A stretch of 64,000 nucleotides of DNA, taken from assembly GCF_016803135.1 (NCBI RefSeq), contig NZ_JAEVFE010000003.1, positions 1 to 64,000 of the forward strand, given 5' to 3'. This DNA is from Altererythrobacter sp. C41 (lineage in GTDB: Bacteria > Pseudomonadota > Alphaproteobacteria > Sphingomonadales > Sphingomonadaceae). The notes beneath the pieces are model-generated. The model was not told the DNA's origin and made no database searches. It was given only the letters and a program-made list of their open reading frames with translations. The position numbers and the translations under genes were made by a program. Below are positions 1 through 64,000 of the stretch, piece after piece. The number at the start of each line of letters is the position of its first letter. Positions within the stretch are counted from its first letter, which is position 1.

Positions 1-3000
1 CCATCACGGTCACCGGCACGAACGATGCGCCCGCTGCTGTTGCCGATAGTTATACGGTGGATGAGGACAATACGCTGACCATTGCCGCCGCGGCGGGCGT
101 TCTTGCCAATGACAGCGATCCCGATGGTGATGCGCTTAGCGCCCTGCTGGTCACCGGACCAGCGAACGGCACGCTGACGCTCAACCCCGACGGCAGCTTC
201 GTCTATACGCCGGATGCGAACTATAGCGGAACGGACAGTTTCACCTACCGCGCCAACGACGGGACCGACTCCGGTACCCCGGTGACGGTAAACCTCACGG
301 TCAATTCGGTGAACGACGCCCCAGTCGCGAACGACGACAGCGGCACCGCAAGCGAAGATTCAGCCTTGACGGTCAGTGCCGCAACCGGGCTGCTCGCCAA
401 TGACACCGATATCGACGGCGGTGCGCTGACCGTCGGTTCGGTCAATGGCTCCGCCGCAGACGTCGGATCACAAGTAACGCTCGCGTCGGGTGCACTGCTG
501 ACCGTCAATGCCGACGGATCGTACACCTACGATCCGAACGGACAGTTCGAGGCTTTGCGTCCCGGCCAAACCGGCACCGACAGCTTCTCCTATACGGTGT
601 CGGACGGCGATTTGACCGACACGGCGACGGCTACGATCACGATCGAGGGTGCCAACGAGGCACCCATGGCCGGTGACGACGCATTCACGATGACCGGCAA
701 CACGCCGATCACGTTTACCGCCGCGCAGTTGCTCGGCAACGACAGCGATCCCGATGGATTGGCGTCCAGCCTCAGCATCACGGGTGTCAGCGCCGGAACG
801 AATGGTTCGGTGGTCGACAACGGCGACGGGACTTACACGTTTACGCCGACGACCGGCTATCAAGGCGCTGCCTCCTTCTCCTATACCGTGATGGATGCGG
901 ACGGCAGTACGGATACCGGAACTGTAGATCTCACGGTCTCTGGCCAGGTCTGGTACGTGAACAGTGGCTACGATGGCTCTAATGGTGCCTCGGACGGCTC
1001 ATACTTGCGCCCGTATACCCAGCTCACGCAACTGAACGGCGGAAATGGCGACGGCAGCACCAACGACGACGTTGACGGTGCCGGCGATACCATCTTCATC
1101 GCCGACGGCGGCGGGACTTATACCAGCGGCATCACGCTGGAGGAGGGCCAGACGCTTTACGGTGATGGACAGGCCTTCACCGTCAATGGAATCGACATCG
1201 GTCAGAGCGCGTCGAACAGCACGATCAACGCATCCAGCGGCGTCGTGGTGACACTCGCGAGCGATAACACGATCAGCGGCGTCAATCTTGTTGGCAGCGG
1301 CACCGCCACCGGATTGTCAGGCACCAATTTCGGCACGTTGACGATCGGCAACTCCAGCATCGACACGGTTGACCAGGCAATCAGCCTCACCACCGGCACG
1401 GTCGCCGGCACCGGCCTCACATCGACCAATTCAGACGGAGGTGGGAGCAATATTTCCCTCAGCGGTGTGGCCGGAAACCTGGACTTGGGTACCGGCACGC
1501 TCGCCAATGCGACCGTTGGGGCCAACCTCAATGTCAGCGGCGGCACCGTAAACGTCACCTACGACGGTGCGATCACCCAGGCTCAGGCGGGATCGACGGT
1601 ACTTGTCATCGGAGGCCATTCCGGCACGCTTGATCTCAACGGCAATATCACGGCAACGAATGGAGCCGGGCTCCAGTTCAACAATGCCGATGGCACTTAC
1701 AACATCAATGGCTCCGCCAATACGCTCAACGGCGGTAACGCCGGCGTTGATATTCTGAACGGTTCGAACGGCACCTTCAATTTTGCCAACATGACCCTCA
1801 CGCACAATGCGGCAGGTGATGCGTTCGTGGTGAACGGAACGTCGGCAATCCCGACGAATGCCAACATCACCTTCAACGGCAGCATCACGGATAATGACGG
1901 CAACGCAGTCGTGATCAATGAACACGATGCAGGGACCATCACCTTCCAGAACGGATCGATAAGCTCGAGCGGCGTCAATGCATCCGGCATCGACGTGACC
2001 AACAGCAGCGGCGGTACGGTCAACTTCAATGGCGCGACGACGCTCAACACGGGCGCTAACGCCGCCGTCACGCTGACGAACAACACGGGCGCCACCGTCA
2101 ACTTCGCGTCGACCGGCACCGGACTGGATATCACCACCACGACTGGGGCGGGCTTCACCGCGACTGGCGGCGGAACGGTGACTCTGACCGGCGCCGGCAA
2201 TACGGTGCAAACGGCTTCCGGCCGCGCGGTCGAGATCGACAATGTCACAATAGGAGGCGCCGGCGTCACGTTCCAAAGCGTGGGTGTGACGGACGGCACC
2301 GCCAGCACGGGCATCGTCCTGCGCAACGCCGGGTCGGGTGGGTTCACGATCACCGGTACCGGATCTACAGCCGGCTCGGGCGGTACTATCAACAGCATCG
2401 ATAGTGGCACCGACGGCTCTGCCACGCAGGGCTCGGGCATCTATCTCGACAATACGGGTAACGTTTCGCTGTCCAACATGGCCTTTACCGGCAACTTCGC
2501 CAATTTCGGCATCCGCGGCGTCAATGTGAACAATTTTACGCTGCGCGATTCGACCATGAATGGGGCGGACGCTGATGATGGCGGGTTCGGCAACAGCAAT
2601 GCTGCCGATGAGGGCGCGATCAGCTTCGACAACCTGACCGGAACCGCCTTGTTCGAAGGCAACAACCTGTCCGATGGCCACGAAGACAACATCAGAGTGG
2701 TCAACAACAGCGGTACGCTGAACATGACCGTTCGCGACAGTGTCAACAACGTCGCGGTCATTGGACGCAATGGGACCACGAGCGGCAATGACGGCATCCT
2801 CGTCACCGGTTCGGGTTCGTCCGATATTACGCTCCTCATCGACGGCGTCGATTTTGCCGGCTCGCGGGGCGACATCGTTCAGGTGGATGCCAGCAATACC
2901 GCAACGCAGAACGTTACGATCCGCAACAGCACCATGCACAATCTCCACCAGGACATCGTGTCGGGTGGGGGCGGCATTTCGCTTGGCTTGTCTGCGGGGA

Positions 3001-4517
3001 CGGGCGCTGGGCCGAGCGTTACCTACAATATCGAGAACAACAGCATCCGCGGCGCTGAAGGCAACGCCATTCTGGTGAGCGCGATCGGGCCCGCTGGCCA
3101 TATGAGCGGCACGATCCTCGGCAACACGATCGGCAACAACGACGGGGTCCACAGCGCAAGCCAGGCGGACACGGGATCGAGCGCCGGCGGCAACGGGATC
3201 CTGGCACGGGTGGAAAAGGGACCTGGTGGAGGCACGTTGAGCCATTCCGTCAGGATCGAAAACAATAACATCGGAGATATCGCGTCCGGAGCTGGCGTGT
3301 ATCTTGTCTCGAACGGCGCTGGCGACAGCAGCGGTACCGCACGCCTTGAAGCGGCTATTCGGGGCAATACCATCGACGAACTCGGCGAATTTGCCCTTGG
3401 CGGCATCTACGCGCAGACGGGAGGTACCGGCACCGACGATGGATTGCTCGGCGTCGATATCGAAGACAACACCATCAACCTGACCGGTGCGACTGGTGCG
3501 TTGGCGGGCATTGCCTTTGATGACATCTCGCCAGACGCGCAGTTCTACTTCCCCGGCTATGGCGGACCGTATGACGACCCCTCGCTCGAGGCCTTCCATA
3601 CCGGGCCGGAAGGAAACATCATCGATGTGACTGGCACGTTCGCTGTGCCCGTGGCCACCTTGCAAACAGGCACTTTCGCCAATGGTTCTGCATTCGTGCT
3701 CCCGGCCCCGCTTATGGTCGCTGCCGGGCAGGTCCCGGCGGGGCTCGGCGTCACCGCAGCGCAGGCGGACATCGATGCAGTTCGCGAAGCGGCAATCCAG
3801 CGGTGGATCGCAGCTGGAGCCACCGAAGAACAGATTGCCGCCATGCAGGCCGTTGCGATCACCGTCGCGGATCTCCCGGGCGGTTACCTCGGCCAATGGA
3901 CTGCAGAGGGTATTCGAATCGATAGCGATGGCGCGGGCTTTGGCTGGTATGTCGATCCAACGCCTGAAGGGGACGGCGAGTTTGCCATCGCCGAGGGGAG
4001 ACTGGTCGCGACTGCAGATGGTGGTGCGGCAGGCAAGCTCGATCTCCTCACGGTCCTTACCCATGAACTCGGTCACGTTGCCGGCCTAGACGACGTCTAC
4101 GATCCGGGTAGCGAGGGTGAACTCATGTTCGGCTTCCTTGCGCCAGGCTCGCGCTATCTGCCTGACGCCCAAGAGGCCTCCGATCCGCGGTTTGCGCCGT
4201 CCGGGCAAGATAATGCGCCCGTTGCCGACATCACGCCGCTTATCGCGCAGCTCTTTGACGAGGGCTTCTCCCATTTCCGGGAAATCGACGGCGTTTCATC
4301 GATCACGCCTGAAGGCGGTCTTCCGGATCGGCTGGATCGCCTGGGCCTGAACATGGATGATCTGCTTGCGAGCGTGGCTGGCAGCACGCCCCCCGCGAAC
4401 GAGAACTCGCCCTCGGAAGAAAGTCTTCCTGCTGGCGCTTACGACTGGGCGAGCCCCAGCTACATGCCGGTGCAGGATTTGATGGAGAATTCCTTTGCGG
4501 ATGCGAGGGTTCTGTAA
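1..4517 (+). CDS. Giant cadherin/VCBS-repeat, beta-helix protein with C-terminal metalloprotease-like motif (5' partial)
   Basis: The reading frame is open from base 3, so the N-terminus lies outside the window and no start can be assigned. About 1,500 residues are visible. Up to about base 950 there are tandem Ig/cadherin-like VCBS repeats with recurring NDxDxDG and TDSFxYxxxDG motifs. From base 951 a glycine-, asparagine- and threonine-rich right-handed beta-helix-like region runs to about base 3600. The C-terminal part carries HELGHVAGLDD at 4062-4094. This is a metzincin-like HExxHxxGxxD motif with Asp where matrixins have the third His. No RTX nonapeptides or sortase signal are visible. 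The family pattern suggests a secreted or surface adhesin; whether the protease-like end is active is unknown. Confidence 0.85.
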   Translation, partial: ITVTGTNDAPAAVADSYTVDEDNTLTIAAAAGVLANDSDPDGDALSALLVTGPANGTLTLNPDGSFVYTPDANYSGTDSFTYRANDGTDSGTPVTVNLTVNSVNDAPVANDDSGTASEDSALTVSAATGLLANDTDIDGGALTVGSVNGSAADVGSQVTLASGALLTVNADGSYTYDPNGQFEALRPGQTGTDSFSYTVSDGDLTDTATATITIEGANEAPMAGDDAFTMTGNTPITFTAAQLLGNDSDPDGLASSLSITGVSAGTNGSVVDNGDGTYTFTPTTGYQGAASFSYTVMDADGSTDTGTVDLTVSGQVWYVNSGYDGSNGASDGSYLRPYTQLTQLNGGNGDGSTNDDVDGAGDTIFIADGGGTYTSGITLEEGQTLYGDGQAFTVNGIDIGQSASNSTINASSGVVVTLASDNTISGVNLVGSGTATGLSGTNFGTLTIGNSSIDTVDQAISLTTGTVAGTGLTSTNSDGGGSNISLSGVAGNLDLGTGTLANATVGANLNVSGGTVNVTYDGAITQAQAGSTVLVIGGHSGTLDLNGNITATNGAGLQFNNADGTYNINGSANTLNGGNAGVDILNGSNGTFNFANMTLTHNAAGDAFVVNGTSAIPTNANITFNGSITDNDGNAVVINEHDAGTITFQNGSISSSGVNASGIDVTNSSGGTVNFNGATTLNTGANAAVTLTNNTGATVNFASTGTGLDITTTTGAGFTATGGGTVTLTGAGNTVQTASGRAVEIDNVTIGGAGVTFQSVGVTDGTASTGIVLRNAGSGGFTITGTGSTAGSGGTINSIDSGTDGSATQGSGIYLDNTGNVSLSNMAFTGNFANFGIRGVNVNNFTLRDSTMNGADADDGGFGNSNAADEGAISFDNLTGTALFEGNNLSDGHEDNIRVVNNSGTLNMTVRDSVNNVAVIGRNGTTSGNDGILVTGSGSSDITLLIDGVDFAGSRGDIVQVDASNTATQNVTIRNSTMHNLHQDIVSGGGGISLGLSAGTGAGPSVTYNIENNSIRGAEGNAILVSAIGPAGHMSGTILGNTIGNNDGVHSASQADTGSSAGGNGILARVEKGPGGGTLSHSVRIENNNIGDIASGAGVYLVSNGAGDSSGTARLEAAIRGNTIDELGEFALGGIYAQTGGTGTDDGLLGVDIEDNTINLTGATGALAGIAFDDISPDAQFYFPGYGGPYDDPSLEAFHTGPEGNIIDVTGTFAVPVATLQTGTFANGSAFVLPAPLMVAAGQVPAGLGVTAAQADIDAVREAAIQRWIAAGATEEQIAAMQAVAITVADLPGGYLGQWTAEGIRIDSDGAGFGWYVDPTPEGDGEFAIAEGRLVATADGGAAGKLDLLTVLTHELGHVAGLDDVYDPGSEGELMFGFLAPGSRYLPDAQEASDPRFAPSGQDNAPVADITPLIAQLFDEGFSHFREIDGVSSITPEGGLPDRLDRLGLNMDDLLASVAGSTPPANENSPSEESLPAGAYDWASPSYMPVQDLMENSFADARVL

Positions 4518-4603
4518 CGCTCCGCCTCAGCGCCAGGAAACCGAAGTCGCGCTCATCCGGCAGGTAACAGGCGCGACATTGAAAAAGGTATGAACTGATT
4601 TCG

Positions 4604-4894
4604 ATGTCCAACACCGAATGCATCGGCTGGTCCGATTTTGCCGGCAGGGAAGGGAGGGCTTACACTCTCCAGGCGGGCGGGGATCTGCACGAAGTGACAC
4701 TGGAACACGCCAAACACCTGGGCGGAGCAATTCGGGCCGGCGGTTCTTTCCGTCTCGCATTTCGGGGGCCCTGCGAACCGGTCCTCCCCCAGGCTGTCTA
4801 TCGGCTCCAGGGAGAGGATTTCGACGGCGAAATCTTTCTGGTGCCGATCTCCCGCGATGACACCGGGACGCTCTACGAAGCGATCTTTAACTAA
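4604..4894 (+). CDS. DUF6916-like small protein
   Basis: A 96-residue protein ending in a conserved pattern: FRGP near the middle, VLPQAVYRLQ, then IFLVPISRDDTG and YEAIFN at the C-terminus. As far as I can recall this matches the DUF6916 family, short proteins found beside microcystin-dependent tail-collar genes. There is no signal peptide and no membrane segment. It lies 86 bases after the giant protein. Its stop overlaps the stop of the convergent acetyltransferase by three bases. The function is unknown; the family assignment is from memory of its C-terminal signature. Confidence 0.75.
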   Translation: MSNTECIGWSDFAGREGRAYTLQAGGDLHEVTLEHAKHLGGAIRAGGSFRLAFRGPCEPVLPQAVYRLQGEDFDGEIFLVPISRDDTGTLYEAIFN

Positions 4895-5394
4895 GTCGGA
4901 CGCGGGGTGGCCCGCAAGAGATCATAAAGGCCACGGTCTTCGATGACCTCGAAGCCCAGCCGATCGTAAAGCGTTCGCGCCGGGTTGTTCTTCTCGACAT
5001 GGATGGTGACCCCTTTGCCGCGCCGGTCGGCGTGCGCGAGAACGTCGGTCAGGATCGCTCCTCCCACCCCGCCACCCCGGAATTCCGGGAGGAGGGTGAT
5101 GTCCACGATGTGGAGATCGGTCTCCCCTTCGTACCAGTAAAGGCGCCCGATCGCCTGACCGGCTCGCTCGACGATCGACCATTCGGCGTTCGCGAATGCT
5201 ACCTTGTAGTGGGCGTGCTGCGCCTCGTGCTGCTGTTGCAGAAAGGCCTGCTGAAGCTCTGGCGGCCAGCCCGTTCGCGCAACCTCTTCCTGGCGCGTCG
5301 ACGCATAAAGTCGGGCAAGAAAGGGCAGATCCTGATCGTCAACGAGCCTGAAGGTCAGCTCGAACCGCGCGGCGGACCGCAACGCGAAAGCCAC
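4891..5394 (-). CDS. GNAT-family N-acetyltransferase
   Basis: A 167-residue single-domain GNAT acyltransferase. The acetyl-CoA pyrophosphate-binding loop is visible as RGGGVGGAIL, following the beta-4 strand DITLLPEF. The C-terminal NNPARTLYDRLGFEVI pattern is typical of motif B. The substrate cannot be told from sequence. It is transcribed in the same direction as the upstream Tat-signal protein with only a few bases between them. Both belong to the tail-collar cassette, so its target may be a product of that cassette (inference). Confidence 0.85.
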   Translation of the reverse strand: MAFALRSAARFELTFRLVDDQDLPFLARLYASTRQEEVARTGWPPELQQAFLQQQHEAQHAHYKVAFANAEWSIVERAGQAIGRLYWYEGETDLHIVDITLLPEFRGGGVGGAILTDVLAHADRRGKGVTIHVEKNNPARTLYDRLGFEVIEDRGLYDLLRATPRPT

Positions 5395-5398
5395 TGCG

Positions 5399-5830
5399 CT
5401 AGTTCAGCACTGCAATCATTCTGCGCGGCCACTCGGGTGCGGAATGGGTCAGAAGCAGGTCGAAATCGCCGCCTTCGCGATGATTCATTCGGTAAATTCG
5501 GGCCGCTGCAAGCGGCTCGCCGCGCTTCACTTCAAAAGTGGTGACAAATGCCGATGGCCGCAAATTCTGCGGCCGCCCGGGATGTTCGGGAAATCGCCGC
5601 ACATCGACAAGTTCAAGCACCTCGCCGGAATCGACCGTGAAGAAAGACCCTTTCTGCAGCGACCAGTCATCGGCCGTCGCCGATGCCAGCGGGACTCCCC
5701 GGCGCCCGTCCCCAGTCGGACGCAACTTCTGCTTGAGCTCATCGACGCTCATGAAAAGAGGTGCAGAGCCTGCGCCGGCGGTCGCCGTGCCGGCCAGCCC
5801 AAGGATCATCATCCGCCGCGAAAACGCCAT
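5399..5830 (-). CDS. Exported small protein, possibly DUF6916-related
   Basis: The chosen start gives 143 residues beginning with a Tat-like or Sec-like signal (SRRMMILGLAGTATAGAGSA); an upstream in-frame ATG at 5863 would add 11 residues without improving the signal. The mature part ends FDLLLTHSAP...RMIAVLN. This loosely echoes the other small protein of this cassette, with a beta-rich body and a terminal FN/LN, and resembles secreted proteins seen next to tail-collar genes. No catalytic motif is recognisable. It is divergent from the first tail-collar gene, with about 200 bases of shared upstream sequence. Confidence 0.65.
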   Translation of the reverse strand: MAFSRRMMILGLAGTATAGAGSAPLFMSVDELKQKLRPTGDGRRGVPLASATADDWSLQKGSFFTVDSGEVLELVDVRRFPEHPGRPQNLRPSAFVTTFEVKRGEPLAAARIYRMNHREGGDFDLLLTHSAPEWPRRMIAVLN

Positions 5831-6036
5831 TTCCCCATACCCCCGATTGCGGCCGGGCCCCAACCCCGGCGTGGTCGCATCTTGCCCAACTGCAAACCGC
5901 TTACCAGCATTTTCTGCAAATCCGGCTGCAGATGACCTTACAACCTTGCCAAGAACTCACGCGACCCAACATTTTTCTACTGGAAGATGCTGGTGGGCTG
6001 TCATATGCATCGACGATTAAAGGGGGGAATTCAGTA

Positions 6037-6534
6037 ATGGCGGAGCCGTTTCTGGGTGAGATTAGGCTCACCAGCTTCAATTTCGCGCCAAAGGGCTGGG
6101 CCATGTGCAATGGCCAATTGCTCCCCATCAATCAGAACCAGGCGTTGTTCGCCCTCTTCGGAACGACGTATGGGGGCAATGGACAAACCAATTTTGCGCT
6201 GCCGGATCTGCGAGGGCGCGTGCCTATGCATCTCGGCAGTGGCTTTATACAGGGACAGCGGGGCGGCGAGATTGCCCATACCCTGACCAGCCCCGAACTG
6301 CCGACGCATACCCATCCCGCCCAGGCGTCGACGACGGACGGCGATGCTCCCATTGCCACGGGAGGGCGTCTGGCATCTTTCAACAACGGCTATGGCGCAC
6401 CGGCCAATGTGGTTGCCTTGGCGCCGGCCACGATCTCCAGCGTCGGCGGGAGCCAGGCGCATCTCAACATGGCGCCCTACCTGGCCCTGAATTACGTCGT
6501 CGCCCTTCAAGGCATCTTCCCTTCGCAGAACTGA
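6037..6534 (+). CDS. Phage tail collar / microcystin-dependent protein, copy 1
   Basis: A 165-residue protein with the full tail-collar signature: N-terminal GEIRLTSFNFAPKGWAMCNG, then QLLPINQNQALFALFGTTYG and LPDLRGRVP. A central HTHP segment is followed by a C-terminal NMAPYLALNYVVALQGIFPS. The start at 6037 follows an AAAGGGGGGAA ribosome-binding site and matches its two paralogues. Longer in-frame extensions upstream lack family similarity. Family members resemble the short tail-fibre tip domain of phages. Chromosomal triplets like this one have no established role. Confidence 0.9.
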   Translation: MAEPFLGEIRLTSFNFAPKGWAMCNGQLLPINQNQALFALFGTTYGGNGQTNFALPDLRGRVPMHLGSGFIQGQRGGEIAHTLTSPELPTHTHPAQASTTDGDAPIATGGRLASFNNGYGAPANVVALAPATISSVGGSQAHLNMAPYLALNYVVALQGIFPSQN

Positions 6535-6544
6535 CGAGGCGCAC

Positions 6545-7060
6545 ATGGCTCAACCTTATGTTGGCGAGATCAGGATGTTTGCCGGCAACTTCGCGCCGGC
6601 AGGCTGGCTGTTCTGCGAAGGCCAGCTGATCCCGATTTCCGAGAATGAAACACTATTTCAGGTAATCGGGACGACCTACGGAGGGGACGGTGAGTCCACC
6701 TTCGCGGTCCCGGACCTGCGCGGCAGGCTTGCGCTCCACTACGGCAGCGGTGGCGGCTCTTCATATATAATCGGCGAGACGGGCGGGGCCGAGCAAGTCA
6801 CGCTCACGGTCAATCAGATTCCTACCCACACCCACCAGATGCTTGCTTCCACAAGCACCGGCACCCAAGGGTCAGCAGCGGGTGCAATTCCCGCGTCGGG
6901 CTCGGGCATTTCCCTGTATCGGCCCGCGCCGGCCAATCAGGCGATGGCAGCCGATGCAGTCCAGCCTATCGGCGGAAGTCAGCCTCACGACAACATGCAC
7001 CCTTATCTTTGCGTAAGTTACATCATTTCGCTGTTCGGGATTTTCCCGTCGCCAACTTGA
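6545..7060 (+). CDS. Phage tail collar / microcystin-dependent protein, copy 2
   Basis: A 171-residue paralogue starting ten bases after copy 1. It keeps GEIRMFAGNFAPAGWLFCEG, QLIPISENETLFQVIGTTYG, VPDLRGRLALHYG, the PTHTHQM segment and a C-terminal YLCVSYIISLFGIFPS. The conserved FAPxGWxxCxGQLxPI block and the GDG-F-LPDLRGR block are those of the tail-collar domain. The three copies diverge most in the central region after the THTH motif, which in phage fibres is the part that varies with ligand. It is surely co-transcribed with its neighbours. Confidence 0.9.
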   Translation: MAQPYVGEIRMFAGNFAPAGWLFCEGQLIPISENETLFQVIGTTYGGDGESTFAVPDLRGRLALHYGSGGGSSYIIGETGGAEQVTLTVNQIPTHTHQMLASTSTGTQGSAAGAIPASGSGISLYRPAPANQAMAADAVQPIGGSQPHDNMHPYLCVSYIISLFGIFPSPT

Positions 7061-7073
7061 GAAGGTTTGCCCG

Positions 7074-7601
7074 ATGGCTGATCCGTTCGTCGCCGAGATC
7101 CGTATCGTCGGCTTTAATTTCGCTCCCACGGGCTGGGCGTTCTGCAATGGCCAGCTGATGCCGATTTCCCAGAATACGGCGCTCTTTTCATTGCTCGGAA
7201 CCATGTATGGCGGCGATGGAAAGAGCACGTTCGCGCTCCCCGACCTGCAAGGTCGGGCCGCAATGATGCACGGCCACGGACCTGGTCTCTCTATTCGTGA
7301 TCAGGGAGAAATTGGCGGTGCCGAGACGGTAACGCTGCTCCAGTCCGAAATTCCCGCGCACAGCCATACGATGCAGGCAAGCGGCTTTCCCGCCAGCGCG
7401 AGTCTCGCAGCCACGGGCCACTCGCTCGCGCGCAGCACGGGCGGCTCTGCCTATGATGCCCCGCCTGCGGGCGCGGCAGTCGGGATGGCGGGACAGGCCT
7501 TGTCCACTGCAGGTGGCAGTATGCCGCACAACAACCTGATGCCCTATCTCACGATGAACTTCGTAATCGCGCTGCAAGGCGTGTTCCCACCGCGCTCTTG
7601 A
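7074..7601 (+). CDS. Phage tail collar / microcystin-dependent protein, copy 3
   Basis: A 175-residue third paralogue, 13 bases after copy 2. The N-terminal block AEIRIVGFNFAPTGWAFCNG and LPDLQGRAAM are conserved, as are the PAHSHTM segment and the C-terminal NFVIALQGVFPP. Cysteine is kept in the GWxxCxGQL motif in all three copies. No other phage structural, lysis or packaging gene is present nearby, so this is not a prophage remnant in the usual sense. Confidence 0.9.
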   Translation: MADPFVAEIRIVGFNFAPTGWAFCNGQLMPISQNTALFSLLGTMYGGDGKSTFALPDLQGRAAMMHGHGPGLSIRDQGEIGGAETVTLLQSEIPAHSHTMQASGFPASASLAATGHSLARSTGGSAYDAPPAGAAVGMAGQALSTAGGSMPHNNLMPYLTMNFVIALQGVFPPRS

Positions 7602-7681
7602 TCTCCCACCACTGACGCAAAACCCGAAGAGGTTGGCCCATCCGGAACCAGTGGCCGAGCGCACGTGTTCCTGGTGAAACG

Positions 7682-8053
7682 ATGCGAAGGATGGTCGTGG
7701 CGCTCGAGGACGATATCTATACGACGGAAGAAGGGTTCTGGCTCGCGGGCGAGGATCACTTTCTCGCGCATGTCGATGAGCAGTGCCTTCTAGTCTTTCC
7801 GCAGGCAGGTGAGATGCATGGCGTTCACTCGCGCGAGGATGTGGCGGCGACGGCGACACCTTCGAACAGGTGGCGGGACCTCGAGATATCGCACCGCCAG
7901 TTCCTGCAACTGACGCAGGATGCGGTCATCATCAGCTACCGTGCCGATGCGACCCGTGCCGACGGCGAGCCCTACGCGGCTCTGATCGGCTCGACTTATG
8001 TACGCCGAGAGCGGGGGTGGAAGCTGGCGGCGCACCAGCACTCGCCTGTTTGA
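7682..8053 (+). CDS. NTF2-like (DUF4440-type) protein
   Basis: A 123-residue protein with the fold pattern of SnoaL/DUF4440 proteins. It has an early EEGFWLAGEDHFLAHVDEQC helix-strand region and a middle RDLEISHRQFLQL. A late hydrophobic strand VIISYRADATR precedes the terminal GSTYVRRERGWKLAAHQHSP. The last motif (Y-x-R-x-x-x-W-K-x-x-x-x-H) is characteristic of the family. Members are small enzymes or binding proteins of mixed function, so no specific role can be given. A second in-frame ATG three codons downstream is an equally possible start. Confidence 0.75.
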   Translation: MRRMVVALEDDIYTTEEGFWLAGEDHFLAHVDEQCLLVFPQAGEMHGVHSREDVAATATPSNRWRDLEISHRQFLQLTQDAVIISYRADATRADGEPYAALIGSTYVRRERGWKLAAHQHSPV

Positions 8054-8071
8054 TCACACGGCCGCGCGGCC

Positions 8072-9322
8072 CTATTCCCTCGCCGACGCGGTGCGTCCGA
8101 GCAGCAGGCGGGCCTGCGTGCCCCAGCCGCCGATGAAGAGGTCCTCGGCGCCGTCGCCGTTCAAGTCACCTGCGGCCATGCTCCAGCTTCGGCCGACGGT
8201 CGTGCTCGGGATGGTGGCGGCGGTGGCGTCGCGGAAGCGGCCCTCGCCGTCGTTGGCATAGGCGCGAACCTGGAGGGGTTCGAAGCCGGGGACGGCAATC
8301 GCACCGACGATGAGGTCGGGATGACCGTCGCCGTTGAAGTCCATGACGGCGCCGCCCCAGCTGGAGAAGCGATTGGCCGGCAGGCGGTCGGCAGTTTCGT
8401 CGATGAAGCGCCCGGACTCGTCTTGCACCAGCAACCGGGCCTGTGGGTCCTTATCCCATTCTCCGGCATTGCTGGTGAGATTGAGCAGCAGGAGATCCGG
8501 CCTTCCGTCCCCGTTGGCACCGAGCACATGGACCTCGCGCGTCTCCAGCGGCGTGGCTTGATCGAGCCGGTCCGACGCCTCGGTGAAGCGGCCCGTGCCG
8601 TCGTTGATCAGCAACCGTGTCGGCGGCGTCTCGGTCGCCACCGCCATGTCCAGATCGCCGTCGCCATCGAGGTCGGCGAGCGCGACACCCTGTGCCCGGT
8701 TGCCGATCGCCGGCAAGTGCGTGTCGGTGCGATCTTCGAACCAGCCCGGACGCGCCGGGTCGTTCAGCCACAGGAAGTTGCGGCCGCCTTCCTCCTCGCC
8801 CGAATTGCCGACGACGATGTCGGGCAGGCCGTCGCCGTTGACGTCGCCCACCGCGAGGCCGTTGCCCTCGCTCTTCGCCGGGAGCCGATCGCTCGCGTCC
8901 ACGAAGCGCCCGTCGCCGCGGCCGAGGAACAACTGGTGGGTCCGGTCGTCCTCGGCGACGAAGACGACGTCGATATGGCCGTCGCGATCGAAATCGGCCG
9001 CGCGTACGTGTTCGGTGTCGTGCGCGCGCTGACCAAAAGCGCCTTCGGCCCAGGTGAAGCGGCCGTGTCCATCGTTGAGGTAGAGGCGGTTGACGTCGCC
9101 CTCGACCGCGAGCGCCGCATCGAGATCGCCGTCGCCGTCGAAGTCGGCGAGCGCGATGTCGAGTGCATGCAGGTCGGGCGCCTGCGGCAGATGGGTCGCG
9201 GTTACGTCGCGCAAAGCGGTGGGCGGGCGGTCCGCCGGCTCCTGCGCCTGGCACGCTCCGGCGGCCAGGAGCGGGGCGGCCCACAGAAGCGGACGATGGC
9301 GGCCGTTTGCCCGTGAGCCCAT
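8072..9322 (-). CDS. FG-GAP/VCBS repeat beta-propeller protein, exported
   Basis: A 416-residue protein with an N-terminal signal ending in LLAAGACQAQ, which could be read as a lipobox. The rest is a series of FG-GAP repeats, each with a Ca-binding-type DxDGDGxxD loop (DFDGDGDLD, DFDRDGHID, DVNGDGLPD, DLDGDGDLD, DFNGDGHPD, DLNGDGAED). Such repeats form a seven-bladed propeller like that of integrin alpha chains. It starts 13 bases after the GMC oxidoreductase on the same strand, so it is probably the last gene of the glycoside oxidation operon. A carbohydrate or protein-binding role outside the cytoplasm is an inference. Confidence 0.85.
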   Translation of the reverse strand: MGSRANGRHRPLLWAAPLLAAGACQAQEPADRPPTALRDVTATHLPQAPDLHALDIALADFDGDGDLDAALAVEGDVNRLYLNDGHGRFTWAEGAFGQRAHDTEHVRAADFDRDGHIDVVFVAEDDRTHQLFLGRGDGRFVDASDRLPAKSEGNGLAVGDVNGDGLPDIVVGNSGEEEGGRNFLWLNDPARPGWFEDRTDTHLPAIGNRAQGVALADLDGDGDLDMAVATETPPTRLLINDGTGRFTEASDRLDQATPLETREVHVLGANGDGRPDLLLLNLTSNAGEWDKDPQARLLVQDESGRFIDETADRLPANRFSSWGGAVMDFNGDGHPDLIVGAIAVPGFEPLQVRAYANDGEGRFRDATAATIPSTTVGRSWSMAAGDLNGDGAEDLFIGGWGTQARLLLGRTASARE

Positions 9323-9335
9323 GACACGCCCGCCG

Positions 9336-11018
9336 CTAGATCGCGCCGGCCTTCAATTGTTTGACCGCGTAGTCGGCCGCACGCGCGGTCATCGCCATGA
9401 AGGTCAGCGAGGGGTTCACGCAAGAGATCGAGGCCATCTGGGCGCCGTCCGTCACGAAAAGGTTGGCCGCGTCGTGCGCCTGGCTCCACTTGTTGAGGAC
9501 CGACTGACGGGGATCGGCGCCCATACGCGCGCCGCCCATTTCGTGGATCGCATCGCCCGGAACGTGCTCCCGCCGGTTGCTCGTCACATTGGTCAAGCCC
9601 GCGGCGCGCAGCATCCTCTCGCCCTCGGTCCGCGCGTCGCTCATCATCTTGAGCTCGTTGTCGCGGAAGGTCACGTTGAAGCGCATCAGGGGTATCCCGA
9701 AGCGGTCGACCTTGTCCGGGTGGAGCGCGACGTGGTTGTCCTCGTAGGGCAGGCATTCGCCGAACGCGCCCATGCCGAACCTCCACGGCCCATAACCGCG
9801 CATGCCGTGCTTCATCGAAGCACCGAACCCTTCGGGCGGCAGGGGGCTGCGATAGGCGCTGCCCTGGTAGCCATAGCCGCGCAGGAAGCCGATGCCCTCC
9901 TCGCCGCCGACGTTGCGGAAGCGGGGGATGTAGACCCCGCCCGGGCGCCGGCCGTATTCGATATATTCGGTCATGCCCGGGATATCGCCCGAGATGTCGA
10001 CCCGGAAGATGTGGTCCATGACGTAGCGGCCGAGGGTGCCGCTGTTGTCGAAATGACTGCGGCCGGTCCCGGGGATCCGCGAGTTCATCAGGATCTGCGT
10101 CGAGGCCATCGCCGAGGCGCAGAGGAAGACCAGCCGCGCGGGGATGATCTCCGCCTGCTTCGTCTTCGCATCGACCACGCGCACGCCGGTGACGCGCTTG
10201 GTCGCGGGATCGTATTCGAGATTGCTGACCACCGCGTCGGACCGCAGCGTCAGCAGCCCGGTCGCGCGCGCCGCGGGGAGCGTCACCGCCTGGGTCGAGA
10301 AATAGGCCCCGAACGAGCAGCCGCGGCCGCACTGGGCCCGGAACTGGCACTTGCTGCGGCCCTGGTCCGGCTTGTCTTCGGTCATGTTGGAGAGGCGCGT
10401 GTGGATCAGCTTGCGGCCCGGCGAGGACGCCTCGAGCCGTTCCTTGACCCACTTTTCCGCGACGTTCATCGGGATCGGCGGCTGGAACTGACTGTCGGGC
10501 AGTTGCGGCAGGTTCTCGCGCGAGCCCGAGACGCCGACGTAATTCTCGACATAGTCGTACCAGGGCGCAATGTCGTCGTAGCCGATCGGCCACTCCCCGC
10601 CGACGTTCTCGCGCTTGTTCGCCGCGAAATCCTCGGGCGCCCAGCGGAACGACCAGCGACCCCAGATCAGCGACTTGCCGCCGACCGCGCCGGGGCGGAT
10701 CCAGTAGAACTTCTCGCCCTCGTCATAGGCGTAGGGATTGAGACGGTCGTTGTTGTAGAACTTCTGATTGCTGGGCGAGACATAGCCGTGGGTAGCGATG
10801 AAGTAATCGCTCTTGACCAGCGGCCGCGGCATCATGTTGCGCGCCGGAATCTCGTAGGGCGGTGCGCCGTCGTAGGTGTAGTCCGCGCCGTGCTCGACCA
10901 TCACGCCGCGGTCGAGCATCAGCACGCGCAGCCCCTTTTCGGTGAGCTCCTTCGCGGCCCAGCCCCCGCTGACGCCCGAGCCGATGACGATTGCGTCGAA
11001 TTGGTCCGTCGCTGCCAT
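9336..11018 (-). CDS. GMC-family FAD oxidoreductase, glycoside 3-dehydrogenase large subunit (LacA-type)
   Basis: A 560-residue GMC oxidoreductase with the FAD-binding GSGVSGG at residues 13-19 and the active-site His/Asn pair at H492 (IHEMGG) and N535 (CVNPS). Cysteines C224, C230 and C234 have the C-x5-C-x3-C spacing of the 3Fe-4S cluster in bacterial FAD-dependent glucose dehydrogenase. There is no signal peptide; homologues are carried out by the Tat signal of the small subunit, which is present in this operon. With the cytochrome c at 16607-16999 this gives the three-part enzyme known in Caulobacter as LacABC, which oxidises C3 of glycosides. Substrate range here is inferred. Confidence 0.85.
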   Translation of the reverse strand: MAATDQFDAIVIGSGVSGGWAAKELTEKGLRVLMLDRGVMVEHGADYTYDGAPPYEIPARNMMPRPLVKSDYFIATHGYVSPSNQKFYNNDRLNPYAYDEGEKFYWIRPGAVGGKSLIWGRWSFRWAPEDFAANKRENVGGEWPIGYDDIAPWYDYVENYVGVSGSRENLPQLPDSQFQPPIPMNVAEKWVKERLEASSPGRKLIHTRLSNMTEDKPDQGRSKCQFRAQCGRGCSFGAYFSTQAVTLPAARATGLLTLRSDAVVSNLEYDPATKRVTGVRVVDAKTKQAEIIPARLVFLCASAMASTQILMNSRIPGTGRSHFDNSGTLGRYVMDHIFRVDISGDIPGMTEYIEYGRRPGGVYIPRFRNVGGEEGIGFLRGYGYQGSAYRSPLPPEGFGASMKHGMRGYGPWRFGMGAFGECLPYEDNHVALHPDKVDRFGIPLMRFNVTFRDNELKMMSDARTEGERMLRAAGLTNVTSNRREHVPGDAIHEMGGARMGADPRQSVLNKWSQAHDAANLFVTDGAQMASISCVNPSLTFMAMTARAADYAVKQLKAGAI

Positions 11019-11043
11019 GAGAAATGTTCCTTGCGTAATCGGT

Positions 11044-11886
11044 TCAGGCGCCGAGGCGGCTCAGCGTGGTGAAACTGGTGGTGATGTCTGGCAGGTACGG
11101 CGCCGGCGACTGGTCGTTCTCGACGTAGAGATGCCTGACGCCCGCCATATCGTTCAGGGTGAAGATGTCGGCGAAGTCGATCACGCCCTTGCCGACGCTG
11201 GTCATCGCGCCTTCGGCGGTCATGTCCTTCACGTGATAGGCGTAGACCCGGCCGGGCAGGCGGCGGATCAGCGCCTTGGCGTCCTGTCCGGCCTTGATCG
11301 CCCAGAACAGGTCGAGCTCGATGCCGAGGAGTTCGGGATCGCCCTCCGCAAGGAGAACGTCGAACAGAGTCCGATCGCCGTCCTTGTGCGTGAACTCGAA
11401 GTCGTGGTTGTGGTAGGCGAAACCCAGGCCCACCGCCTTGAGCCGCTCGGCAAAGCGGTTGAAGTCGGCGACTGCGCCGCGCCAGGCGGCGGCTTCGAGG
11501 AACTTCTCCTCCATCCACGGCACGATGATCGTGTCGGCGCCCAGTGTGCGCGCCATGGCCACCGTTTCATCGAACTTGCCCGCGAGCGCATCGTAGCCGA
11601 CGTGGATCGAGGGGGCAGTGAGGCCGAGCCGGTCCATCGCCTTGCGCAGCGCCGCGTGGTCCATCGCCTCGTACCCGCCGCCGCCATATTCGACCTCGCG
11701 GTAGCCGATCGCGGCCACCTTCTCGAGCGTGCCGATCGGATCGGGCGCGAACAACTCGCGCACGGTGTAGAGCTGGAGGCCGATCTTCCGCGCTGCCGGG
11801 GCGGCGCGGGCCGAGAGCGGTCCGGCCGCGAAGGCGGCTGCGAGGGCCACGCCGCCGGCTAGCATCTGCCGTCTGCTCGCCCTCAC
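11044..11886 (-). CDS. Tat-exported sugar phosphate isomerase/epimerase-like TIM barrel 1
   Basis: A 280-residue xylose-isomerase-like TIM barrel with a Tat signal (ASRRQMLAGGVALAAAFAAG) ending near residue 28. Metal-ligand-type motifs of the superfamily are visible: SIHVGYD, YHNHDFEF, GIELDLFW and YAYHVKDM. Its start overlaps the stop of the subunit 3 gene by four bases, and 25 bases separate it from the GMC gene. Exported members in this context act on 3-keto sugars or on the enolic products of 3-ketoglycoside cleavage, by hydration or isomerisation. That step is inferred from context rather than read from the residues. Confidence 0.85.
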   Translation of the reverse strand: MRASRRQMLAGGVALAAAFAAGPLSARAAPAARKIGLQLYTVRELFAPDPIGTLEKVAAIGYREVEYGGGGYEAMDHAALRKAMDRLGLTAPSIHVGYDALAGKFDETVAMARTLGADTIIVPWMEEKFLEAAAWRGAVADFNRFAERLKAVGLGFAYHNHDFEFTHKDGDRTLFDVLLAEGDPELLGIELDLFWAIKAGQDAKALIRRLPGRVYAYHVKDMTAEGAMTSVGKGVIDFADIFTLNDMAGVRHLYVENDQSPAPYLPDITTSFTTLSRLGA

Positions 11887-12440
11887 GACGAAAAGACCTT
11901 GGTGACGCTGGCGTAGGGATAAGCGCCGTCGTACTTGCCCGGAACGGGGAGGTATTCGCGTTCCTGCGTGATGCCGATTTCGGAGGTGTAGTAGCCGGTG
12001 ATGACGAGCTGGCGGAACTTGTCGAAGAAGTCCGCGCCGCCGGGAAGCTGATCGTTCATCGCCAGCGTCAGCAGAGCGTCCTGCTGCTCGGGCGTCGCGT
12101 CGGCAGCGGCGACCTTGTAGTCGCGCCGGCTGCGCGCCTCGATCGCGTCGAGCCCGGCGAGGATCGGCTCCTTGTCCTCAGGCCGGGCCCAGTCGGCGAG
12201 CAGCTTCTCGATGAACTGCGGCACTTCCGCCGCGATCGCGCCCGGTGTGTCGGTGGTGGGGATCACCCGTTCGCTCAGCGCACTCACCAGCGCACGCTGG
12301 CCGGCGGTGAATACCTCGCTGCTCGGCGGGCCGGTGTCGATCACCGCGACCTGGACCGAGGCCGCGCGCGCGATCGGCGCGAACAGCGTGGCTCCGAACA
12401 TGGCGACGATGCCCGCGAGGGCGTCTCTGCGATCGATCAC
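11883..12440 (-). CDS. Gluconate 2-dehydrogenase subunit 3-type protein, Tat-exported (LacC-type small subunit)
   Basis: The start is a GTG at 12440 overlapping the upstream stop (GTGA), giving 185 residues. The frame stays open farther upstream, but that part is antisense or shadow sequence inside the DUF1080 gene. The N-terminus is a Tat signal (DRRDALAGIVAMFG). The mature part holds the subunit 3 pattern SALSERVIPTTDTPGA early and DFFDKFRQLVITGYYTSE late. Small subunits of this family escort the GMC catalytic subunit through the Tat system and stabilise it. It is encoded two genes upstream of that subunit in the same operon. Confidence 0.87.
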   Translation of the reverse strand: MIDRRDALAGIVAMFGATLFAPIARAASVQVAVIDTGPPSSEVFTAGQRALVSALSERVIPTTDTPGAIAAEVPQFIEKLLADWARPEDKEPILAGLDAIEARSRRDYKVAAADATPEQQDALLTLAMNDQLPGGADFFDKFRQLVITGYYTSEIGITQEREYLPVPGKYDGAYPYASVTKVFSS

Positions 12441-13279
12441 TGGTGGTCTCCCATCGCGTCGTGGCTCAATGCCGCCTCGGGCAGCGGCCGCACCCAGATA
12501 TTGCGGAACGATACCGGCGAATCGTGATCCTGAAGCTGGATCGGCGCGGCATCGGCGTGCGCTTCGTACTTCCCGACGTCGCGCCATATGGTCGAGCCGA
12601 GGAACGGCTGGCGGTTCTGCACCAGCACGCCGTTCAGGAACACGGTGACGTAGGCGGGCCGCTCGACCGATCCGTCGGCGGCGAAACGCGGCCGTTCGAA
12701 GACGATGTCGTAGCTCTGCCATTCGCCCGGCTTGCGCGACGCGTTCACCAGCGGCGGTTTCCATCCGTAGATCGCGCCCACCGTGCCGTCGGCATAAGTC
12801 GGGTTGTCATAGCCGTCGAGGATCTGAACCTCGTAGCGCTCCATGAACCACACGCCGCTGTTGCCGCGATCCTGCGAGCTCTTCTGCGGCGGGCTGGGGG
12901 AGCGGAACTCGAGGTGGAGCTGCACGTCGCCGAAGCTCTGCTTGCTGACGAGGGTGCTCGCCTCCTCTCCCTCCTCGCGGGCCGGGACGGTCAACACGCC
13001 GTTCTCGAGCTGCCAGGGCTGGCCGGTCGGCTCCCACGCATCGAGCGAGGTGCCGTCGAACAGCACCACCGCGTCGGACGGCGGCGCGCCGGGGGTGGCC
13101 CCGGGGGTCACGACTTCGGGGTGCGGGCGGTCGGCGTCATGCACTTTCCACTCGCCGCCGGGTAGCGTCGGCGTGTCGCGGAAGCCCGGTTTGTCCTGCG
13201 CCATGGCAGCGCCTCCAGCCAAGGTCGCGACCGCAATCACGGCCGCCAGATTGATACGCCTCACTCGTTTTCTCCTCAT
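12437..13279 (-). CDS. DUF1080 (3-ketoglycoside hydrolase/lyase family) exported protein
   Basis: The ATG at 13279 overlaps the upstream stop (ATGA) and gives 280 residues with a signal peptide (INLAAVIAVATLAGGAAMAQ). The body is a concanavalin/LamG-like DUF1080 domain: VVLFDGTSLDAW, WQLENGVLTV, DVQLHLEFRSP, RGNSGVWF, YEVQILDGYDN, and a terminal SPVSFRNIWVRPL. Recent work on Bacteroides glycan breakdown assigns such proteins to cleavage of 3-ketoglycosides. The dehydrogenase that would make that substrate is encoded in the same operon. A GTG five codons downstream is a possible alternative start. Confidence 0.88.
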   Translation of the reverse strand: MRRKRVRRINLAAVIAVATLAGGAAMAQDKPGFRDTPTLPGGEWKVHDADRPHPEVVTPGATPGAPPSDAVVLFDGTSLDAWEPTGQPWQLENGVLTVPAREEGEEASTLVSKQSFGDVQLHLEFRSPSPPQKSSQDRGNSGVWFMERYEVQILDGYDNPTYADGTVGAIYGWKPPLVNASRKPGEWQSYDIVFERPRFAADGSVERPAYVTVFLNGVLVQNRQPFLGSTIWRDVGKYEAHADAAPIQLQDHDSPVSFRNIWVRPLPEAALSHDAMGDHQ

Positions 13280-14190
13280 GCCGCGTCGATCGCGCGATAG
13301 GCGGCGACCAGCCGCTCCTCGCCCGCGCGGCCTTCGATTGAATTGCCGTGTTCCATGCCGATTACGCCGGCGAAGTTCTTCGCGCGCAGCCAGCGGACCA
13401 CGTTGCGATAGTTGATCTCGCCGGTGCCGGGCTCGTTGCGCCCCGGATTGTCGCCGAACTGGATATAGCCGATCTCGTCCCAGCAGGCCGCCATGGTGTT
13501 GATCAGGTTCCCCGCCTGAATCTGCTCGTGGTAGAGATCGGCGAGGACCTTCACCGCCGGGCTGTCCGCACCCCTGGCGACCGCGAAGCCCTGCGGGATG
13601 GTCCGCAGGAAAACGCCTGGATGGTTCACCAGCGTGTTGAGCGGCTCCATCACCATGACCAGCCCGTGCGGTTCGACGATCTCCGCTGCGCGGCGCATGG
13701 TGTCGACGATCCGGCCGGTCTGGATTTCCACGGGCAGCTTGCGGTCGAGGAAACCGGGGACGACCGTCATCCACTTGGCATTGAGCCGCTTCGCAACATC
13801 GACCGACGCGCGAATATCGGCGAGGAAGGCTTGTCGGTCGCTATCGTCGTCCGCGCCGAGGACCGGGCGGAACTCGCTCCACCGCGGCATGCTCGCGACG
13901 AACACACCCATGGTCATGCCGCGCCGCTGCAGCGCGCGTGCCATCGCCGTCTGTTCGGCGACCGAGCGGCCCGCCGCCTCGTTATCCTCCCAGGCGGTGA
14001 AGCCCATGTCGGCGGCATAGGCGATCTGCTCGAGCCGGTTGCCGCGACTCTTGAAGCTGCCCTCGTGCGGCGCGTAGCCGAGCGAGAAGCGGGCGGCGTT
14101 CTGCGCCGATGCGCCGCTGCCCGTAGTCGCTGCGGCGGCGGCAGTGACAGCCGCGCCGCCGACCAGCACCGTGCGGCGCGACAGGTTCAC
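13276..14190 (-). CDS. Tat-exported hydroxypyruvate isomerase-like TIM barrel 2
   Basis: A 304-residue protein with a Tat signal (LSRRTVLVGGAAVTAAAAA). The AP-endonuclease-2-type TIM barrel that follows resembles hydroxypyruvate isomerase: SLGYAPHEGSF at the start, MVMEPLNTLVNHPG, HEQIQAGNL, GYIQFGDNPGRNEPGTGEINY and GMEHGNS near the end. The E-P-L-N, Q-x-x-D and M-E-H motifs hold the metal ligands and catalytic glutamates of the family. It overlaps both neighbours by four bases. It is one of two exported TIM barrels in this operon, so much of the pathway appears to run in the periplasm. Confidence 0.85.
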   Translation of the reverse strand: MNLSRRTVLVGGAAVTAAAAATTGSGASAQNAARFSLGYAPHEGSFKSRGNRLEQIAYAADMGFTAWEDNEAAGRSVAEQTAMARALQRRGMTMGVFVASMPRWSEFRPVLGADDDSDRQAFLADIRASVDVAKRLNAKWMTVVPGFLDRKLPVEIQTGRIVDTMRRAAEIVEPHGLVMVMEPLNTLVNHPGVFLRTIPQGFAVARGADSPAVKVLADLYHEQIQAGNLINTMAACWDEIGYIQFGDNPGRNEPGTGEINYRNVVRWLRAKNFAGVIGMEHGNSIEGRAGEERLVAAYRAIDAA

Positions 14191-15488
14191 GCTGCTCTAC
14201 CTGCGAGCGCCGCTCGCGACTTGCCGCGCTCGCGCAGCCAGATGAAGCCGAACACCGCCAGCAGGATCACCGGCAGGATCGCCAGGCGCTGGAACGAGAC
14301 CGATGCGGCCGCGTCCTCGACCGCCAGCTTCGCCGCACCGGTCAGCCGGGCGAATGCTTCGGGGCCGCCGGCGAATTCGATCTTGGCCTCGTCGAACATC
14401 GCGCCCAGCCGGGGCAGGACGAAGAAGCTGGCGAGGGCGCCGGCCGACCCGACCAGGCCCAGGGCCCACGATCCGCCGCGCGGATAACGTTCGGCGACCG
14501 AGGCGAGCATCGTCGGCCACATCACGCACACGCCGAGCCCCCAGACGGTCGAGGCGAGGATCGCCGCCGCCGGCGATTGCGCCTGGCTCAACATGAACAG
14601 CCCGATCGCGGCGAGCAGGCTGGAGACCCAGAGCAGCCCCGGATTGGAGATCTTGTTGGCCAGCCGACCCGCGAAATGGCGGAACACGAACATCAGCGCG
14701 TTGACGTAGACCAGCAGCAGGATGCCGCGCATACCGACCCGGTTCGACAGCGCGACGTCGATCCACTGGCCGGGGGCGAGTTCGGACGCGGCGGTCAGGA
14801 ACATGGCGCCGAACCAGATGAAGAAGCTGGGGCGGCGGAACACCTCGCTCACCATCTCGCCGAACGTCACGCCGCTTTCGCTGCGCAGGGGCGGCGGGAA
14901 GGTCGTGGTCGCCGCGATCACGACCGTCGCCAGGGCGGGGATCATCACCAGCGCCATGATGCCTTGCCACGGCAAGGTGGCGGAGAGGAAGAAGCCGGCC
15001 AGTCCGCCGACGATGATCCCGCCGGGAAACCAGGCATGCAGCACGTTGAGCCGGTGGGTCGTATCTTCGGGGTAGAGCTGCGCCGTCAGCGGGTTGATCG
15101 CCGCCTCTGTCAGCCCCCAGCCGATGCCGCTGAGAAGCATGCCGAGCCAGACCAGCGTATAGACGGTCATACCGGTCGCGATATCGCCCGCAGTGATGAT
15201 CAGCAGCGGACCGACGAGGAAGCAAAGCCCGGCACCAAGCAGGCACCCCTTCATGCCGATCTGGTCCAGCAGGGCGCTGGCAACGAACAGGGTGATCGCG
15301 AAGCTGAGGAACGCCGCGCCCAGCGCGGCGGCAAGCAGTTCGCCGGCCTGCAGGGGGGCGATCGGATCGATCCACTCGGCCTTGAGCCCGCTGGCGATCG
15401 CACCGCGGATCGCGAGGCTGGAGGCCGCCGTAAACAGGGCGAGGACGCCCAGCCAGAACAGCCTTCCCTTATTCAACGTCGCGGCCAT
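14187..15488 (-). CDS. MFS sugar permease
   Basis: A 433-residue major facilitator with about twelve hydrophobic segments. It begins at LFWLGVLALFTAASSLAIRG and ends with the last helix ILPVILLAVFGFIWLRERGK. A small basic tail follows. The first-half loop QIGMKGCLLGAGLCFLVG and the mid-helix pattern GIGWGLTEAAINPL recall the FucP/sugar symporter branch. It lies between two TIM-barrel genes of the glycoside operon and probably imports the sugar product made in the periplasm. The substrate is not determinable from sequence. Confidence 0.85.
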   Translation of the reverse strand: MAATLNKGRLFWLGVLALFTAASSLAIRGAIASGLKAEWIDPIAPLQAGELLAAALGAAFLSFAITLFVASALLDQIGMKGCLLGAGLCFLVGPLLIITAGDIATGMTVYTLVWLGMLLSGIGWGLTEAAINPLTAQLYPEDTTHRLNVLHAWFPGGIIVGGLAGFFLSATLPWQGIMALVMIPALATVVIAATTTFPPPLRSESGVTFGEMVSEVFRRPSFFIWFGAMFLTAASELAPGQWIDVALSNRVGMRGILLLVYVNALMFVFRHFAGRLANKISNPGLLWVSSLLAAIGLFMLSQAQSPAAAILASTVWGLGVCVMWPTMLASVAERYPRGGSWALGLVGSAGALASFFVLPRLGAMFDEAKIEFAGGPEAFARLTGAAKLAVEDAAASVSFQRLAILPVILLAVFGFIWLRERGKSRAALAGRAA

Positions 15489-15542
15489 CTGGCGCGCCCT
15501 CCCTTCCCAGTTCTTATCGTTCCGGCCTGTTCGGCCGGATCC

Positions 15543-16586
15543 TCAATCCAGTCCCAGCAGCGCACGATTGAGCGCGGGGTCGCTGCCCGCGGCGAAATCG
15601 TCGAACGCGCGTTCGGGCTGGCGGATCATGTGTGCGGCGATGAACGGCGCGCCTTCGCGGGCCCCGTCCTCGGGGTGCTTCAGGCAGCACTCCCATTCCA
15701 GCACCGCCCAGCCGTCGTAGCCATACTGCGTGAGCTTCGAGAAGATGCCCGAGAAATCCACCTGCCCGTCGCCGAGCGAGCGGAAGCGACCCGGCCGGTT
15801 CACCCAGTCCTGATATCCGCCGTAGACGCCCGAGCGTCCGTTCGGGTTGAGCTCCGCATCCTTGACGTGAAACATCCGAATGCGCTCGTGATAGATGTCG
15901 ATGAACTCGAGATAGTCGAGCGCCTGCAGGACGTAGTGGCTGGGATCGTAGAGAATGCTGGCGCGCGGGTGATCGTCGACGGCTGCGAGGAAGCGTTCGA
16001 ACGTCACGCCGTCGTGCAGATCTTCGCCCGGATGGATCTCGTAGGCGAGATCGACGCCTTCTTCCTCGAACGCATCGAGGATCGGTCGCCACCGCTTGGC
16101 GAGCTCGGCAAACGCTTCTTCGACCAGCCCGGCGGGACGCTGCGGCCAGGGATACAGGTAAGGCCAGGCCAGCGCGCCCGAGAACGTGGCATGCGCCTCG
16201 AGGCCCAGCCGGCGGCTCGCCTTGGCGGCGAGATGGAGCTGCTCCACGGCCCATGCCTGTCGCTCGGCCGGCTTGCCCCGCACCGCCTCGGGCGCGAAGC
16301 CGTCGAATGCCACATCGTAGGCCGGGTGAACCGCGACCAGCTGGCCCTGCAAATGGGTCGACAGCTCGGTGATCTCGACCCCCGCCTCGCGGCAGGTGCC
16401 GGCGAGTTCGTCGCAGTAGTCCTGGCTTTCGGCCGCCAGGCGCAAGTCGATGCAGCGGCTGTCGGTGGTGGGAACCTGAATGCCGACATAGCCGGCCTCG
16501 GCCATCCAGCGGGCGGCAGAAGGCAGCGTGTCGAACGGCGCGGAGTCGCTCATGAACTGCGCGAGAAAAACTGCCGGGCCCTTCAT
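15543..16586 (-). CDS. Cytosolic sugar phosphate isomerase/epimerase-like TIM barrel 3
   Basis: The chosen start (16586) follows a purine-rich AAGGGGGGCGG and removes eight glycine-rich residues of the longer frame, giving 347 residues. There is no signal peptide, unlike the other two barrels of this operon. Metal-site motifs are HLQGQLVAVHP, YEIHPGEDLHDG, ILYDPSHYVLQ, MFHVKDAEL and VLEWECCLKHP. Homologues often sit beside Gfo/Idh oxidoreductases in sugar catabolism loci. It probably acts on the keto-sugar after uptake. The exact reaction is unknown. Confidence 0.87.
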   Translation of the reverse strand: MKGPAVFLAQFMSDSAPFDTLPSAARWMAEAGYVGIQVPTTDSRCIDLRLAAESQDYCDELAGTCREAGVEITELSTHLQGQLVAVHPAYDVAFDGFAPEAVRGKPAERQAWAVEQLHLAAKASRRLGLEAHATFSGALAWPYLYPWPQRPAGLVEEAFAELAKRWRPILDAFEEEGVDLAYEIHPGEDLHDGVTFERFLAAVDDHPRASILYDPSHYVLQALDYLEFIDIYHERIRMFHVKDAELNPNGRSGVYGGYQDWVNRPGRFRSLGDGQVDFSGIFSKLTQYGYDGWAVLEWECCLKHPEDGAREGAPFIAAHMIRQPERAFDDFAAGSDPALNRALLGLD

Positions 16587-16606
16587 GCCGCCGCCCCCCT
16601 TCCGAA

Positions 16607-16999
16607 TCACTTGGCCGTTTCGGCCTTGAGATAGGCGATCAGTGCAGCACGGCGGGCCGGATCGGCAACCTTGACGAACATCCGCGTGCCGGGGACCTTC
16701 TTGGTCGGCGCGGCCAGATACTCGTTGAGGGTCTTCTCGTCCCAGCGGATCTTCGACGCCTTGAGCGCGGGGCTATAGTTGAACCCCGGCACGGAGCCCG
16801 CCTGCCGGCCGAACAGGCCGTGCAGATTGGGACCCATGGCGCTCTTTCCGCCCGCGTTCAGAGTATGACAGGCGCGGCAGGCGGCAAAGGCCTGGGCGCC
16901 GGCATTGGGGGCAGGGTCCGCCCGCACTTGAGTCGAAGGCGTCAGCGCCAGGGCGATCAAAATCGCGGCCACCGGAGGGAGGCCCATAAGAAACTTCAT
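16607..16999 (-). CDS. Class I cytochrome c
   Basis: A 130-residue protein with a Sec signal (AAILIALALTPSTQVRA). The haem-binding motif is C41-R-A-C44-H45, and the axial Met is probably M107 in GTRMFVKV. The sequence between them (MGPNLHGLFGRQAGSVPGFNYS) is that of the cytochrome c2/c552 group. It is the first gene of the minus-strand glycoside operon. It is the obvious electron acceptor for the GMC dehydrogenase, passing electrons on to the respiratory chain. Confidence 0.93.
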   Translation of the reverse strand: MKFLMGLPPVAAILIALALTPSTQVRADPAPNAGAQAFAACRACHTLNAGGKSAMGPNLHGLFGRQAGSVPGFNYSPALKASKIRWDEKTLNEYLAAPTKKVPGTRMFVKVADPARRAALIAYLKAETAK

Positions 17000-17035
17000 T
17001 TATCCTCTCCCGTCTGGAAACAGCCGGTAGAGGCA

Positions 17036-17049
17036 TGTAACCGTTCACA
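17036..17049. promoter_or_regulatory. Candidate LacI-type operator in divergent promoter region
   Basis: The 14-mer TGTAACCGTTCACA is an imperfect palindrome with a central CG, the general shape of LacI/GalR operators. It lies in the 97-base gap between the start of the cytochrome c gene (minus) and the Gfo/Idh gene (plus), so it could control both. It differs from the GACACCGGT motif of the pectin locus. Only the symmetry is seen; no regulator for it is encoded nearby. Confidence 0.35.
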
Positions 17050-17096
17050 AACGAATTATGCAATCATTTTTCGGAATTAAGAAAGTGGAGAATGGG

Positions 17097-18269
17097 ATGA
17101 GCGCGCAGCCGAAAATTCGCTATGGCATGGCCGGGGGCGGAGAGGGCGCTTTCATCGGCGCGGTTCACCGGATGGCAGCGGCGCTCGACGGCGACTTTGC
17201 GTTGGTCTGCGGCGCATTCAGCAGCGACCCGGAACGCAATCGGCGGAGCGCGGACGCGCTCGGCCTCGATCCGGCGCGGGCCTATGCCACCCTCGACGCA
17301 CTGCTGGCGGCGGAAGCAGCGCTGCCGGAGGACCAGCGGATGGAAGCGCTGGCGATCGTAACGCCGAATCACCTCCACGCCCCGATGGCGATCGCCGCGC
17401 TCGACGCCGGTTTTCACGTCATGTCCGAAAAGCCGATGGCGCTGAACCTTGCCGAGGCGCGGGCGATCGCGGAGGCCGTCGCGCGCAGCGGCAAGCTCTA
17501 CGGTCTCGCCTTTACCTATAGCGGCTATCCTCTGATCGAGGAGGCGCGCGTGCGCGTGGCGCGGGGCGATTTCGGTGCGATCCGCCTGGTGCAGGTGGAA
17601 TACTCGCAAGGCTGGCTGAGCGAGCCGATCGACCGCGACGGCAACAAGCAGGCGGAATGGCGCACCGATCCCGCGCGGGCAGGCCTGGGCGGCTGCCTGG
17701 GCGACATCGGCACGCACGCGTTTCAGCTTGCCGAACACGTTTCAGGACTGAAGGTCGAGCAACTGAGCGCGGACCTGACCGCCCATGTGCCGGGCCGTCG
17801 CCTCGACGACGACGTCGCCGCGTTGCTGCGCTTCGGAGGCGGTGCGCGCGGCGTGCTCAAGGCCAGCCAGGTCGCTGCAGGCGACGAGAACGGGCTCCGC
17901 CTGCGTATCCATGGCGAAAAGGGCGGCCTCGACTGGTCGCAGATGGAGCCGAACACGCTGACGCTGCGCTGGCTCGACCGGCCGGCAGAGATTGTCCGCG
18001 CGGGCGGCGCCGGTCTCGACTCATCGACGATGACGCGCCTTCGCGTCCCTGCCGGCCACCCCGAGGGCTATATCGAAGCCTTCGCCAACCTCTACCGCAG
18101 CTTCGGCCGTACATTGCGCGCAGACGCCGCGAGTCCGCCATCGCCCGGCGCGGCCACCTGGTTTCCAGGTATCCATGACGGCCTGCGGACGATGGCTTTC
18201 GTCGAAGCCATGATCGAGAACAGCGCGGGGGAGGCCAAGTGGACCTCGCTCGCCGAAAATCCCGGCTGA
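17097..18269 (+). CDS. Gfo/Idh/MocA-family NAD(P)-dependent oxidoreductase
   Basis: The start at 17097 follows GTGGAGAATGGG and gives 390 residues; an upstream ATG at 17058 would add 13 unlike residues. The N-terminal Rossmann region has [16 protein letters not shown]. The cofactor/catalytic motif is [20 protein letters not shown] followed by SEKPMALN (the EKP lysine). The C-terminal domain has [20 protein letters not shown], with the catalytic Asp and His of the family. It is divergent from the glycoside oxidation operon. It probably reduces a 3-keto sugar back to the parent sugar in the cytosol, or oxidises it (inference). Confidence 0.9.
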
Positions 18270-18425
18270 TCCGGGTGATCCGAGCCCAGCGATGGTGACC
18301 GGCTGACCGCGGCCGTTTCTTCACGCCCGCCTTCACGTTCTTCATGCCCCGCAATACTTGCGGCCTAACCAGTCGCTCGAGGGTCGGCCTTTTCACGATC
18401 GGATTCGGTATACGAAAATTCGTTC

Positions 18426-18440
18426 TGGTAACCGGTGTCA
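18426..18440. promoter_or_regulatory. Operator A of the pectin/uronate regulon
   Basis: TGGTAACCGGTGTCA lies 106 bases upstream of the TRAP transporter start. A possible promoter element, TATACG, lies just ahead of it. It is the same site, on the opposite strand, as TGACACCGGTTACCA at 25523-25537. The preceding gap from 18270 contains no convincing gene. The site is seen directly; its binding by the local LacI protein is inferred. Confidence 0.7.
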
Positions 18441-18546
18441 TAATGTGTAAAACCTTGCCCAAGTGGCCGCCACAAGATGCGGCAAAGCTGGGAGAGGTGA
18501 GGGTCGTGAGCGCAAGCGCGTGCAAGGTTTCCAGCCGCGAGGCCGA

Positions 18547-19539
18547 ATGTTGAGAGTCAGCCGGCGCATGTTTGTCGGCGGGGCGCTCGCCGCAGGACTC
18601 GCGGGGTGCGATAGGGGCGGGCGATCGACGCTGTTCGGTACTGATACCCATCCCGCCGATTATCCGACAGTACGGGCCTTTCGGTACTTCGGCGATCTCG
18701 TAGAGCAGCGCAGCGGGGGCCGGCTCCAGATCAAGCTCTTTCCGAGCGGTCAGCTTGGCGCAGAACGCGATACGTTGGAGATTACCAGCTTCGGCGGTCT
18801 CGATTTCAACCGCGTCAACCTCGCGCCGCTCAACTCGATCGAACCTCTGACCACGATCTTTTCGCTGCCCTTCCTGTTCGATAGCGAGGCCCATCTGCGA
18901 CGGGTGCTGGATGCGACGCCGGGGGAGCGCGTGCTCGCCTCGCTCGTGCCGCACGACATGATCGGTCTCTGCTTCTACGATTCCGGTGCACGGTCGTTCT
19001 ACAACACGCGAGGACCGATCGAACGCCCTGCCGATATGCAAGGCCTGAAGATCCGGGTCCAGAATTCCGATCTCTACGTGGCGATGATCCGCAACCTTGG
19101 GGCCGACCCGACCCCGATGGACATCGGTGAGGTTTACCAGGGCCTCGTCCAAGGCGTGATCGACGGGGCGGAGAACAACTGGCCTTCCTACGAGAGCGGG
19201 CGGCACTATGAAGTCGCGCCCTACTACAGCCTGACGCGCCACGTCATGGCGCCCGAAGTTCTGCTGATGTCGAAGGTCAGCTGGGACAACCTCGCTGCCG
19301 CGGATCGGGAGATCGTGATGGAGAGTGCGCGCGAGTCGGTACCCTACATGCGCGGCCTATGGGATGCACGGGTTGCGGCTGCCGAGGAAATGCTGGTCGC
19401 GGACGGCGTCCGGGTGAACGAAGTCGATCCCCGACCCTTCCGGCAGAAGATGCACGCGGTTTGGGAAAGTTTCGTCACGAGCGACGGGCAGAAGGAAATC
19501 ATGCGCGCGGTGCTGGCGATGGGGGATGGCAATGCTTGA
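18547..19539 (+). CDS. TRAP transporter substrate-binding protein (DctP type), likely hexuronate
   Basis: The start at 18547 gives 330 residues; the longer frame upstream is unlike the family. The N-terminus combines a twin-arginine segment (VSRRMFVGG) with a lipobox (GLAGC), so the protein may be a lipoprotein. DctP-family hallmarks are LQIKLFPSGQLGAERDTLE, LTTIFSLPFLFDS, LKIRVQNSDLYVAMIRNLGADPTPM (in which R is the carboxylate-binding arginine), EVYQGLVQGVIDGAENNW and HYEVAPYYSLTRH. It is the first gene of a TRAP operon beneath operator A. The locus implies uronates or unsaturated galacturonides as ligands. Confidence 0.92.
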   Translation: MLRVSRRMFVGGALAAGLAGCDRGGRSTLFGTDTHPADYPTVRAFRYFGDLVEQRSGGRLQIKLFPSGQLGAERDTLEITSFGGLDFNRVNLAPLNSIEPLTTIFSLPFLFDSEAHLRRVLDATPGERVLASLVPHDMIGLCFYDSGARSFYNTRGPIERPADMQGLKIRVQNSDLYVAMIRNLGADPTPMDIGEVYQGLVQGVIDGAENNWPSYESGRHYEVAPYYSLTRHVMAPEVLLMSKVSWDNLAAADREIVMESARESVPYMRGLWDARVAAAEEMLVADGVRVNEVDPRPFRQKMHAVWESFVTSDGQKEIMRAVLAMGDGNA

Positions 19540-20041
19540 TGGATTGAAACGGGTGAACAGGGCGGCCAGCACTGCCCTGCTCCATGCCGGTGCGGTGGGG
19601 TTGATCGTAATGACGGCGATCATCGGTTGGCAGGTGTTTGGACGTTTCGTGCTGAACGACAGTCCCTCGTGGGCGGAGCAGTTAGCGCTGGTCCTCATGA
19701 TCTGGTACGTGTTCTTCGCCGCCGCCGCGGGCGTGCGCGAGGGTTTTCACATCCGCATCCTTGCCGTCCAGTCGGCGCTGAAGCCGTCGGGTCGCCGCAT
19801 GCTGAGCCTGATCGCGCACATGATCGTGGGGGTGAGTGGGATCGCCCTGTTCATTTGGGGCGGAGAACTCGTCGCGCGGACCTGGAGCCACGTGATCCCT
19901 ACCCTGGGACTGCCGCGCGGCGTTGCCTACCTGCCGCTCCCCCTGTCGGGCGTGCTGATGGCCCTGTTCGCGGTGGAACTGATCATTGAGGATGGCCGAG
20001 GCGAGGAGAGCGCGGATGTGGAGGACGGCCAGTGGAGCTAG
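19526..20041 (+). CDS. TRAP transporter small permease (DctQ type)
   Basis: A 171-residue protein with four predicted membrane helices, starting about ALLHAGAVGLIVMTAIIGWQ. The DctQ signature VFGRFVLNDSPSWAEQLALVLMIW follows helix 1. The gene overlaps the end of the binding-protein gene by 14 bases, and the large permease gene by ten. The acidic C-terminal tail is cytoplasmic. It partners the large permease in moving the substrate with sodium. Confidence 0.93.
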   Translation: MAMLDGLKRVNRAASTALLHAGAVGLIVMTAIIGWQVFGRFVLNDSPSWAEQLALVLMIWYVFFAAAAGVREGFHIRILAVQSALKPSGRRMLSLIAHMIVGVSGIALFIWGGELVARTWSHVIPTLGLPRGVAYLPLPLSGVLMALFAVELIIEDGRGEESADVEDGQWS

Positions 20042-21312
20042 CAATCCTCTTCCTCACGCTATTGGCGCTGCTGCTAATTGGCGTGCCGGTTGCTTTCGCT
20101 CTCCTCGGCGCGACGATCGCGGCTTTTCTCGCGATCGATCTGCCGCTGGTGGTCGTATTTCAACGGATGGCAGCGGGCATCAGCGTCTTCAGTCTGATGG
20201 CCATTCCTTTCTTCATCTTCGCCGGGGACCTCATGTACCGTGCCGGGATAGCGACCCGGCTAGTGCAAGTAGCCGAGGCGACGTTCGGCCGCACGCGAGG
20301 CGGGCTGGGGCAGGTGAACGTTGGTGCATCGATGCTGTTCGGTGCGGTGTCCGGCTCGGCCATCGCTTGCGCCTCCGCCATGGGTTCCACGCTCGTCCCG
20401 CTGATGAAGGAGAAGGGGTACGACACCGACTATGCGGTGAACGTGACGGCGACGGGCGCGATCGTCGGTCTATTGATCCCGCCCTCGCACAACATGATCA
20501 TCTATGCCGCGGCCTCTGGTACCGGCGTCTCCATCGGCGATCTGTTCCTTGCCGGCGTCTTTCCGGGCATCCTTACCGGGCTTCTGCTCATGATTGTCAC
20601 CTATCTGGTGGCGCGACGGAGGGGCTATCCGCGTGGCATCTTCCCCGGTTGGCGACCGTTCCTGCACGCAGCCGTCTACGCTCTGCCAGGCCTGCTCACG
20701 GCGATCATCATCATGGGCGGGATCCTGAGCGGCATCTTCACCGCGACGGAAAGTTCTGCGATCGCGGTCATCTACACTATTCTGGTCGGAGCGTTGGTCT
20801 ATCGGACGCTCGGGCTGGCGGAGTTCATGGCGGCTGCCATCCAGTCGGTGAAGACGACCGCGATGGTGCTCCTCATTATCGCCTCCGCCACGGGCTTCGG
20901 GTTCGCACTGGCGATCCTCGAGGTGCCTGCCGAACTGGCGAATCTGATCGGGTTCATAACCGACAATCCGATCCTGATCCTGCTGATCGTCAATGTTATC
21001 CTGCTCCTGCTGGGCACGTTCATGGACATGGCGCCACTGATCGTGATCACGACGCCGATCTTCCTCCCCATGCTGATGCCCCTGGGAATCGATCCCGTGC
21101 ATTTCGGCATCATCCTGATGCTCAACCTCGGTATCGGGTTGGTGACTCCGCCCGTGGGCTCCGTCCTGTTCGTGAGCTCCGCGATCGGCAAAATTCCGGT
21201 TGAACGGACGGTGAAGACGATTTGGCCGTTCTACGGCGCACTCGTCCTCGCGCTGATGCTGATCACATACATTCCGGAAATCTCTCTGGCGCTACCCGCC
21301 TATTTCGAATGA
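20032..21312 (+). CDS. TRAP transporter large permease (DctM type)
   Basis: A 426-residue membrane protein with about twelve helices; the start is a GTG inside the end of the small permease gene. DctM motifs include AIPFFIFAGDLMYRAG, GRTRGGLGQVNVGASMLFGAVSGSAIA, GAIVGLLIPPSHNMIIYA and GTFMDMAPLIVITTPIFLPM. The length matches the family. With the two preceding genes it forms a full TRAP system controlled by operator A. Confidence 0.95.
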   Translation: MELAILFLTLLALLLIGVPVAFALLGATIAAFLAIDLPLVVVFQRMAAGISVFSLMAIPFFIFAGDLMYRAGIATRLVQVAEATFGRTRGGLGQVNVGASMLFGAVSGSAIACASAMGSTLVPLMKEKGYDTDYAVNVTATGAIVGLLIPPSHNMIIYAAASGTGVSIGDLFLAGVFPGILTGLLLMIVTYLVARRRGYPRGIFPGWRPFLHAAVYALPGLLTAIIIMGGILSGIFTATESSAIAVIYTILVGALVYRTLGLAEFMAAAIQSVKTTAMVLLIIASATGFGFALAILEVPAELANLIGFITDNPILILLIVNVILLLLGTFMDMAPLIVITTPIFLPMLMPLGIDPVHFGIILMLNLGIGLVTPPVGSVLFVSSAIGKIPVERTVKTIWPFYGALVLALMLITYIPEISLALPAYFE

Positions 21313-21322
21313 GGAGAAGGCG

Positions 21323-21850
21323 ATGTCCCGCGCATATTCGATCCTGCTGCTGTCGGCCGCTACGGCCTGTTCCGGCCCGTCGGACACGCCTGCGGATCCG
21401 GTCACGGTAGCGACTTCGGGCAAGCGCGACGTGCCCGTGGCAGATGTTCCTGCCGAGGTTCTCGCCGCGGCGAATGCTGCCCGCGACGGGTTCACCATCC
21501 GCGAGGCGGAAGCCGAAACGCGGGACGGGCGCTCCTACTACGATATTGGCGGTACACTGTCCGACGGAACCGAAATCGAATTCGATATCATGCAGGAGGG
21601 AGAGCGGTGGCGTGTGGTCGAGACCCAGCGCGACATCGCCTTGGCGGAGACGCCGCTGCCGGTCCGCGAGGCACTGGTAGCCTATGACGCCGCATTTGTG
21701 TCCACTCGCATCATCGAAAGCGTGCAGACGGACGGCCTGGTGATCTACGAGTTGTATGGGCCGGATGGCAATGATCCGCAGGGACGCAAGATCGAAGTAA
21801 AATGGAACGGCGAGAGTGCCGATCTGCTGACCCGCGAATGGAAGCATTAG
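21323..21850 (+). CDS. Lipoprotein with two PepSY-like repeats
   Basis: A 175-residue protein with a short signal ending in a lipobox-like SAATAC. Two related segments of about 60 residues follow (from VPAEVLAAANAARDGFTI and from LPVREALVAYDAAFVSTRI), each with a helix then Y-x-I/Y-x-L strands. They resemble PepSY-like periplasmic domains. The gene begins ten bases after the TRAP large permease and is probably the last in that operon. No function can be assigned; a periplasmic accessory or inhibitor role is a guess from the fold type. Confidence 0.65.
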   Translation: MSRAYSILLLSAATACSGPSDTPADPVTVATSGKRDVPVADVPAEVLAAANAARDGFTIREAEAETRDGRSYYDIGGTLSDGTEIEFDIMQEGERWRVVETQRDIALAETPLPVREALVAYDAAFVSTRIIESVQTDGLVIYELYGPDGNDPQGRKIEVKWNGESADLLTREWKH

Positions 21851-21892
21851 ACGAGCCGCCGACTGGCGCCTCGGTGACTCCTTGCCGGGAAA

Positions 21893-22708
21893 TTACTCTG
21901 GCTGTGCTTCGACCAGTCGGCATTCAACGGAATAGTCATTGAATCGCGCTGCGACCGTCTGGCCCGGACGGGCATCGTGAACGCCGGTCACGGCGCCGCT
22001 CGAGATCCACTGGCCCGGCATGAGAGCAATCCCACGCTCGGCCATCAGCTCGAACAGGAAGCGAGCGGAGCCTATCGCTCCGTCGGGGAAAGAGGAGGCT
22101 TGGCCGGTCCCGACTTCTTCGCCATCGATAAGCGTCCGGACGTCCCATTCCTCGAACCCGCTGTCGCGCCAGTTCGGAATGGCGGCCCCGATCACCAAGC
22201 CGTTGTTGTTGCCGAAATCCGATATGACCGCCATTGGCCCGATGTCGTTGATCGCCCCCAGCGGAGAGCTCGCGATCTCGATGCCCACATGTACGACGTC
22301 GATGAGATCCGCCGCTTCCTCCAGTGTGAAACTGGTCTTCCCCGCTGGCGGCGTGGTCCCGACGCGCAGCAGGAACTCGGCCTCACCCGCTGCAAACCCC
22401 TTGGCGAAGATGGGCATGTCCTGACCATCATCCCGTCTGATGAAGATCGGACCGGTGAGGCGGTCGGCTTGAAAGCGTTCGCTTAGCGGGGGCATGATCC
22501 GGCCCACTTTCCAGCCGATGATCGGGTGAGACCACTCGGCAATGGCCTGGTCCTGGATCGCATAGGCCGCGGCCAGCGTATCGGGAAGTGCGCCCGGATA
22601 ATCACTCAGCCCGTCCGCTGTCCGCCGCGCCGCGAGAAAGCGGCTGGCAATGGCCGCGGCATCGTCATTCACCAACGTCACGTCAAACCCCTGAAGAACT
22701 TCTTCCAT
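21893..22708 (-). CDS. Fumarylacetoacetate hydrolase / 2-keto-4-pentenoate hydratase-family enzyme
   Basis: With the ATG at 22708 the protein has 271 residues. An upstream GTG at 22741 would put the operator inside the coding sequence. Family features are AYAIQDQAI, IIGWKVG, GPIFIRRDD, AAGEAEFLLRV (metal-ligand E-x-E), HVGIEIASSP, DFGNNNGLVIG and PGQWISSGAVTG. These match MhpD-type hydratases, which act on 2-keto acids with Mg or Mn. The operator between this gene and uxaA makes it part of the uronate regulon. The natural substrate is unclear; a 2-keto-3-deoxy acid is plausible (inference). Confidence 0.85.
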   Translation of the reverse strand: MEEVLQGFDVTLVNDDAAAIASRFLAARRTADGLSDYPGALPDTLAAAYAIQDQAIAEWSHPIIGWKVGRIMPPLSERFQADRLTGPIFIRRDDGQDMPIFAKGFAAGEAEFLLRVGTTPPAGKTSFTLEEAADLIDVVHVGIEIASSPLGAINDIGPMAVISDFGNNNGLVIGAAIPNWRDSGFEEWDVRTLIDGEEVGTGQASSFPDGAIGSARFLFELMAERGIALMPGQWISSGAVTGVHDARPGQTVAARFNDYSVECRLVEAQPE

Positions 22709-22715
22709 TTGATAT

Positions 22716-22730
22716 TGGAAACCGGTGTCA
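22716..22730. promoter_or_regulatory. Operator B of the pectin/uronate regulon
   Basis: TGGAAACCGGTGTCA lies only seven bases upstream of the ATG of the hydratase gene (minus strand). No Shine-Dalgarno sequence is visible between them. A repressor bound here would cover the transcription start. Confidence 0.65.
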
Positions 22731-22802
22731 TAAGCAACCACGCTCTATGTTTTTCTATGCTGACCAAAGTCCGCTCCTTTATGCTTTAGGACGAGCCGGC
22801 CG

Positions 22803-24311
22803 TCAGAGCGTCACGCCGCGCTTCCAGATCGCGATTTCGCGCTCGTCGTTGCGCTCGGACGCGGTCGGTTCGCCCGAAGCGAGCGCGAGGATTCGGTCGA
22901 GCAGCGCGGTTGCGGCCAGGTCGAGGCCGTTCGCCAACACACCTCCGGCGTCGAAGTCGATCCACCCTGGCTTGCGGGCCGCCAGGTCCGAGTTCGATGC
23001 GATCTTCACCGTCGGTGCCGGAAATCCGAGCGGGGTGCCGCGGCCGGTCGTGAACAGGATCAGGGTCGCACCTGCGGCGGCAAGTGCGGTGGAAGAGACC
23101 GCGTCGTTACCGGGCGCTTCCAGTAGGGTCAGCCCTTGGCGCCGCACGCGTTCGCCGTAACGGAGCACGTCGTCGATCAGGGACTGACCGGCCTTCTGCA
23201 CCGCGCCGAGCGATTTTTCCTCAAGCGTCGTGATCCCGCCGGCGAGATTGCCCGGGGATGGGTTCTCCGAGACCGGCTGCCCGCTTTCAAGGAAGTAGCG
23301 CTTGAAGTCGTTCACGAGCGCGGCGATGCGGTCGAACACCTCGGCATCGCGGGCGCGGGCCATCAGCAGGTGTTCGGCCCCGAAGATCTCCGGGATTTCG
23401 GTCAGGATCGCCGATCCGCCGGACCCCACGACCATGTCCGCCATGCGACCGACGAGCGGGTTTGCGGTCAGGCCGCTGAACCCGTCGGAACCGCCGCACT
23501 TAAGACCGAGAACGAGTTCGCCGATCGGTGTCGGGCGTCGCTCGGCGCGCGAAGCTTCGGCAACGAGTTCGCCGACCAGCGCGAGACCTTCCTCGACTTC
23601 GTCCTTCACCCCCTGCGCCCGGAGCGTACGCACGCGGTCACGCAGCGGCTCCGGTATCGCGGCGACGAGATCGTCTAATTGATTCGACTCGCATCCGAGC
23701 CCGACCAGCAGCACGCCGCCTGCGTTGGGGTGACAGGCAAGGGCGGCGACGAGCGCGCGGGTGCCCTCGAGATCGCTGCCTAGCTGCGAGCAGCCGTGCG
23801 GATGGGAGAAGGCGTGGATGCCGTCGACCGTTCTGTCGTGGCGCGCCGCGGCGATGCTTGCGATCCGCTCCGACGTGCGGCCGACACAGCCGACCGTGGG
23901 CAGGATCCAGATCTCGTTGCGGGTGCCCACCCGTCCGTCGGTCCGGCGATAACCGAGGAACTCCGCGCCGGTGGAGGGCAGCGGCTCATGCCGCACCGGA
24001 TCGTACGTGTAGCCTTCGACGCCCGCGAGCCGGGTTTCGACATTGTGCGTGTGGACGTGCGCGCCGGGCGCGATATCCGCCGTCGTGCGCCCGATCGGCC
24101 AGCCGAACTTGTACACGTCCGTGCCCGCCGCGATGCTGGTCAGTGCGATTTTGTGACCAGGCGGCACCGCTTCTGCCGCGACGACGCTCCGCCCGCCCGC
24201 AGATAACGCCGTCCCCGCCGCAATCGGCCGCAGAGCCACCGCGACGTCGTCGCGCGGATGGAGATGCAGCAGCGGTGGCATGTCTGCGGAAGGTGAGAAT
24301 GGAGCTTGCAT
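22803..24311 (-). CDS. uxaA: Altronate dehydratase
   Basis: A 502-residue enzyme of the UxaA family converting D-altronate to 2-keto-3-deoxygluconate (KDG). The N-terminal SAF-like domain (about residues 11-90) has LHPRDDVAVALRPIAAGT and HKIALTSIAAGTDVYKFG, followed by GAHVHTHNVE. The catalytic domain has GYRRTDGRVGTRNEIW, FSHPHGCSQLG, VGLGCESNQ, LKCGGSDGFSGLTANP and ILTEIPEIFGAEH, with conserved Cys and His for the iron or metal site. The ATG at 24311 lies four bases from operator C; the Met at 24281 is an alternative start but has a poorer ribosome site. Confidence 0.95.
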   Translation of the reverse strand: MQAPFSPSADMPPLLHLHPRDDVAVALRPIAAGTALSAGGRSVVAAEAVPPGHKIALTSIAAGTDVYKFGWPIGRTTADIAPGAHVHTHNVETRLAGVEGYTYDPVRHEPLPSTGAEFLGYRRTDGRVGTRNEIWILPTVGCVGRTSERIASIAAARHDRTVDGIHAFSHPHGCSQLGSDLEGTRALVAALACHPNAGGVLLVGLGCESNQLDDLVAAIPEPLRDRVRTLRAQGVKDEVEEGLALVGELVAEASRAERRPTPIGELVLGLKCGGSDGFSGLTANPLVGRMADMVVGSGGSAILTEIPEIFGAEHLLMARARDAEVFDRIAALVNDFKRYFLESGQPVSENPSPGNLAGGITTLEEKSLGAVQKAGQSLIDDVLRYGERVRRQGLTLLEAPGNDAVSSTALAAAGATLILFTTGRGTPLGFPAPTVKIASNSDLAARKPGWIDFDAGGVLANGLDLAATALLDRILALASGEPTASERNDEREIAIWKRGVTL

Positions 24312-24314
24312 ACC

Positions 24315-24329
24315 TGGAAACCGGTGTCA
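24315..24329. promoter_or_regulatory. Operator C of the pectin/uronate regulon
   Basis: TGGAAACCGGTGTCA lies in the gap between uxaA (minus) and the LacI-family gene (plus). On the minus strand it follows a -10-like TACACT and runs up to the uxaA start codon. It may also control the regulator's own gene, which begins 85 bases away. Confidence 0.65.
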
Positions 24330-24413
24330 GTGTATGCGCACCCCCGATCCCCCGCAAGAGCCATGCCTTGGCGGGAAAGAGCGGAGTGGTTATGCGGGTC
24401 GCGAAGAGAGGGA

Positions 24414-25478
24414 ATGGCGTTGGCGGAACAGGGTAAAGCATCGTCGACGGCGAAACGGGCCGCCAAACCGACGATCAACGACGTGGCGCGCCTCGCCGGC
24501 GTATCGAAGAAGACGGTGAGCCGCGTCATCAACCGCTCCACTCTTCTCAATAGCGAGACGCGCGAACGGGTGGAGCGGGTGATCGCGGAACTCGGCTACG
24601 TGCCCAACCCGCAGGCCCGGGCCCTGGCGCTCCGCCGCAACTTCCTGATCGGCCTCATCCACGACAACCCCAACGCGCAGACGGTTCTGAACGTCCAGCA
24701 GGGTATACTGGAAGCCTTGCAAGGGACCGAGTTCGAACTGGTCGTGCGCCCGGTTGACCGCCGCTCGCCGCTAATGCTCGAAGACGTCCGCGCCTTTCTC
24801 AGCCGTCAGCGCCTGTTCGGCGTCCTGCTGCTGCCGCCGATCTCGGAGAACGACGTGCTCGCGGACCTGTGCGACGAGCTTGGCTGCCGCTACGTGCGCA
24901 TGGGTTCGGCGGAGCTGGACGATCCCGAGCATCTCGTCGCCTCGAACGACCGCGAGGCGGTTCGCGAAGCGACCACCTATCTCGTCGATCAAGGGCATCG
25001 CCTCATCGCCCTCATCGAGGGGCCGCGCGGCTTCCGCTCGGCCGCCGAGCGCCGCGCGGGCTTTGAACAGGCGATCGAGGCGGCGGGCATCGAACTGCCG
25101 AGAAACTTCATCGCCGAAGGCAATTATACGTTCGAATCGGGCATCGAAGCCGCCAACCGGCTGCTGGACCTCGGGCCGCCGCCGACCGCCATCTTCGCCT
25201 CGAACGACGAGATGGCCGCCGGCGTCGTGCACGCCGCCAATCAGCGAGGGTTGTCGGTGCCGGAGAACCTCTCGGTCATCGGCTTCGACGACACGGCCAT
25301 TGCCGCGCACATCTGGCCGCCACTCACCACGGTCCGCTGGCCGATCATTCCGATGGCTCGCTCGGCCGCGCTGAAGCTCGTCGGCAACGCCAGCGATCGC
25401 GCCAGGGCCGCGGCCGAGCCTTCGTTCTTTCTTTCCAGCCTCGTCCGCCGCGCCTCGGTGGCGCCGCCACGCCCATAA
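24414..25478 (+). CDS. LacI-family transcriptional regulator of uronate genes
   Basis: The start at 24414 follows AGAGAGGGA and gives 354 residues; the longer upstream frame has no family similarity. The LacI helix-turn-helix is at about residues 17-45 (TINDVARLAGVSKKTVSRVI) with the hinge helix NPQARALALRR. The ligand-binding core has IGLIHDNPNAQ, GVLLLPPISENDVLADL, DNREAVREAT-like VASNDREAVREA, IALIEGPRGFRSAAERRAGF, IFASNDEMAAGVVHAA and VIGFDDTAIAAHIWPPLTTV. It sits between operators C and D. It is probably a repressor whose inducer is a uronate catabolite such as KDG (inference). Confidence 0.93.
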   Translation: MALAEQGKASSTAKRAAKPTINDVARLAGVSKKTVSRVINRSTLLNSETRERVERVIAELGYVPNPQARALALRRNFLIGLIHDNPNAQTVLNVQQGILEALQGTEFELVVRPVDRRSPLMLEDVRAFLSRQRLFGVLLLPPISENDVLADLCDELGCRYVRMGSAELDDPEHLVASNDREAVREATTYLVDQGHRLIALIEGPRGFRSAAERRAGFEQAIEAAGIELPRNFIAEGNYTFESGIEAANRLLDLGPPPTAIFASNDEMAAGVVHAANQRGLSVPENLSVIGFDDTAIAAHIWPPLTTVRWPIIPMARSAALKLVGNASDRARAAAEPSFFLSSLVRRASVAPPRP

Positions 25479-25522
25479 CGGTCCTTGTTCAGACGCGCGT
25501 AAAGGCACCTTGCATCGTGATT

Positions 25523-25537
25523 TGACACCGGTTACCA
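25523..25537. promoter_or_regulatory. Operator D of the pectin/uronate regulon
   Basis: TGACACCGGTTACCA lies 42 bases upstream of uxaC, the first gene of an eight-gene operon. It is the exact reverse complement of operator A over all 15 bases, a match unlikely to be chance. Confidence 0.7.
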
Positions 25538-25579
25538 AAGGGGCAAGGCGACTTCGATCGCCGTCCCAGAAGGATAGGA

Positions 25580-27016
25580 ATGAAGCGCCCCCTCAACCTC
25601 GATCCCGACCGCCTGCTCCCGGCCGAACCGGGCGCGCGTTCCATCGCGCGGGCGCTCTATGAGGAGGTGCGCACGCTCCCCATCGTCAGCCCGCACGGCC
25701 ATACCGATCCTGCGTGGTTCGCCACCGATGCTGCCTGGACCAACCCGGCCGAATTGCTTCTGGCGCCGGATCACTATCTCTACCGGATGCTCTACAGCCA
25801 GGGCGTGTCGCTGGAGGCGCTCGGCGTTTCGAGCAAGGCGGGTCCGTGTGTGGCCGATCCGCGCGCCGCGTGGCGGCTCTTTGCGGCGCACTATCATCTC
25901 TTCCGCGGCACCCCCTCGCGCCTGTGGCTCGACCATGTATTCGCGGAGGTGTTCGGTATCGATGTGCGACTCGAAGCCGCCACGGCCGATCGCTACTACG
26001 ACCGCATCACCGACGCGCTTGCGACGCCAGCGTTCCGTCCGCGCGCCCTGTTCGACCGCTTCGGCATCGAGTGGCTGGCGACGACCGAGGGGCCGCAGGA
26101 CGATCTCGATCACCACGCCGCGATCCGCGCGTCGGGCTGGGGCGGACAGGTGATAACGACCTATCGTCCCGATGCGGTGATCGATCCGGAGCACGAGGAT
26201 TTTGCGCTTGCCCTCGCGCGCTTCGGCGAGCTGACCGGCGAGGACGTGCATAGCTGGGCCGGCTATCTCGCCGCCCACCGCAAGCGGCGGGCGGATTTCC
26301 GCGCGGCCGGTGCGACAGCGACCGATCACGGCCATCCGACGGCGCTGACCGCCGATTTGCCGCAGGCGGACAAGGAAGCGCTGTTCGCTCGCATCGTCCG
26401 CGGCGGATGGACCACGGATGACGCCGAGCTGTTCCGCGCCCAGATGCTGACCGAAATGGCCGCGATGAGCGTCGAGGACGGCATGGTCATGCAGATCCAC
26501 CCCGGCGCTGTCCGCAACCACAACCGCTGGCTCCACGAGGCGTACGGCCGCGACAAGGGCGCCGATATTCCGGCCCGGACCGACTATGTTCATGCGCTCA
26601 GGCCGCTGCTCGACCGGTTCGGCAACGAACCCGGCCTCTCGATAATCCTCTTCACGCTGGACGAGAGCAGTTATGCGCGCGAGCTTGCCCCGCTGGCCGG
26701 TCATTATCCGTGTCTCAAGCTCGGGCCGGCGTGGTGGTTCCACGACAGCCCGGAAGGCATGCGCCGCTTCCGCGAGATGACGACCGAGACGGCCGGCTTC
26801 TACAACACGGTCGGCTTCAATGACGACACGCGGGCGTTTCTCTCGATCCCTGCGCGTCATGACGTCGCGCGCCGGGTCGACTGCGCCTTCCTCGCCCGCC
26901 TCGTCACCGAGCGTCGGATCGAGGACTGGGAAGCGGCGGAGCTCGCCCACGAACTTAGCTATGGTTTTGCCAAGCGCGCCTACCGGCTCGACGAGCCGCG
27001 CGCGCAAGCCACCTGA
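25580..27016 (+). CDS. uxaC: Glucuronate/galacturonate isomerase
   Basis: A 478-residue uronate isomerase, the usual family length. It converts D-glucuronate to D-fructuronate and D-galacturonate to D-tagaturonate. Signature motifs are [14 protein letters not shown] (metal His pair), RIMPPL-like [99 protein letters not shown] and [23 protein letters not shown]. It opens the catabolic operon under operator D, with a ribosome site AGAAGGATAGGA. Confidence 0.96.
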
Positions 27017-27029
27017 ACAGGAGAAGGAT

Positions 27030-27872
27030 ATGTTTGAACGAACTTACTACGCGACGCACCCGGACATGATGGAGTGCGTCTCCAACGACGAGTTGCGCGA
27101 GCGCTACCTGATCCAGAACCTGTTTACCGAGGGCGAGTGCGTCCTCAACTACACCCATGCGGACCGTTTCGTGATCGGCGGCGTACTGGTGGGGTCGGGC
27201 ACGGTGAAGCTGCCCGACCAGACCGAACCACCGTCCGCAGCCGGGCATCCGTTCCTCGAACGGCGCGAGCTCGCTGTCGTCAACGTCGGCAAGGTCGAAG
27301 GCACTGTCACCGTGGACGGCGAGAGCTTCACCCTCGGCAACAAGGACTGCCTTTACGTTACCATGGGCGCGAAGGACGTGACGTTCGCCGGCCCGGGCGC
27401 GAAGTTCTACCTCGCCTCCTGCCCCGCGCACAAGGCGTTCCAGACCCGCAAGCTCTCGATCGCGGAGGCCAACGCGCTGGACCGCGGGAGCCTCGAGGAA
27501 TCGAATGAGCGCACGATCTACCAGCTCGTGATCCCGGGGGTGTGCGAAAGCGCCCAGCTCGTCATGGGCCTGACGGTGCTGAAGCCCGGCAGCGTGTGGA
27601 ATACGATGCCGCCGCACATCCACGAGCGGCGTTCGGAGATCTATTTCTACTTCGAGCTCGACGACATCGAAGCCGACCGCGTCATGCATTTCATGGGCGA
27701 GGGCGAGGCGACCCGGCACATCGTGATGCAGAACGACGAGGCGGTGATCTCGCCGCCGTGGTCGATCCACATGGGCGCGGGCACCAAGGCCTATGCCTTC
27801 ATCTGGGCCATGGCCGGTGAGAACCAGGATTACACCGACATGAACGTCCTCGACATCTGTCAGCTCCAGTGA
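27030..27872 (+). CDS. kduI: 5-dehydro-4-deoxy-D-glucuronate isomerase
   Basis: The start follows GGAGAAGGAT and gives 280 residues, as expected for KduI. The enzyme turns 5-keto-4-deoxyuronate from unsaturated galacturonate into 3-deoxy-D-glycero-2,5-hexodiulosonate. The cupin metal site is visible as [17 protein letters not shown], with a second ligand region [24 protein letters not shown]. Other hallmarks are [22 protein letters not shown] and [14 protein letters not shown]. It lies 13 bases after uxaC. Confidence 0.96.
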
Positions 27873-28624
27873 CCGCGATGTTCGACCTCAGCGGAAAAGT
27901 CGCGGTCGTAACCGGCGCCAACACCGGTATCGGCCAGGGAATCGCCATCGCCCTGGCCGGGGCCGGCGCCGACGTGGCGCTGGTCGGCCGCTCCAGCGCC
28001 GACGAGACGGCTGAGAAGGTCCGCGCGTTAGGGCGCAAGGCCGCGTTGATCGGTGCCGATCTCTCGACCATCGAACCGGTGCAGGAGGTGGTGGACCATA
28101 CCCTGTCCGAGCTCGGCGGGCTCGACATCCTCGTCAACAACGCCGGTATTATCCGGCGTGCCGACGCGGTCGAATTCACCGAGGAGGATTGGGACGCGGT
28201 CGTCGATACCAATCTCAAGTCGGTGTTCTTTCTTTGTCAGGCAGCCGGTCGGCACATGATCGGGCAGGGCGGGGGCAAGATCATCAACATCGCCTCGATG
28301 CTGAGCTTCCAGGGCGGCATTCGCGTACCGAGCTACACCGCTTCGAAGAGCGGTGTCGCCGGGCTCACGAAGCTCCTCGCCAACGAGTGGGCGGGCAAGG
28401 GCGTCAACGTGAACGCCATCGCGCCCGGCTATATCGCGACCAACAACACCGCGGCCCTGCAGGCGGACGAGAGCCGCAATCGGCAGATCCTCGAGCGCAT
28501 CCCGTCGGGACGTTGGGGCGATCCGTCCGATCTCGGCGGCGCGGCTGTGTTCCTCGCTTCCTCCGCCTCGGACTACGTGCAAGGGCACGTGCTCGCCGTG
28601 GACGGCGGTTGGCTAGCGCGCTGA
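27869..28624 (+). CDS. kduD: 2-deoxy-D-gluconate / 2,5-diketo-3-deoxygluconate 3-dehydrogenase (SDR)
   Basis: A 251-residue classical SDR starting with GTG in the four-base overlap with kduI. The cofactor site is [15 protein letters not shown], the structural motif is NNAG, and the catalytic residues are S in [10 protein letters not shown] and Y/K in YTASKSG. The C-terminal [13 protein letters not shown] is typical of KduD. It reduces the KduI product to KDG with NADH. Position directly after kduI supports the specific name. Confidence 0.93.
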
Positions 28625-28629
28625 GAGCG

Positions 28630-29637
28630 ATGGGCCGCTTCGTCGCCTTCGGCGAGATCATGCTGCGCCTCTCGCCGCCGGGGCGGGAACTGCTGCTCCA
28701 GACGCCGAAGTTCGACGTCTGGACGGCGGGCGCGGAAGCCAATGTCGCCACCGCGCTCGCCTGCCTCGGCCACAACAGCGCCATGGTGAGCGCCGTGCCG
28801 CCGACCCCGCTCGGCGACGCACCGGTCCGCGCACTTCGCGGCTTCGGGGTCGACACCCGAGGTATCCAGCGGCGCGAGGGGCGCATGGGCCTCTATTTCG
28901 TGATGACGGGCGCGGGTTTGCGCGCGACCGACGTCATCTACGACCGCGCGGGCTCTGCCTTTGCCGAAGCCCCGCCGGATGCCTGGGACTGGGATGGTCT
29001 GCTCGCCGGCGCGGATCGCCTGCACCTGTCGGGTATCACGCCCGCTCTGGGGCAGAAAGGTACCGAGGCGGCACTGAGCGCGGCCGAGGCTGCCCAGGCG
29101 CGGGGCGTGCCGATCTCGTTCGACGGCAATTACCGCTCGCGGCTGTGGGAGGCATGGGACAGCGATCCCAGGACCACGCTGACCCGGCTGATTTCGAAGG
29201 CCGACATCCTGTTCGGCAATCACCGCGACATCTCGCTGCTGCTCGGCGAGAGGTTCGACGGCGACGGCCCCGACCGGCGGCGCGAGGCGGCGGAGGCGGC
29301 GTTCGAGGCCTTTCCGCAACTCCAGCTCATCGCGTCGACCGCGCGGCATCTCGACAATGTCGATCACCATCGCCTCTCGGCGCGCATCGACGCGCGGGAC
29401 GGCGCGGCGCAGACGGACGAGGTGAGCGTTGCCGGGATCGTCGACCGGATCGGCGCGGGCGATGCCTTCACGGCCGGCGTGCTCCATGGTTTGCGGACGG
29501 GGCAGGACATCGACGCCGCCGCCCGCACGGGGCTCGCGCTCACTTGCCTGAAACATAGCCTGCCAGGCGACGCGAGCGTGTTCGGCCAGAAGGATATCGA
29601 CGCGTTCCTGGCGGGAGGGTTCGACGTCCGCCGATAG
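28630..29637 (+). CDS. kdgK: 2-keto-3-deoxygluconate kinase
   Basis: A PfkB/ribokinase-family sugar kinase of 335 residues starting at the ATG five bases after kduD. The longer open frame upstream is a shadow of that gene. Motifs are FGEIMLRLSPPG, AGAEANVATALACLGH, SFDGNYRSRLWE, ILFGNHRDI and the PfkB signature DRIGAGDAFTAGVLHGL with its catalytic Asp. It phosphorylates KDG to KDPG. No KDPG aldolase (kdgA) is encoded in this window, so the last step must be elsewhere. Confidence 0.95.
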   Translation: MGRFVAFGEIMLRLSPPGRELLLQTPKFDVWTAGAEANVATALACLGHNSAMVSAVPPTPLGDAPVRALRGFGVDTRGIQRREGRMGLYFVMTGAGLRATDVIYDRAGSAFAEAPPDAWDWDGLLAGADRLHLSGITPALGQKGTEAALSAAEAAQARGVPISFDGNYRSRLWEAWDSDPRTTLTRLISKADILFGNHRDISLLLGERFDGDGPDRRREAAEAAFEAFPQLQLIASTARHLDNVDHHRLSARIDARDGAAQTDEVSVAGIVDRIGAGDAFTAGVLHGLRTGQDIDAAARTGLALTCLKHSLPGDASVFGQKDIDAFLAGGFDVRR

Positions 29638-29655
29638 CCGCCGACAACATCAGGA

Positions 29656-29669
29656 GCCGCAAAAGCGGC
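29656..29669 (+). other. Short hairpin between kdgK and the sugar symporter
   Basis: GCCGCAAAAGCGGC forms a perfect five-base-pair stem with an AAAA loop in the 48-base gap before the symporter. It is followed by a GGGAGGAAATGG ribosome site rather than a U-run, so it is not a convincing terminator. It may be an RNA stability or processing element within the operon (inference). Confidence 0.3.
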
Positions 29670-29685
29670 CCTCGGGAGGAAATGG

Positions 29686-31110
29686 ATGCATCAGAAGGTG
29701 GCAGGGAAAAGCGGCTCCATCACGTTCGCGGTGCTGACCGCAACATTGGGCGGGCTGCTGTTCGGGTATGACACGGCGGTCATTTCCGGCGCGATCGAGG
29801 CGATCGACGTCAACTTCATCGACCCGCGTGGCCTCTCGCCCAACGCCGGCGACAGTCTCGCCGGCTTCACCGTCGCGAGCGCGCTGATCGGTACGATTAT
29901 CGGCGCCGCCTTGGCAGGAATGCTGGCGACGCGGTTCGGCCGCCGCCGGTCGCTGATCCTCGCGGCGGTGCTGTTCTTCCTCTCGGCGGTGGGATCGGCA
30001 TGGCCGGAGATCGGTTTCGGCGCGCCGGGATCGATGGGGGCGGACGCGCTCACCCTGTTCAACGTCTATCGCATTCTGGGCGGGATCGGGGTCGGGCTCG
30101 CCTCGATGATTTCGCCCATGTATATCGCCGAGATCGCGCCGCCCGAACGGCGTGGACAACTCGTCACCTGGCAGCAGCTCGCCATCATCGGCGGCATGCT
30201 GGTCGTCTATTTCGTCAACTGGGGCATTGCCCGGCAAGGCGACGAGCAATGGGTGCTGACGACCGGCTGGCGGTTGATGTTCGCCTCCGAATGCATTCCG
30301 GCCGTGCTGTTCTTCGGCATGCTCTTCCTCATTCCGGAAAGCCCGCGCTGGCTGGTGCAGAAGGGGGACGAGGAAGGCGCGGTGAGAGTGCTTCACTCAC
30401 TGGGGCTCCGCCGCCCGGGTCTTCTCGATGAGATCCGCCAGTCGCTGGTGGTGCCGCGCCGGCCGCTGTTCTCCTACGGCGCGGCGCTGATCGCGGTCGG
30501 CCTGCTGCTGTCGATCTTCCAGCAGTTCGTCGGGATCAACGTGGTGCTCTACTACGCGCCCTTCATCTTCAAGAGCATGGGCGCGTCGACCGATACCGCC
30601 CTGCTCCAGACGGTCGCAGTTGGCGCGGTCAATCTCGGCTTTACCGTGATCGCCATGCTCACCGTCGACCGCTGGGGCCGCAAGCCGCTGATGATCACCG
30701 GGGCGATAGTCATGGCGCTTTCGATGGCGACGCTCGGCACGCTGTTCTACGTCGACAGCCTCGGGCTGGGCGCGCTTCTCGCCATGCTCGTCTACATCGC
30801 CGGCTTCGCGCTGAGCTGGGGACCGGTGGTCTGGGTGCTGCTGGCGGAGATCTTCCCGAACCCGGTGAAGGACCAGGCGATGGGGCTTGCCGTTACCGCG
30901 CAGTGGATTTCCAACTTCCTCGTCTCATGGTCGTTCAAGATTCTCGACGGTGACCCGACGCTGGTGGCGATGTTCAACCACGGTTTCGCCTACTGGCTCT
31001 ATGGCGCCATGTCGGTGCTCGCGGCGCTCTTCGTGTGGAAGATGCTGCCCGAGACGAAAGGCCGGACACTCGAGGAGATGGGCCTGCTGTGGAAGGCGGA
31101 GCGCGCCTGA
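29686..31110 (+). CDS. MFS sugar:proton symporter, XylE/sugar-porter family
   Basis: A 474-residue sugar porter with twelve helices. All diagnostic motifs are present: [15 protein letters not shown] in helix 1, [66 protein letters not shown], and [11 protein letters not shown] at the end. The adjacent xylB and xylA make D-xylose the likely substrate, though uronates or other monosaccharides cannot be excluded. It follows kdgK in the uxaC operon. Confidence 0.93.
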
Positions 31111-32564
31111 TGTATCTCGGGATCGATATCGGCACTTCCGCCGTGAAGGCCGTCCTGATCGATGGGGAAGGGCGGCTGCGCGGCGAAGGATCGGCGCCGT
31201 TGTCGGTATCCCGCCCCGGACCGCTGATGTCCGAGCAGGACCCCGACGACTGGTGGCGAGCGACCGAAACCGCCGTCCTGTCGCTGCCGGAAGCGGATCG
31301 CCGGGCGGTCCGCGCGATCGGCCTCGCGGGCCAGATGCACGGCGCGACCTTGCTCGACGATGCCGACCGGCCGCTCCGCCCTGCCATCCTCTGGAACGAC
31401 GGCCGCTCGGGCGCGGAATGCCGCTTGCTGGAGGAGGTGGAGCCCCGGACGCGCCGCATCACGGGCAACGCCGCGATGGCAGGCTTCACGGCGCCGAAGC
31501 TCCTCTGGGTGCGGGAGCACGAGTCCGACCTGTTCGCGCGAACCCGCACCGTGCTGCTGCCCAAGGACTACGTCCGCCTGCAAATGACGTGCGAGAAGGC
31601 AACCGATGTGTCGGATGCCAGCGGAACGCTGTGGCTCGATGTCGAGGTGCGGGCATGGTCGCAGTCCATGTTGGCCGCCACCGATCTCGGCGTGGACGCG
31701 ATGCCCCGCCTGCACGAAGGGCCGGAGGCGACCGGAACGCTCCGGCCAGCCCTCGCCGCTCGCTGGGGAATGGGCGAAGTGCCCGTCGCGGCGGGCGGGG
31801 GCGACAATGCCGCGGCGGCGGTCGGGCTCGGCGTCGTCGATCCAGGCGACTGCTTCCTCTCGCTCGGCACCTCGGGTGTGTGCTTCGTCGCGACCGATCG
31901 GTTCCGCGCCGCGCCAGACAATGGCCTGCACGCCTTCTGCCATGCCCTGCCTGGGCGCTGGCACCAGATGTCGGTCATGCTGAGCGCTGCCGCATGTCTG
32001 GATTGGGCGGCTGCGCTGCTCGGTCTGGACGACGCGCCGGCATTGCTTGCGGCTGCGGAACAGGCGCGCCTGGACCGCTCGCGGCCGATCTTTCTCCCCT
32101 ACCTCAGCGGCGAGCGGACGCCGCACGCGGATCCCCAGGCACAAGGCGTCTTCTTCGGCATGACCGCAACCACCGGCGCGCCGGAGCTTGCCCTTTCCGT
32201 GCTGGAAGGCGTGGCCATGGGGCTGCGCGACGGGCTGGACACGATCGTCGCGGCCGGTTCGTCGCCGGAGACGATCACAATGGCGGGCGGCGGCTCGCGC
32301 TCCTCGTTCTGGGGCGCGATCATCGCGGCCGCGCTCGACCGGCCGCTCGTGTTCAGGGAAGCGGGCGCGGTCGGGCCGGCGTTCGGCGCCGCGCGCCTCG
32401 CCCGGCTCTGCGTGGAAGGGCATGCGGACGCCGCGATCCAGCCGCCCGCCGTCACCGGCGTCGAAGAGCCCGACCCCGGCCGCGCCGCCCACTTCGCCGA
32501 ACGCCAGCAGCGCTTCCGCGCTCTCTACTCCGCCCTCCAACCCCACTTTCGAGGCGAACAATGA
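31110..32564 (+). CDS. xylB: Xylulokinase
   Basis: The ATG shares one base with the symporter's stop (TGATG), giving 484 residues. It is a FGGY-family kinase with [18 protein letters not shown] at the N-terminus, [24 protein letters not shown], the catalytic-region [29 protein letters not shown] and [17 protein letters not shown]. It phosphorylates D-xylulose to xylulose 5-phosphate. The C-terminus overlaps the next gene by four bases. Confidence 0.94.
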
Positions 32565-33877
32565 CCGACAGGATTTTTGCCGACATCGCGCCGATCGCCT
32601 ACGAAGGCGCAGACAGCGACAACATGCTCGCTTTCCGCCACTACGACCCCGACAGGCTGGTGCTGGGCAAAACGATGGCCGAGCACCTTCGGCTGGCGGT
32701 CTGCTATTGGCACAGCTTCGCCTGGCCGGGTGCCGACATCTTCGGGGCCGGCACGTTCGACCGGCCGTGGATGCCGGGCGAGATCTGCACGCCCGAGCGC
32801 GCCGCGCTGAAGCTTGAGAACGCGTTCGATTTCTTCGAGCGGCTGGGCGCGCCGTTCTTCTGCTTCCACGATGTCGACGCCATGGCGACCGCCGCGACGC
32901 CGGAAGAGCATCACCGCAACCTTGCCGACATCGTCGATCAGATGGCGCGCCGGATGGAAACGGGCGGGGTGAAGCTGTTGTGGGGCACGGCCAACCTCTT
33001 CTCGCATCCGCGCTATGCCGCGGGCGGGGCGACCAGTCCCGATCCCGAAATCTTCGCCTGGGCCGCCTTTCAGGTGCGTGAGATGCTGGAGGCGACACAC
33101 CGGCTCGGCGGCGCGAACTACGTGCTGTGGGGCGGCCGTGAGGGCTACGACACGATCCTCAACACCGATCTGCGGCAAGAGATGGATCAACTCGGCCGGT
33201 TCCTGAACCTCGTGGTCGAGCACAAGCACAAGATCGGCTTCTCGGGCACGATCCTGATCGAGCCCAAGCCGCATGAACCGACCAAGCATCAATACGATCG
33301 CGACACGGCGACCGTGTACGGCTTCCTCGAACGCTACGGGCTGGTCGACGAGGTCCGGGTCAATATCGAGGCCAACCACGCGACGCTCGCCGGCAACAGC
33401 TTCGAGCACGAGATCGCCACCGCGATGGCGCTCGGCATTTTCGGATCGATCGACATCAATCGCGGCGATCCGCAGAACGGCTGGGATACCGACCAGTTTC
33501 CCAACGACGTGCCGGGGCTCACACTGGCCCTGCTCGAGATCCTGAAAGGCGGCGGCTTCACCACCGGCGGCTTCAACTTCGACGCGAAAGTGCGCCGGCA
33601 GTCGATCGACCCGGTGGACCTGTTCCACGGCCATATCGGCGGCATCGACGTTCTCGCGCGGGCACTGCTCAACGCGGCGGCGATCATCGAGGACGGGCAG
33701 CTCGGGCAGTTCGTCGAGGACCGCTATGCCGGCTGGGGGGACGAGTTCGGGCGCAAGGCGCTGAACGAACTCAGCCTCGCGGACCTCGCCGACCATGCGC
33801 TGCAGTCGAACGGCGACAGACGGCCTCCCTCCGGCCGGCAGGAATACCTCGAAAACCTGGTGAACAGGTTCGCGTGA
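32561..33877 (+). CDS. xylA: Xylose isomerase
   Basis: A 438-residue class II xylose isomerase beginning in the ATGA overlap with xylB; a long in-frame extension upstream is a shadow of that gene. Active-site motifs are [28 protein letters not shown] (catalytic His/Asp), [42 protein letters not shown] and [17 protein letters not shown], with the metal-binding [20 protein letters not shown]. It converts D-xylose to D-xylulose. Together with xylB it shows that xylose release is expected from the polymer degraded by this locus. Confidence 0.96.
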
Positions 33878-35457
33878 TGGAGGGGATCGACCGCCGCCGT
33901 TTCCTCGGCAACTCGGCCCTGGCCGCCGCCGCCCTTTCGCTGCCGGCCGCGGCCTATGCCGCGCCGGAGCGGAGCAGCGTCGTCTCCACGACCAAGGGCC
34001 GCGTGCGCGGCACGGTCGAGGATGGCCTCCACGTGTTCCGCGGCCTTCGCTACGGACAGAACACGCGGCCGCATCGCTTTCAGGCGCCGCGCGCGCCGGA
34101 GCCGTGGAGCGGCATCGCCGATGCGACGGCCTTCGCGCCGTCCTGCCCGCAGCGGAGCGACCGCTACGCCTCGACCAGTGAGGATTGCCTGTTCCTCAAC
34201 GTCTGGACGCCGGGGCCCGACCCGCGCGCGAAGCGGCCGGTGATGGTCTACATCCACGGCGGGGCCTATTCGTCGGGCAGCGTGGTCGATCCGCTGAACT
34301 ACGGCCATCATCTTGCGTCGCGCGGGGACGTGGTCGTCGTCACGCTGAACCACCGCCTCAACGCCTTCGGCTATCTCTACCTCTCGCGCCTGGACTCGCG
34401 CTTCCCGGACAGCGGCAATGCCGGCCAGCTCGACCAGATTCTCGCACTACAGTGGATACGCGCGAATATCGCGAACTTCGGCGGCGATCCCGGCCGGGTC
34501 ATGGTGTTCGGCCAGTCGGGCGGCGGCGCGAAGATCGCGACGATGATGGGCATGCCTGCGGCCAAGGGCCTGTTCCACAGCGCCGCGACGATGAGCGGAC
34601 AGCAAGTCACCGCCTCCGGCCCGCTCAACGCCACAGCCCGCACCCACGCCTTCCTCGCCGACCTCGGCGTTCCGGAGAGCGATCTTGGCCGTCTGCTCAC
34701 TATGCCGACCGAGGCGTTGGTGGAGGGGCTCGATGCCACCGATCCCGTGCTCGGCGGCCGGGTCTATTTCGGCCCGGTGCTCGATATGAAATGGCTCACC
34801 CGGCACCCGTTCTGGCCGGACGCCAATCCGCAGTCGAACCATATCCCGATGATCCTCGGCAACACGCTCGACGAGACACGCGCCTTCGTCGATCCGGACG
34901 GGCCGAAGATCACCGGCCTCGACTGGTCGAACATCGCCGAGCGCATGGCGCCCGAGCTGCGGATCGACATTCATCCCGAATGGGTCGTGGCACAGTTCCG
35001 CGAGCGCTATCCGGCCTACACGCCGGAGCAGGTCTTCTACGCCGCCACGACCGCTGGGCGGAGCTGGCGCGGGCAGGTGATCGAGGCGGACGAGCGCGCG
35101 CGGGCCGGCACCCCGACCTGGGTCTATCGGGTCGATTATCAGTCGCCGGTCGAGCCGCGTCGCGGCGCACCGCACACGATCGATATTCCGCTCGTCTTCG
35201 GCACGCTCGACGCGGAAGGATCGATCACCGGTACCGGGCTGAAGGCGCGAGAGTTGAGCAGGAGGATGATGGATTCCTTCATCGCGCTCGCGCGCGTTGG
35301 TGATCCAAACCATGGCGGCATACCGGAATGGCCGGTCCATACTTTGCCGGACCGACAGACGATGCTGTTCGGCACAGAGGTCCGCCTGACCAACGACCCA
35401 CGCCAGTGGGAGCGCGAACTGTTCGGCCGGGTCCCCTATATCCAGCCGGGGAGCTAG
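33877..35457 (+). CDS. Exported type B carboxylesterase
   Basis: The ATG at 33877 overlaps the xylA stop; a GTG one codon earlier is possible. The product is 526 residues with a Tat signal (DRRRFLGNSALAAAALSLPA). The alpha/beta-hydrolase core has the oxyanion GGAYSSGS, SEDCLFLNVWTPG, the nucleophile elbow VFGQSGGGAKI and a likely catalytic acid and His near LGNTLDETRAF and RRGAPHTIDIPLVFG. As the last gene of the uxaC operon it probably removes acyl esters from pectin or xylan fragments in the periplasm (inference from position). Confidence 0.9.
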   Translation: MEGIDRRRFLGNSALAAAALSLPAAAYAAPERSSVVSTTKGRVRGTVEDGLHVFRGLRYGQNTRPHRFQAPRAPEPWSGIADATAFAPSCPQRSDRYASTSEDCLFLNVWTPGPDPRAKRPVMVYIHGGAYSSGSVVDPLNYGHHLASRGDVVVVTLNHRLNAFGYLYLSRLDSRFPDSGNAGQLDQILALQWIRANIANFGGDPGRVMVFGQSGGGAKIATMMGMPAAKGLFHSAATMSGQQVTASGPLNATARTHAFLADLGVPESDLGRLLTMPTEALVEGLDATDPVLGGRVYFGPVLDMKWLTRHPFWPDANPQSNHIPMILGNTLDETRAFVDPDGPKITGLDWSNIAERMAPELRIDIHPEWVVAQFRERYPAYTPEQVFYAATTAGRSWRGQVIEADERARAGTPTWVYRVDYQSPVEPRRGAPHTIDIPLVFGTLDAEGSITGTGLKARELSRRMMDSFIALARVGDPNHGGIPEWPVHTLPDRQTMLFGTEVRLTNDPRQWERELFGRVPYIQPGS

Positions 35458-36578
35458 TCGGCCGTTCGCGCGGGCAGAGGGTAGGAGATGATGAGTTCCA
35501 GCGGCTCGGGTCCGACTTGCCTGATGCCGACTTCCGCATCGGCATAGAGATAGGCCGCCGTGCCGGGTCCCAACCGTTGCTTCCGCCCGTCACTCTCGAG
35601 TTCGCCTTCGCCCGATAGGACATAATAGACTTCGTCATGGTTGATCGGATGGATGCCGATCGCGGCACCCGGATGGAGCACACGCTTGCGGAACTCCATC
35701 GTCCGCTGCGGTGCGGCGTCGCTGATCCTGTAGGCGGTGCTCATGCCGATAGCGCCGTGCGGCGGCGGCTCCTGCCGGACGACCTGCTTCTCGTCGATCA
35801 CGATGCCCTTTGCGGCTGGCTGTGGCAGGCCGGCTGCCCAGCGCAGACCGGCGGCGAGATGTGCGAGGAACAGCGGCTCGGAATAGCTTTCAGGTGTGTG
35901 CCCCATCGCCGTGTAGAAGACGCGTCCGCCCTCGAAACGGTGCGTCCAGGCGACGGGTTTCGGATTGACCGCCGCTTCGCGGATGGAAGCGGGATCGAAC
36001 GTGGCGAGAAGGGTGACCGTCGGGTCGAAGTCTTCGAACAGGTAATACTCGTCCGTGCGCCGGAAGCTTTCGGGCAGCACACGGGCGGCGGGGTGATCGG
36101 CGTCGGCGCGTTGGAGGTCGGCCGTCGGCGTTCCTTCCGGGTGACGGGCGAACTGCGCGCCGATCATCCGCCGGTACCAGGGCCAGTGCGCGTGCGAATC
36201 GGCTGCCGCGTGGATGCCGACCACGCCGCCGCCGCCGCGTACGAACGCCTGCAATCCCGCCCGGCGCGGGCCGACGAGCCATTCGGAGGCGGGGTTCTTC
36301 CGATCCGTCGTGGTGTTGAGCAGGATGATTGCGGCGAAGCCGTCCAGTCCGCCGCTCTCGAAAACCGCTGGGTCGTCCGAGGCGACCAGCGTGAACCCCT
36401 CCCGCTCGGCGAGAGTGCGGATCGCGGCAATGCCGGGTTCGATCGAGGCATGGCGGTAACCGGTGGTGTGGCTGAACAGCAGGACCTTCGGCGCGGCCCA
36501 GGCCGCCGCGGGACTGAACGCAAGGGTGAGGATCAGCGCGAGCGCGCCGATGATTCGCATCGCTACTGCGGCCATCAT
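35454..36578 (-). CDS. Exported ThuA-domain protein fused to a C-terminal cupin
   Basis: The ATG at 36578 overlaps the stop of the upstream lyase gene, giving 374 residues. A signal peptide (IIGALALILTLAFSPAAAWA) precedes a ThuA/glutamine-amidotransferase-like domain (KVLLFSHTTGYRHASIEPG, VGIHAAADSHAHWPWYRRMIG, YTAMGHTPESYSEPLFL). From about residue 280 a cupin follows, with RVLHPGAAIGIHPINHDEVYYVLSGEGE in which H, H and E are likely metal ligands. ThuA domains occur in sugar 3-oxidation and polysaccharide loci, but their chemistry is unsettled. It is transcribed with the PL1 lyase and its 3' end overlaps that of the convergent esterase. Confidence 0.85.
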   Translation of the reverse strand: MMAAVAMRIIGALALILTLAFSPAAAWAAPKVLLFSHTTGYRHASIEPGIAAIRTLAEREGFTLVASDDPAVFESGGLDGFAAIILLNTTTDRKNPASEWLVGPRRAGLQAFVRGGGGVVGIHAAADSHAHWPWYRRMIGAQFARHPEGTPTADLQRADADHPAARVLPESFRRTDEYYLFEDFDPTVTLLATFDPASIREAAVNPKPVAWTHRFEGGRVFYTAMGHTPESYSEPLFLAHLAAGLRWAAGLPQPAAKGIVIDEKQVVRQEPPPHGAIGMSTAYRISDAAPQRTMEFRKRVLHPGAAIGIHPINHDEVYYVLSGEGELESDGRKQRLGPGTAAYLYADAEVGIRQVGPEPLELIISYPLPARTAD

Positions 36579-37930
36579 TGTGCCTCCTGCTGCCGCATCA
36601 GCCGGTCGCGCGTGCTGGTCGGCTGCTGGACGAAATCGTCCGTCTGGCCGGGGTAGCGCCCGGATTTCGGCTCCATCGTATCGAGGTTCCACTCCTCCGC
36701 GACGAAGGGCGCCCGGGTGGGTTCGACCACCGGATAGCCGCTGACTTCCTCCTCGCTGTCGATGATCTCTCCGCGGCCCTCGGCGACATCGAACACGACG
36801 CGGATGTCATGCGCGTCGCGGTCCCACGGGCGGGCGCCGGCATATCGCAGGACATGCGTCTCCACCTGATTCGCCGGGAGCACGTCGAGGTTCTCAGGCC
36901 AGACGGGCGGCTCGTCGGTTTCGAGGATCTTCGCAGGGCTGGTGGTGTAACGGCCGAACATCGGCAGCGGCTCGCCCAGTCGGCCGACCGCGATGTTGTC
37001 GCGACCGTAGTAGCGCAGGTCTCCGACGCCGCCAATCGACAGGAAGGCGATGTCGTCGCGGGTGGAGAAGCCCCCGCGCAGGACATTGCCGACCGCCGAG
37101 AGTTCGCCGGCCTGGTGCGGATGGTCGCCCCATTCCAGATCCATCAGGTTGTAATGGATCGCCTGTGCGCCCGGATTGAAGATGAAGTTGTTCACCACCG
37201 CGGCCTGGGCACCGCCCTTCAGCATCGGGTTGCGCTCGTAATTGTGGGCATAGAGGTTGCGGTAGATGAGGATGCCGGTCGCGTTGTCGTGGATAAGCGA
37301 GCCCTTGCTATGCTCTCCCTTCGGATGGCTGGCGTGGGCGAGGCCTTCGGCGAGGATGTTGTAGGAGAACGTGATGTTCCGCGAAGTTCCCGCGCGCCAT
37401 TCCTCCACCGTCTCGCCGGTGAAGCGCGGGCCGGAGGCGGACAGGTTCTCGTCTACGGCCCAGGTGATCGAGCAATGGTCGACGATCACGTTGCGGGCGG
37501 CGACGGTGGAGATGCCGTCGGCTTCCCAGTCGCTCCGTCTGGGCTTTCCGGATACACCCGAGCGGATGCGGATGTGGCGAACGATGACGTCGTGCGTACG
37601 GATGTCGAATCCGCCGCGGATGACGGTGATGCCGGGTGACGGTGCCGTCTGCCCGGCGATGGTGAGGTAGGGCTCGTCGATATTCACCGTGGTGAGGCCG
37701 AGATCGATCACACCGCCGACCTCGAACACCACGATTCGCGGGCCGGGCGCCTCGAGCGCCGCCTTGAGCGAGCCGGGCCCGTCGGCATCCAGATTGGTGA
37801 CCCGTATGATCGCACCGCCGCGTCCGCCTTCGGTCACCGCGGCCCACCCTGCAGCATCCGGAAAGGCTTCCGCGCGTAGCGGCGAGGCCACGATCAGCAG
37901 CAGAAGGGGTAGCAGAACACGTATCATCAT
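36575..37930 (-). CDS. Exported pectate lyase-like protein, PL1 family
   Basis: A 451-residue protein with a Sec signal (IRVLLPLLLLIVASPLRAEA). The right-handed beta-helix has PL1-type motifs: EGGRGGAIIRVTNLDADGPGSL at the start, VVFEVGGVIDL, IAGQTAPSPGITV, IVRHIRIRSG, VIVDHCSITWAVDENLS (Ca and active-site region), and GEHSKGSLIHDNATGILIYRNLYAHNYERNP. It would cut homogalacturonan by beta-elimination, giving the unsaturated ends handled by KduI and KduD. It heads a two-gene operon divergent from the TonB receptor, with operators E and F between them. Confidence 0.9.
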   Translation of the reverse strand: MMIRVLLPLLLLIVASPLRAEAFPDAAGWAAVTEGGRGGAIIRVTNLDADGPGSLKAALEAPGPRIVVFEVGGVIDLGLTTVNIDEPYLTIAGQTAPSPGITVIRGGFDIRTHDVIVRHIRIRSGVSGKPRRSDWEADGISTVAARNVIVDHCSITWAVDENLSASGPRFTGETVEEWRAGTSRNITFSYNILAEGLAHASHPKGEHSKGSLIHDNATGILIYRNLYAHNYERNPMLKGGAQAAVVNNFIFNPGAQAIHYNLMDLEWGDHPHQAGELSAVGNVLRGGFSTRDDIAFLSIGGVGDLRYYGRDNIAVGRLGEPLPMFGRYTTSPAKILETDEPPVWPENLDVLPANQVETHVLRYAGARPWDRDAHDIRVVFDVAEGRGEIIDSEEEVSGYPVVEPTRAPFVAEEWNLDTMEPKSGRYPGQTDDFVQQPTSTRDRLMRQQEAQ

Positions 37931-37980
37931 CTCTCTCCCATCACCGGTCTTGACAGCGTCTCGCGCCGGGCGCAGTCTTA

Positions 37981-37995
37981 TGACACCGGTTACTT
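37981..37995. promoter_or_regulatory. Operator E of the pectin/uronate regulon
   Basis: TGACACCGGTTACTT lies 50 bases upstream of the PL1 lyase start (minus strand), in the 250-base gap shared with the TonB receptor. Thirteen of its 15 bases match operator D. No gene is seen in this gap. Confidence 0.65.
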
Positions 37996-38119
37996 ACATC
38001 TTACAACCGGGATGATGACTGAGCGGGACAAGCGCAGCATCGGCGGGAGAGAGTGAAGGGGCGCCGTCATTGCCTCAACTCCAGAGTTCGTTCTCCCCGG
38101 CCATGTCGTCGTCTGGCTT

Positions 38120-38134
38120 AGACACCGGTGTCAT
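38120..38134. promoter_or_regulatory. Operator F of the pectin/uronate regulon
   Basis: AGACACCGGTGTCAT contains the fully symmetric 12-mer GACACCGGTGTC, the most perfect copy of the motif in the window. It lies 46 bases upstream of the TonB receptor start and is the likely strong operator for that gene. Confidence 0.7.
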
Positions 38135-38180
38135 ACGGTTTTATTCGCTTCCATGGGCGAAAAGGACAAGGGAGAGAGGA

Positions 38181-40982
38181 ATGCGCAAGGATCGGAACAT
38201 CGAGCCGCGGAAGCTTACGCTGCCGCGGCTCATGGGAGCTACTTCATTTTTCGTGCTGGCGGCCACCGTACTGCCGACCGTGGTAAGCGCGCAGGTGACC
38301 GACACGTCCCCCAGCCCCACCAGCGGTGCCGCCGATGAAGCGGTCGCCGAAGAGGCGATCGGGGAAGAGGGCAACGTAATCGTCGTCAGCGGCTTCCGTG
38401 CCTCGCTCGACGCGGCGCTCGACATGAAGCGCGAATCTGTGTCCGCGATCGACGTCATCGTCGCCGAGGACATCGCCAAGTTCCCCGACCAGAACCTCGC
38501 CGAATCGCTCCAGCGCATTCCCGGCGTCGCCATCGAGCGCGACGCGGGCGAAGGGCGTGCGATCACCGTGCGTGGTCTCGGCGCGCAGTTCACCCGCGTA
38601 CGGGTCAACGGCATGGAGACGATCGCAACCTCGACCGACGGCGCGTCCGCCAATCGCGACCGTGCGTTCGATTTCAACGTCTTCGCGTCCGAGCTGTTCA
38701 ATTCGATCGTTGTGCACAAGACCGCGTCGGCCTCGCTCGACGAAGGCTCGCTGGGTGCCGTCGTGGATCTCAACACTGGCAATCCGATCAGCTACGGCGC
38801 CGGTCTGACGCTGACCGCGTCGGCGCAGGCCCGCTACAACGATCTCAACGACAATGTCGGCCCGCGCCTTGCCGGGCTGATCGGCTGGACCAACGATGCC
38901 GAGACGTTCGGCGTGTCCGCCTCGGTGGCCTATTCGAAGTACAAGACGGCCGAACTCGGCAACAACTCGGTGCGCTGGGCCCAGGACCCGTTCCGTTCGG
39001 TCAACGGCGTGGCGTGCGATCTCGACAATCCGACCGGCGAGTGCGCGGAGGTCGCCAATGCCTTCCATCCGCGCATCCCGCGCTATGGCCTCGTGGGCCA
39101 CGACCGCGAGCGCCTGGGTGCGACCGCTTCGATCCAGTTCAAGCCAACGGATCGCACCAATATCTCGATCGACGGTCTCTATTCGAACTTCAAGGAGGAT
39201 CGCGACGAGTTCTGGGGCGAGGTGCTGCTGCGCAGCGAAGAAGACACCATCGACATCTCGAATTACGTGCTTGATGGCGACAACAACATCATCTCGGCCG
39301 AGCTGGACAACGCCTACGTCCGCACCGAGCGTTACCACCGCGAGAGCGAGACCGAGTTCTATCAGATCTCGGCCAACATCGATCACGAGTTCAGCGACGT
39401 ATTCAGGGGAACGCTGCGGGGCGGCCTCTCGCGGTCGGACGCGGATATCCCGATCGAAACCTCGCTCATGTTCGACGACCGGGCGGATGGTTACACCTAC
39501 GACTACACCGACATGAAGTCACCGCTCCTGGTCTTCGGTCCGGGGATCGACGACCCCGCAGCGTTCGAATTCGCCGAGTTCCGCGACCGGCCGTCGTTCC
39601 TCACCAACAAGTTCCGCACGGTCGCGCTCGATCTGGAATGGGACGTGGCCGACGGCTTCCAACTGGCGAGCGGCGCCTTCTATCGCCGGTTCGATTTCGA
39701 CACGATCGGATATCGGCGCGATGGCGTCTATTGCCAGGAGTTCGACTGCGCACCGGGAGCCACTGGTGCGCCGGTGACCGACGATCTCGCGGAAATCTTC
39801 GATCTCGGCGATGCAGGCCAGCCGGCGGGGAACACCAATAGCTGGGTAGTTCCCAACCTCGACGCCGCGACCGACTTCATCGACCTGTACGGCCGCGAAC
39901 GCGTGCTGCAGCAGGGCGAGCAACGCGATGTCACGGAAGAAGTCAAAGGCGGTTGGCTGCAGGCGAACTACGAAACGTCGCTGTTCGGTATGCGTGTGAC
40001 GGGTAACGCCGGCATCCGCTATGCCAAGACCGACCAGACATCCGGGGGCTTCCTCAGCGGCACCTACCTGACCGTCGAGCGCAGTTACGACGACTGGCTG
40101 CCGGCGATGAACGTCAATATCTTCCCCGCCGACAACCTGATCCTGCGCGGTGCCATCGCCAAGGTGATGACACGGCCGGGCCTGGGCTCGCTCACGCCGG
40201 GCGGCTCGGTCGACCAGTTCAATTTCCGCATTTCTTCGGGCAATCCCTACATCGACCCATACCGTGCCACGAACTACGACGTAGCGCTCGAATGGTACTT
40301 CGCCCCCGGCGCGCTGGCGTCCATCGCGCTGTTCGCGAAAGACATCGTGAGCTTCCCGCTGGGCACTTCGACCGAAGGCACTTGGGCCGACAGCGGCCTT
40401 CCGACATCTCTGCTGACGCCCGGAACGCCGGTTTACGACGCGATCGTCAACGGCACGGACCCGGATCGCGAATTCGAGTTCAGGACGACCGGAAACGGGC
40501 CGGGGGCAAGCCTGAAGGGCGTCGAGTTCGGCCTCAACCTGCCCTTCTCGGTATTTTCGGACTTGAGCATGCTGCGCCACTTCGGTGTGCTCGGCAACGT
40601 CACCCTGATCGACAGCGAGGTCGATTATACGGTCAGCGGCGACGTTTACACTCGCCCCCTTCTCGGGCTGTCGAAGAAGTCGGCGAACGGCACGGTCTAT
40701 TACGACGACGGCAAGCTATCGATCCGCGTGTCGGCCGCCTATCGCGGCGGCTATCTCACGGGCACTAGTGGCAACAGCAACATCTTCGAAGGGTTCGGCA
40801 GCTCGCTCAACCTCGATGCCGCGATTCGGTATCAGCTTACCGACCAGATCGAAGTGTCGCTCGACGGCACCAATCTGACCGACGACTATCGCTATCGCTG
40901 GACCGACGATTTCGCGCGCCGGAATTACGAGAACAATCACTTCGGCCGCGTGATCATGGCAGGCGTGCGCTTCAAGCTGTGA
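38181..40982 (+). CDS. TonB-dependent receptor (Xanthomonas/Caulobacter polysaccharide type)
   Basis: The start follows GGAGAGAGGA and gives 933 residues with a signal peptide (TSFFVLAATVLPTVVSAQ). The plug domain has VSGFRASLDAALDMKRES, IAKFPDQNLAESLQRIPGVAIERD and the conserved VRGLGAQFTRVRVNGME. A large beta-barrel follows, ending with the outer-membrane C-terminal pattern GRVIMAGVRFKL. It resembles the receptor subfamily common in Caulobacterales and Sphingomonadales for oligosaccharide import. Control by operator F and position next to pectin lyases point to oligogalacturonides or related oligomers as its ligand. Confidence 0.94.
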   Translation: MRKDRNIEPRKLTLPRLMGATSFFVLAATVLPTVVSAQVTDTSPSPTSGAADEAVAEEAIGEEGNVIVVSGFRASLDAALDMKRESVSAIDVIVAEDIAKFPDQNLAESLQRIPGVAIERDAGEGRAITVRGLGAQFTRVRVNGMETIATSTDGASANRDRAFDFNVFASELFNSIVVHKTASASLDEGSLGAVVDLNTGNPISYGAGLTLTASAQARYNDLNDNVGPRLAGLIGWTNDAETFGVSASVAYSKYKTAELGNNSVRWAQDPFRSVNGVACDLDNPTGECAEVANAFHPRIPRYGLVGHDRERLGATASIQFKPTDRTNISIDGLYSNFKEDRDEFWGEVLLRSEEDTIDISNYVLDGDNNIISAELDNAYVRTERYHRESETEFYQISANIDHEFSDVFRGTLRGGLSRSDADIPIETSLMFDDRADGYTYDYTDMKSPLLVFGPGIDDPAAFEFAEFRDRPSFLTNKFRTVALDLEWDVADGFQLASGAFYRRFDFDTIGYRRDGVYCQEFDCAPGATGAPVTDDLAEIFDLGDAGQPAGNTNSWVVPNLDAATDFIDLYGRERVLQQGEQRDVTEEVKGGWLQANYETSLFGMRVTGNAGIRYAKTDQTSGGFLSGTYLTVERSYDDWLPAMNVNIFPADNLILRGAIAKVMTRPGLGSLTPGGSVDQFNFRISSGNPYIDPYRATNYDVALEWYFAPGALASIALFAKDIVSFPLGTSTEGTWADSGLPTSLLTPGTPVYDAIVNGTDPDREFEFRTTGNGPGASLKGVEFGLNLPFSVFSDLSMLRHFGVLGNVTLIDSEVDYTVSGDVYTRPLLGLSKKSANGTVYYDDGKLSIRVSAAYRGGYLTGTSGNSNIFEGFGSSLNLDAAIRYQLTDQIEVSLDGTNLTDDYRYRWTDDFARRNYENNHFGRVIMAGVRFKL

Positions 40983-41068
40983 TGCGCTTCGCCGGATAGC
41001 TCCCGCTGGGCCGGTTCGCGCGATGAGTGCGGCCGGCCATTTCTTTCTTGCAAGGAGGCTTCTCCAGC

Positions 41069-42709
41069 ATGTTCGATCGAAGGACCGGCCTGAAGGCGGT
41101 CACAGCCGTCGGTATCCTCCAGCTCCTCCCGGCGCGCGCGCTGGCGCAGGGCTCGCGTGCGACGTCCTCGCTCGATCCTTACGCCCACATGGTGTGGGGC
41201 AAGGGCTTCGAAGGGCAGCGCAAGGCCGACCTCGGCGACGGACGGTTCCTCAATCCGGTATTCGCCGGCGACCATCCGGATCCGACCATCCTGCGGGATG
41301 GCGAGGACTACTACCTCACCTTCTCCAGCTTCGATGCTTATCCCGGCCTGGTCATCTGGCACAGCCGCGATCTGGTGAACTGGCAGCCGGTGACGGCCGC
41401 GCTTACCAAGCCGATCGGCTCCGTCTGGGCGCCAGAGCTGGTCAAGCACGACGGCCGCTACTTCCTCTACATTCCGGCGCGTTTTCCCGACTACAAATCG
41501 ATCTACGTCATCCATGCGGACCGGATCGAGGGGCCGTGGTCCGATCCAATCGACCTCAAGCTCCCCGACCATATCGACCCGGGCCATGCCGTGGGCGAGG
41601 ACGGGAGCCGCTGGCTGTTCCTCTCGGGCGGCGACCGCGTGCCGTTATCCGCCGATGGTCTGTCCATCATCGGCGAGGTCGAGCATGTCTACGATCCCTG
41701 GCACTACCCCGAGCACTGGGTGGTCGAGACTTTCGCGCCGGAGGGTCCCAAGATCACCCGGCGCGGCGATTACTTCTACATGACCACTGCCGTCGGCGGC
41801 ACCGCGGGTCCGCCGACCGGCCACATGGTCATCATGGCCCGCGCGCCGTCGATTCACGGCCCCTGGGAGCATGCTCCGAACAACCCCCAGATCCGCACCG
41901 AGAGCGCGCGCGAGAAATGGTGGTCGCGCGGCCATGCGACGCTGTTCGAAGGGCCGGGCGGCCAGTGGTGGATGATCTACCATGGTTACGAGAACGGCTA
42001 CTGGACGCTCGGCCGGCAGGCCTTGCTGGAGCCGGTCGAATGGACCGAGGACGGCTGGATAAAGCCGTTGGGCGGCGATCTGTCCGAACCCCTCGACAAG
42101 CCTCTCGACCTCCCCGACCAGCAGCACGGAATGCCGCTCAGCGACGATTTCACAGCCGACAAGTTCGGCGTCCAGTGGAGCTTCTACGATCCCGAGCCGA
42201 ACGAAGTGCAGCGCCTGCGCCGGGCGAACGGCGTGCTCCATATGCGCGGCAAGGGGCGCACGCCGACCGACTGCTCGCCCCTGTCGTTCGTCAACGGCGA
42301 CCAGCGCTATCGCATCGAAGCGGATGTGGAGGTCGATCCGGGCGCCGAGGCGGGGCTGCTCCTATTCTACAACCGGCGGCTTTATGCCGGGCTCGGTTTC
42401 GGGGAGAAGGGGCTGATGATGCACCGCTACGGCCTGCAACGCGCGCGGGGCGCGATACCGGGGCAGCGCGCCAAAGGCGGCAGACCGGTGAACAGGATGC
42501 GCATTCGCCTGACCAACGACCGCAACATTCTCACTATCCACACCAGCCAGGATGGCGGAGGGAGTTGGCAGAAGTTCGACGTGCAGATGGAGGTGTCGGG
42601 CTATCATCACAACGTCGCCTACGACTTCCTCAGCCTCCGCCCCGCGCTCTACGTTGCCGGAAAGGGCGAGGGGCGCTTTTCCAACTTCACGTATGAGGCC
42701 CTGACATGA
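41069..42709 (+). CDS. Exported glycoside hydrolase family 43 enzyme
   Basis: The start follows AAGGAGG and gives 546 residues with a signal peptide (LKAVTAVGILQLLPARALAQ). The five-bladed GH43 propeller begins at NPVFAGDHPDPTILRDGEDYY, with the general-base Asp in DHPDP. GSVWAPELVKHDGRYFLY and HWVVETFAPEGPKI hold further catalytic carboxylates. A C-terminal concanavalin-like beta-sandwich starts near LSDDFTADKFGVQWSFY. Such enzymes remove xylose or arabinose from xylan or pectin side chains, which would feed XylA and XylB. It begins a four-gene run of extracellular enzymes plus a uronate reductase. Confidence 0.92.
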   Translation: MFDRRTGLKAVTAVGILQLLPARALAQGSRATSSLDPYAHMVWGKGFEGQRKADLGDGRFLNPVFAGDHPDPTILRDGEDYYLTFSSFDAYPGLVIWHSRDLVNWQPVTAALTKPIGSVWAPELVKHDGRYFLYIPARFPDYKSIYVIHADRIEGPWSDPIDLKLPDHIDPGHAVGEDGSRWLFLSGGDRVPLSADGLSIIGEVEHVYDPWHYPEHWVVETFAPEGPKITRRGDYFYMTTAVGGTAGPPTGHMVIMARAPSIHGPWEHAPNNPQIRTESAREKWWSRGHATLFEGPGGQWWMIYHGYENGYWTLGRQALLEPVEWTEDGWIKPLGGDLSEPLDKPLDLPDQQHGMPLSDDFTADKFGVQWSFYDPEPNEVQRLRRANGVLHMRGKGRTPTDCSPLSFVNGDQRYRIEADVEVDPGAEAGLLLFYNRRLYAGLGFGEKGLMMHRYGLQRARGAIPGQRAKGGRPVNRMRIRLTNDRNILTIHTSQDGGGSWQKFDVQMEVSGYHHNVAYDFLSLRPALYVAGKGEGRFSNFTYEALT

Positions 42710-43704
42710 AGTTCGACCGCCGAACCGCGCTGATGGGCGGCGTGGCGCTGGGGCTCGCCTCGCGTGCGATGGGCCAGACGGCCGCGCCCGCGACCTCCGC
42801 GTCTCCCCATCTGACGTTTGCCGATCCGACGGAGACGATCGATCTATGGCCCGGTGGCGCTCCCGGCGCACCGGAGACGCTGCCGGTCGAGACGGTCAAG
42901 GAGCGGAGCACGAACCCCGCCTTCAACGACCGCTACGTCTTCGGCATTGCCCGCCCGCGCCTCGCGGTATTCCGGCCGGAGCGCCCGAACGGCGCGGCGG
43001 TGATGATCACCCCCGGCGGTGGCTACAGTTGGGTGGTGATCGACAAGGAGGGCTACGAGATGGCCCGCTGGCTGAACGAACGAGGCATCACGGCTTTCGT
43101 CCTCTTTTACAGGCTGCCGCACGAAGGCTGGGCCGCCGGGCCGAACGTCGCACTGTCGGACGCGCAGCGCGCCATGCGCCTTATCCGACATCGCGCTGAA
43201 GCATACGATGTCGATCCGAAGCGCGTGGCGGCGATTGGCTTCTCGGCCGGCGGGCACTTGTGCGCGGACTTGATGACTCGCTTCGACGCCAGGGTCTACG
43301 ACCCCATCGACGCTGCCGACCGCCTCTCGGCCCGCCCGGATGCCGCCGCGCCGATCTATCCGGTCATCTCCATGACCGCGCCCACGGCCCACGCCGGTTC
43401 GCGCAAAAACCTGATCGGCGAGGGCGCTTCCCCGGCGCTCGAACGGGCGCATACGCCGAGCTTCAACGTGCCGGCCGATGCGCCGCCTGCCTTCCTCCTC
43501 CATGCGGAGAACGACGAATCGGTGGTCGTCGAGAACACGCTGATGCTCCGCGCCGCGCTTCGCGAGCGGGGTATCGCGACGGAGACGCACCTCTACGCCG
43601 ACGGCGGCCATGGCTTTGGCCTCCGCCTCGCACGAGGCAAGACGGTCGAGGGCTGGGAACATCTTTTCCATCATTGGGGCACGGGGCAGGGGTTGTGGGC
43701 ATGA
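42706..43704 (+). CDS. Exported alpha/beta-hydrolase, probable acetylesterase
   Basis: A 332-residue protein with a Tat-like signal (FDRRTALMGGVALGLASRAMG). It shows the acetyl-xylan esterase/BD-FAE pattern: LWPGGAPGA, VMITPGGGYSWVVIDKEGYEMARWL (oxyanion), GFSAGGHLCADL (nucleophile Ser), HAENDESVVVENTL (acid) and DGGHGFGL (His). Overlaps of four bases with both neighbours show co-transcription. It probably deacetylates pectin or xylan oligomers before cleavage or uptake. Confidence 0.9.
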   Translation: MKFDRRTALMGGVALGLASRAMGQTAAPATSASPHLTFADPTETIDLWPGGAPGAPETLPVETVKERSTNPAFNDRYVFGIARPRLAVFRPERPNGAAVMITPGGGYSWVVIDKEGYEMARWLNERGITAFVLFYRLPHEGWAAGPNVALSDAQRAMRLIRHRAEAYDVDPKRVAAIGFSAGGHLCADLMTRFDARVYDPIDAADRLSARPDAAAPIYPVISMTAPTAHAGSRKNLIGEGASPALERAHTPSFNVPADAPPAFLLHAENDESVVVENTLMLRAALRERGIATETHLYADGGHGFGLRLARGKTVEGWEHLFHHWGTGQGLWA

Positions 43705-45260
43705 TCTATCGTCTGATCTGCGCGGCTGCGCTGATCCTGATCGCCGCGCCGCAGGCGCAGGCGCAAAGCCGCGAGGAGATCGAGCAGACCATGAAGCGCG
43801 CGACGCGGTTCATGGTCGAGGAAGTCTCGACCAACGGCGGCTACGTCTGGTCCTATCTGCCGGATAGGTCCCGCCGTTGGGGCGAGCTCGAGGCGAAGCC
43901 GAGCATGGTCTGGGTGCAGCCGCCTGGCACCGCGACCATGGGGCACCTGTTTCTCGACGCCTATCATGCAACCGGTGACGAATACTATTACCAGGCGGCC
44001 GAGAAGGCTGCCGCGGCGTTGATCTGGGGTCAGCATCGGAGCGGCGGCTGGAACTACTTCATCGATTTCGCCGGCCCTCCTTCGACCCGCCACTGGTACG
44101 AGACGGTCGGCCGGAATGCCTGGCGGATGGAGGAATTCCAGCACTACGCCGACAACGCGACGTTCGACGATGCCGGCACCTCCGAGGCGATGCAGTTCCT
44201 CCTTCGCCTTTATCTCGAGAAGTTGGACCCAAAGTACCGCCCGGCGCTCGACAAGGCGATCGGGTTCGTTTTGGAGAGCCAATACCCTATCGGCGGCTGG
44301 CCCCAACGCTGGCCATACGACTCCGAGTATCCCGAGTACGCCCGCTTCATCACGTTCAACGACGACGTGGCGGCGGAGAACATCAAGTTCCTTCTCATGG
44401 TTCACCAGACGCTCGGCGACCCGCGCGTGCGAGAGCCAATTATCCGGGCGATGAGCACCTTCGTGGTGACGCAGCTCGGGGCGCCGCAGCCGGGCTGGGC
44501 TCTCCAATATACGCTCGATCTGAAGCCGGCGGCTGCACGGACCTACGAACCCAACGCGCTCCACACAGGCACGACTGCGGCGAACGTGCGGCAGCTCATG
44601 AACTTCTATCGCATGACCGGCGAGACCAAGTTCCTCGCGCGCATTCCCGAAGCGCTGGACTGGCTGGACTCGGTGCGCTTGCCGGAAGGGCAGGGAAGTG
44701 GCGACCGCCATTTTCCGACGTTCATCGAACTCGGCACCAACCGGCCGATCTATGTCCACCGCCGTGGCTCGAACGTCGTGAATGGCGAATACTACTGGGA
44801 TTACAGCCCCGAAGCGCCGCTCGGCCACTATTCAGCCTACCGTGCTATCGATGTCGCGGCGCTGCGGCGGGAGCACGAGGCGTTGAAGACGGTGCCGCCA
44901 GAAGAGGTTGTCGCCAGTTCCCCGCTCCACGCGACAGGGACGACGCCGCTTCCGCGCTATTTCGTGGTCGACCTCGAGACCGGTTCCGATCTCAACGCGC
45001 AGAACGCGGCCGAGCCCGAGGATATCGTCCGCACGCTGAACCAGGATGGCTGGTGGCCGACGCCGCTCCGGGCAACGAGCAACCCCTACCGGGGTGACGG
45101 CCCCGCTGAATCTGCGCCCGGCGACTTCCGGTCGACCCATGTGGGCGATGCGACCGACACTTCGCCCTACACGACCGACACGCCAGTCATCGGCATCTCG
45201 ACCGCGACGTATATCGCCAACATGAGCCGTCTTATCCAGGCGCTGGTTTCCGACTGGTGA
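43701..45260 (+). CDS. Exported pectate lyase, PL10 family
   Basis: A 519-residue protein starting in the ATGA overlap with the esterase, with a signal peptide (MIYRLICAAALILIAAPQAQ). It has the PL10 (alpha/alpha)3 signature QYPIGGWPQRWPY, YARFITFNDDVAAENIKFLL, LPEGQGSGDRHFPTFIELGTN and HRRGSNVVNGEYYWDYSP. The ITFNDD aspartates bind Ca and substrate in family members. It cuts polygalacturonate, complementing the PL1 enzyme at 36575-37930. The C-terminal 120 residues extend beyond the core and have no assigned role. Confidence 0.92.
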   Translation: MIYRLICAAALILIAAPQAQAQSREEIEQTMKRATRFMVEEVSTNGGYVWSYLPDRSRRWGELEAKPSMVWVQPPGTATMGHLFLDAYHATGDEYYYQAAEKAAAALIWGQHRSGGWNYFIDFAGPPSTRHWYETVGRNAWRMEEFQHYADNATFDDAGTSEAMQFLLRLYLEKLDPKYRPALDKAIGFVLESQYPIGGWPQRWPYDSEYPEYARFITFNDDVAAENIKFLLMVHQTLGDPRVREPIIRAMSTFVVTQLGAPQPGWALQYTLDLKPAAARTYEPNALHTGTTAANVRQLMNFYRMTGETKFLARIPEALDWLDSVRLPEGQGSGDRHFPTFIELGTNRPIYVHRRGSNVVNGEYYWDYSPEAPLGHYSAYRAIDVAALRREHEALKTVPPEEVVASSPLHATGTTPLPRYFVVDLETGSDLNAQNAAEPEDIVRTLNQDGWWPTPLRATSNPYRGDGPAESAPGDFRSTHVGDATDTSPYTTDTPVIGISTATYIANMSRLIQALVSDW

Positions 45261-45267
45261 TGCTACC

Positions 45268-46749
45268 ATGACTTTGCGGCTGGCCGGTTCCACGGTCGAG
45301 CAAATGCCAGGCGATATCGAACGGCCTGCCTACGATCGCTCGGCGATGCAGACGGGCGTCGTTCACCTCGGCATCGGCGCCTTTCATCGTGCGCATCAGG
45401 CGGTTGTCTTCGACGATCTTCTGGGGCGCGGTGACATGCGATGGGGCGTCCGCGCCGCCTCGCTTCGCTCGTCCGCGACGCGTGATGCGATGGCGCCGCA
45501 GGACGGGCTCTACAGCCTCGTCGTGCGCGATGGAACCGAGGAGCGGGTGCGCGTCGTCGGCGCAGTCGCCGACGTGCTCGTGGCGCCCGAGGGTCCTGCC
45601 GCACTCGTCGAGGCGCTGGCGGCACCAGAAACGCATATCGTGACCCTGACGGTGACCGAGAAGGGCTACAAGCTCGAACCCGCAACCGGGGCGCTGATCG
45701 AGACAGATTCCGACGTGGTTTCCGACCTCGCAGACCTTCGCGCTCCCAAGACGGCGCCAGGCTTCCTCGTCGCCGCTCTCGCGCTGCGGCGGGAGCGGGG
45801 GCTGGCCCCATTCACGGCGATCTCCTGCGACAATCTTCCGGAGAACGGGCGGAGCCTCCAGGCGGGGGTGCTCGCCATGGCCGGGCGCCACGATCCGGCG
45901 CTTCGCGACTGGATCGCCGAGAAAGGTGCCTTTCCGCAAACGATGATCGACCGCATCGTGCCGGCGACCGACGAGGAGGATATCGAGCGGCTGGCTGCCA
46001 CGATCGGCCTCCTCGACCGCGCAATGGTCAAGACCGAGCCATTTACCCAGTGGGTGATCGAAGACCGTTTCGCGGGCGAGCGGCCCGACCTTGAAGCGGC
46101 GGGCGTTCAGGTGACGGCCGACGTTGCGCCCTGGGAAACCGCCAAGCTGCGCCTGCTCAACGGCGCGCATTCGGGCATCGCCTATCTCGGCGCGCTGGCG
46201 GGGATCGAGTTCGTTGACCGGTTCGTGGCGATCGGGGCGGGTTCCGCCTTCATCGAGGCGCTGTGGGACGAGGCGGAGGCCGCTCTGACGCCGCCGGCGG
46301 AGCTCGATATCGCCGCTTACCGCCGGGCGCTGATGGCGCGTTTCGCTAACGGCACGCTTGGCCATCGAACGCGCCAGATCGCGATGGATGGATCGCAGAA
46401 GCTGCCGCAACGGCTGGTTGCGTCGCTCGTGGCGCGGCAGGAGAGGGGGCTTGCCTCGCCGATGACCAGCCTTGCGATCGCCGCTTGGATGCGCTGGCAG
46501 GCGGGACGCTGTGACGACGGCACCCACTACGTGGTCGACGATCCACTGGCCGATCGCACTGCGGCGGCCTGGATCGACGCGGCCGATCCGGCGGACGCGG
46601 CGCGCCGCCTGCTGGCGATCGACGCAATCTTTCCGCCGGCGCTGGCCGGAAGTCCCGCAGCGGATGAGATCGCGGGCTGGCTAGGAAAGCTGGTTCGGAA
46701 TGGCGCTGCCCCAAGTGTCGCGGGGGCAGTCGGCGATCAGCCGTCGTAA
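45268..46749 (+). CDS. Mannitol dehydrogenase-family uronate reductase (UxuB/UxaB type)
   Basis: A 493-residue long-chain polyol dehydrogenase with [20 protein letters not shown] at the N-terminus, [11 protein letters not shown], the [18 protein letters not shown] catalytic region, [31 protein letters not shown] (catalytic Lys and Asn/His) and [23 protein letters not shown]-like [18 protein letters not shown]. By sequence it is closest in feel to fructuronate reductase UxuB. This locus has altronate dehydratase but no mannonate dehydratase, so reduction of tagaturonate to altronate may be its true job. It starts seven bases after the PL10 gene, and its 3' end overlaps dadA by 13 bases. Confidence 0.85.
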
Positions 46750-47996
46750 CGGGAGAGGCCGAGCCCGTCGGGGTCGATCGGCGGGGTTTCGCCGCCAACG
46801 AGGGCCGAGATCAGGCGGCCGGAGCCGCAGGCCATCGTCCAGCCCAGCGTGCCGTGGCCGGTGTTGAGGAACAGGTTCGGCACCCGGGTCGCGCCTACCA
46901 CCGGCGTGCTGTCGGGCGTCATCGGGCGCAGTCCGCTCCAGAAGTTCGACGGGGCCTCGTTGGCGGCGGCACCTGGGAACAGGTCGTTGAGCGAGTGGCG
47001 CAAGGTCGCCTCGCGCCGCGGATGGAGCGTGCGGTCGAAGCCCGCGAGTTCGGCCATTCCGCCGACCCGGATGCGGTCGCCGAGCCGGGTGATCGCGATC
47101 TTGTAGCTCTCGTCGAGCAGGGTGGAGACCGGCGCGCGGGCCGCCTCGGCCACGGGCAGGGTGATCGAATAACCCTTTACCGGATAGACCGGCAGGCGAG
47201 GCCCGAGCGGACGCAGAAGTGCAGGCGAATGGCTGGCGAGCGCGACCACGTAGGCATCGCCGCGCACGATCCCGCGGTCGGTGCGGACGCCGGTCACACG
47301 GTCGCCGTCCTGCTCCAGCGCCTCGATATTCGTGCCGTACTGCAGGTCCACGCCCATGCCCGGCAGCCGCTCGGCAAGCAGGCGGGTGAACACGTGGCAA
47401 TCGCCCGTTTCGTCCCCAGGCAGTCGCAGGCCGCCCATGAAGCGGTCGCGCGAGGCGGAGAGGCCCGGTTCGGCGCGGATGCAGCCGTCGCGGTCGAGCA
47501 GCTCGTAGGCGACGCCGTACTGCTCCAGCACGGCGATGTCGCTCGCACTCGCGTCGAGCTGCTTCTGCGTGCGGAAGAGCTGGAGGGTGCCGAGCGAACG
47601 CTGATCGTACTCCAGGCCGAGCCTGCCGCGCAGCGCGACCAGCTCGTCCCGGCTGAACTCCGCGAGACGGACCATGCGGCTCTTGTTGAGCGCATAGCGC
47701 TCGGCCGTGCAGTTGCGCAGCATCGCCGCGACCCACCACAGCATCGCCATGTCGCACCGCGGCTGCAGGATCAGCGGAGCGTGCTTCATCAGCAGCCAGC
47801 GCAGCGCCTTCACCGGGATGCCGGGCGCGGCCCAGGGCGAGGCATAGCCGGGCGAGATCTCGCCCGCGTTGGCGAAGCTGGTTTCCAGCGCCGGCCCCGG
47901 TTGGCGGTCGAGCAGCACGACCTCGTGCCCCGCCTCGGCCAGGTAATAAGCCGAGGTCACGCCGACCACGCCGGCGCCCAGAACGATCACTCTCAT
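46737..47996 (-). CDS. dadA: D-amino acid dehydrogenase small subunit
   Basis: The ATG at 47996 overlaps the racemase stop and gives 419 residues, the DadA length. The FAD site is [29 protein letters not shown]. Further DadA motifs are [62 protein letters not shown] and [17 protein letters not shown]. It oxidises D-alanine and other D-amino acids to keto acids and feeds electrons to the respiratory chain. Partnered with the racemase, it degrades L-alanine. Confidence 0.95.
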
Positions 47997-49138
47997 CGAT
48001 GGTCCCCTGGCGCCCGCACCTGCGTTGCGCCGTTTTCGAGATAGATGCGTGCATGCCGCGCGCCCAACTGGGTCAGAAGCTCGTAGGCGATCGTCCCTGC
48101 ATCGCGCGCGACTTGATCGAGCGATTGCGACGGGCCGATCAGCTCGACGAAGTCCCCCTCGTGCAATGCTTCCTCGGATAGCGCGCTGATGTCGATGGTC
48201 GTGCTGTCCATCGATACGCGCCCCACGATCGGGAGCCGTGTGCCGCCATGCCAGGCGGCGCCGATGCCGCCGAGACAACGGGGCCAGCCGTCCGCATACC
48301 CGATGGCGACCGTCGCCAGCCGCTGCCGTGTCGCCGCCACGTGTTCGAGACCGTAGCCGACCCCGGTTCCGGCTTCGATCGTGCGAATCTGGAGTACGCG
48401 CGCATCGAGGCGGACGGTGGGCCGCAGTCCCTCGGCGAGGGGGCCCGGGTCGACTCCGAACAAGGCGACGCCGGGCCGCGCGAGATCGCCGTGAAACTCA
48501 GCCCCGAGAAACGTGCCGCCGCTATTCGCGACCGATGCCGGAACGCCGGGAAAATGCGCGTGGACCGCGCGAAACCGCGCAAGCTGCTCCGCGTTGGCGG
48601 GACGCGCCGGTTCGTCGGCACAGGCGAGATGGGTCATCAGTAGGCGAAGGTCGACTTCGCGGGCGAATGCCGGATCGCTCGCCAGATCGATTGCCGCCGC
48701 CGGCGGCAGGCCAAGGCGCGACATGCCGCTGTCGACTTGCAACGCCGCCGGAAGAGGCCGGTCCGTCGCGCGGGCAAGCGTGCGCCAGCGTTCGACCTGC
48801 GTCGTCGAATTCAGAACCGGAAGGAAACCACGTTCGACGCAAAGCGCCTCGCTTCCCGGATCGATGCCGTTGAGAATGAAGATCTCGCTATCGCCGCCTA
48901 CCACTCGGGCGAGCGGCTCTCCCTCGCAGAGCTGGGCGACGAAGAAGGTGCGGCAGCCCTCTCGACAAAGGGCCGGACCGACCATCGCCACGCCCAGACC
49001 GTAAGCATTGGCCTTGACGACCGCGCCGCAGCGCGCCGGTGCGATGCGCTGGGCGATCGCGCGATAGTTGGCGCGGATGGCATCAAGATCGATGCCGAGC
49101 CGGCTAGAGAATGCGTCGATGGGGATTTGTGATGGCAT
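47993..49138 (-). CDS. dadX: Catabolic alanine racemase
   Basis: A 381-residue PLP-dependent alanine racemase. The PLP lysine is in [10 protein letters not shown] near residue 43, and the catalytic tyrosine is in the [12 protein letters not shown] segment with [25 protein letters not shown] completes the C-terminal domain. It converts L-alanine to D-alanine for DadA. The overlap with dadA and the divergent Lrp regulator mark it as the catabolic enzyme (dadX) rather than the cell-wall one, although the two cannot be told apart by motifs alone. Confidence 0.92.
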
Positions 49139-49257
49139 TCCCGGCTCCTTCAGCGGGAGTACTGCATATCCTGCTCAACGTCTCGCCAATTTCGTATACT
49201 AAACGCCATCTAATGCCGTATGGCCGGCATGATCTGCGAAATGATGGAACATTCTGC
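49139..49257. promoter_or_regulatory. Divergent promoter region between dadX and the Lrp-type gene
   Basis: This 119-base gap is the most AT-rich stretch of its neighbourhood. It contains a -10-like TATACT at 49194-49199 and, near 49213-49231, a GCCGTATGGCCGGC stretch. Lrp-family proteins usually bind such gaps and activate dadAX in response to alanine. The binding site itself cannot be fixed by eye. Confidence 0.45.
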
Positions 49258-49704
49258 ATGAAAGCTCTCGACGACGCCGATCGGCGGATCCTCAACCGCC
49301 TGCGACTCGATGCGCGGATCACCAACAGCGCGCTGGCTGCGGAGGTCGGTCTCTCGCCGTCGGCGTGCTTGCGACGCGTGAAGCTGCTTGAGGCGTCCGG
49401 CGTAATCCGGGGCTACACCGCGATCGTCTCGGGCACGGGACCGGACGAAGGGACGGTCGCCATCGTCGAAATCGAACTGGAGCGGCAGACCGAGGAGTAT
49501 CTCGCCCGCTTCGAATTCGCCCTGCGCCGCCATCCGGAGATTCAGGAGTGGTATCTGATGACCGGCAACGGCGATTATATCCTGCGCATCCAGATCGCCG
49601 GTATCGACGACTATGGCGAGTTCCACCGCGACGTCCTCTCCCGCCTGCCGGGTGTCTCGCGCATCACCTCGAGCTTCGCCATGCGCAGCCATCGCCGGCG
49701 GTAA
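49258..49704 (+). CDS. Lrp/AsnC-family transcriptional regulator
   Basis: A 148-residue regulator; the ATG at 49258 gives the typical Lrp start (MKALDDADRRILNRLRLDAR). The helix-turn-helix is ITNSALAAEVGLSPSACLRRV, followed by ASGVIRGYTAIV. The C-terminal RAM domain has EIQEWYLMTGNGDYILRI with the GNGDY ligand-loop motif. It is divergent from dadX-dadA and is most likely their alanine-responsive activator. Confidence 0.94.
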   Translation: MKALDDADRRILNRLRLDARITNSALAAEVGLSPSACLRRVKLLEASGVIRGYTAIVSGTGPDEGTVAIVEIELERQTEEYLARFEFALRRHPEIQEWYLMTGNGDYILRIQIAGIDDYGEFHRDVLSRLPGVSRITSSFAMRSHRRR

Positions 49705-49724
49705 ACCCGGGCTGCCGTGCGGCT

Positions 49725-50207
49725 CTAGAAGAGGCGTTCGGGGGAGCGGATCTCACCGTGCTGCGCTGTCTCGCTGCGCAGCAGGAGGAAAGCGAGGTGG
49801 CTCTCGCGCACCAGAAGCGCGGCAGCCACGGTCAGCGCGGCGAAGCCCAGCACGCCTGTGCCGATGGTCACCGCCACAGTCGCCTCGTAAGCCAGAGTTG
49901 CGCGCGGGATCAGTGCGCTGAGGAATGCAGCGAGCGTGCTGCCGGCAAAGGCTCCGACGGCGAGGTAGAGCGTCGAGATCGCCCGGATCGTGAGCAGGAC
50001 GCGGCGGTTGGCGATCCGCACCTGTCCGCGAAGCTCGATCGAGTTATCTGCCTGCGGCTCCTCGATCAGCGACTTGCCCAGCACGCGCGCGCGATCGACC
50101 GATCGGCCGAGCCGGTTGGCGGTGCTCAGCAACAGCACGGAGGTCGCGTTGGTCAGAAGGGCCGGTGCGCCGATCAGCGTCAGGGCGGAGTAGGTGTCGC
50201 CTATCAT
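49725..50207 (-). CDS. DUF2721 family membrane protein
   Basis: A 160-residue protein with three predicted membrane segments: an N-terminal GAPALLTNATSVLLLSTANR, then VLLTIRAISTLYLAVGAFAGS and ATVAVTIGTGVLGFAALTVAA. The RVLGKSLIEEPQADNS loop between helices one and two, with RRVLLTI, matches DUF2721. The function is unknown. It is convergent with the Lrp gene and divergent from the transducer-like cassette. Confidence 0.75.
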   Translation of the reverse strand: MIGDTYSALTLIGAPALLTNATSVLLLSTANRLGRSVDRARVLGKSLIEEPQADNSIELRGQVRIANRRVLLTIRAISTLYLAVGAFAGSTLAAFLSALIPRATLAYEATVAVTIGTGVLGFAALTVAAALLVRESHLAFLLLRSETAQHGEIRSPERLF

Positions 50208-50308
50208 CTCTCCTGAACGCGTTCGTCCCCCAGCCGATCCGGTGGCAATCCCGTGCGGGGAACGCGAGAGCGGGAATGCCGGTTGATCTGTCGCTGAAGG
50301 AGACGGAC

Positions 50309-50683
50309 ATGCCGGAAATCGGGCGCAGGCGCTGGGCGATCGCAGAAGGTTACATCCCAGGCGAGAGCAGCTTCGACGATCCCGCGCTCGTCTCGCACGA
50401 AACCGCCTGCATCCTGAACGCCGGAGATCGCGATGCGCAGGTGGAGATCACACTCTACTTTGCCGACCGCGAGCCGGTGGGGCCTTACCGCGCGTCGGTC
50501 CCCGCGCGGCGCACGCTGCACCTGCGATTCAACGATCTCGACGATCCGGAGCCCGTTCCCCGCGATACGGACTACGCCTCCGTCATCGAAGCGGACGTGC
50601 CGATCGTCGTCCAGCATTCGCGTCTCGATTCGCGCAGGAGCGAAGTCGCGCTGCTGACGACCATCGCCTACTCCGATGGGTGA
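50309..50683 (+). CDS. Sensory rhodopsin transducer (ASRT)-family protein, copy 1
   Basis: The ATG follows CTGAAGGAGACGGAC and gives 124 residues, the same size as the Anabaena transducer. An upstream ATG at 50276 is in frame but not supported. The family match is strong along the whole length: RRWAIAEGYIPG, ETACILNAGDRDAQVEITLYF, EPVGPYRASVPARRTLHLRF, DTDYASVIEADVPIVVQHSR and LLTTIAYSDG. In Anabaena the protein is soluble and pairs with a sensory rhodopsin. Published comparative work placed the fold among small-molecule-binding domains. No rhodopsin gene is in this window. Confidence 0.92.
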   Translation: MPEIGRRRWAIAEGYIPGESSFDDPALVSHETACILNAGDRDAQVEITLYFADREPVGPYRASVPARRTLHLRFNDLDDPEPVPRDTDYASVIEADVPIVVQHSRLDSRRSEVALLTTIAYSDG

Positions 50684-51947
50684 GGCGCCTGCCGCGTCTC
50701 GAGGCAGCACCTCCGCCTCGACCGTATGGCAGGCGACCGATCACGGCCTCGACGAGGACTGGCGCAATTGGTCCGGCAGCCTGCGCTTCCGGCCCTCGCA
50801 GGTCGAGGCGCCTGCGGGCGAGGGAGATCTTGCCGCTCTGGTGCGCCGATGTGCATCCGAAGGCCGCACGATCCGGCCGATCGGCGCGGCGCATTCCTCG
50901 ACCCCGATCATCGCGACGGACGACCTGCTCGTCTCGCTCGAGAAGCTCAGCGGGCTTTGCACGCACGATAAGGCGCGGGCGCGGGCAACGCTGGGCGCTG
51001 GGACCGAGCTCAAGAAGGCCGGCGACATGCTGCTCGAAGTCGGGTTGTCGATGCCCAATTTCGGCGACGTCGCGACGCAGCGGGTAGGCGGTGCGATGGG
51101 CACCGGGACGCACGGATCGGGTCGCACGCTGAACAACCTGTCGATGCCGCTGGTCGGCGGCCGGCTCGTCACTGCAACGGGTGACGTGCGCAGCTTCACC
51201 TGCGAGCAGGATCCCGACTTCGTGCGTGCGCTGCGCGTTTCCTTCGGCACGCTCGGCATTCTCACCGACGCGCAGTTGCAACTCGAACCGGCCGCGGAAT
51301 TGCACCGACAGGAATGGTGCACGACGCTGGACGAGTGCCTGCCGCGCCTCGATCACCTGGCCGACGAGAATCGCAACTTCGACTTCTACTGGTATCCGCG
51401 CAGCGACGAGGTGAAGCTGCGCTGCCTCAACCGGCCCGGAAAGAGCGCGGACTACAGTCATTTCGCGCGCCTGACGGAGGATCGGACCGGTTATCCGCAC
51501 CAAGTGATCCCCAAGCACGGCGGTCTCGCATACATGTTCGAGGAGATGGAATACGCCGTTCCCGCCGAAATGGGCGTGGAGTGCTTCCGCAAGGTCCGCC
51601 AGCGGATCATAGAAAAGTGGCGCCGGACGGTCGGCTGGCGCGTGCTCTATCGCTTCACCAAGGCGGACGACAGCTGGCTGAGCACCGCCCATGGCCGCGA
51701 GACCGTCACGATTTCGCTGCACCAGAACGCCACACTTCCGTGGGAAGACTATTTCGCCGATATCGAGCCGATCTTCCGCGACTGCGACGGCCGCCCGCAC
51801 TGGGCGAAGAAGCACAGCCTTACGGCTGCCGAACTGCGGCCACTCTATCCTAAGTGGGATGCGTTCATCGACCTGCGCCGCCGGATGGACCCGGACGGGG
51901 TGTTCCTGACGCCCTGGCTGCGGCGGTTGCTTGGCGTGAGCGCGTGA
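50676..51947 (+). CDS. FAD-linked sugar-1,4-lactone oxidase-like protein (ALO/GULO family)
   Basis: A 423-residue VAO-fold flavoprotein. The PP-loop is IRPIGAAHSSTP, where the His corresponds to the residue that carries covalent FAD in many family members. The next motif is VGGAMGTGTHGSGRTLNNLS. The C-terminal ALO domain has NFDFYWYPRSDEVKLRC and ends in the diagnostic CDGRPHWAKKHSL and RRRMDPDGVFLTPWL. It probably oxidises an aldonolactone or a sugar alcohol. It overlaps the transducer genes on both sides (by eight and four bases), so the three proteins are made together. Confidence 0.9.
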   Translation: MGEAPAASRGSTSASTVWQATDHGLDEDWRNWSGSLRFRPSQVEAPAGEGDLAALVRRCASEGRTIRPIGAAHSSTPIIATDDLLVSLEKLSGLCTHDKARARATLGAGTELKKAGDMLLEVGLSMPNFGDVATQRVGGAMGTGTHGSGRTLNNLSMPLVGGRLVTATGDVRSFTCEQDPDFVRALRVSFGTLGILTDAQLQLEPAAELHRQEWCTTLDECLPRLDHLADENRNFDFYWYPRSDEVKLRCLNRPGKSADYSHFARLTEDRTGYPHQVIPKHGGLAYMFEEMEYAVPAEMGVECFRKVRQRIIEKWRRTVGWRVLYRFTKADDSWLSTAHGRETVTISLHQNATLPWEDYFADIEPIFRDCDGRPHWAKKHSLTAAELRPLYPKWDAFIDLRRRMDPDGVFLTPWLRRLLGVSA

Positions 51948-52318
51948 CAGCGGGGTTCGGATCGACGCTCTGGGCGATAGGCGGAGGGCACATTCCGCTG
52001 CGCAGCACAGGGGCCGAGCCGGAGTTCACCAGCCGCGACCAGCTTTCGCTGCTCAATACCGGTGACGAGGAAGCGCGGATCGCGATCACCATCCACCATG
52101 CGCACCGGGAGCCGGTCGGTCCGTACGAGCTGAAACTGGGCGGTCGCCGCGTCCGCCGTGTGCGCTTCAACGATCTCATCTTCCCCGAGGCCATTCCGCT
52201 GGGCGTGCCCTTTGGCGCGATCGTCCGCGCGAGCGTGCCGATCGTTGTGCAGGTGACGCGGCTCGACAGCGGGCATGCCGAAGCGAGCTGGATGGGCACC
52301 ATGGCCCATCCGGCCTAG
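51944..52318 (+). CDS. ASRT-family protein, divergent copy 2
   Basis: The start is a GTG in the four-base overlap with the oxidase, giving 124 residues, exactly the length of copy 1. Shared features are LWAIGGGHIP, QLSLLNTGDEEARIAITI, HREPVGPYELKLGGRRVRRVRFNDL and VPIVVQVTRLDS. The first segment (SRDQ for SHET) and the C-terminus (SWMGTMAHP for LSTIAYA-type) have diverged. It may bind a different ligand or form a mixed oligomer with copy 1 (inference). Confidence 0.85.
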   Translation: MTAGFGSTLWAIGGGHIPLRSTGAEPEFTSRDQLSLLNTGDEEARIAITIHHAHREPVGPYELKLGGRRVRRVRFNDLIFPEAIPLGVPFGAIVRASVPIVVQVTRLDSGHAEASWMGTMAHPA

Positions 52319-52324
52319 GCCGTG

Positions 52325-53482
52325 TCAGCCGAGAATCGCCACGCTGCGCAGAATCAGGCGGACGAGCTCCGTCTGGCGGCTGACCCCGACTTTGGCGAAG
52401 ATCCGCTTGGAGTAGGAGCGCACGGTGCTTTCCGTCAGGCCCAGCTCCTCGGCCGCCTCGGTCAGCGAGAACCCTTGCGTGAGCAGGGCGGCAAGGCCCG
52501 CTTCGGAGGGGGAGAGATCGAACAGGGCGGCGATCAACTGCTCGAACGTGGCGCCGGGCGCGGGGTCGGTCGCATAGACGATCGCCCCGGGGCTGGCGTC
52601 GATCGGCGCCGCACGCTCCCGCTCGATGGCGCGCACGAGAATGCCAAGACCCTCGTTGGCTGGGTCGGCGCAGCGGAAGGCACGGACGAGGCCGGCGCCC
52701 GAGTTCTCGATCCGGCTCAGCAACGCTTCCTTCACGATCCGCTCGAACTTGCGCGAGTCGGTCCTCCCCCCGACCGCCAGGTGCCGGTCGGCGAGGCGGA
52801 AGGTCTCGCCGCGATCGATCTTTGCCTCGGCCGCCTTGTTCATGCGCAGCACGCGGCCGCGCCCGTCGAGGATGAAGGTCGCAATGGTGAGGCGGTCGAG
52901 CGTGGAGGTGAGCACGCCGATCTGGCTCTCGTCGCGCTGGATGCGCGAGAACAGCTCCAGCGCGATCTGCACATGCGGTCGCAGCGCGGCCATCAGCGCC
53001 TTGTGCCGTGCGGTGAAGCGGAAGCTTTCGGAATGCGCGACCAGCCCGAGGTTGCACTCGATCCCGCCGGGCTCCGCCACATACATGCCGAGCGCCTGCG
53101 CGATGCCGTAAGGCTTCATGATCTCCAGGTAGAACTCGTCGCGTTCCAGGCCTTCGCGCGGGGCGACTTCCTCCAGCAGCAGGATCTCGCCGGTGCGCTT
53201 CAGCGCATTGCTCATCGGGTCGAGGTCGCCGAGCGCCGCCTGGCGCGAGTGGATCGTGCGCGCCACTTCCGGATCGACCGCCGGCGGCTCCGCCCATAGC
53301 GTGACCGAGGCGAGCCCCTTGCGGCTGAGCTGGAGCGAGATCGCCGCGTTGTCGCACCCCGCCGTCTCCGCCAGCGCACGCAGGAAGGCGCGCCAGGGTT
53401 CGAGCTCGATCGGGCCGCGATAGAGCGTCGCCAGCAGCTCGGGATCGAGTGCCATTGTTTCGGTCTTCGCCCGCGCCGTCAT
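52325..53482 (-). CDS. LuxR-type transcriptional regulator (TeiR-like)
   Basis: The ATG at 53482 overlaps the SDR stop (ATGA), giving 385 residues; the open frame farther upstream is the antisense or shadow part of the SDR gene. A long N-terminal region has no recognisable domain except a PAS-like patch (TIATFILDGRGRVLRMNKAAE). The C-terminal LuxR helix-turn-helix is at about residues 325-375 (GFSLTEAAEELGLTESTVRSYSKRIFAKVGVSRQTEL). Its size and layout recall TeiR, the testosterone-responsive regulator of Comamonas. It lies beside a steroid-degradation operon and is likely its activator. Confidence 0.85.
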   Translation of the reverse strand: MTARAKTETMALDPELLATLYRGPIELEPWRAFLRALAETAGCDNAAISLQLSRKGLASVTLWAEPPAVDPEVARTIHSRQAALGDLDPMSNALKRTGEILLLEEVAPREGLERDEFYLEIMKPYGIAQALGMYVAEPGGIECNLGLVAHSESFRFTARHKALMAALRPHVQIALELFSRIQRDESQIGVLTSTLDRLTIATFILDGRGRVLRMNKAAEAKIDRGETFRLADRHLAVGGRTDSRKFERIVKEALLSRIENSGAGLVRAFRCADPANEGLGILVRAIERERAAPIDASPGAIVYATDPAPGATFEQLIAALFDLSPSEAGLAALLTQGFSLTEAAEELGLTESTVRSYSKRIFAKVGVSRQTELVRLILRSVAILG

Positions 53483-54234
53483 CCGCCGCCATCCTGTGCG
53501 AGAGCGAGAAACGCCGGGATCTCGCCTCCGCCGTGCAACTCGATTGCAGCGCCGGAGACGTAGGCGGCCTCGGGTGAGGCCAGCCAAGTCACGCAGGCTG
53601 CCACGTCGTGCCCGCGCGCCATGCGCTTCATCGGCAGCGTGGCGCCGAGCCGCGCGACGCCTTCCGCACCGCCGTAATGCTCGATCTGATCGGGATTCTC
53701 GACCAGGCCGATCACGATCGCGTTGACCCGAACGTCCGGGCCCCATTCCATCGCCAGGCCCTTCGTCGCGCTGATCAGCCCGGCCTTCGCCGCGCCGTAA
53801 GCGACCGTACCGGGCGCCGCCCGCAGACCTGAGATGCTGGCGATGTTGACCACCGAACCGCTCGCCTCGCGCAAGGCGCCGTAGGCCGCGCGCGCGAGGA
53901 CGAGCGGCGCGGTCAGGTTGAGCGCGATCACTTTCTCGAGCAGTTCGGGCGAAGCGTCGGCGACCGCCACCGCCGGCGTTCCACCGGCATTGTTGACCAG
54001 CAGGTCGAGGCGCCCCAATCGCTGCGTTGTCGCCGCCACCAGCGCTTCGACCGCGGCGGGATCGCGCACGTCGGTCGGCAGGAACAGCGCTTCTCTCCCT
54101 GCGGCCGCTACCAGCTCCCCGGGTGCACGGCGCGCGCAGACGGCGACCTGCCATCCGTCGGTGAGCAGCCGTTCGGCAATCGCGCGTCCGATGCCGCGCG
54201 TTCCCCCGCTGATCAATGCGACGCGTTCGCTCAT
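53479..54234 (-). CDS. Short-chain dehydrogenase/reductase beside the steroid operon
   Basis: A 251-residue classical SDR starting at 54234; the longer frame would add a 53-residue arginine-rich stretch without family similarity. Cofactor site SGGTRGIGRAIAERLL, NNAGGTPAVAVADAS, catalytic S-Y-K in VNIASISGLRAAPGTVAYGAAKAG, and a C-terminal AAYVSGAAIELHGGGEIPAF. It may be a hydroxysteroid or 3-hydroxyacyl dehydrogenase, but the exact substrate is not readable. It is divergent from ipdA and overlaps the regulator gene. Confidence 0.88.
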   Translation of the reverse strand: MSERVALISGGTRGIGRAIAERLLTDGWQVAVCARRAPGELVAAAGREALFLPTDVRDPAAVEALVAATTQRLGRLDLLVNNAGGTPAVAVADASPELLEKVIALNLTAPLVLARAAYGALREASGSVVNIASISGLRAAPGTVAYGAAKAGLISATKGLAMEWGPDVRVNAIVIGLVENPDQIEHYGGAEGVARLGATLPMKRMARGHDVAACVTWLASPEAAYVSGAAIELHGGGEIPAFLALAQDGGG

Positions 54235-54303
54235 GTCCGTACCGTGTCCTCTCTCGCCTCGTCTGGAGCCTATCCCCGGACACCGCAAGTCGCCGTCACC
54301 AAA

Positions 54304-54328
54304 TGGGGGTATCGGCCGATCGCCCCCA
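54304..54328. promoter_or_regulatory. Inverted repeat in the divergent SDR/ipdA promoter region
   Basis: The arms TGGGGG (54304-54309) and CCCCCA (54323-54328) flank ATCGGCCGAT (54311-54320), itself a perfect palindrome. The site lies 44 bases ahead of ipdA in the 137-base divergent gap. It is the best operator candidate for the nearby LuxR-type regulator; binding is inferred. Confidence 0.45.
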
Positions 54329-54371
54329 GTCGCATTTCTCGGATCGGGAAGAGAGGATTGAACGACCGGCC

Positions 54372-55256
54372 ATGCCGACGATTGACAAGACAATGGACGC
54401 CGCCGCGGTGGTCTCGCGGCTACGGAACGGTATGACGCTGGGGATCGGCGGATGGGGTCCGCGCCGCAAGCCGATGGCGCTGGTGCGCGAGATCCTGCGG
54501 TCGGACCTCACCGATCTGACTCTGGTTTCGTACGGCGGCCCCGAAGTCGGCATGCTGTGCGCGGCGGGCAAGGTCAGGAAGCTCGTCTTCGCGTTCGTCT
54601 CGCTCGACGAGATCCCGCTCGAACCCTGGTTCCGCAAGAGCCGCGAAGCCGGCGCGATCGAGGTGCTGGAGCTTGACGAGGGCATGTTCCAGTGGGGCCT
54701 CAAGGCCGCGGCGTTCTCCGTGCCGTTCCTGCCGACGCGGGTCGGGCTCGGGACCGATCTCATCGAACTGGGCGGGCTCAAGACCGTCACCTCGCCCTAT
54801 GAGGACGGCGAGGTTCTGGCCGCCATGCCTGCGCTGAAGCTCGACGCGGCACTGATCCACGTCCACCGCGCCGATCGCCGGGGCAACGTCCAGGCGCTTG
54901 GTCCCGACACTTATTACGACGAGTGGTTCGCCAAGGCGGCGGCCGAATGCTTCGTCTCCTGTGAGGAGCTGGTCGATGCGATGGAGGTCTCCTACCCGGA
55001 GGACGTCAGGGCCAACCTGTTCGAACGGTGCTTCGTGACCGGCGTCGCCGAGACGCCCGGCGGGGCCCATCCGACGACGATGCCGCCCGCCTACGGCTGG
55101 GACATGGGCTGGTTGAAGAAATATGCAGCCGCGGCCAAGGATCCGGGCGACTGGAGCGCAGTGGCCGAATGGACGGTGGGTGCGAGCGAGGCGGACTATC
55201 TCGCCTCGGTCGGCGGGCATAAGGAAGTGGCGGCGCTGCCGCTGCCGGTGTTCTGA
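54372..55256 (+). CDS. ipdA: Steroid ring-cleaving CoA hydrolase, alpha subunit (IpdA/ScdL1-like)
   Basis: The ATG at 54372 gives 294 residues, close to mycobacterial IpdA. It is a class I CoA-transferase alpha fold: TLGIGGWGPRRKPMALVREIL, LTLVSYGGPEVGMLCAAGKV, FAFVSLDEIPLEPWF, LELDEGMFQWGLKAAAFSVPFLPTRVGLG and LDAALIHVHRADRRGNVQALG. In M. tuberculosis, IpdAB opens the last carbocyclic ring of the steroid nucleus, acting on COCHEA-CoA, instead of transferring CoA. The gene order here repeats that set, which supports the name. It opens the operon. Confidence 0.87.
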   Translation: MPTIDKTMDAAAVVSRLRNGMTLGIGGWGPRRKPMALVREILRSDLTDLTLVSYGGPEVGMLCAAGKVRKLVFAFVSLDEIPLEPWFRKSREAGAIEVLELDEGMFQWGLKAAAFSVPFLPTRVGLGTDLIELGGLKTVTSPYEDGEVLAAMPALKLDAALIHVHRADRRGNVQALGPDTYYDEWFAKAAAECFVSCEELVDAMEVSYPEDVRANLFERCFVTGVAETPGGAHPTTMPPAYGWDMGWLKKYAAAAKDPGDWSAVAEWTVGASEADYLASVGGHKEVAALPLPVF

Positions 55257-56047
55257 TGGGCGCTTCGCTGGCAGAACTGTGCATCGTCGCCTGTGCGGAA
55301 GCGTTCCGCACGAGCCGCGAGATCATCGCAACCGGGATCGGGCCGATCCCCCGCCTCGGCGCGGGGCTGGCCAAGCTCACCCATTCGCCCGGCTTGATGA
55401 TGACCGACGGCGAGGCGTTCCTAGTGGAGCAGCCGGTGCCGCTCGGTGCGACGGGCGATGAACGCCCCGCGCCCGCCGGATACCTCCCGTTCTCGCGCTT
55501 CTTCGACAGCGCGGTGTGGACCGGCCGCCGCCACGCGATGGTCACGCCGACGCAGATCGACCGCTTCGGACAGACCAACCTTTCGGCGCTCGGCGGCACG
55601 CATGCGCAGCCCAAGGTGCAGATGCTCGGCGCGCGGGGTTTCCCGGGCAACGGCATCTATCACCCGAACTCGATGTTCATCCCCGCCCACTCGACGCGCG
55701 TGTTCGTCGCGGGCGAAGTCGACCGGGTCTCCAGCCCCGGGTACAATCCGGCGCGGCGCGTGCAGGGCGGAAACTACAGCGGCATCGAGCTGCGCCGGAT
55801 CGTCACCGACCTCTGCGTCATGGATTTCGGCGGCCCTGATCATGCGATCCGCGTAATCTCGCTCCACTCCGGCGCGACCTTCGCGCACGTGCAGGATGCG
55901 ACCGGCTTCGAGCTGATCGACGCAGTGGAAGGCGAAACGCCGCTACCGGGCGAGGAGCAACTGGCGCTGATCGCCCGGCTGGACCCGCACGGCATCCGCG
56001 CGCGGGTGTTCAAGGACGACCCTCCGGCAGAAAGGAGCGCGTCATGA
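55256..56047 (+). CDS. ipdB: Steroid ring-cleaving CoA hydrolase, beta subunit (IpdB/ScdL2-like)
   Basis: A 263-residue class I CoA-transferase beta-type subunit sharing one base with the ipdA stop. It has AELCIVACAEAFRTSREIIATGIGPIPRLGAGLAKLTHSPG, HPNSMFIPAHSTRVFVAGEVDRVSS and VTDLCVMDF. Where true CoA-transferases carry the catalytic SENG glutamate loop, this protein has MTDGEAFLV, consistent with the hydrolase role known for IpdAB. The pair would act as a heterotetramer in the cytoplasm. Confidence 0.87.
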   Translation: MGASLAELCIVACAEAFRTSREIIATGIGPIPRLGAGLAKLTHSPGLMMTDGEAFLVEQPVPLGATGDERPAPAGYLPFSRFFDSAVWTGRRHAMVTPTQIDRFGQTNLSALGGTHAQPKVQMLGARGFPGNGIYHPNSMFIPAHSTRVFVAGEVDRVSSPGYNPARRVQGGNYSGIELRRIVTDLCVMDFGGPDHAIRVISLHSGATFAHVQDATGFELIDAVEGETPLPGEEQLALIARLDPHGIRARVFKDDPPAERSAS

Positions 56048-56955
56048 CCGAGCCCGGCAACGACGGCCTCGAGCCGCCGACCCCCAGCGAGCACGTCTAC
56101 GAGACCGACGAGCCGGTTCTCTACGAAGCCGCAGGCGGGATCGCGCGCGTCACGCTCAACCGACCGCGCTATCACAACGTCCAGAATAGCCAGATGACTT
56201 ACGCGCTGGACGATGCGTTCCGGCGCGCGGTGGATGACGATGCGGTCAAGGTGATCGTGCTCAAGTCCGACGCCAAGCACTTCAGCGCGGGGCACGACAT
56301 CGGCTCGCCCGGGCGGGACTTCCACGCGAGCGTCGACCGGCGGCTCATGTGGTACGACCACGCCAACAAGGCCGGCGCCGAGAAAGCCTATATTCGCGAG
56401 CAGGAACAGTATCTCGGCATGTGCAAGCGCTGGCGGGACATTCCCAAGCCGACGATCGCGCAGGTCCACGGCGGATGCATCGCCGGCGGGCTGATGCTGG
56501 CCTGGGTCTGCGATCTGATCGTCGCTTCGGACGACGCGTTCTTTCAGGACCCGGTGCTGCAGATGGGCTTCCCGGGCCTCGAATACTTCGCCCATTGCCA
56601 CGAGCTCAACGTGCGGATCGCCAAGGAATTCCTGTTCCTCGGCGAGCGGATGAGCGCGCAGCGCGCTTACGAGATGGGCATGGTCAATCGCGTCGTGGCG
56701 CGGGCCGATCTCGAGGCCGAGGTTGCTCGCATCGCCGGCCGCATCGCCGAGCAGCCGCGGCTGGCGCTCCAGCTTGCCAAGCAGGCCTGCAACCACATGG
56801 AGACGCTCGCGGGCAAGAACGCCGGGATCGATGCGGCCTTCGGCTACCACCACTTCGCCCACGCCAACAACACGTTGGTCAAGGGCGACTACATCGCCGG
56901 GTTCGACGGCAAGAGAATGGCCGAGAAGAACAAGCGGCAGACGGGCGAGGACTGA
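56044..56955 (+). CDS. Enoyl-CoA hydratase/isomerase-family protein (long form)
   Basis: A 303-residue crotonase, about 45 residues longer than usual. The N-terminal 25 residues are extra, and an insert (RDFHASVDRRLMWYDHANKAG) follows the oxyanion segment AKHFSAGHDIGSPG. The second oxyanion motif is VHGGCIAGGLMLAWVCDLIVAS, then FQDPVLQMGFPGLEYF. The C-terminus is YIAGFDGKRMAEKNKRQ. Four-base overlap with ipdB. It probably hydrates or processes a ring-derived enoyl-CoA in steroid breakdown; the exact step is not known. Confidence 0.88.
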   Translation: MTEPGNDGLEPPTPSEHVYETDEPVLYEAAGGIARVTLNRPRYHNVQNSQMTYALDDAFRRAVDDDAVKVIVLKSDAKHFSAGHDIGSPGRDFHASVDRRLMWYDHANKAGAEKAYIREQEQYLGMCKRWRDIPKPTIAQVHGGCIAGGLMLAWVCDLIVASDDAFFQDPVLQMGFPGLEYFAHCHELNVRIAKEFLFLGERMSAQRAYEMGMVNRVVARADLEAEVARIAGRIAEQPRLALQLAKQACNHMETLAGKNAGIDAAFGYHHFAHANNTLVKGDYIAGFDGKRMAEKNKRQTGED

Positions 56956-56958
56956 CGC

Positions 56959-58047
56959 TTGGCCGACCCGCTCGCCACTCCGCTGACCGACCTGCTCGGC
57001 TGCCGCCTGCCGGTGGTGCAGACGGCGATGGGCTGGATCGCGACGCCGCGCCTGGTGGCGGCGAGCAGCAATGCCGGGGCGTTCGGATTCTTGGCGGGCG
57101 CGGTGATGAAGCCGGCCGAACTGGCCGACGCGATCGCGGAGACCGGCAGGCTCACGCCGCACCGGTTCGGGGTCAACTTCCACAGCTTCCAGCCCGGCGC
57201 GCGCGAGATCGTCGAGGTGATCCTCGCGAACAGCGAGCGCGTCGGCGCGGTGAGTTTCGGGCGTGGGCCCGATGCCGGAATGATCGCGCGGTTCAACGAG
57301 GCTGGGATCGTCTGCATGCCGACCGTCGGTGCGGTGAAGCATGCCGAGAAGATGGTCGCGCTTGGGTGCCGGGCGATCACCGTTCAGGGCGGCGAGGGTG
57401 GCGGCCATACCGGCTCGGTCGCGACGACGGTGCTGCTGCCGCAGGTTCTGGACGCGGTGGGCGTGCCGGTCGCTGCCGCAGGCGGGTTTGCCGACGGGCG
57501 CGGCCTCGCGGCGGCGCTCGCGTGGGGCGCGAGCGGGATCGCCATGGGATCGCGCTTCATGATGACCGCCGACAGCCCGGTGCCCGAGGCGGTCAAGGCC
57601 GCCTATACGCGTGCGGGGACCGGCGACATCTTCGTCACCGACCGGATCGACGGCATTCCGCAGCGGATGATCCGCAATCCGATGCTCGACCGCATCGAGA
57701 GCGGTGGCGCGCTCGGCAAGTGGAGCCGCGGTCTTACCGCCGCCTTCGCGATGAAGCGCGCGACGGGGGCAAGCTGGGCCGACCTGCTCGCCAGTGCTCA
57801 GGCGATGCGGAGCGAGGGTGGCAAGTCCCTTCCCGAAGCCATGCTCGCCGCCGCCGCGCCCGTGCTGCTGCAGAAGGCCGTGGTGGAGGGCGATGCGGTG
57901 GGCGGTCTCATGGCCTCCGGCCAGGTCGCGGGCCGGCTCTCCGATCTGCCGACCTGCGCCGAGCTTCTCGCCCGGATCGAAACCGAAGCGCGCGAGCGGA
58001 TCGCGGCGCTCGCCGGCCGCACGGCCGCAATCGAGGGAGCTGCGTGA
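56959..58047 (+). CDS. ipdC: Nitronate monooxygenase-family flavin oxidoreductase (IpdC-like)
   Basis: A 362-residue TIM-barrel FMN protein, probably starting at TTG. Motifs: LGCRLPVVQTAMGWIATPRLVAASSNAGAFGFL, VNFHSFQPGA, GGEGGGHTGSVATTVLLPQV (phosphate and catalytic His region), AAGGFADGRGLAAALAWGASGIAMGSRFM. In mycobacteria IpdC sits next to ipdAB and takes part in C/D-ring breakdown as a flavin-dependent reductase or dehydrogenase of a ring CoA ester. Position and length agree. Annotation as a nitronate monooxygenase alone would be misleading here. Confidence 0.85.
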   Translation: MADPLATPLTDLLGCRLPVVQTAMGWIATPRLVAASSNAGAFGFLAGAVMKPAELADAIAETGRLTPHRFGVNFHSFQPGAREIVEVILANSERVGAVSFGRGPDAGMIARFNEAGIVCMPTVGAVKHAEKMVALGCRAITVQGGEGGGHTGSVATTVLLPQVLDAVGVPVAAAGGFADGRGLAAALAWGASGIAMGSRFMMTADSPVPEAVKAAYTRAGTGDIFVTDRIDGIPQRMIRNPMLDRIESGGALGKWSRGLTAAFAMKRATGASWADLLASAQAMRSEGGKSLPEAMLAAAAPVLLQKAVVEGDAVGGLMASGQVAGRLSDLPTCAELLARIETEARERIAALAGRTAAIEGAA

Positions 58048-58796
58048 TGCCGATTGGCTGGTCCGTGGAAGAGCGCATTGCCGAAGTGGTGTTCGACGTG
58101 CCGCCGGTCAACGCGTTCGATTCCGCGACCTGGCTCAAGCTGCCGGGCATCATCGGTTCCCTGGCCGTGCGGCAGGACGTGCACTGCATCCTGATCCGCG
58201 CCGAGGGGCGGGGCTTCTGCGGGGGCGTCGATATCAAGGAAATGCAGGCGCATCCCGAGCGCATCGCCGAACTCAACCGCGGTAACTATCTGACTTTCAA
58301 GGCTGTTCGAGCCGCCGAGATCCCGGTGGTGAGCGCAGTGCACGGCTTCGTGATCGGGGGCGGCATCGGCATTTGCGGCGCGTCGGACACGATCATCGCC
58401 GCCGAGGACGCCTATTTCTCGCTGCCCGAGATCGACCGCGGGGCGATGGGCGGGGCGAGCCATCTGTCGCGGATGTTGCCGCTGCACAAGGTGCGGGCGG
58501 CGTTCTTCACCGGCGGCAAAATTCCCGCGGAAGAGGCCTGGCGGCTCGGCGCCATCGAGAAAATCGTGCCGCGCGAAGAGCTTAGGGCAGAGGCGCGCGC
58601 GTTCTGCGCCACGATAGCCGCGAAGAGCAGAAAGGCACTTACAGTAGCCAAGGAGGCACTGAACGGCCTCGAGGAGCGCGACGTCGACCGCGGCTACCGC
58701 TGGGAACAGGGTTTCACGCTCGAAATGTACATGCACGAGGACAGCCAGCGGTCGCGCGACGCGTTCGTCGAGACCGGCGGGGCGGCGAAGTTCTGA
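58047..58796 (+). CDS. echA20: Enoyl-CoA hydratase-family ring hydrolase (EchA20-like)
   Basis: A 249-residue crotonase starting at the ATG that shares a base with the ipdC stop; the much longer open frame upstream is a shadow. Oxyanion motifs GRGFCGGVDIKEM and VHGFVIGGGIGICGASD, then SLPEIDRGAMGGASHLSRMLPLHK. The length equals mycobacterial EchA20, which hydrolyses the D-ring of the bicyclic steroid CoA intermediate, and the neighbours are the same (ipdC, ipdAB, fadE30, fadA6). The specific name rests mainly on context. Confidence 0.82.
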   Translation: MPIGWSVEERIAEVVFDVPPVNAFDSATWLKLPGIIGSLAVRQDVHCILIRAEGRGFCGGVDIKEMQAHPERIAELNRGNYLTFKAVRAAEIPVVSAVHGFVIGGGIGICGASDTIIAAEDAYFSLPEIDRGAMGGASHLSRMLPLHKVRAAFFTGGKIPAEEAWRLGAIEKIVPREELRAEARAFCATIAAKSRKALTVAKEALNGLEERDVDRGYRWEQGFTLEMYMHEDSQRSRDAFVETGGAAKF

Positions 58797-59959
58797 TGGA
58801 TCTCGCCTATACTCCCCGGCAGCAGGCTTTCCGGCAGGAGGTGCGCGAGTGGCTTGCCGCGCACGTTCCGGCCGAGCGGCTGGTCACGCTCGAGCGGCAG
58901 GACGGCTTCGACCAGCACGTCGCGTGGGAGCGCGAGCTGGCGAGCGGCAACTGGGGCATGGTGACCTGGCCGAGCGAATACGGCGGGCGCGGGCTCGACC
59001 TGATCGAGTGGCTGATCTTCGAGGAGGAATACTGGGCCGCCGGCGCGCCGCTGCGGGCGAACCAGAACGGCATCTTCCTGCTCGGCCCGACGATCATGGA
59101 ATTCGGTTCGGACGAGCAGAAGGCGCGCTTCCTGCCGCCGATGGCGAGGGGCGAGGTGATCTGGGCGCAGGCGTGGTCGGAGCCCGGCGCGGGCAGCGAC
59201 ATGGCGGCGATCAAGACCACCGCGCGGAGAGATGGCGATCACTACGTCATCAACGGGCAGAAGACCTGGTCGAGCCGCGCGAGCTTTGCCGACTGGGGCT
59301 TCGGCCTGTTCCGCACCGAGGAAGGGAGCCAGCGGCACAAGGGCCTCTCGTTCCTGCTGTTCGACCTGAACGCGCCCGGCATCACCCGACGCCCGATCCG
59401 CCAGCTTCACGGCGACCCGGGATTTGCCGAGCTGTTCTTCGACGAAGTCCGCGTGCCCGTGGAGAACCGCATCGCGGGCGAGGGCGAGGGCTGGAAGGTG
59501 GCGATGGCGACCGCGGGCTTCGAGCGCGGGCTGATGCTGCGCTCCCCCGGCCGTTTCCAGGCGACCGCCGCGCGGCTGATGGCCCTGCTGCGCGAGGCGG
59601 CGGACCGCGCCTCGCCGGGGCTGCGCGAGGAGGTCGTGCGGCTGTGGATGGGCGCGCAGGCCTATGCCTACAACACCTATCAGGTCGCGGCGCGGATCAT
59701 GGCCGGCGGCTCGATCGGGGCCGAGGCGAGCCTGAACAAGATCTTCTGGTCCGAACTCGACCGCGCGATGCACCGCGCGGCGATGCACCTGCTCGGCCCC
59801 GCCGCCGAACTGCAGACCCTGCCTGACGGCCGCGCGAACGAATGGCTCGAAGGGTACATCTTCTCGCTCTCCGGTCCGATCTACGCCGGCTCGAACGAGA
59901 TCCAGCGCAACATCACCGCCGAGCGCCTGCTCGGCCTGCCGCGCGTGGGAGCGGGCTGA
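58796..59959 (+). CDS. Acyl-CoA dehydrogenase (FadE30-like)
   Basis: A 387-residue acyl-CoA dehydrogenase with N-terminal YTPRQQAFRQEVREWLAAHVP, WAQAWSEPGAGSDMAAIKTTA (FAD and substrate loop), KTWSSRASFADW, and C-terminal YAGSNEIQRNITAERLLGLP. At the YxGSNEIQ position the usual base glutamate of the YEG motif is Ala. A glutamate in FERGLML may act instead, as in related steroid enzymes. Mycobacterial homologues form alpha2-beta2 complexes with a partner such as the next gene product. It probably dehydrogenates HIP-CoA or a derivative. Confidence 0.87.
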   Translation: MDLAYTPRQQAFRQEVREWLAAHVPAERLVTLERQDGFDQHVAWERELASGNWGMVTWPSEYGGRGLDLIEWLIFEEEYWAAGAPLRANQNGIFLLGPTIMEFGSDEQKARFLPPMARGEVIWAQAWSEPGAGSDMAAIKTTARRDGDHYVINGQKTWSSRASFADWGFGLFRTEEGSQRHKGLSFLLFDLNAPGITRRPIRQLHGDPGFAELFFDEVRVPVENRIAGEGEGWKVAMATAGFERGLMLRSPGRFQATAARLMALLREAADRASPGLREEVVRLWMGAQAYAYNTYQVAARIMAGGSIGAEASLNKIFWSELDRAMHRAAMHLLGPAAELQTLPDGRANEWLEGYIFSLSGPIYAGSNEIQRNITAERLLGLPRVGAG

Positions 59960-60891
59960 TGGATTTCGGACTTCCACCGGAAAGCGTCGAACTGGCCGAG
60001 GCCGTGCGCGAATACCTTGCCGGCACGCATGGACCGGACGTGCTGCGGCGGCTCGACGCCGGCGGCAACCGCGACCTGCGCATCTGGCAGGGCCTCGTCG
60101 AAATGGGCCTGACCGGACTGCTCGTGCCCGAGAGCGAGGGCGGGCTGGGCATGACGCTGCTGGGCGGCGCCCTGATCGCCCGCGAATGCGGCCGCGCCTG
60201 CCTGGCCGAGCCGCTGGTCGACACCGCGCTGATCGCGGTGCCGTGGCAAATCGCGCGCGGCGAGACGGGTGACCTCGCGGCCATCGCGGCGGGCGAGAAG
60301 CTCGTCGCCCTGCCGCACGCGGCGAACCCGTGGGTCGCCGACGGGGAGGGCGACGAGTTCGCGAGCGTCGACCCGCTGCGCAACCTCGTCGCCGCGCCCG
60401 AGGACGCCGGCGACGATCCCCTGCTGCTCGATCTCGGCGCGCTGACGAGCGCGGCGCAGCTCGTCGGGCTGGCCGAGGCCATGCTCGACCAGGCGGTCGC
60501 TTATGCACAGGTGCGCGAGCAGTTCGGCCATGCGATCGGCGGGTTCCAGGCGATCAAGCACAAGCTGGCCGACGTTGCCGTTGCGCTCGAATTCGTGCGC
60601 CCGGTGCTGTGGCGCGCGGCGCAGGCGATGGACGACGGGCTGGCGAGCGCGCCGCTGCACGTCAGCCACGCCAAATATGCCGCGACCGATGCCGCCTACC
60701 TCGCCGCCGAAAGCGCGATCCAGGTCCACGGCGCGATGGGCTATACCTACGAGGTCGATCTCCATTTCTGGATGAAGCGCGCATGGGCGCTCGCCGGCGC
60801 ATGGGGCGACCGCAATTTCCACTATCACCGGATCGAGGACGCCGCGCTCGGCGGCGCGCACCCCCTCGGCCCGCAGCACACGTTCGCCTGA
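59959..60891 (+). CDS. Acyl-CoA dehydrogenase, short partner subunit
   Basis: A 310-residue acyl-CoA dehydrogenase lacking part of the middle beta domain, typical of the non-catalytic or partner subunits of steroid FadE heteromers. Motifs: LVPESEGGLGMTLLGGALIARECGR, AYAQVREQFGHAIGGFQAIKHKLADV, and VHGAMGYTYEVDLHFWMKRAWALAG. The start shares a base with the stop of the previous gene, supporting a paired complex. Confidence 0.86.
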   Translation: MDFGLPPESVELAEAVREYLAGTHGPDVLRRLDAGGNRDLRIWQGLVEMGLTGLLVPESEGGLGMTLLGGALIARECGRACLAEPLVDTALIAVPWQIARGETGDLAAIAAGEKLVALPHAANPWVADGEGDEFASVDPLRNLVAAPEDAGDDPLLLDLGALTSAAQLVGLAEAMLDQAVAYAQVREQFGHAIGGFQAIKHKLADVAVALEFVRPVLWRAAQAMDDGLASAPLHVSHAKYAATDAAYLAAESAIQVHGAMGYTYEVDLHFWMKRAWALAGAWGDRNFHYHRIEDAALGGAHPLGPQHTFA

Positions 60892-60898
60892 GGAGCCG

Positions 60899-62050
60899 AT
60901 GGCCGAAGCCTATATCATCGACGCGGTCCGTACCCCGATCGGGCGCAAGAAGGGATCGCTGGCGCAAGTGCATCCCGCCGATCTCGCCGCGCACCCGCTG
61001 CGGGTGCTGGTCGAGCGGACGGGCATCGACGCGAACGCGGTCGACGACTGCGTATGGGGCTGCTGCGATACGATCGGCCCGCAGGCCGGGGACATCGGCC
61101 GCACGGCATGGCTCGTCGCCGGCCTGCCCCAGCATGTCCCCGGAACGACGGTCGACCGCCAGTGCGGCTCCAGCCAGCAGGCGGTCCATTTCGCCGCGCA
61201 GGGCGTGATGAGCGGCACGCAGGACCTCGTCGTCGCGGGCGGCAGTCAGGCGATGAACGCGATCCCGATCTCCGCCGCGATGTTCGCCGGCCAGCCTTAC
61301 GGCTTCGACAATCCGTTCAACACCGCGCGCGGGTGGGTCGAGCGCTACGGCGACGGCCTTCTCAACCAGATCAATTCGGCCGAGATGATCGCCGGGAAAT
61401 GGAACATCTCGCGCGAGGCGATGGAGCGGTTCGCGCTCGCCAGCCACGAGCGCGCACAGGCGGCGTGGGACAACGGCTGGTTCGATGCCGAGGTGGCGCC
61501 GCTGGAAGGGCTCGACCGCGACGAGACGATCCGCCCGAACACGACGCTGGAAGGGCTCGCCGCGCTCAGTCCGGTGCAGGAAGGCGGGCGCGTCACCGCA
61601 GGGGTCGCGAGCCAGAACTGCGACGGCGCGGCCGCGCTGCTGATCGCTTCCGAGCAGGCGGTGAAGGACCACGGCCTCACGCCGCGCGCGCGCATCCACC
61701 ACATCTCGGTGCGGGCCGACGATCCGGTGTGGATGCTGACCGCGCCGATCCCGGCGACCCAGCATGCGCTGCGAAAGGCCGGAATGACGGTCGCGGACAT
61801 CGACCTGTTCGAATGCAACGAGGCCTTCGCCAGCATCCCGATGGCGTGGATGCAGGAGCTCGGCATTCCGCACGAGAAGGTCAACGTCCAAGGCGGCGCG
61901 ATCGCGCTCGGCCATCCGCTGGGCGGCACGGGCGCGCGGCTGATGACCACGCTGCTCGGCGCGCTGGAGCGCACCGGCGGCCGCTACGGCCTGCAGACCA
62001 TGTGCGAGGGCGGCGGCCAGGCCAACGTCACGATAATCGAGAGGCTTTGA
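60899..62050 (+). CDS. fadA6: Acetyl-CoA acetyltransferase / thiolase (FadA6-like)
   Basis: A 383-residue thiolase with nucleophile C89 (TVDRQCGSSQQAVHFAA), H339 (LGHPLGGTGARLM) and C369 (TMCEGGGQANVT). The N-terminus AYIIDAVRTPIGRKKGS and the ECNEAFA motif are canonical. In the mycobacterial KstR2 set, FadA6 performs thiolytic cleavage in late steroid ring degradation; the shared gene neighbourhood suggests the same here. Confidence 0.9.
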   Translation: MAEAYIIDAVRTPIGRKKGSLAQVHPADLAAHPLRVLVERTGIDANAVDDCVWGCCDTIGPQAGDIGRTAWLVAGLPQHVPGTTVDRQCGSSQQAVHFAAQGVMSGTQDLVVAGGSQAMNAIPISAAMFAGQPYGFDNPFNTARGWVERYGDGLLNQINSAEMIAGKWNISREAMERFALASHERAQAAWDNGWFDAEVAPLEGLDRDETIRPNTTLEGLAALSPVQEGGRVTAGVASQNCDGAAALLIASEQAVKDHGLTPRARIHHISVRADDPVWMLTAPIPATQHALRKAGMTVADIDLFECNEAFASIPMAWMQELGIPHEKVNVQGGAIALGHPLGGTGARLMTTLLGALERTGGRYGLQTMCEGGGQANVTIIERL

Positions 62051-62053
62051 CGA

Positions 62054-62956
62054 ATGGGGATCTGCGAAGGCAGGACTGTGATCATTACCGGCGCGGCGCG
62101 CGGGCTGGGCCGCGCCTATGCGCTGGCCTTCGCCGCCGAGGGTGCCAATGTCGTCGTCAACGACATCGGCGCCTCGCTGGGCGGCGAAGGGCGCGACACG
62201 TCGGCTGCGGACGCGGTGGTCGAGGAAATCGTTCGGAGCGGCGGGAAGGCCGTCGCCAACTACGACGACGTGACCGACTGGGACGCGGCCGGGCGGATCG
62301 TCGAGACCGCGGTGCGCGAGTTCGGCGACCTCCACGTGGTGGTCAACAACGCCGGGATCGTCCGCGACCGGATGTTCGTCTCCGCCACGCTCGACGAATG
62401 GGACGCGACCATGCACGTGCATCTGCGCGGGCACTTCTGCGTCAGCCGCCATGCGGTCGATTACTGGCGCGGCAAGGCCAAGGCGGGCGAAGCGCCCGAT
62501 GCGCGGATCATCAATACGACCAGCGGCGCGGGGCTGCAGGGCTCGATCGCGCAGGCCGCCTATTCGACCGCCAAGGGCGGGATCGCCACGCTCACGCTGG
62601 TCCAGGCGGCCGAGCTCGGCCGCTACGGCATTACCGCCAATGCGCTGGCGCCTGCCGCGCGGACGCGCATGACCGAGCAGGCCTTCGCCGAGAAGATGGC
62701 GACCGAGGGCGACGCCTTCGACACGATGGACCCGGCCAATGTCGCGCCGGCGGTCGTCTGGCTCGGCAGCGCGCAGAGCGCCAAGGTGACCGGCTGCGTG
62801 TTCGAGCTCGAGGGCGGCAAGATCATGCTCGAAGACGGCTGGCGCGAAGGGCCGTTCGTCGACAAAGGCGCGCGGTGGGCGCCGGGCGAGGTGGGCGAAG
62901 CGGTGGATCGGCTGCTCGCCGAACGCATGCCGCCCCGCAAGGTCTGGGGCACCTGA
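62054..62956 (+). CDS. SDR-family 3-hydroxyacyl-CoA dehydrogenase (17-beta-HSD4-like)
   Basis: A 300-residue SDR resembling the N-terminal domain of peroxisomal multifunctional protein 2. Cofactor site ITGAARGLGRAYALAFAAEGANVVVND, the NDIGASLGGEG insert, NNAGIVRDRMF, catalytic S in IINTTSGAGLQGS and Y/K in YSTAKGG, and AAELGRYGITANALAPAARTRMT. About 40 extra C-terminal residues follow a GKIMLEDGW segment. It probably oxidises a 3-hydroxyacyl-CoA before FadA6 cleavage. Confidence 0.88.
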   Translation: MGICEGRTVIITGAARGLGRAYALAFAAEGANVVVNDIGASLGGEGRDTSAADAVVEEIVRSGGKAVANYDDVTDWDAAGRIVETAVREFGDLHVVVNNAGIVRDRMFVSATLDEWDATMHVHLRGHFCVSRHAVDYWRGKAKAGEAPDARIINTTSGAGLQGSIAQAAYSTAKGGIATLTLVQAAELGRYGITANALAPAARTRMTEQAFAEKMATEGDAFDTMDPANVAPAVVWLGSAQSAKVTGCVFELEGGKIMLEDGWREGPFVDKGARWAPGEVGEAVDRLLAERMPPRKVWGT

Positions 62957-62957
62957 G

Positions 62958-63968
62958 ATGGCATTCGCGCTCGACGAGCAGCAGCAGATGATCGCCGAGA
63001 CGGCGGCGGCGTTCTTCGCGGAGAACGCAGGGGGTGAGCGCACGCGCGCCGCGATGGCCAGCGGCATCGATCGCGACCTCTGGCGCGCCTATTGCCGCGA
63101 ACTCGGCTTCGGTGGTCTGACCGTGCCCGAGGATCTCGGCGGTGCGGGGCTCGGCCACGTGGAGCTGGCGATCGTCGCCGAGCAGGCGGGGCGCACGCTG
63201 GCGGCGATCCCGCTGCTGGGCCACGCGATGGCGACCGCTGCCTTGCTTGCGAGCGACGACCGGGCGGCGATCGATGCGCATCTTCCCGCGATGATGGCGG
63301 GAGACCGGATCGTCGCGGCGGGCGAGCGAGGGGGCGAGGGCTTGCTCGTGCCGCATGCGGCGCAGTGCGATCTGCTCCTCCTGCTCGGCGAAGGCGGCGC
63401 GCGCCTGATCGATGCCGGCGCGGCGACGGTCGAGCCGCTGAAGTCGCTCGACGAGACTCGTCCGCTCGCGCGGGTTCACGCATCCGGCGGCGATCCGCTT
63501 CCCGGCGGCACAGCGCCTTGCGAGGCGGCATGCGCAGCCGGCGTCCTGTGCCTCGCAGCGGAAGCGCTCGGCGGTGCGCAGGAGGCGCTCGATCGCACGG
63601 TTGCCTTTGCGCAGGAACGCGAGCAGTTCGGACGGCCGGTGGGCTCGTTCCAGGCTTACAAGCATCGCCTTGCCGACCGCGCGGTCGAGATCGAGCAGGC
63701 GCGCTCCGCCGTGTGGTGGGCGGCCTGCGCGCTCGACGAGGGGCACGAGACCCGCGCGCTGGCGCTCCATGCCGCCAAGAGCTTCTGCGCCGACACCTAC
63801 CTGCGCGTCGCGGGCGACATGATCCAGCTCCACGGCGGCATCGGCTTCACCTGGGAGCACGACGCGCATCTGTTCTTCAAGCGCGCCCGCGCCATCGCGA
63901 ACATGCTCGGCGACGGCCCGCATCACCGCGAGCGCGTCGCGCGGATCATGCTGGACGAAGCGGCATGA
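62958..63968 (+). CDS. Acyl-CoA dehydrogenase-family subunit (FadE31/32-like)
   Basis: A 336-residue acyl-CoA dehydrogenase beginning one base after the SDR stop codon. It shows ELGFGGLTVPEDLGGAGLGHVELAIVAEQAGRTLAAIPLLG, AFAQEREQFGRPVGSFQAYKHRLAD and QLHGGIGFTWEHDAHLFFKRARAIAN. The reduced length and the middle-domain shape resemble the partner subunits of heteromeric steroid FadE enzymes. It overlaps the next gene by four bases. Confidence 0.87.
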   Translation: MAFALDEQQQMIAETAAAFFAENAGGERTRAAMASGIDRDLWRAYCRELGFGGLTVPEDLGGAGLGHVELAIVAEQAGRTLAAIPLLGHAMATAALLASDDRAAIDAHLPAMMAGDRIVAAGERGGEGLLVPHAAQCDLLLLLGEGGARLIDAGAATVEPLKSLDETRPLARVHASGGDPLPGGTAPCEAACAAGVLCLAAEALGGAQEALDRTVAFAQEREQFGRPVGSFQAYKHRLADRAVEIEQARSAVWWAACALDEGHETRALALHAAKSFCADTYLRVAGDMIQLHGGIGFTWEHDAHLFFKRARAIANMLGDGPHHRERVARIMLDEAA

Positions 63969-64000
63969 AGCTGGGGTTCTCCGACATGGAAGAGGCGTTC
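63965..64000 (+). CDS. Next gene of the steroid operon, probable acyl-CoA dehydrogenase (3' partial)
   Basis: The ATG at 63965 lies in an ATGA overlap with the preceding dehydrogenase gene. Only twelve codons are visible (MKLGFSDMEEAF) before the window ends. This start resembles the first residues of acyl-CoA dehydrogenases, and a second partner subunit is expected here. The identity is a guess from position. Confidence 0.5.
   Translation, partial: MKLGFSDMEEAF

Follow-up and report, generated by a model that had tools for sequence, protein, structure and literature searches.

The window analysed here is a 64,000-nucleotide stretch of the Altererythrobacter sp. C41 genome (contig NZ_JAEVFE010000003.1, positions 1 to 64,000, forward strand). 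It carries three consecutive genes that encode two homologues of the Anabaena sensory rhodopsin transducer (ASRT), referred to below as ASRT1 and ASRT2, and, between them, a flavoprotein of the ALO type (Table 1). The first two genes overlap by 8 nt (ATGGGTGA) and the last two by 4 nt (GTGA), which confirms the arrangement described in an initial sequence-only reading, namely two 124-residue ASRT proteins placed around an ALO-type flavoprotein, with overlapping genes on both sides. In profile searches, both ASRT proteins cover the full PF07100 domain (186 bits for ASRT1 and 142 bits for ASRT2, with a cut-off of 25), and a search of the whole genome returned these two members of the family only. 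The flavoprotein matches PF04030 with 157.7 bits (cut-off 23.1) and FAD_binding_4 with 69.8 bits (cut-off 26.4). The two ASRT copies differ, as the same reading had stated, in the first conserved block (SHETACILN in ASRT1, SRDQLSLLN in ASRT2) and at the C-terminus (VVQHSRLDSR and VVQVTRLDSG, respectively).

Table 1. Genes and promoter motif of the ASRT1-ALO-ASRT2 locus (positions in the window).
Feature	Position	Strand	Description	Profile match
EcfG/RpoE2-type general-stress promoter motif	50259-50284	+	GGAAC-N17-GGTT; ends some 25 nt upstream of ASRT1	
ASRT1	50309-50683	+	ATG start, 124 aa	PF07100, 2.3e-55
ALO-type (VAO-fold) flavoprotein	50676-51947	+	423 aa	PF04030, 5.7e-46, plus FAD_binding_4
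ASRT2	51944-52318	+	GTG start, 124 aa	PF07100, 1.1e-41

ASRT genes, whatever their type, are uncommon: they were found in 7 of 199 relatives and in 5 of 398 genomes from the order. Two congeners have ASRT1 alone at the corresponding chromosomal site, flanked by Lrp-type and LuxR-type regulators. The flanks align with those of the window at 84-91% identity, the solo ASRT1 proteins are 89% identical to ASRT1 of the window, and the segment 50684-52318 is simply missing. A recent foreign origin of ALO-ASRT2 was considered and set aside, as the composition gives no signal of it (GC 66-68% compared with 66% for the window; GC3 82-83%). The immediate surroundings contain two further features. The Lrp-type regulator is separated from ASRT1 by a DUF2721 membrane-protein gene (49725-50207, minus strand), and this gene with its upstream region (49704-50297) is missing at the equivalent site in both congeners. 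On the other side, the cassette adjoins a CoA-dependent degradation cluster (53479-62956) encoding an SDR, an enoyl-CoA hydratase, a FabK/nitronate-monooxygenase-like protein, a thiolase, another SDR, a pimeloyl-CoA-dehydrogenase-like acyl-CoA dehydrogenase and two unclassified subunits that resemble a CoA-transferase pair; we take this cluster to be similar to those of steroid-ring catabolism.

Beyond this strain, the order ASRT1-ALO-ASRT2 was found in Sinorhizobium meliloti, in Ensifer and in the haloarchaeon Natrononativus. Natrialba magadii, Deinococcus deserti, Microbacterium album and another actinomycete have ALO-ASRT2 but no ASRT1 in front of it, and in Nitrosospira the pair is followed by a convergent ASRT1. 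The ALO-ASRT2 pair thus spans Alpha- and Betaproteobacteria, Actinomycetota, Deinococcota and haloarchaea. Since the three-gene order is kept outside the strain, and no rhodopsin gene was found beside the cassette, neither of the two results named in advance as contrary to the sequence-only reading occurred. Other ASRT genes were encountered in various contexts. In one genome of the rhizobial order, at about 296266-297048, a truncated ASRT gene of which the C-terminal 43 positions are present directly precedes an intact ASRT, and a third copy lies elsewhere. Conjugative Klebsiella plasmids bear ASRT genes (for example, Klebsiella pneumoniae plasmid NZ_CP132652), with a sugar MFS transporter, an SDR and a mandelate-racemase-family enzyme as neighbours. 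On the Sphingobium plasmid AP027322, an ASRT1 gene annotated as hypothetical adjoins a MarR regulator and an ectoine/hydroxyectoine operon.

When 52 ASRT proteins were placed in a tree, all nine that are encoded directly downstream of an ALO gene formed one clade (97/93) with no other ASRT inside it. The nine ASRT-linked ALO proteins likewise form a single clade (100/99), and no ASRT was found beside any of 20 other ALO genes within the flanking DNA examined. Recurrence in eight lineages, together with these exclusive clades, rules out a chance neighbourhood. The 4-nt ALO/ASRT2 overlap is present in six of the eight lineages, and the distances of ALO and ASRT2 are correlated (r 0.87, Mantel p 5e-4), a result that joint inheritance would likewise produce without any contact. 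Because the pair is rare, the ASRT2 clade comprises nine sequences from eight lineages, some of them on long branches. ASRT1 of the window groups in the ASRT tree with the solo ASRT1 of the congeners, and the ASRT1 tree indicates that such a gene joined the pair at least four separate times; it stands next to the pair in four unrelated lineages. On the evidence of the clades and the ASRT1 tree, the symmetric ASRT-ALO-ASRT bracket of the sequence-only reading has to give way to a different picture, in which ALO-ASRT2 is a fixed pair and ASRT1 is a separate, canonical gene that has been added to it several times.

The name of the family and the Anabaena precedent are all that speaks for light signalling through a rhodopsin encoded elsewhere, and we regard this explanation as so improbable that it hardly merits consideration. 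A profile search for type-1 rhodopsins (PF01036), the family to which all our rhodopsin searches refer, gave no match in the Altererythrobacter genome, which sets it apart from the Anabaena ASRT precedent. The search itself works, because rhodopsins were detected in 4 of 50 genomes or records. Type-1 rhodopsins are absent from all five genomes with the ALO-ASRT2 pair that were searched in full (this one included) and from three plasmids that carry the pair; light signalling as the role of this locus was rejected on these grounds. Among ten ASRT-positive genomes of the family, a rhodopsin was present in one only, on other contigs. The absence of a rhodopsin, and a role other than light signalling, both proposed from the sequence, were therefore borne out.

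The flavoprotein scores above the cut-off of TIGR01679, bacterial FAD-linked oxidoreductases (337.4 bits; cut-off 292.25), and far under that of TIGR01678, sugar 1,4-lactone oxidases (184.2 bits; cut-off 396.8). Its model, predicted from an alignment (pLDDT 88; plasmid-derived rows were excluded from the structure-model alignments), reaches Z 48 with alditol oxidase (AldO) and 47.8 with GalDH, within a range of 46-48. The FAD-binding His73 is conserved, and R326 and K378 are invariant in 25 ALO sequences. The difference that marks the ASRT-linked clade lies at the position of the sugar-contacting Glu (Glu386 of GalDH, Glu320 of AldO), which was placed by alignment to 2vfr. Here, Leu (Leu324 in the window) is found in 9/9 ASRT-linked proteins and in 0/20 others, 17 of which have Glu. 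Further clade-specific residues are W321, R322, Y240, R242, R249, R310 and N351. Arg326 and Lys378 match the catalytic pair of GalDH, Arg388/Lys456, and Gly130 occupies, in the alignment to 2vfr, the gatekeeper position of GalDH Ala113, at which Gly goes with oxidase activity (PMC11099136). The FAD is probably bound covalently, by homology, and the protein is predicted to be an oxidase with a small carbohydrate-like substrate.

The ASRT-linked ALO clade can thus be set against the aldonolactone oxidoreductases and alditol oxidases (GalDH, GULO, fungal ALO and AldO). The fold, the FAD-His, the Arg/Lys pair and the gatekeeper Gly are common to both, whereas the clade has W-R-x-L-x-R, with Leu for Glu, instead of [FY]-P-x-E-x-R, additional conserved Arg residues and, throughout the sample, ASRT2 downstream. 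The additional arginines, together with the missing Glu, may point to a substrate that is anionic or differs in some other way. The oxidation of aldonolactones, which the sequence-only reading had proposed, is doubtful, since the Glu is replaced by Leu in the whole clade and the TIGR01678 score is so low. An aldonolactone or alditol oxidase of the conventional kind (GULO/ALO/AldO-like), accompanied by accessory proteins, would account for the PF04030 and TIGR01679 matches, the fold similarity to alditol oxidase (Z 48) and GalDH (47.8) and the retained catalytic Arg/Lys, but we consider it unlikely in view of the Leu in nine of nine proteins at the substrate-contacting position, the clade-specific W321, R322, R242, R249, R310 and N351, and the 184 bits reached with TIGR01678 against a cut-off of 397.

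The ASRT2 partner has its own altered site. On the basis of ethanediol in a Thermotoga structure, de Souza et al. suggested that the SHExxCxxN signature contacts the ligand through its His and Cys (PMC2739507), and the signature was described as almost absolutely conserved in the ASRT-like solo branch. ASRT1 retains it as SHETACILN. In ASRT2, the corresponding SRDQLSLLN does not match, and for this reason ASRT2 is a member of the ASRT family by profile that lies outside the canonical solo branch. The predicted ligand-contact His (His31) is replaced in eight of nine ALO-linked ASRT proteins and in 0/43 others; the loss is not universal, because ASRT2 of Natrononativus retains SHEKLC. The Cys is replaced in some ALO-linked proteins, including ASRT2 of the window, the Tyr that precedes IP is His in 7/9 of them, and the VVQH histidine of most ASRT1 proteins becomes V, F, L or W in ASRT2. 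The predicted ASRT2 model (pLDDT 83) has the ASRT fold, with 2ii7 as the best match and 1nc7 as a further one; the fold is assigned to ASRT2 from this model and to ASRT1 from sequence only. Compared with the solo intracellular ASRT/ASRAH branch (Anabaena ASRT, 2II7; Thermotoga TM1070, 1NC7), both window proteins are full-length by profile, and the likeness extends to the canonical signature of ASRT1, the modelled fold of ASRT2 and the sugar-enzyme neighbourhood. ASRT2 differs in forming an ALO-coupled clade, in the usual replacement of the ligand-contact His and in the loss of the VVQH histidine. The earlier suggestion that the two copies bind different ligands is probably correct, as ASRT2 does not possess the proposed His/Cys contact pair (PMC2739507).

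DNA binding and looping, as well as binding to a phycoerythrocyanin promoter, have been reported for Anabaena ASRT (PMC8660804), and by this precedent ASRT1 and/or ASRT2 could act as DNA-binding regulators of the operon or of neighbouring genes. We find such a role decidedly unlikely, given that no evidence for a conserved operator was seen here, that the association is with enzymes and that ASRT2 always follows the enzyme gene.

The upstream sequence of ASRT1 suggests a link to the general stress response. Of 17 alphaproteobacterial ASRT1 genes, 10, that of the window included, are preceded within 150 nt by a strict EcfG motif, and seven are not. The motif was found before 0/24 ASRT1 genes of other classes or phyla and 0/9 ASRT2 genes. 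The background is 0.011 per 150 bp, and the binomial estimate for 9/15 is about 1e-14. Within the window alone, the motif occurs at chance level (2 seen, 1.6 expected); only the cross-locus comparison is informative, not the single window match. The spacing agrees with that of the EcfG motif determined for Sphingomonas melonis Fr1, GGAAC-N17-20-GTT (PMC6599016), and NepR, a core part of the general stress response, is present in this genome. For S. meliloti, no published RpoE2 control of ASRT1, ALO or ASRT2 was found in main texts, searched via inferred locus tags. The ASRT1 operon is predicted to be stress-induced and co-transcribed.

A wider setting in sugar metabolism is suggested by the closest parallel, the ASRT1-ALO-ASRT2-treS-LLM run of Sinorhizobium pSymB, which has the same order as the window, an ALO with 63% identity and an EcfG-type motif before ASRT1. 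In S. meliloti, ASRT2 overlaps by 4 nt a gene for a GH13 protein of the treS_nterm family, which scores under the cut-off of that model, as do the other TreS-like proteins described here. This gene, judging from locus-tag order, would be smb20099, which has been called treS (PMC4960864). It is followed by TIGR03885, an FMN-dependent LLM oxidoreductase homologous to F420-dependent glucose-6-phosphate dehydrogenase. While on pSymB these two genes continue the same run, in Altererythrobacter they lie about 39 kb downstream of the cassette, in a run that encodes a membrane PQQ glucose/quinate dehydrogenase, the LLM flavoenzyme, a TreS-like GH13 and an EamA transporter. The run (C3:82000-99000, 2618-12327 in that piece) further contains hemerythrin and YetF-like genes, and TIGR03885 with EamA recurs in Nitrosospira. 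The treS_nterm-family GH13 adjoins TIGR03885 in S. meliloti, Microbacterium and this genome, and TIGR03885 also lies near ALO-ASRT2 in D. deserti and Nitrosospira. Across 19 genomes, TIGR03885 scored above the cut-off in 6/6 with the pair (two of the six being near relatives) versus 3/13 without it; the solo-ASRT1 congeners have it as well.

Taking these results together, we lean, with a confidence slightly above even, towards a co-inherited module of a flavo-oxidase and ASRT2, which in this strain is part of a stress-induced sugar-oxidation operon. In the proposed mechanism, ALO would accept a hydride from a small, carbohydrate-like molecule, with O2 as electron acceptor and H2O2 as product. 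ASRT2, made in a fixed ratio to ALO via the 4-nt overlap, would be a partner dedicated to this enzyme, either as a subunit or as an allosteric regulator, and its pocket would have diverged from one that suits the canonical ASRT ligand. ASRT1, induced by general stress, may read a sugar metabolite through its canonical pocket and act on the enzyme or together with ASRT2. The setting would be the handling of glucose or alpha-glucosides at times of stress, along with the TreS-like GH13 and the TIGR03885 flavoenzyme. The oxidase activity of ALO, its substrate, its physical complex with ASRT2 and the sensing role are predictions from sequence comparison.

An alternative would retain the ordinary sugar operon proposed in 2009, in which the ASRT proteins are free cytosolic sugar binders that loosely tune an oxidase, with no dedicated partnership. 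It accords with the model that de Souza et al. based on gene neighbourhoods (PMC2739507) and with the many unrelated enzymes encoded beside ASRT genes: ASRT1 neighbours elsewhere include SDR, FMN dehydrogenase, GH3, TPP enzyme, GMC and GH15, as well as a universal stress protein and ectoine genes. However, it leaves unexplained a separate ASRT2 clade with an altered pocket, found in our sample only beside ALO, and the equal exclusivity of the ALO clade; we see it as possible, though somewhat improbable. A bolder version of the co-inherited module, to which we give a low probability as a whole, would make ASRT2 an obligate subunit, needed to complete or gate the active site of ALO, so that the loss of the Glu in ALO and the remodelled ASRT2 pocket belong to a single change. 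The resulting hetero-oligomeric oxidase would, under stress, produce H2O2 from a perhaps anionic sugar derivative, and metabolites bound by a mixed ASRT1/ASRT2 ring would tune it.

The sequence-only reading had presented the locus as a candidate for an undescribed system, and this holds in part. ASRT genes next to sugar enzymes, amylases (in Sinorhizobium) and an FAD-dependent oxidoreductase were published in 2009 (de Souza et al., PMC2739507), so the general idea of linking ASRT with sugar enzymes is not new. The ASRT2-ALO subfamily pair is the part that stands: the literature searched contained no description of the ASRT2 subfamily and its exclusive tie to the altered-site ALO clade, or of the EcfG motif upstream of ASRT1, and no paper that joins the sensory rhodopsin transducer with a lactone oxidase or with the general stress response.

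The name ASRT implies a light-signalling role that most owners of the gene cannot have, and what the family does otherwise has been deduced from neighbouring genes. A constant pairing of enzyme and ASRT, in which both partners show matching residue changes and which spans two domains of life and includes the model symbiont Sinorhizobium meliloti, allows ASRT function to be tested directly by biochemistry and genetics. The ALO-ASRT finding would link ASRT to the alphaproteobacterial general stress response and, if the obligate-subunit reading is true, ALO would be the first enzymatic partner for the ASRT family.
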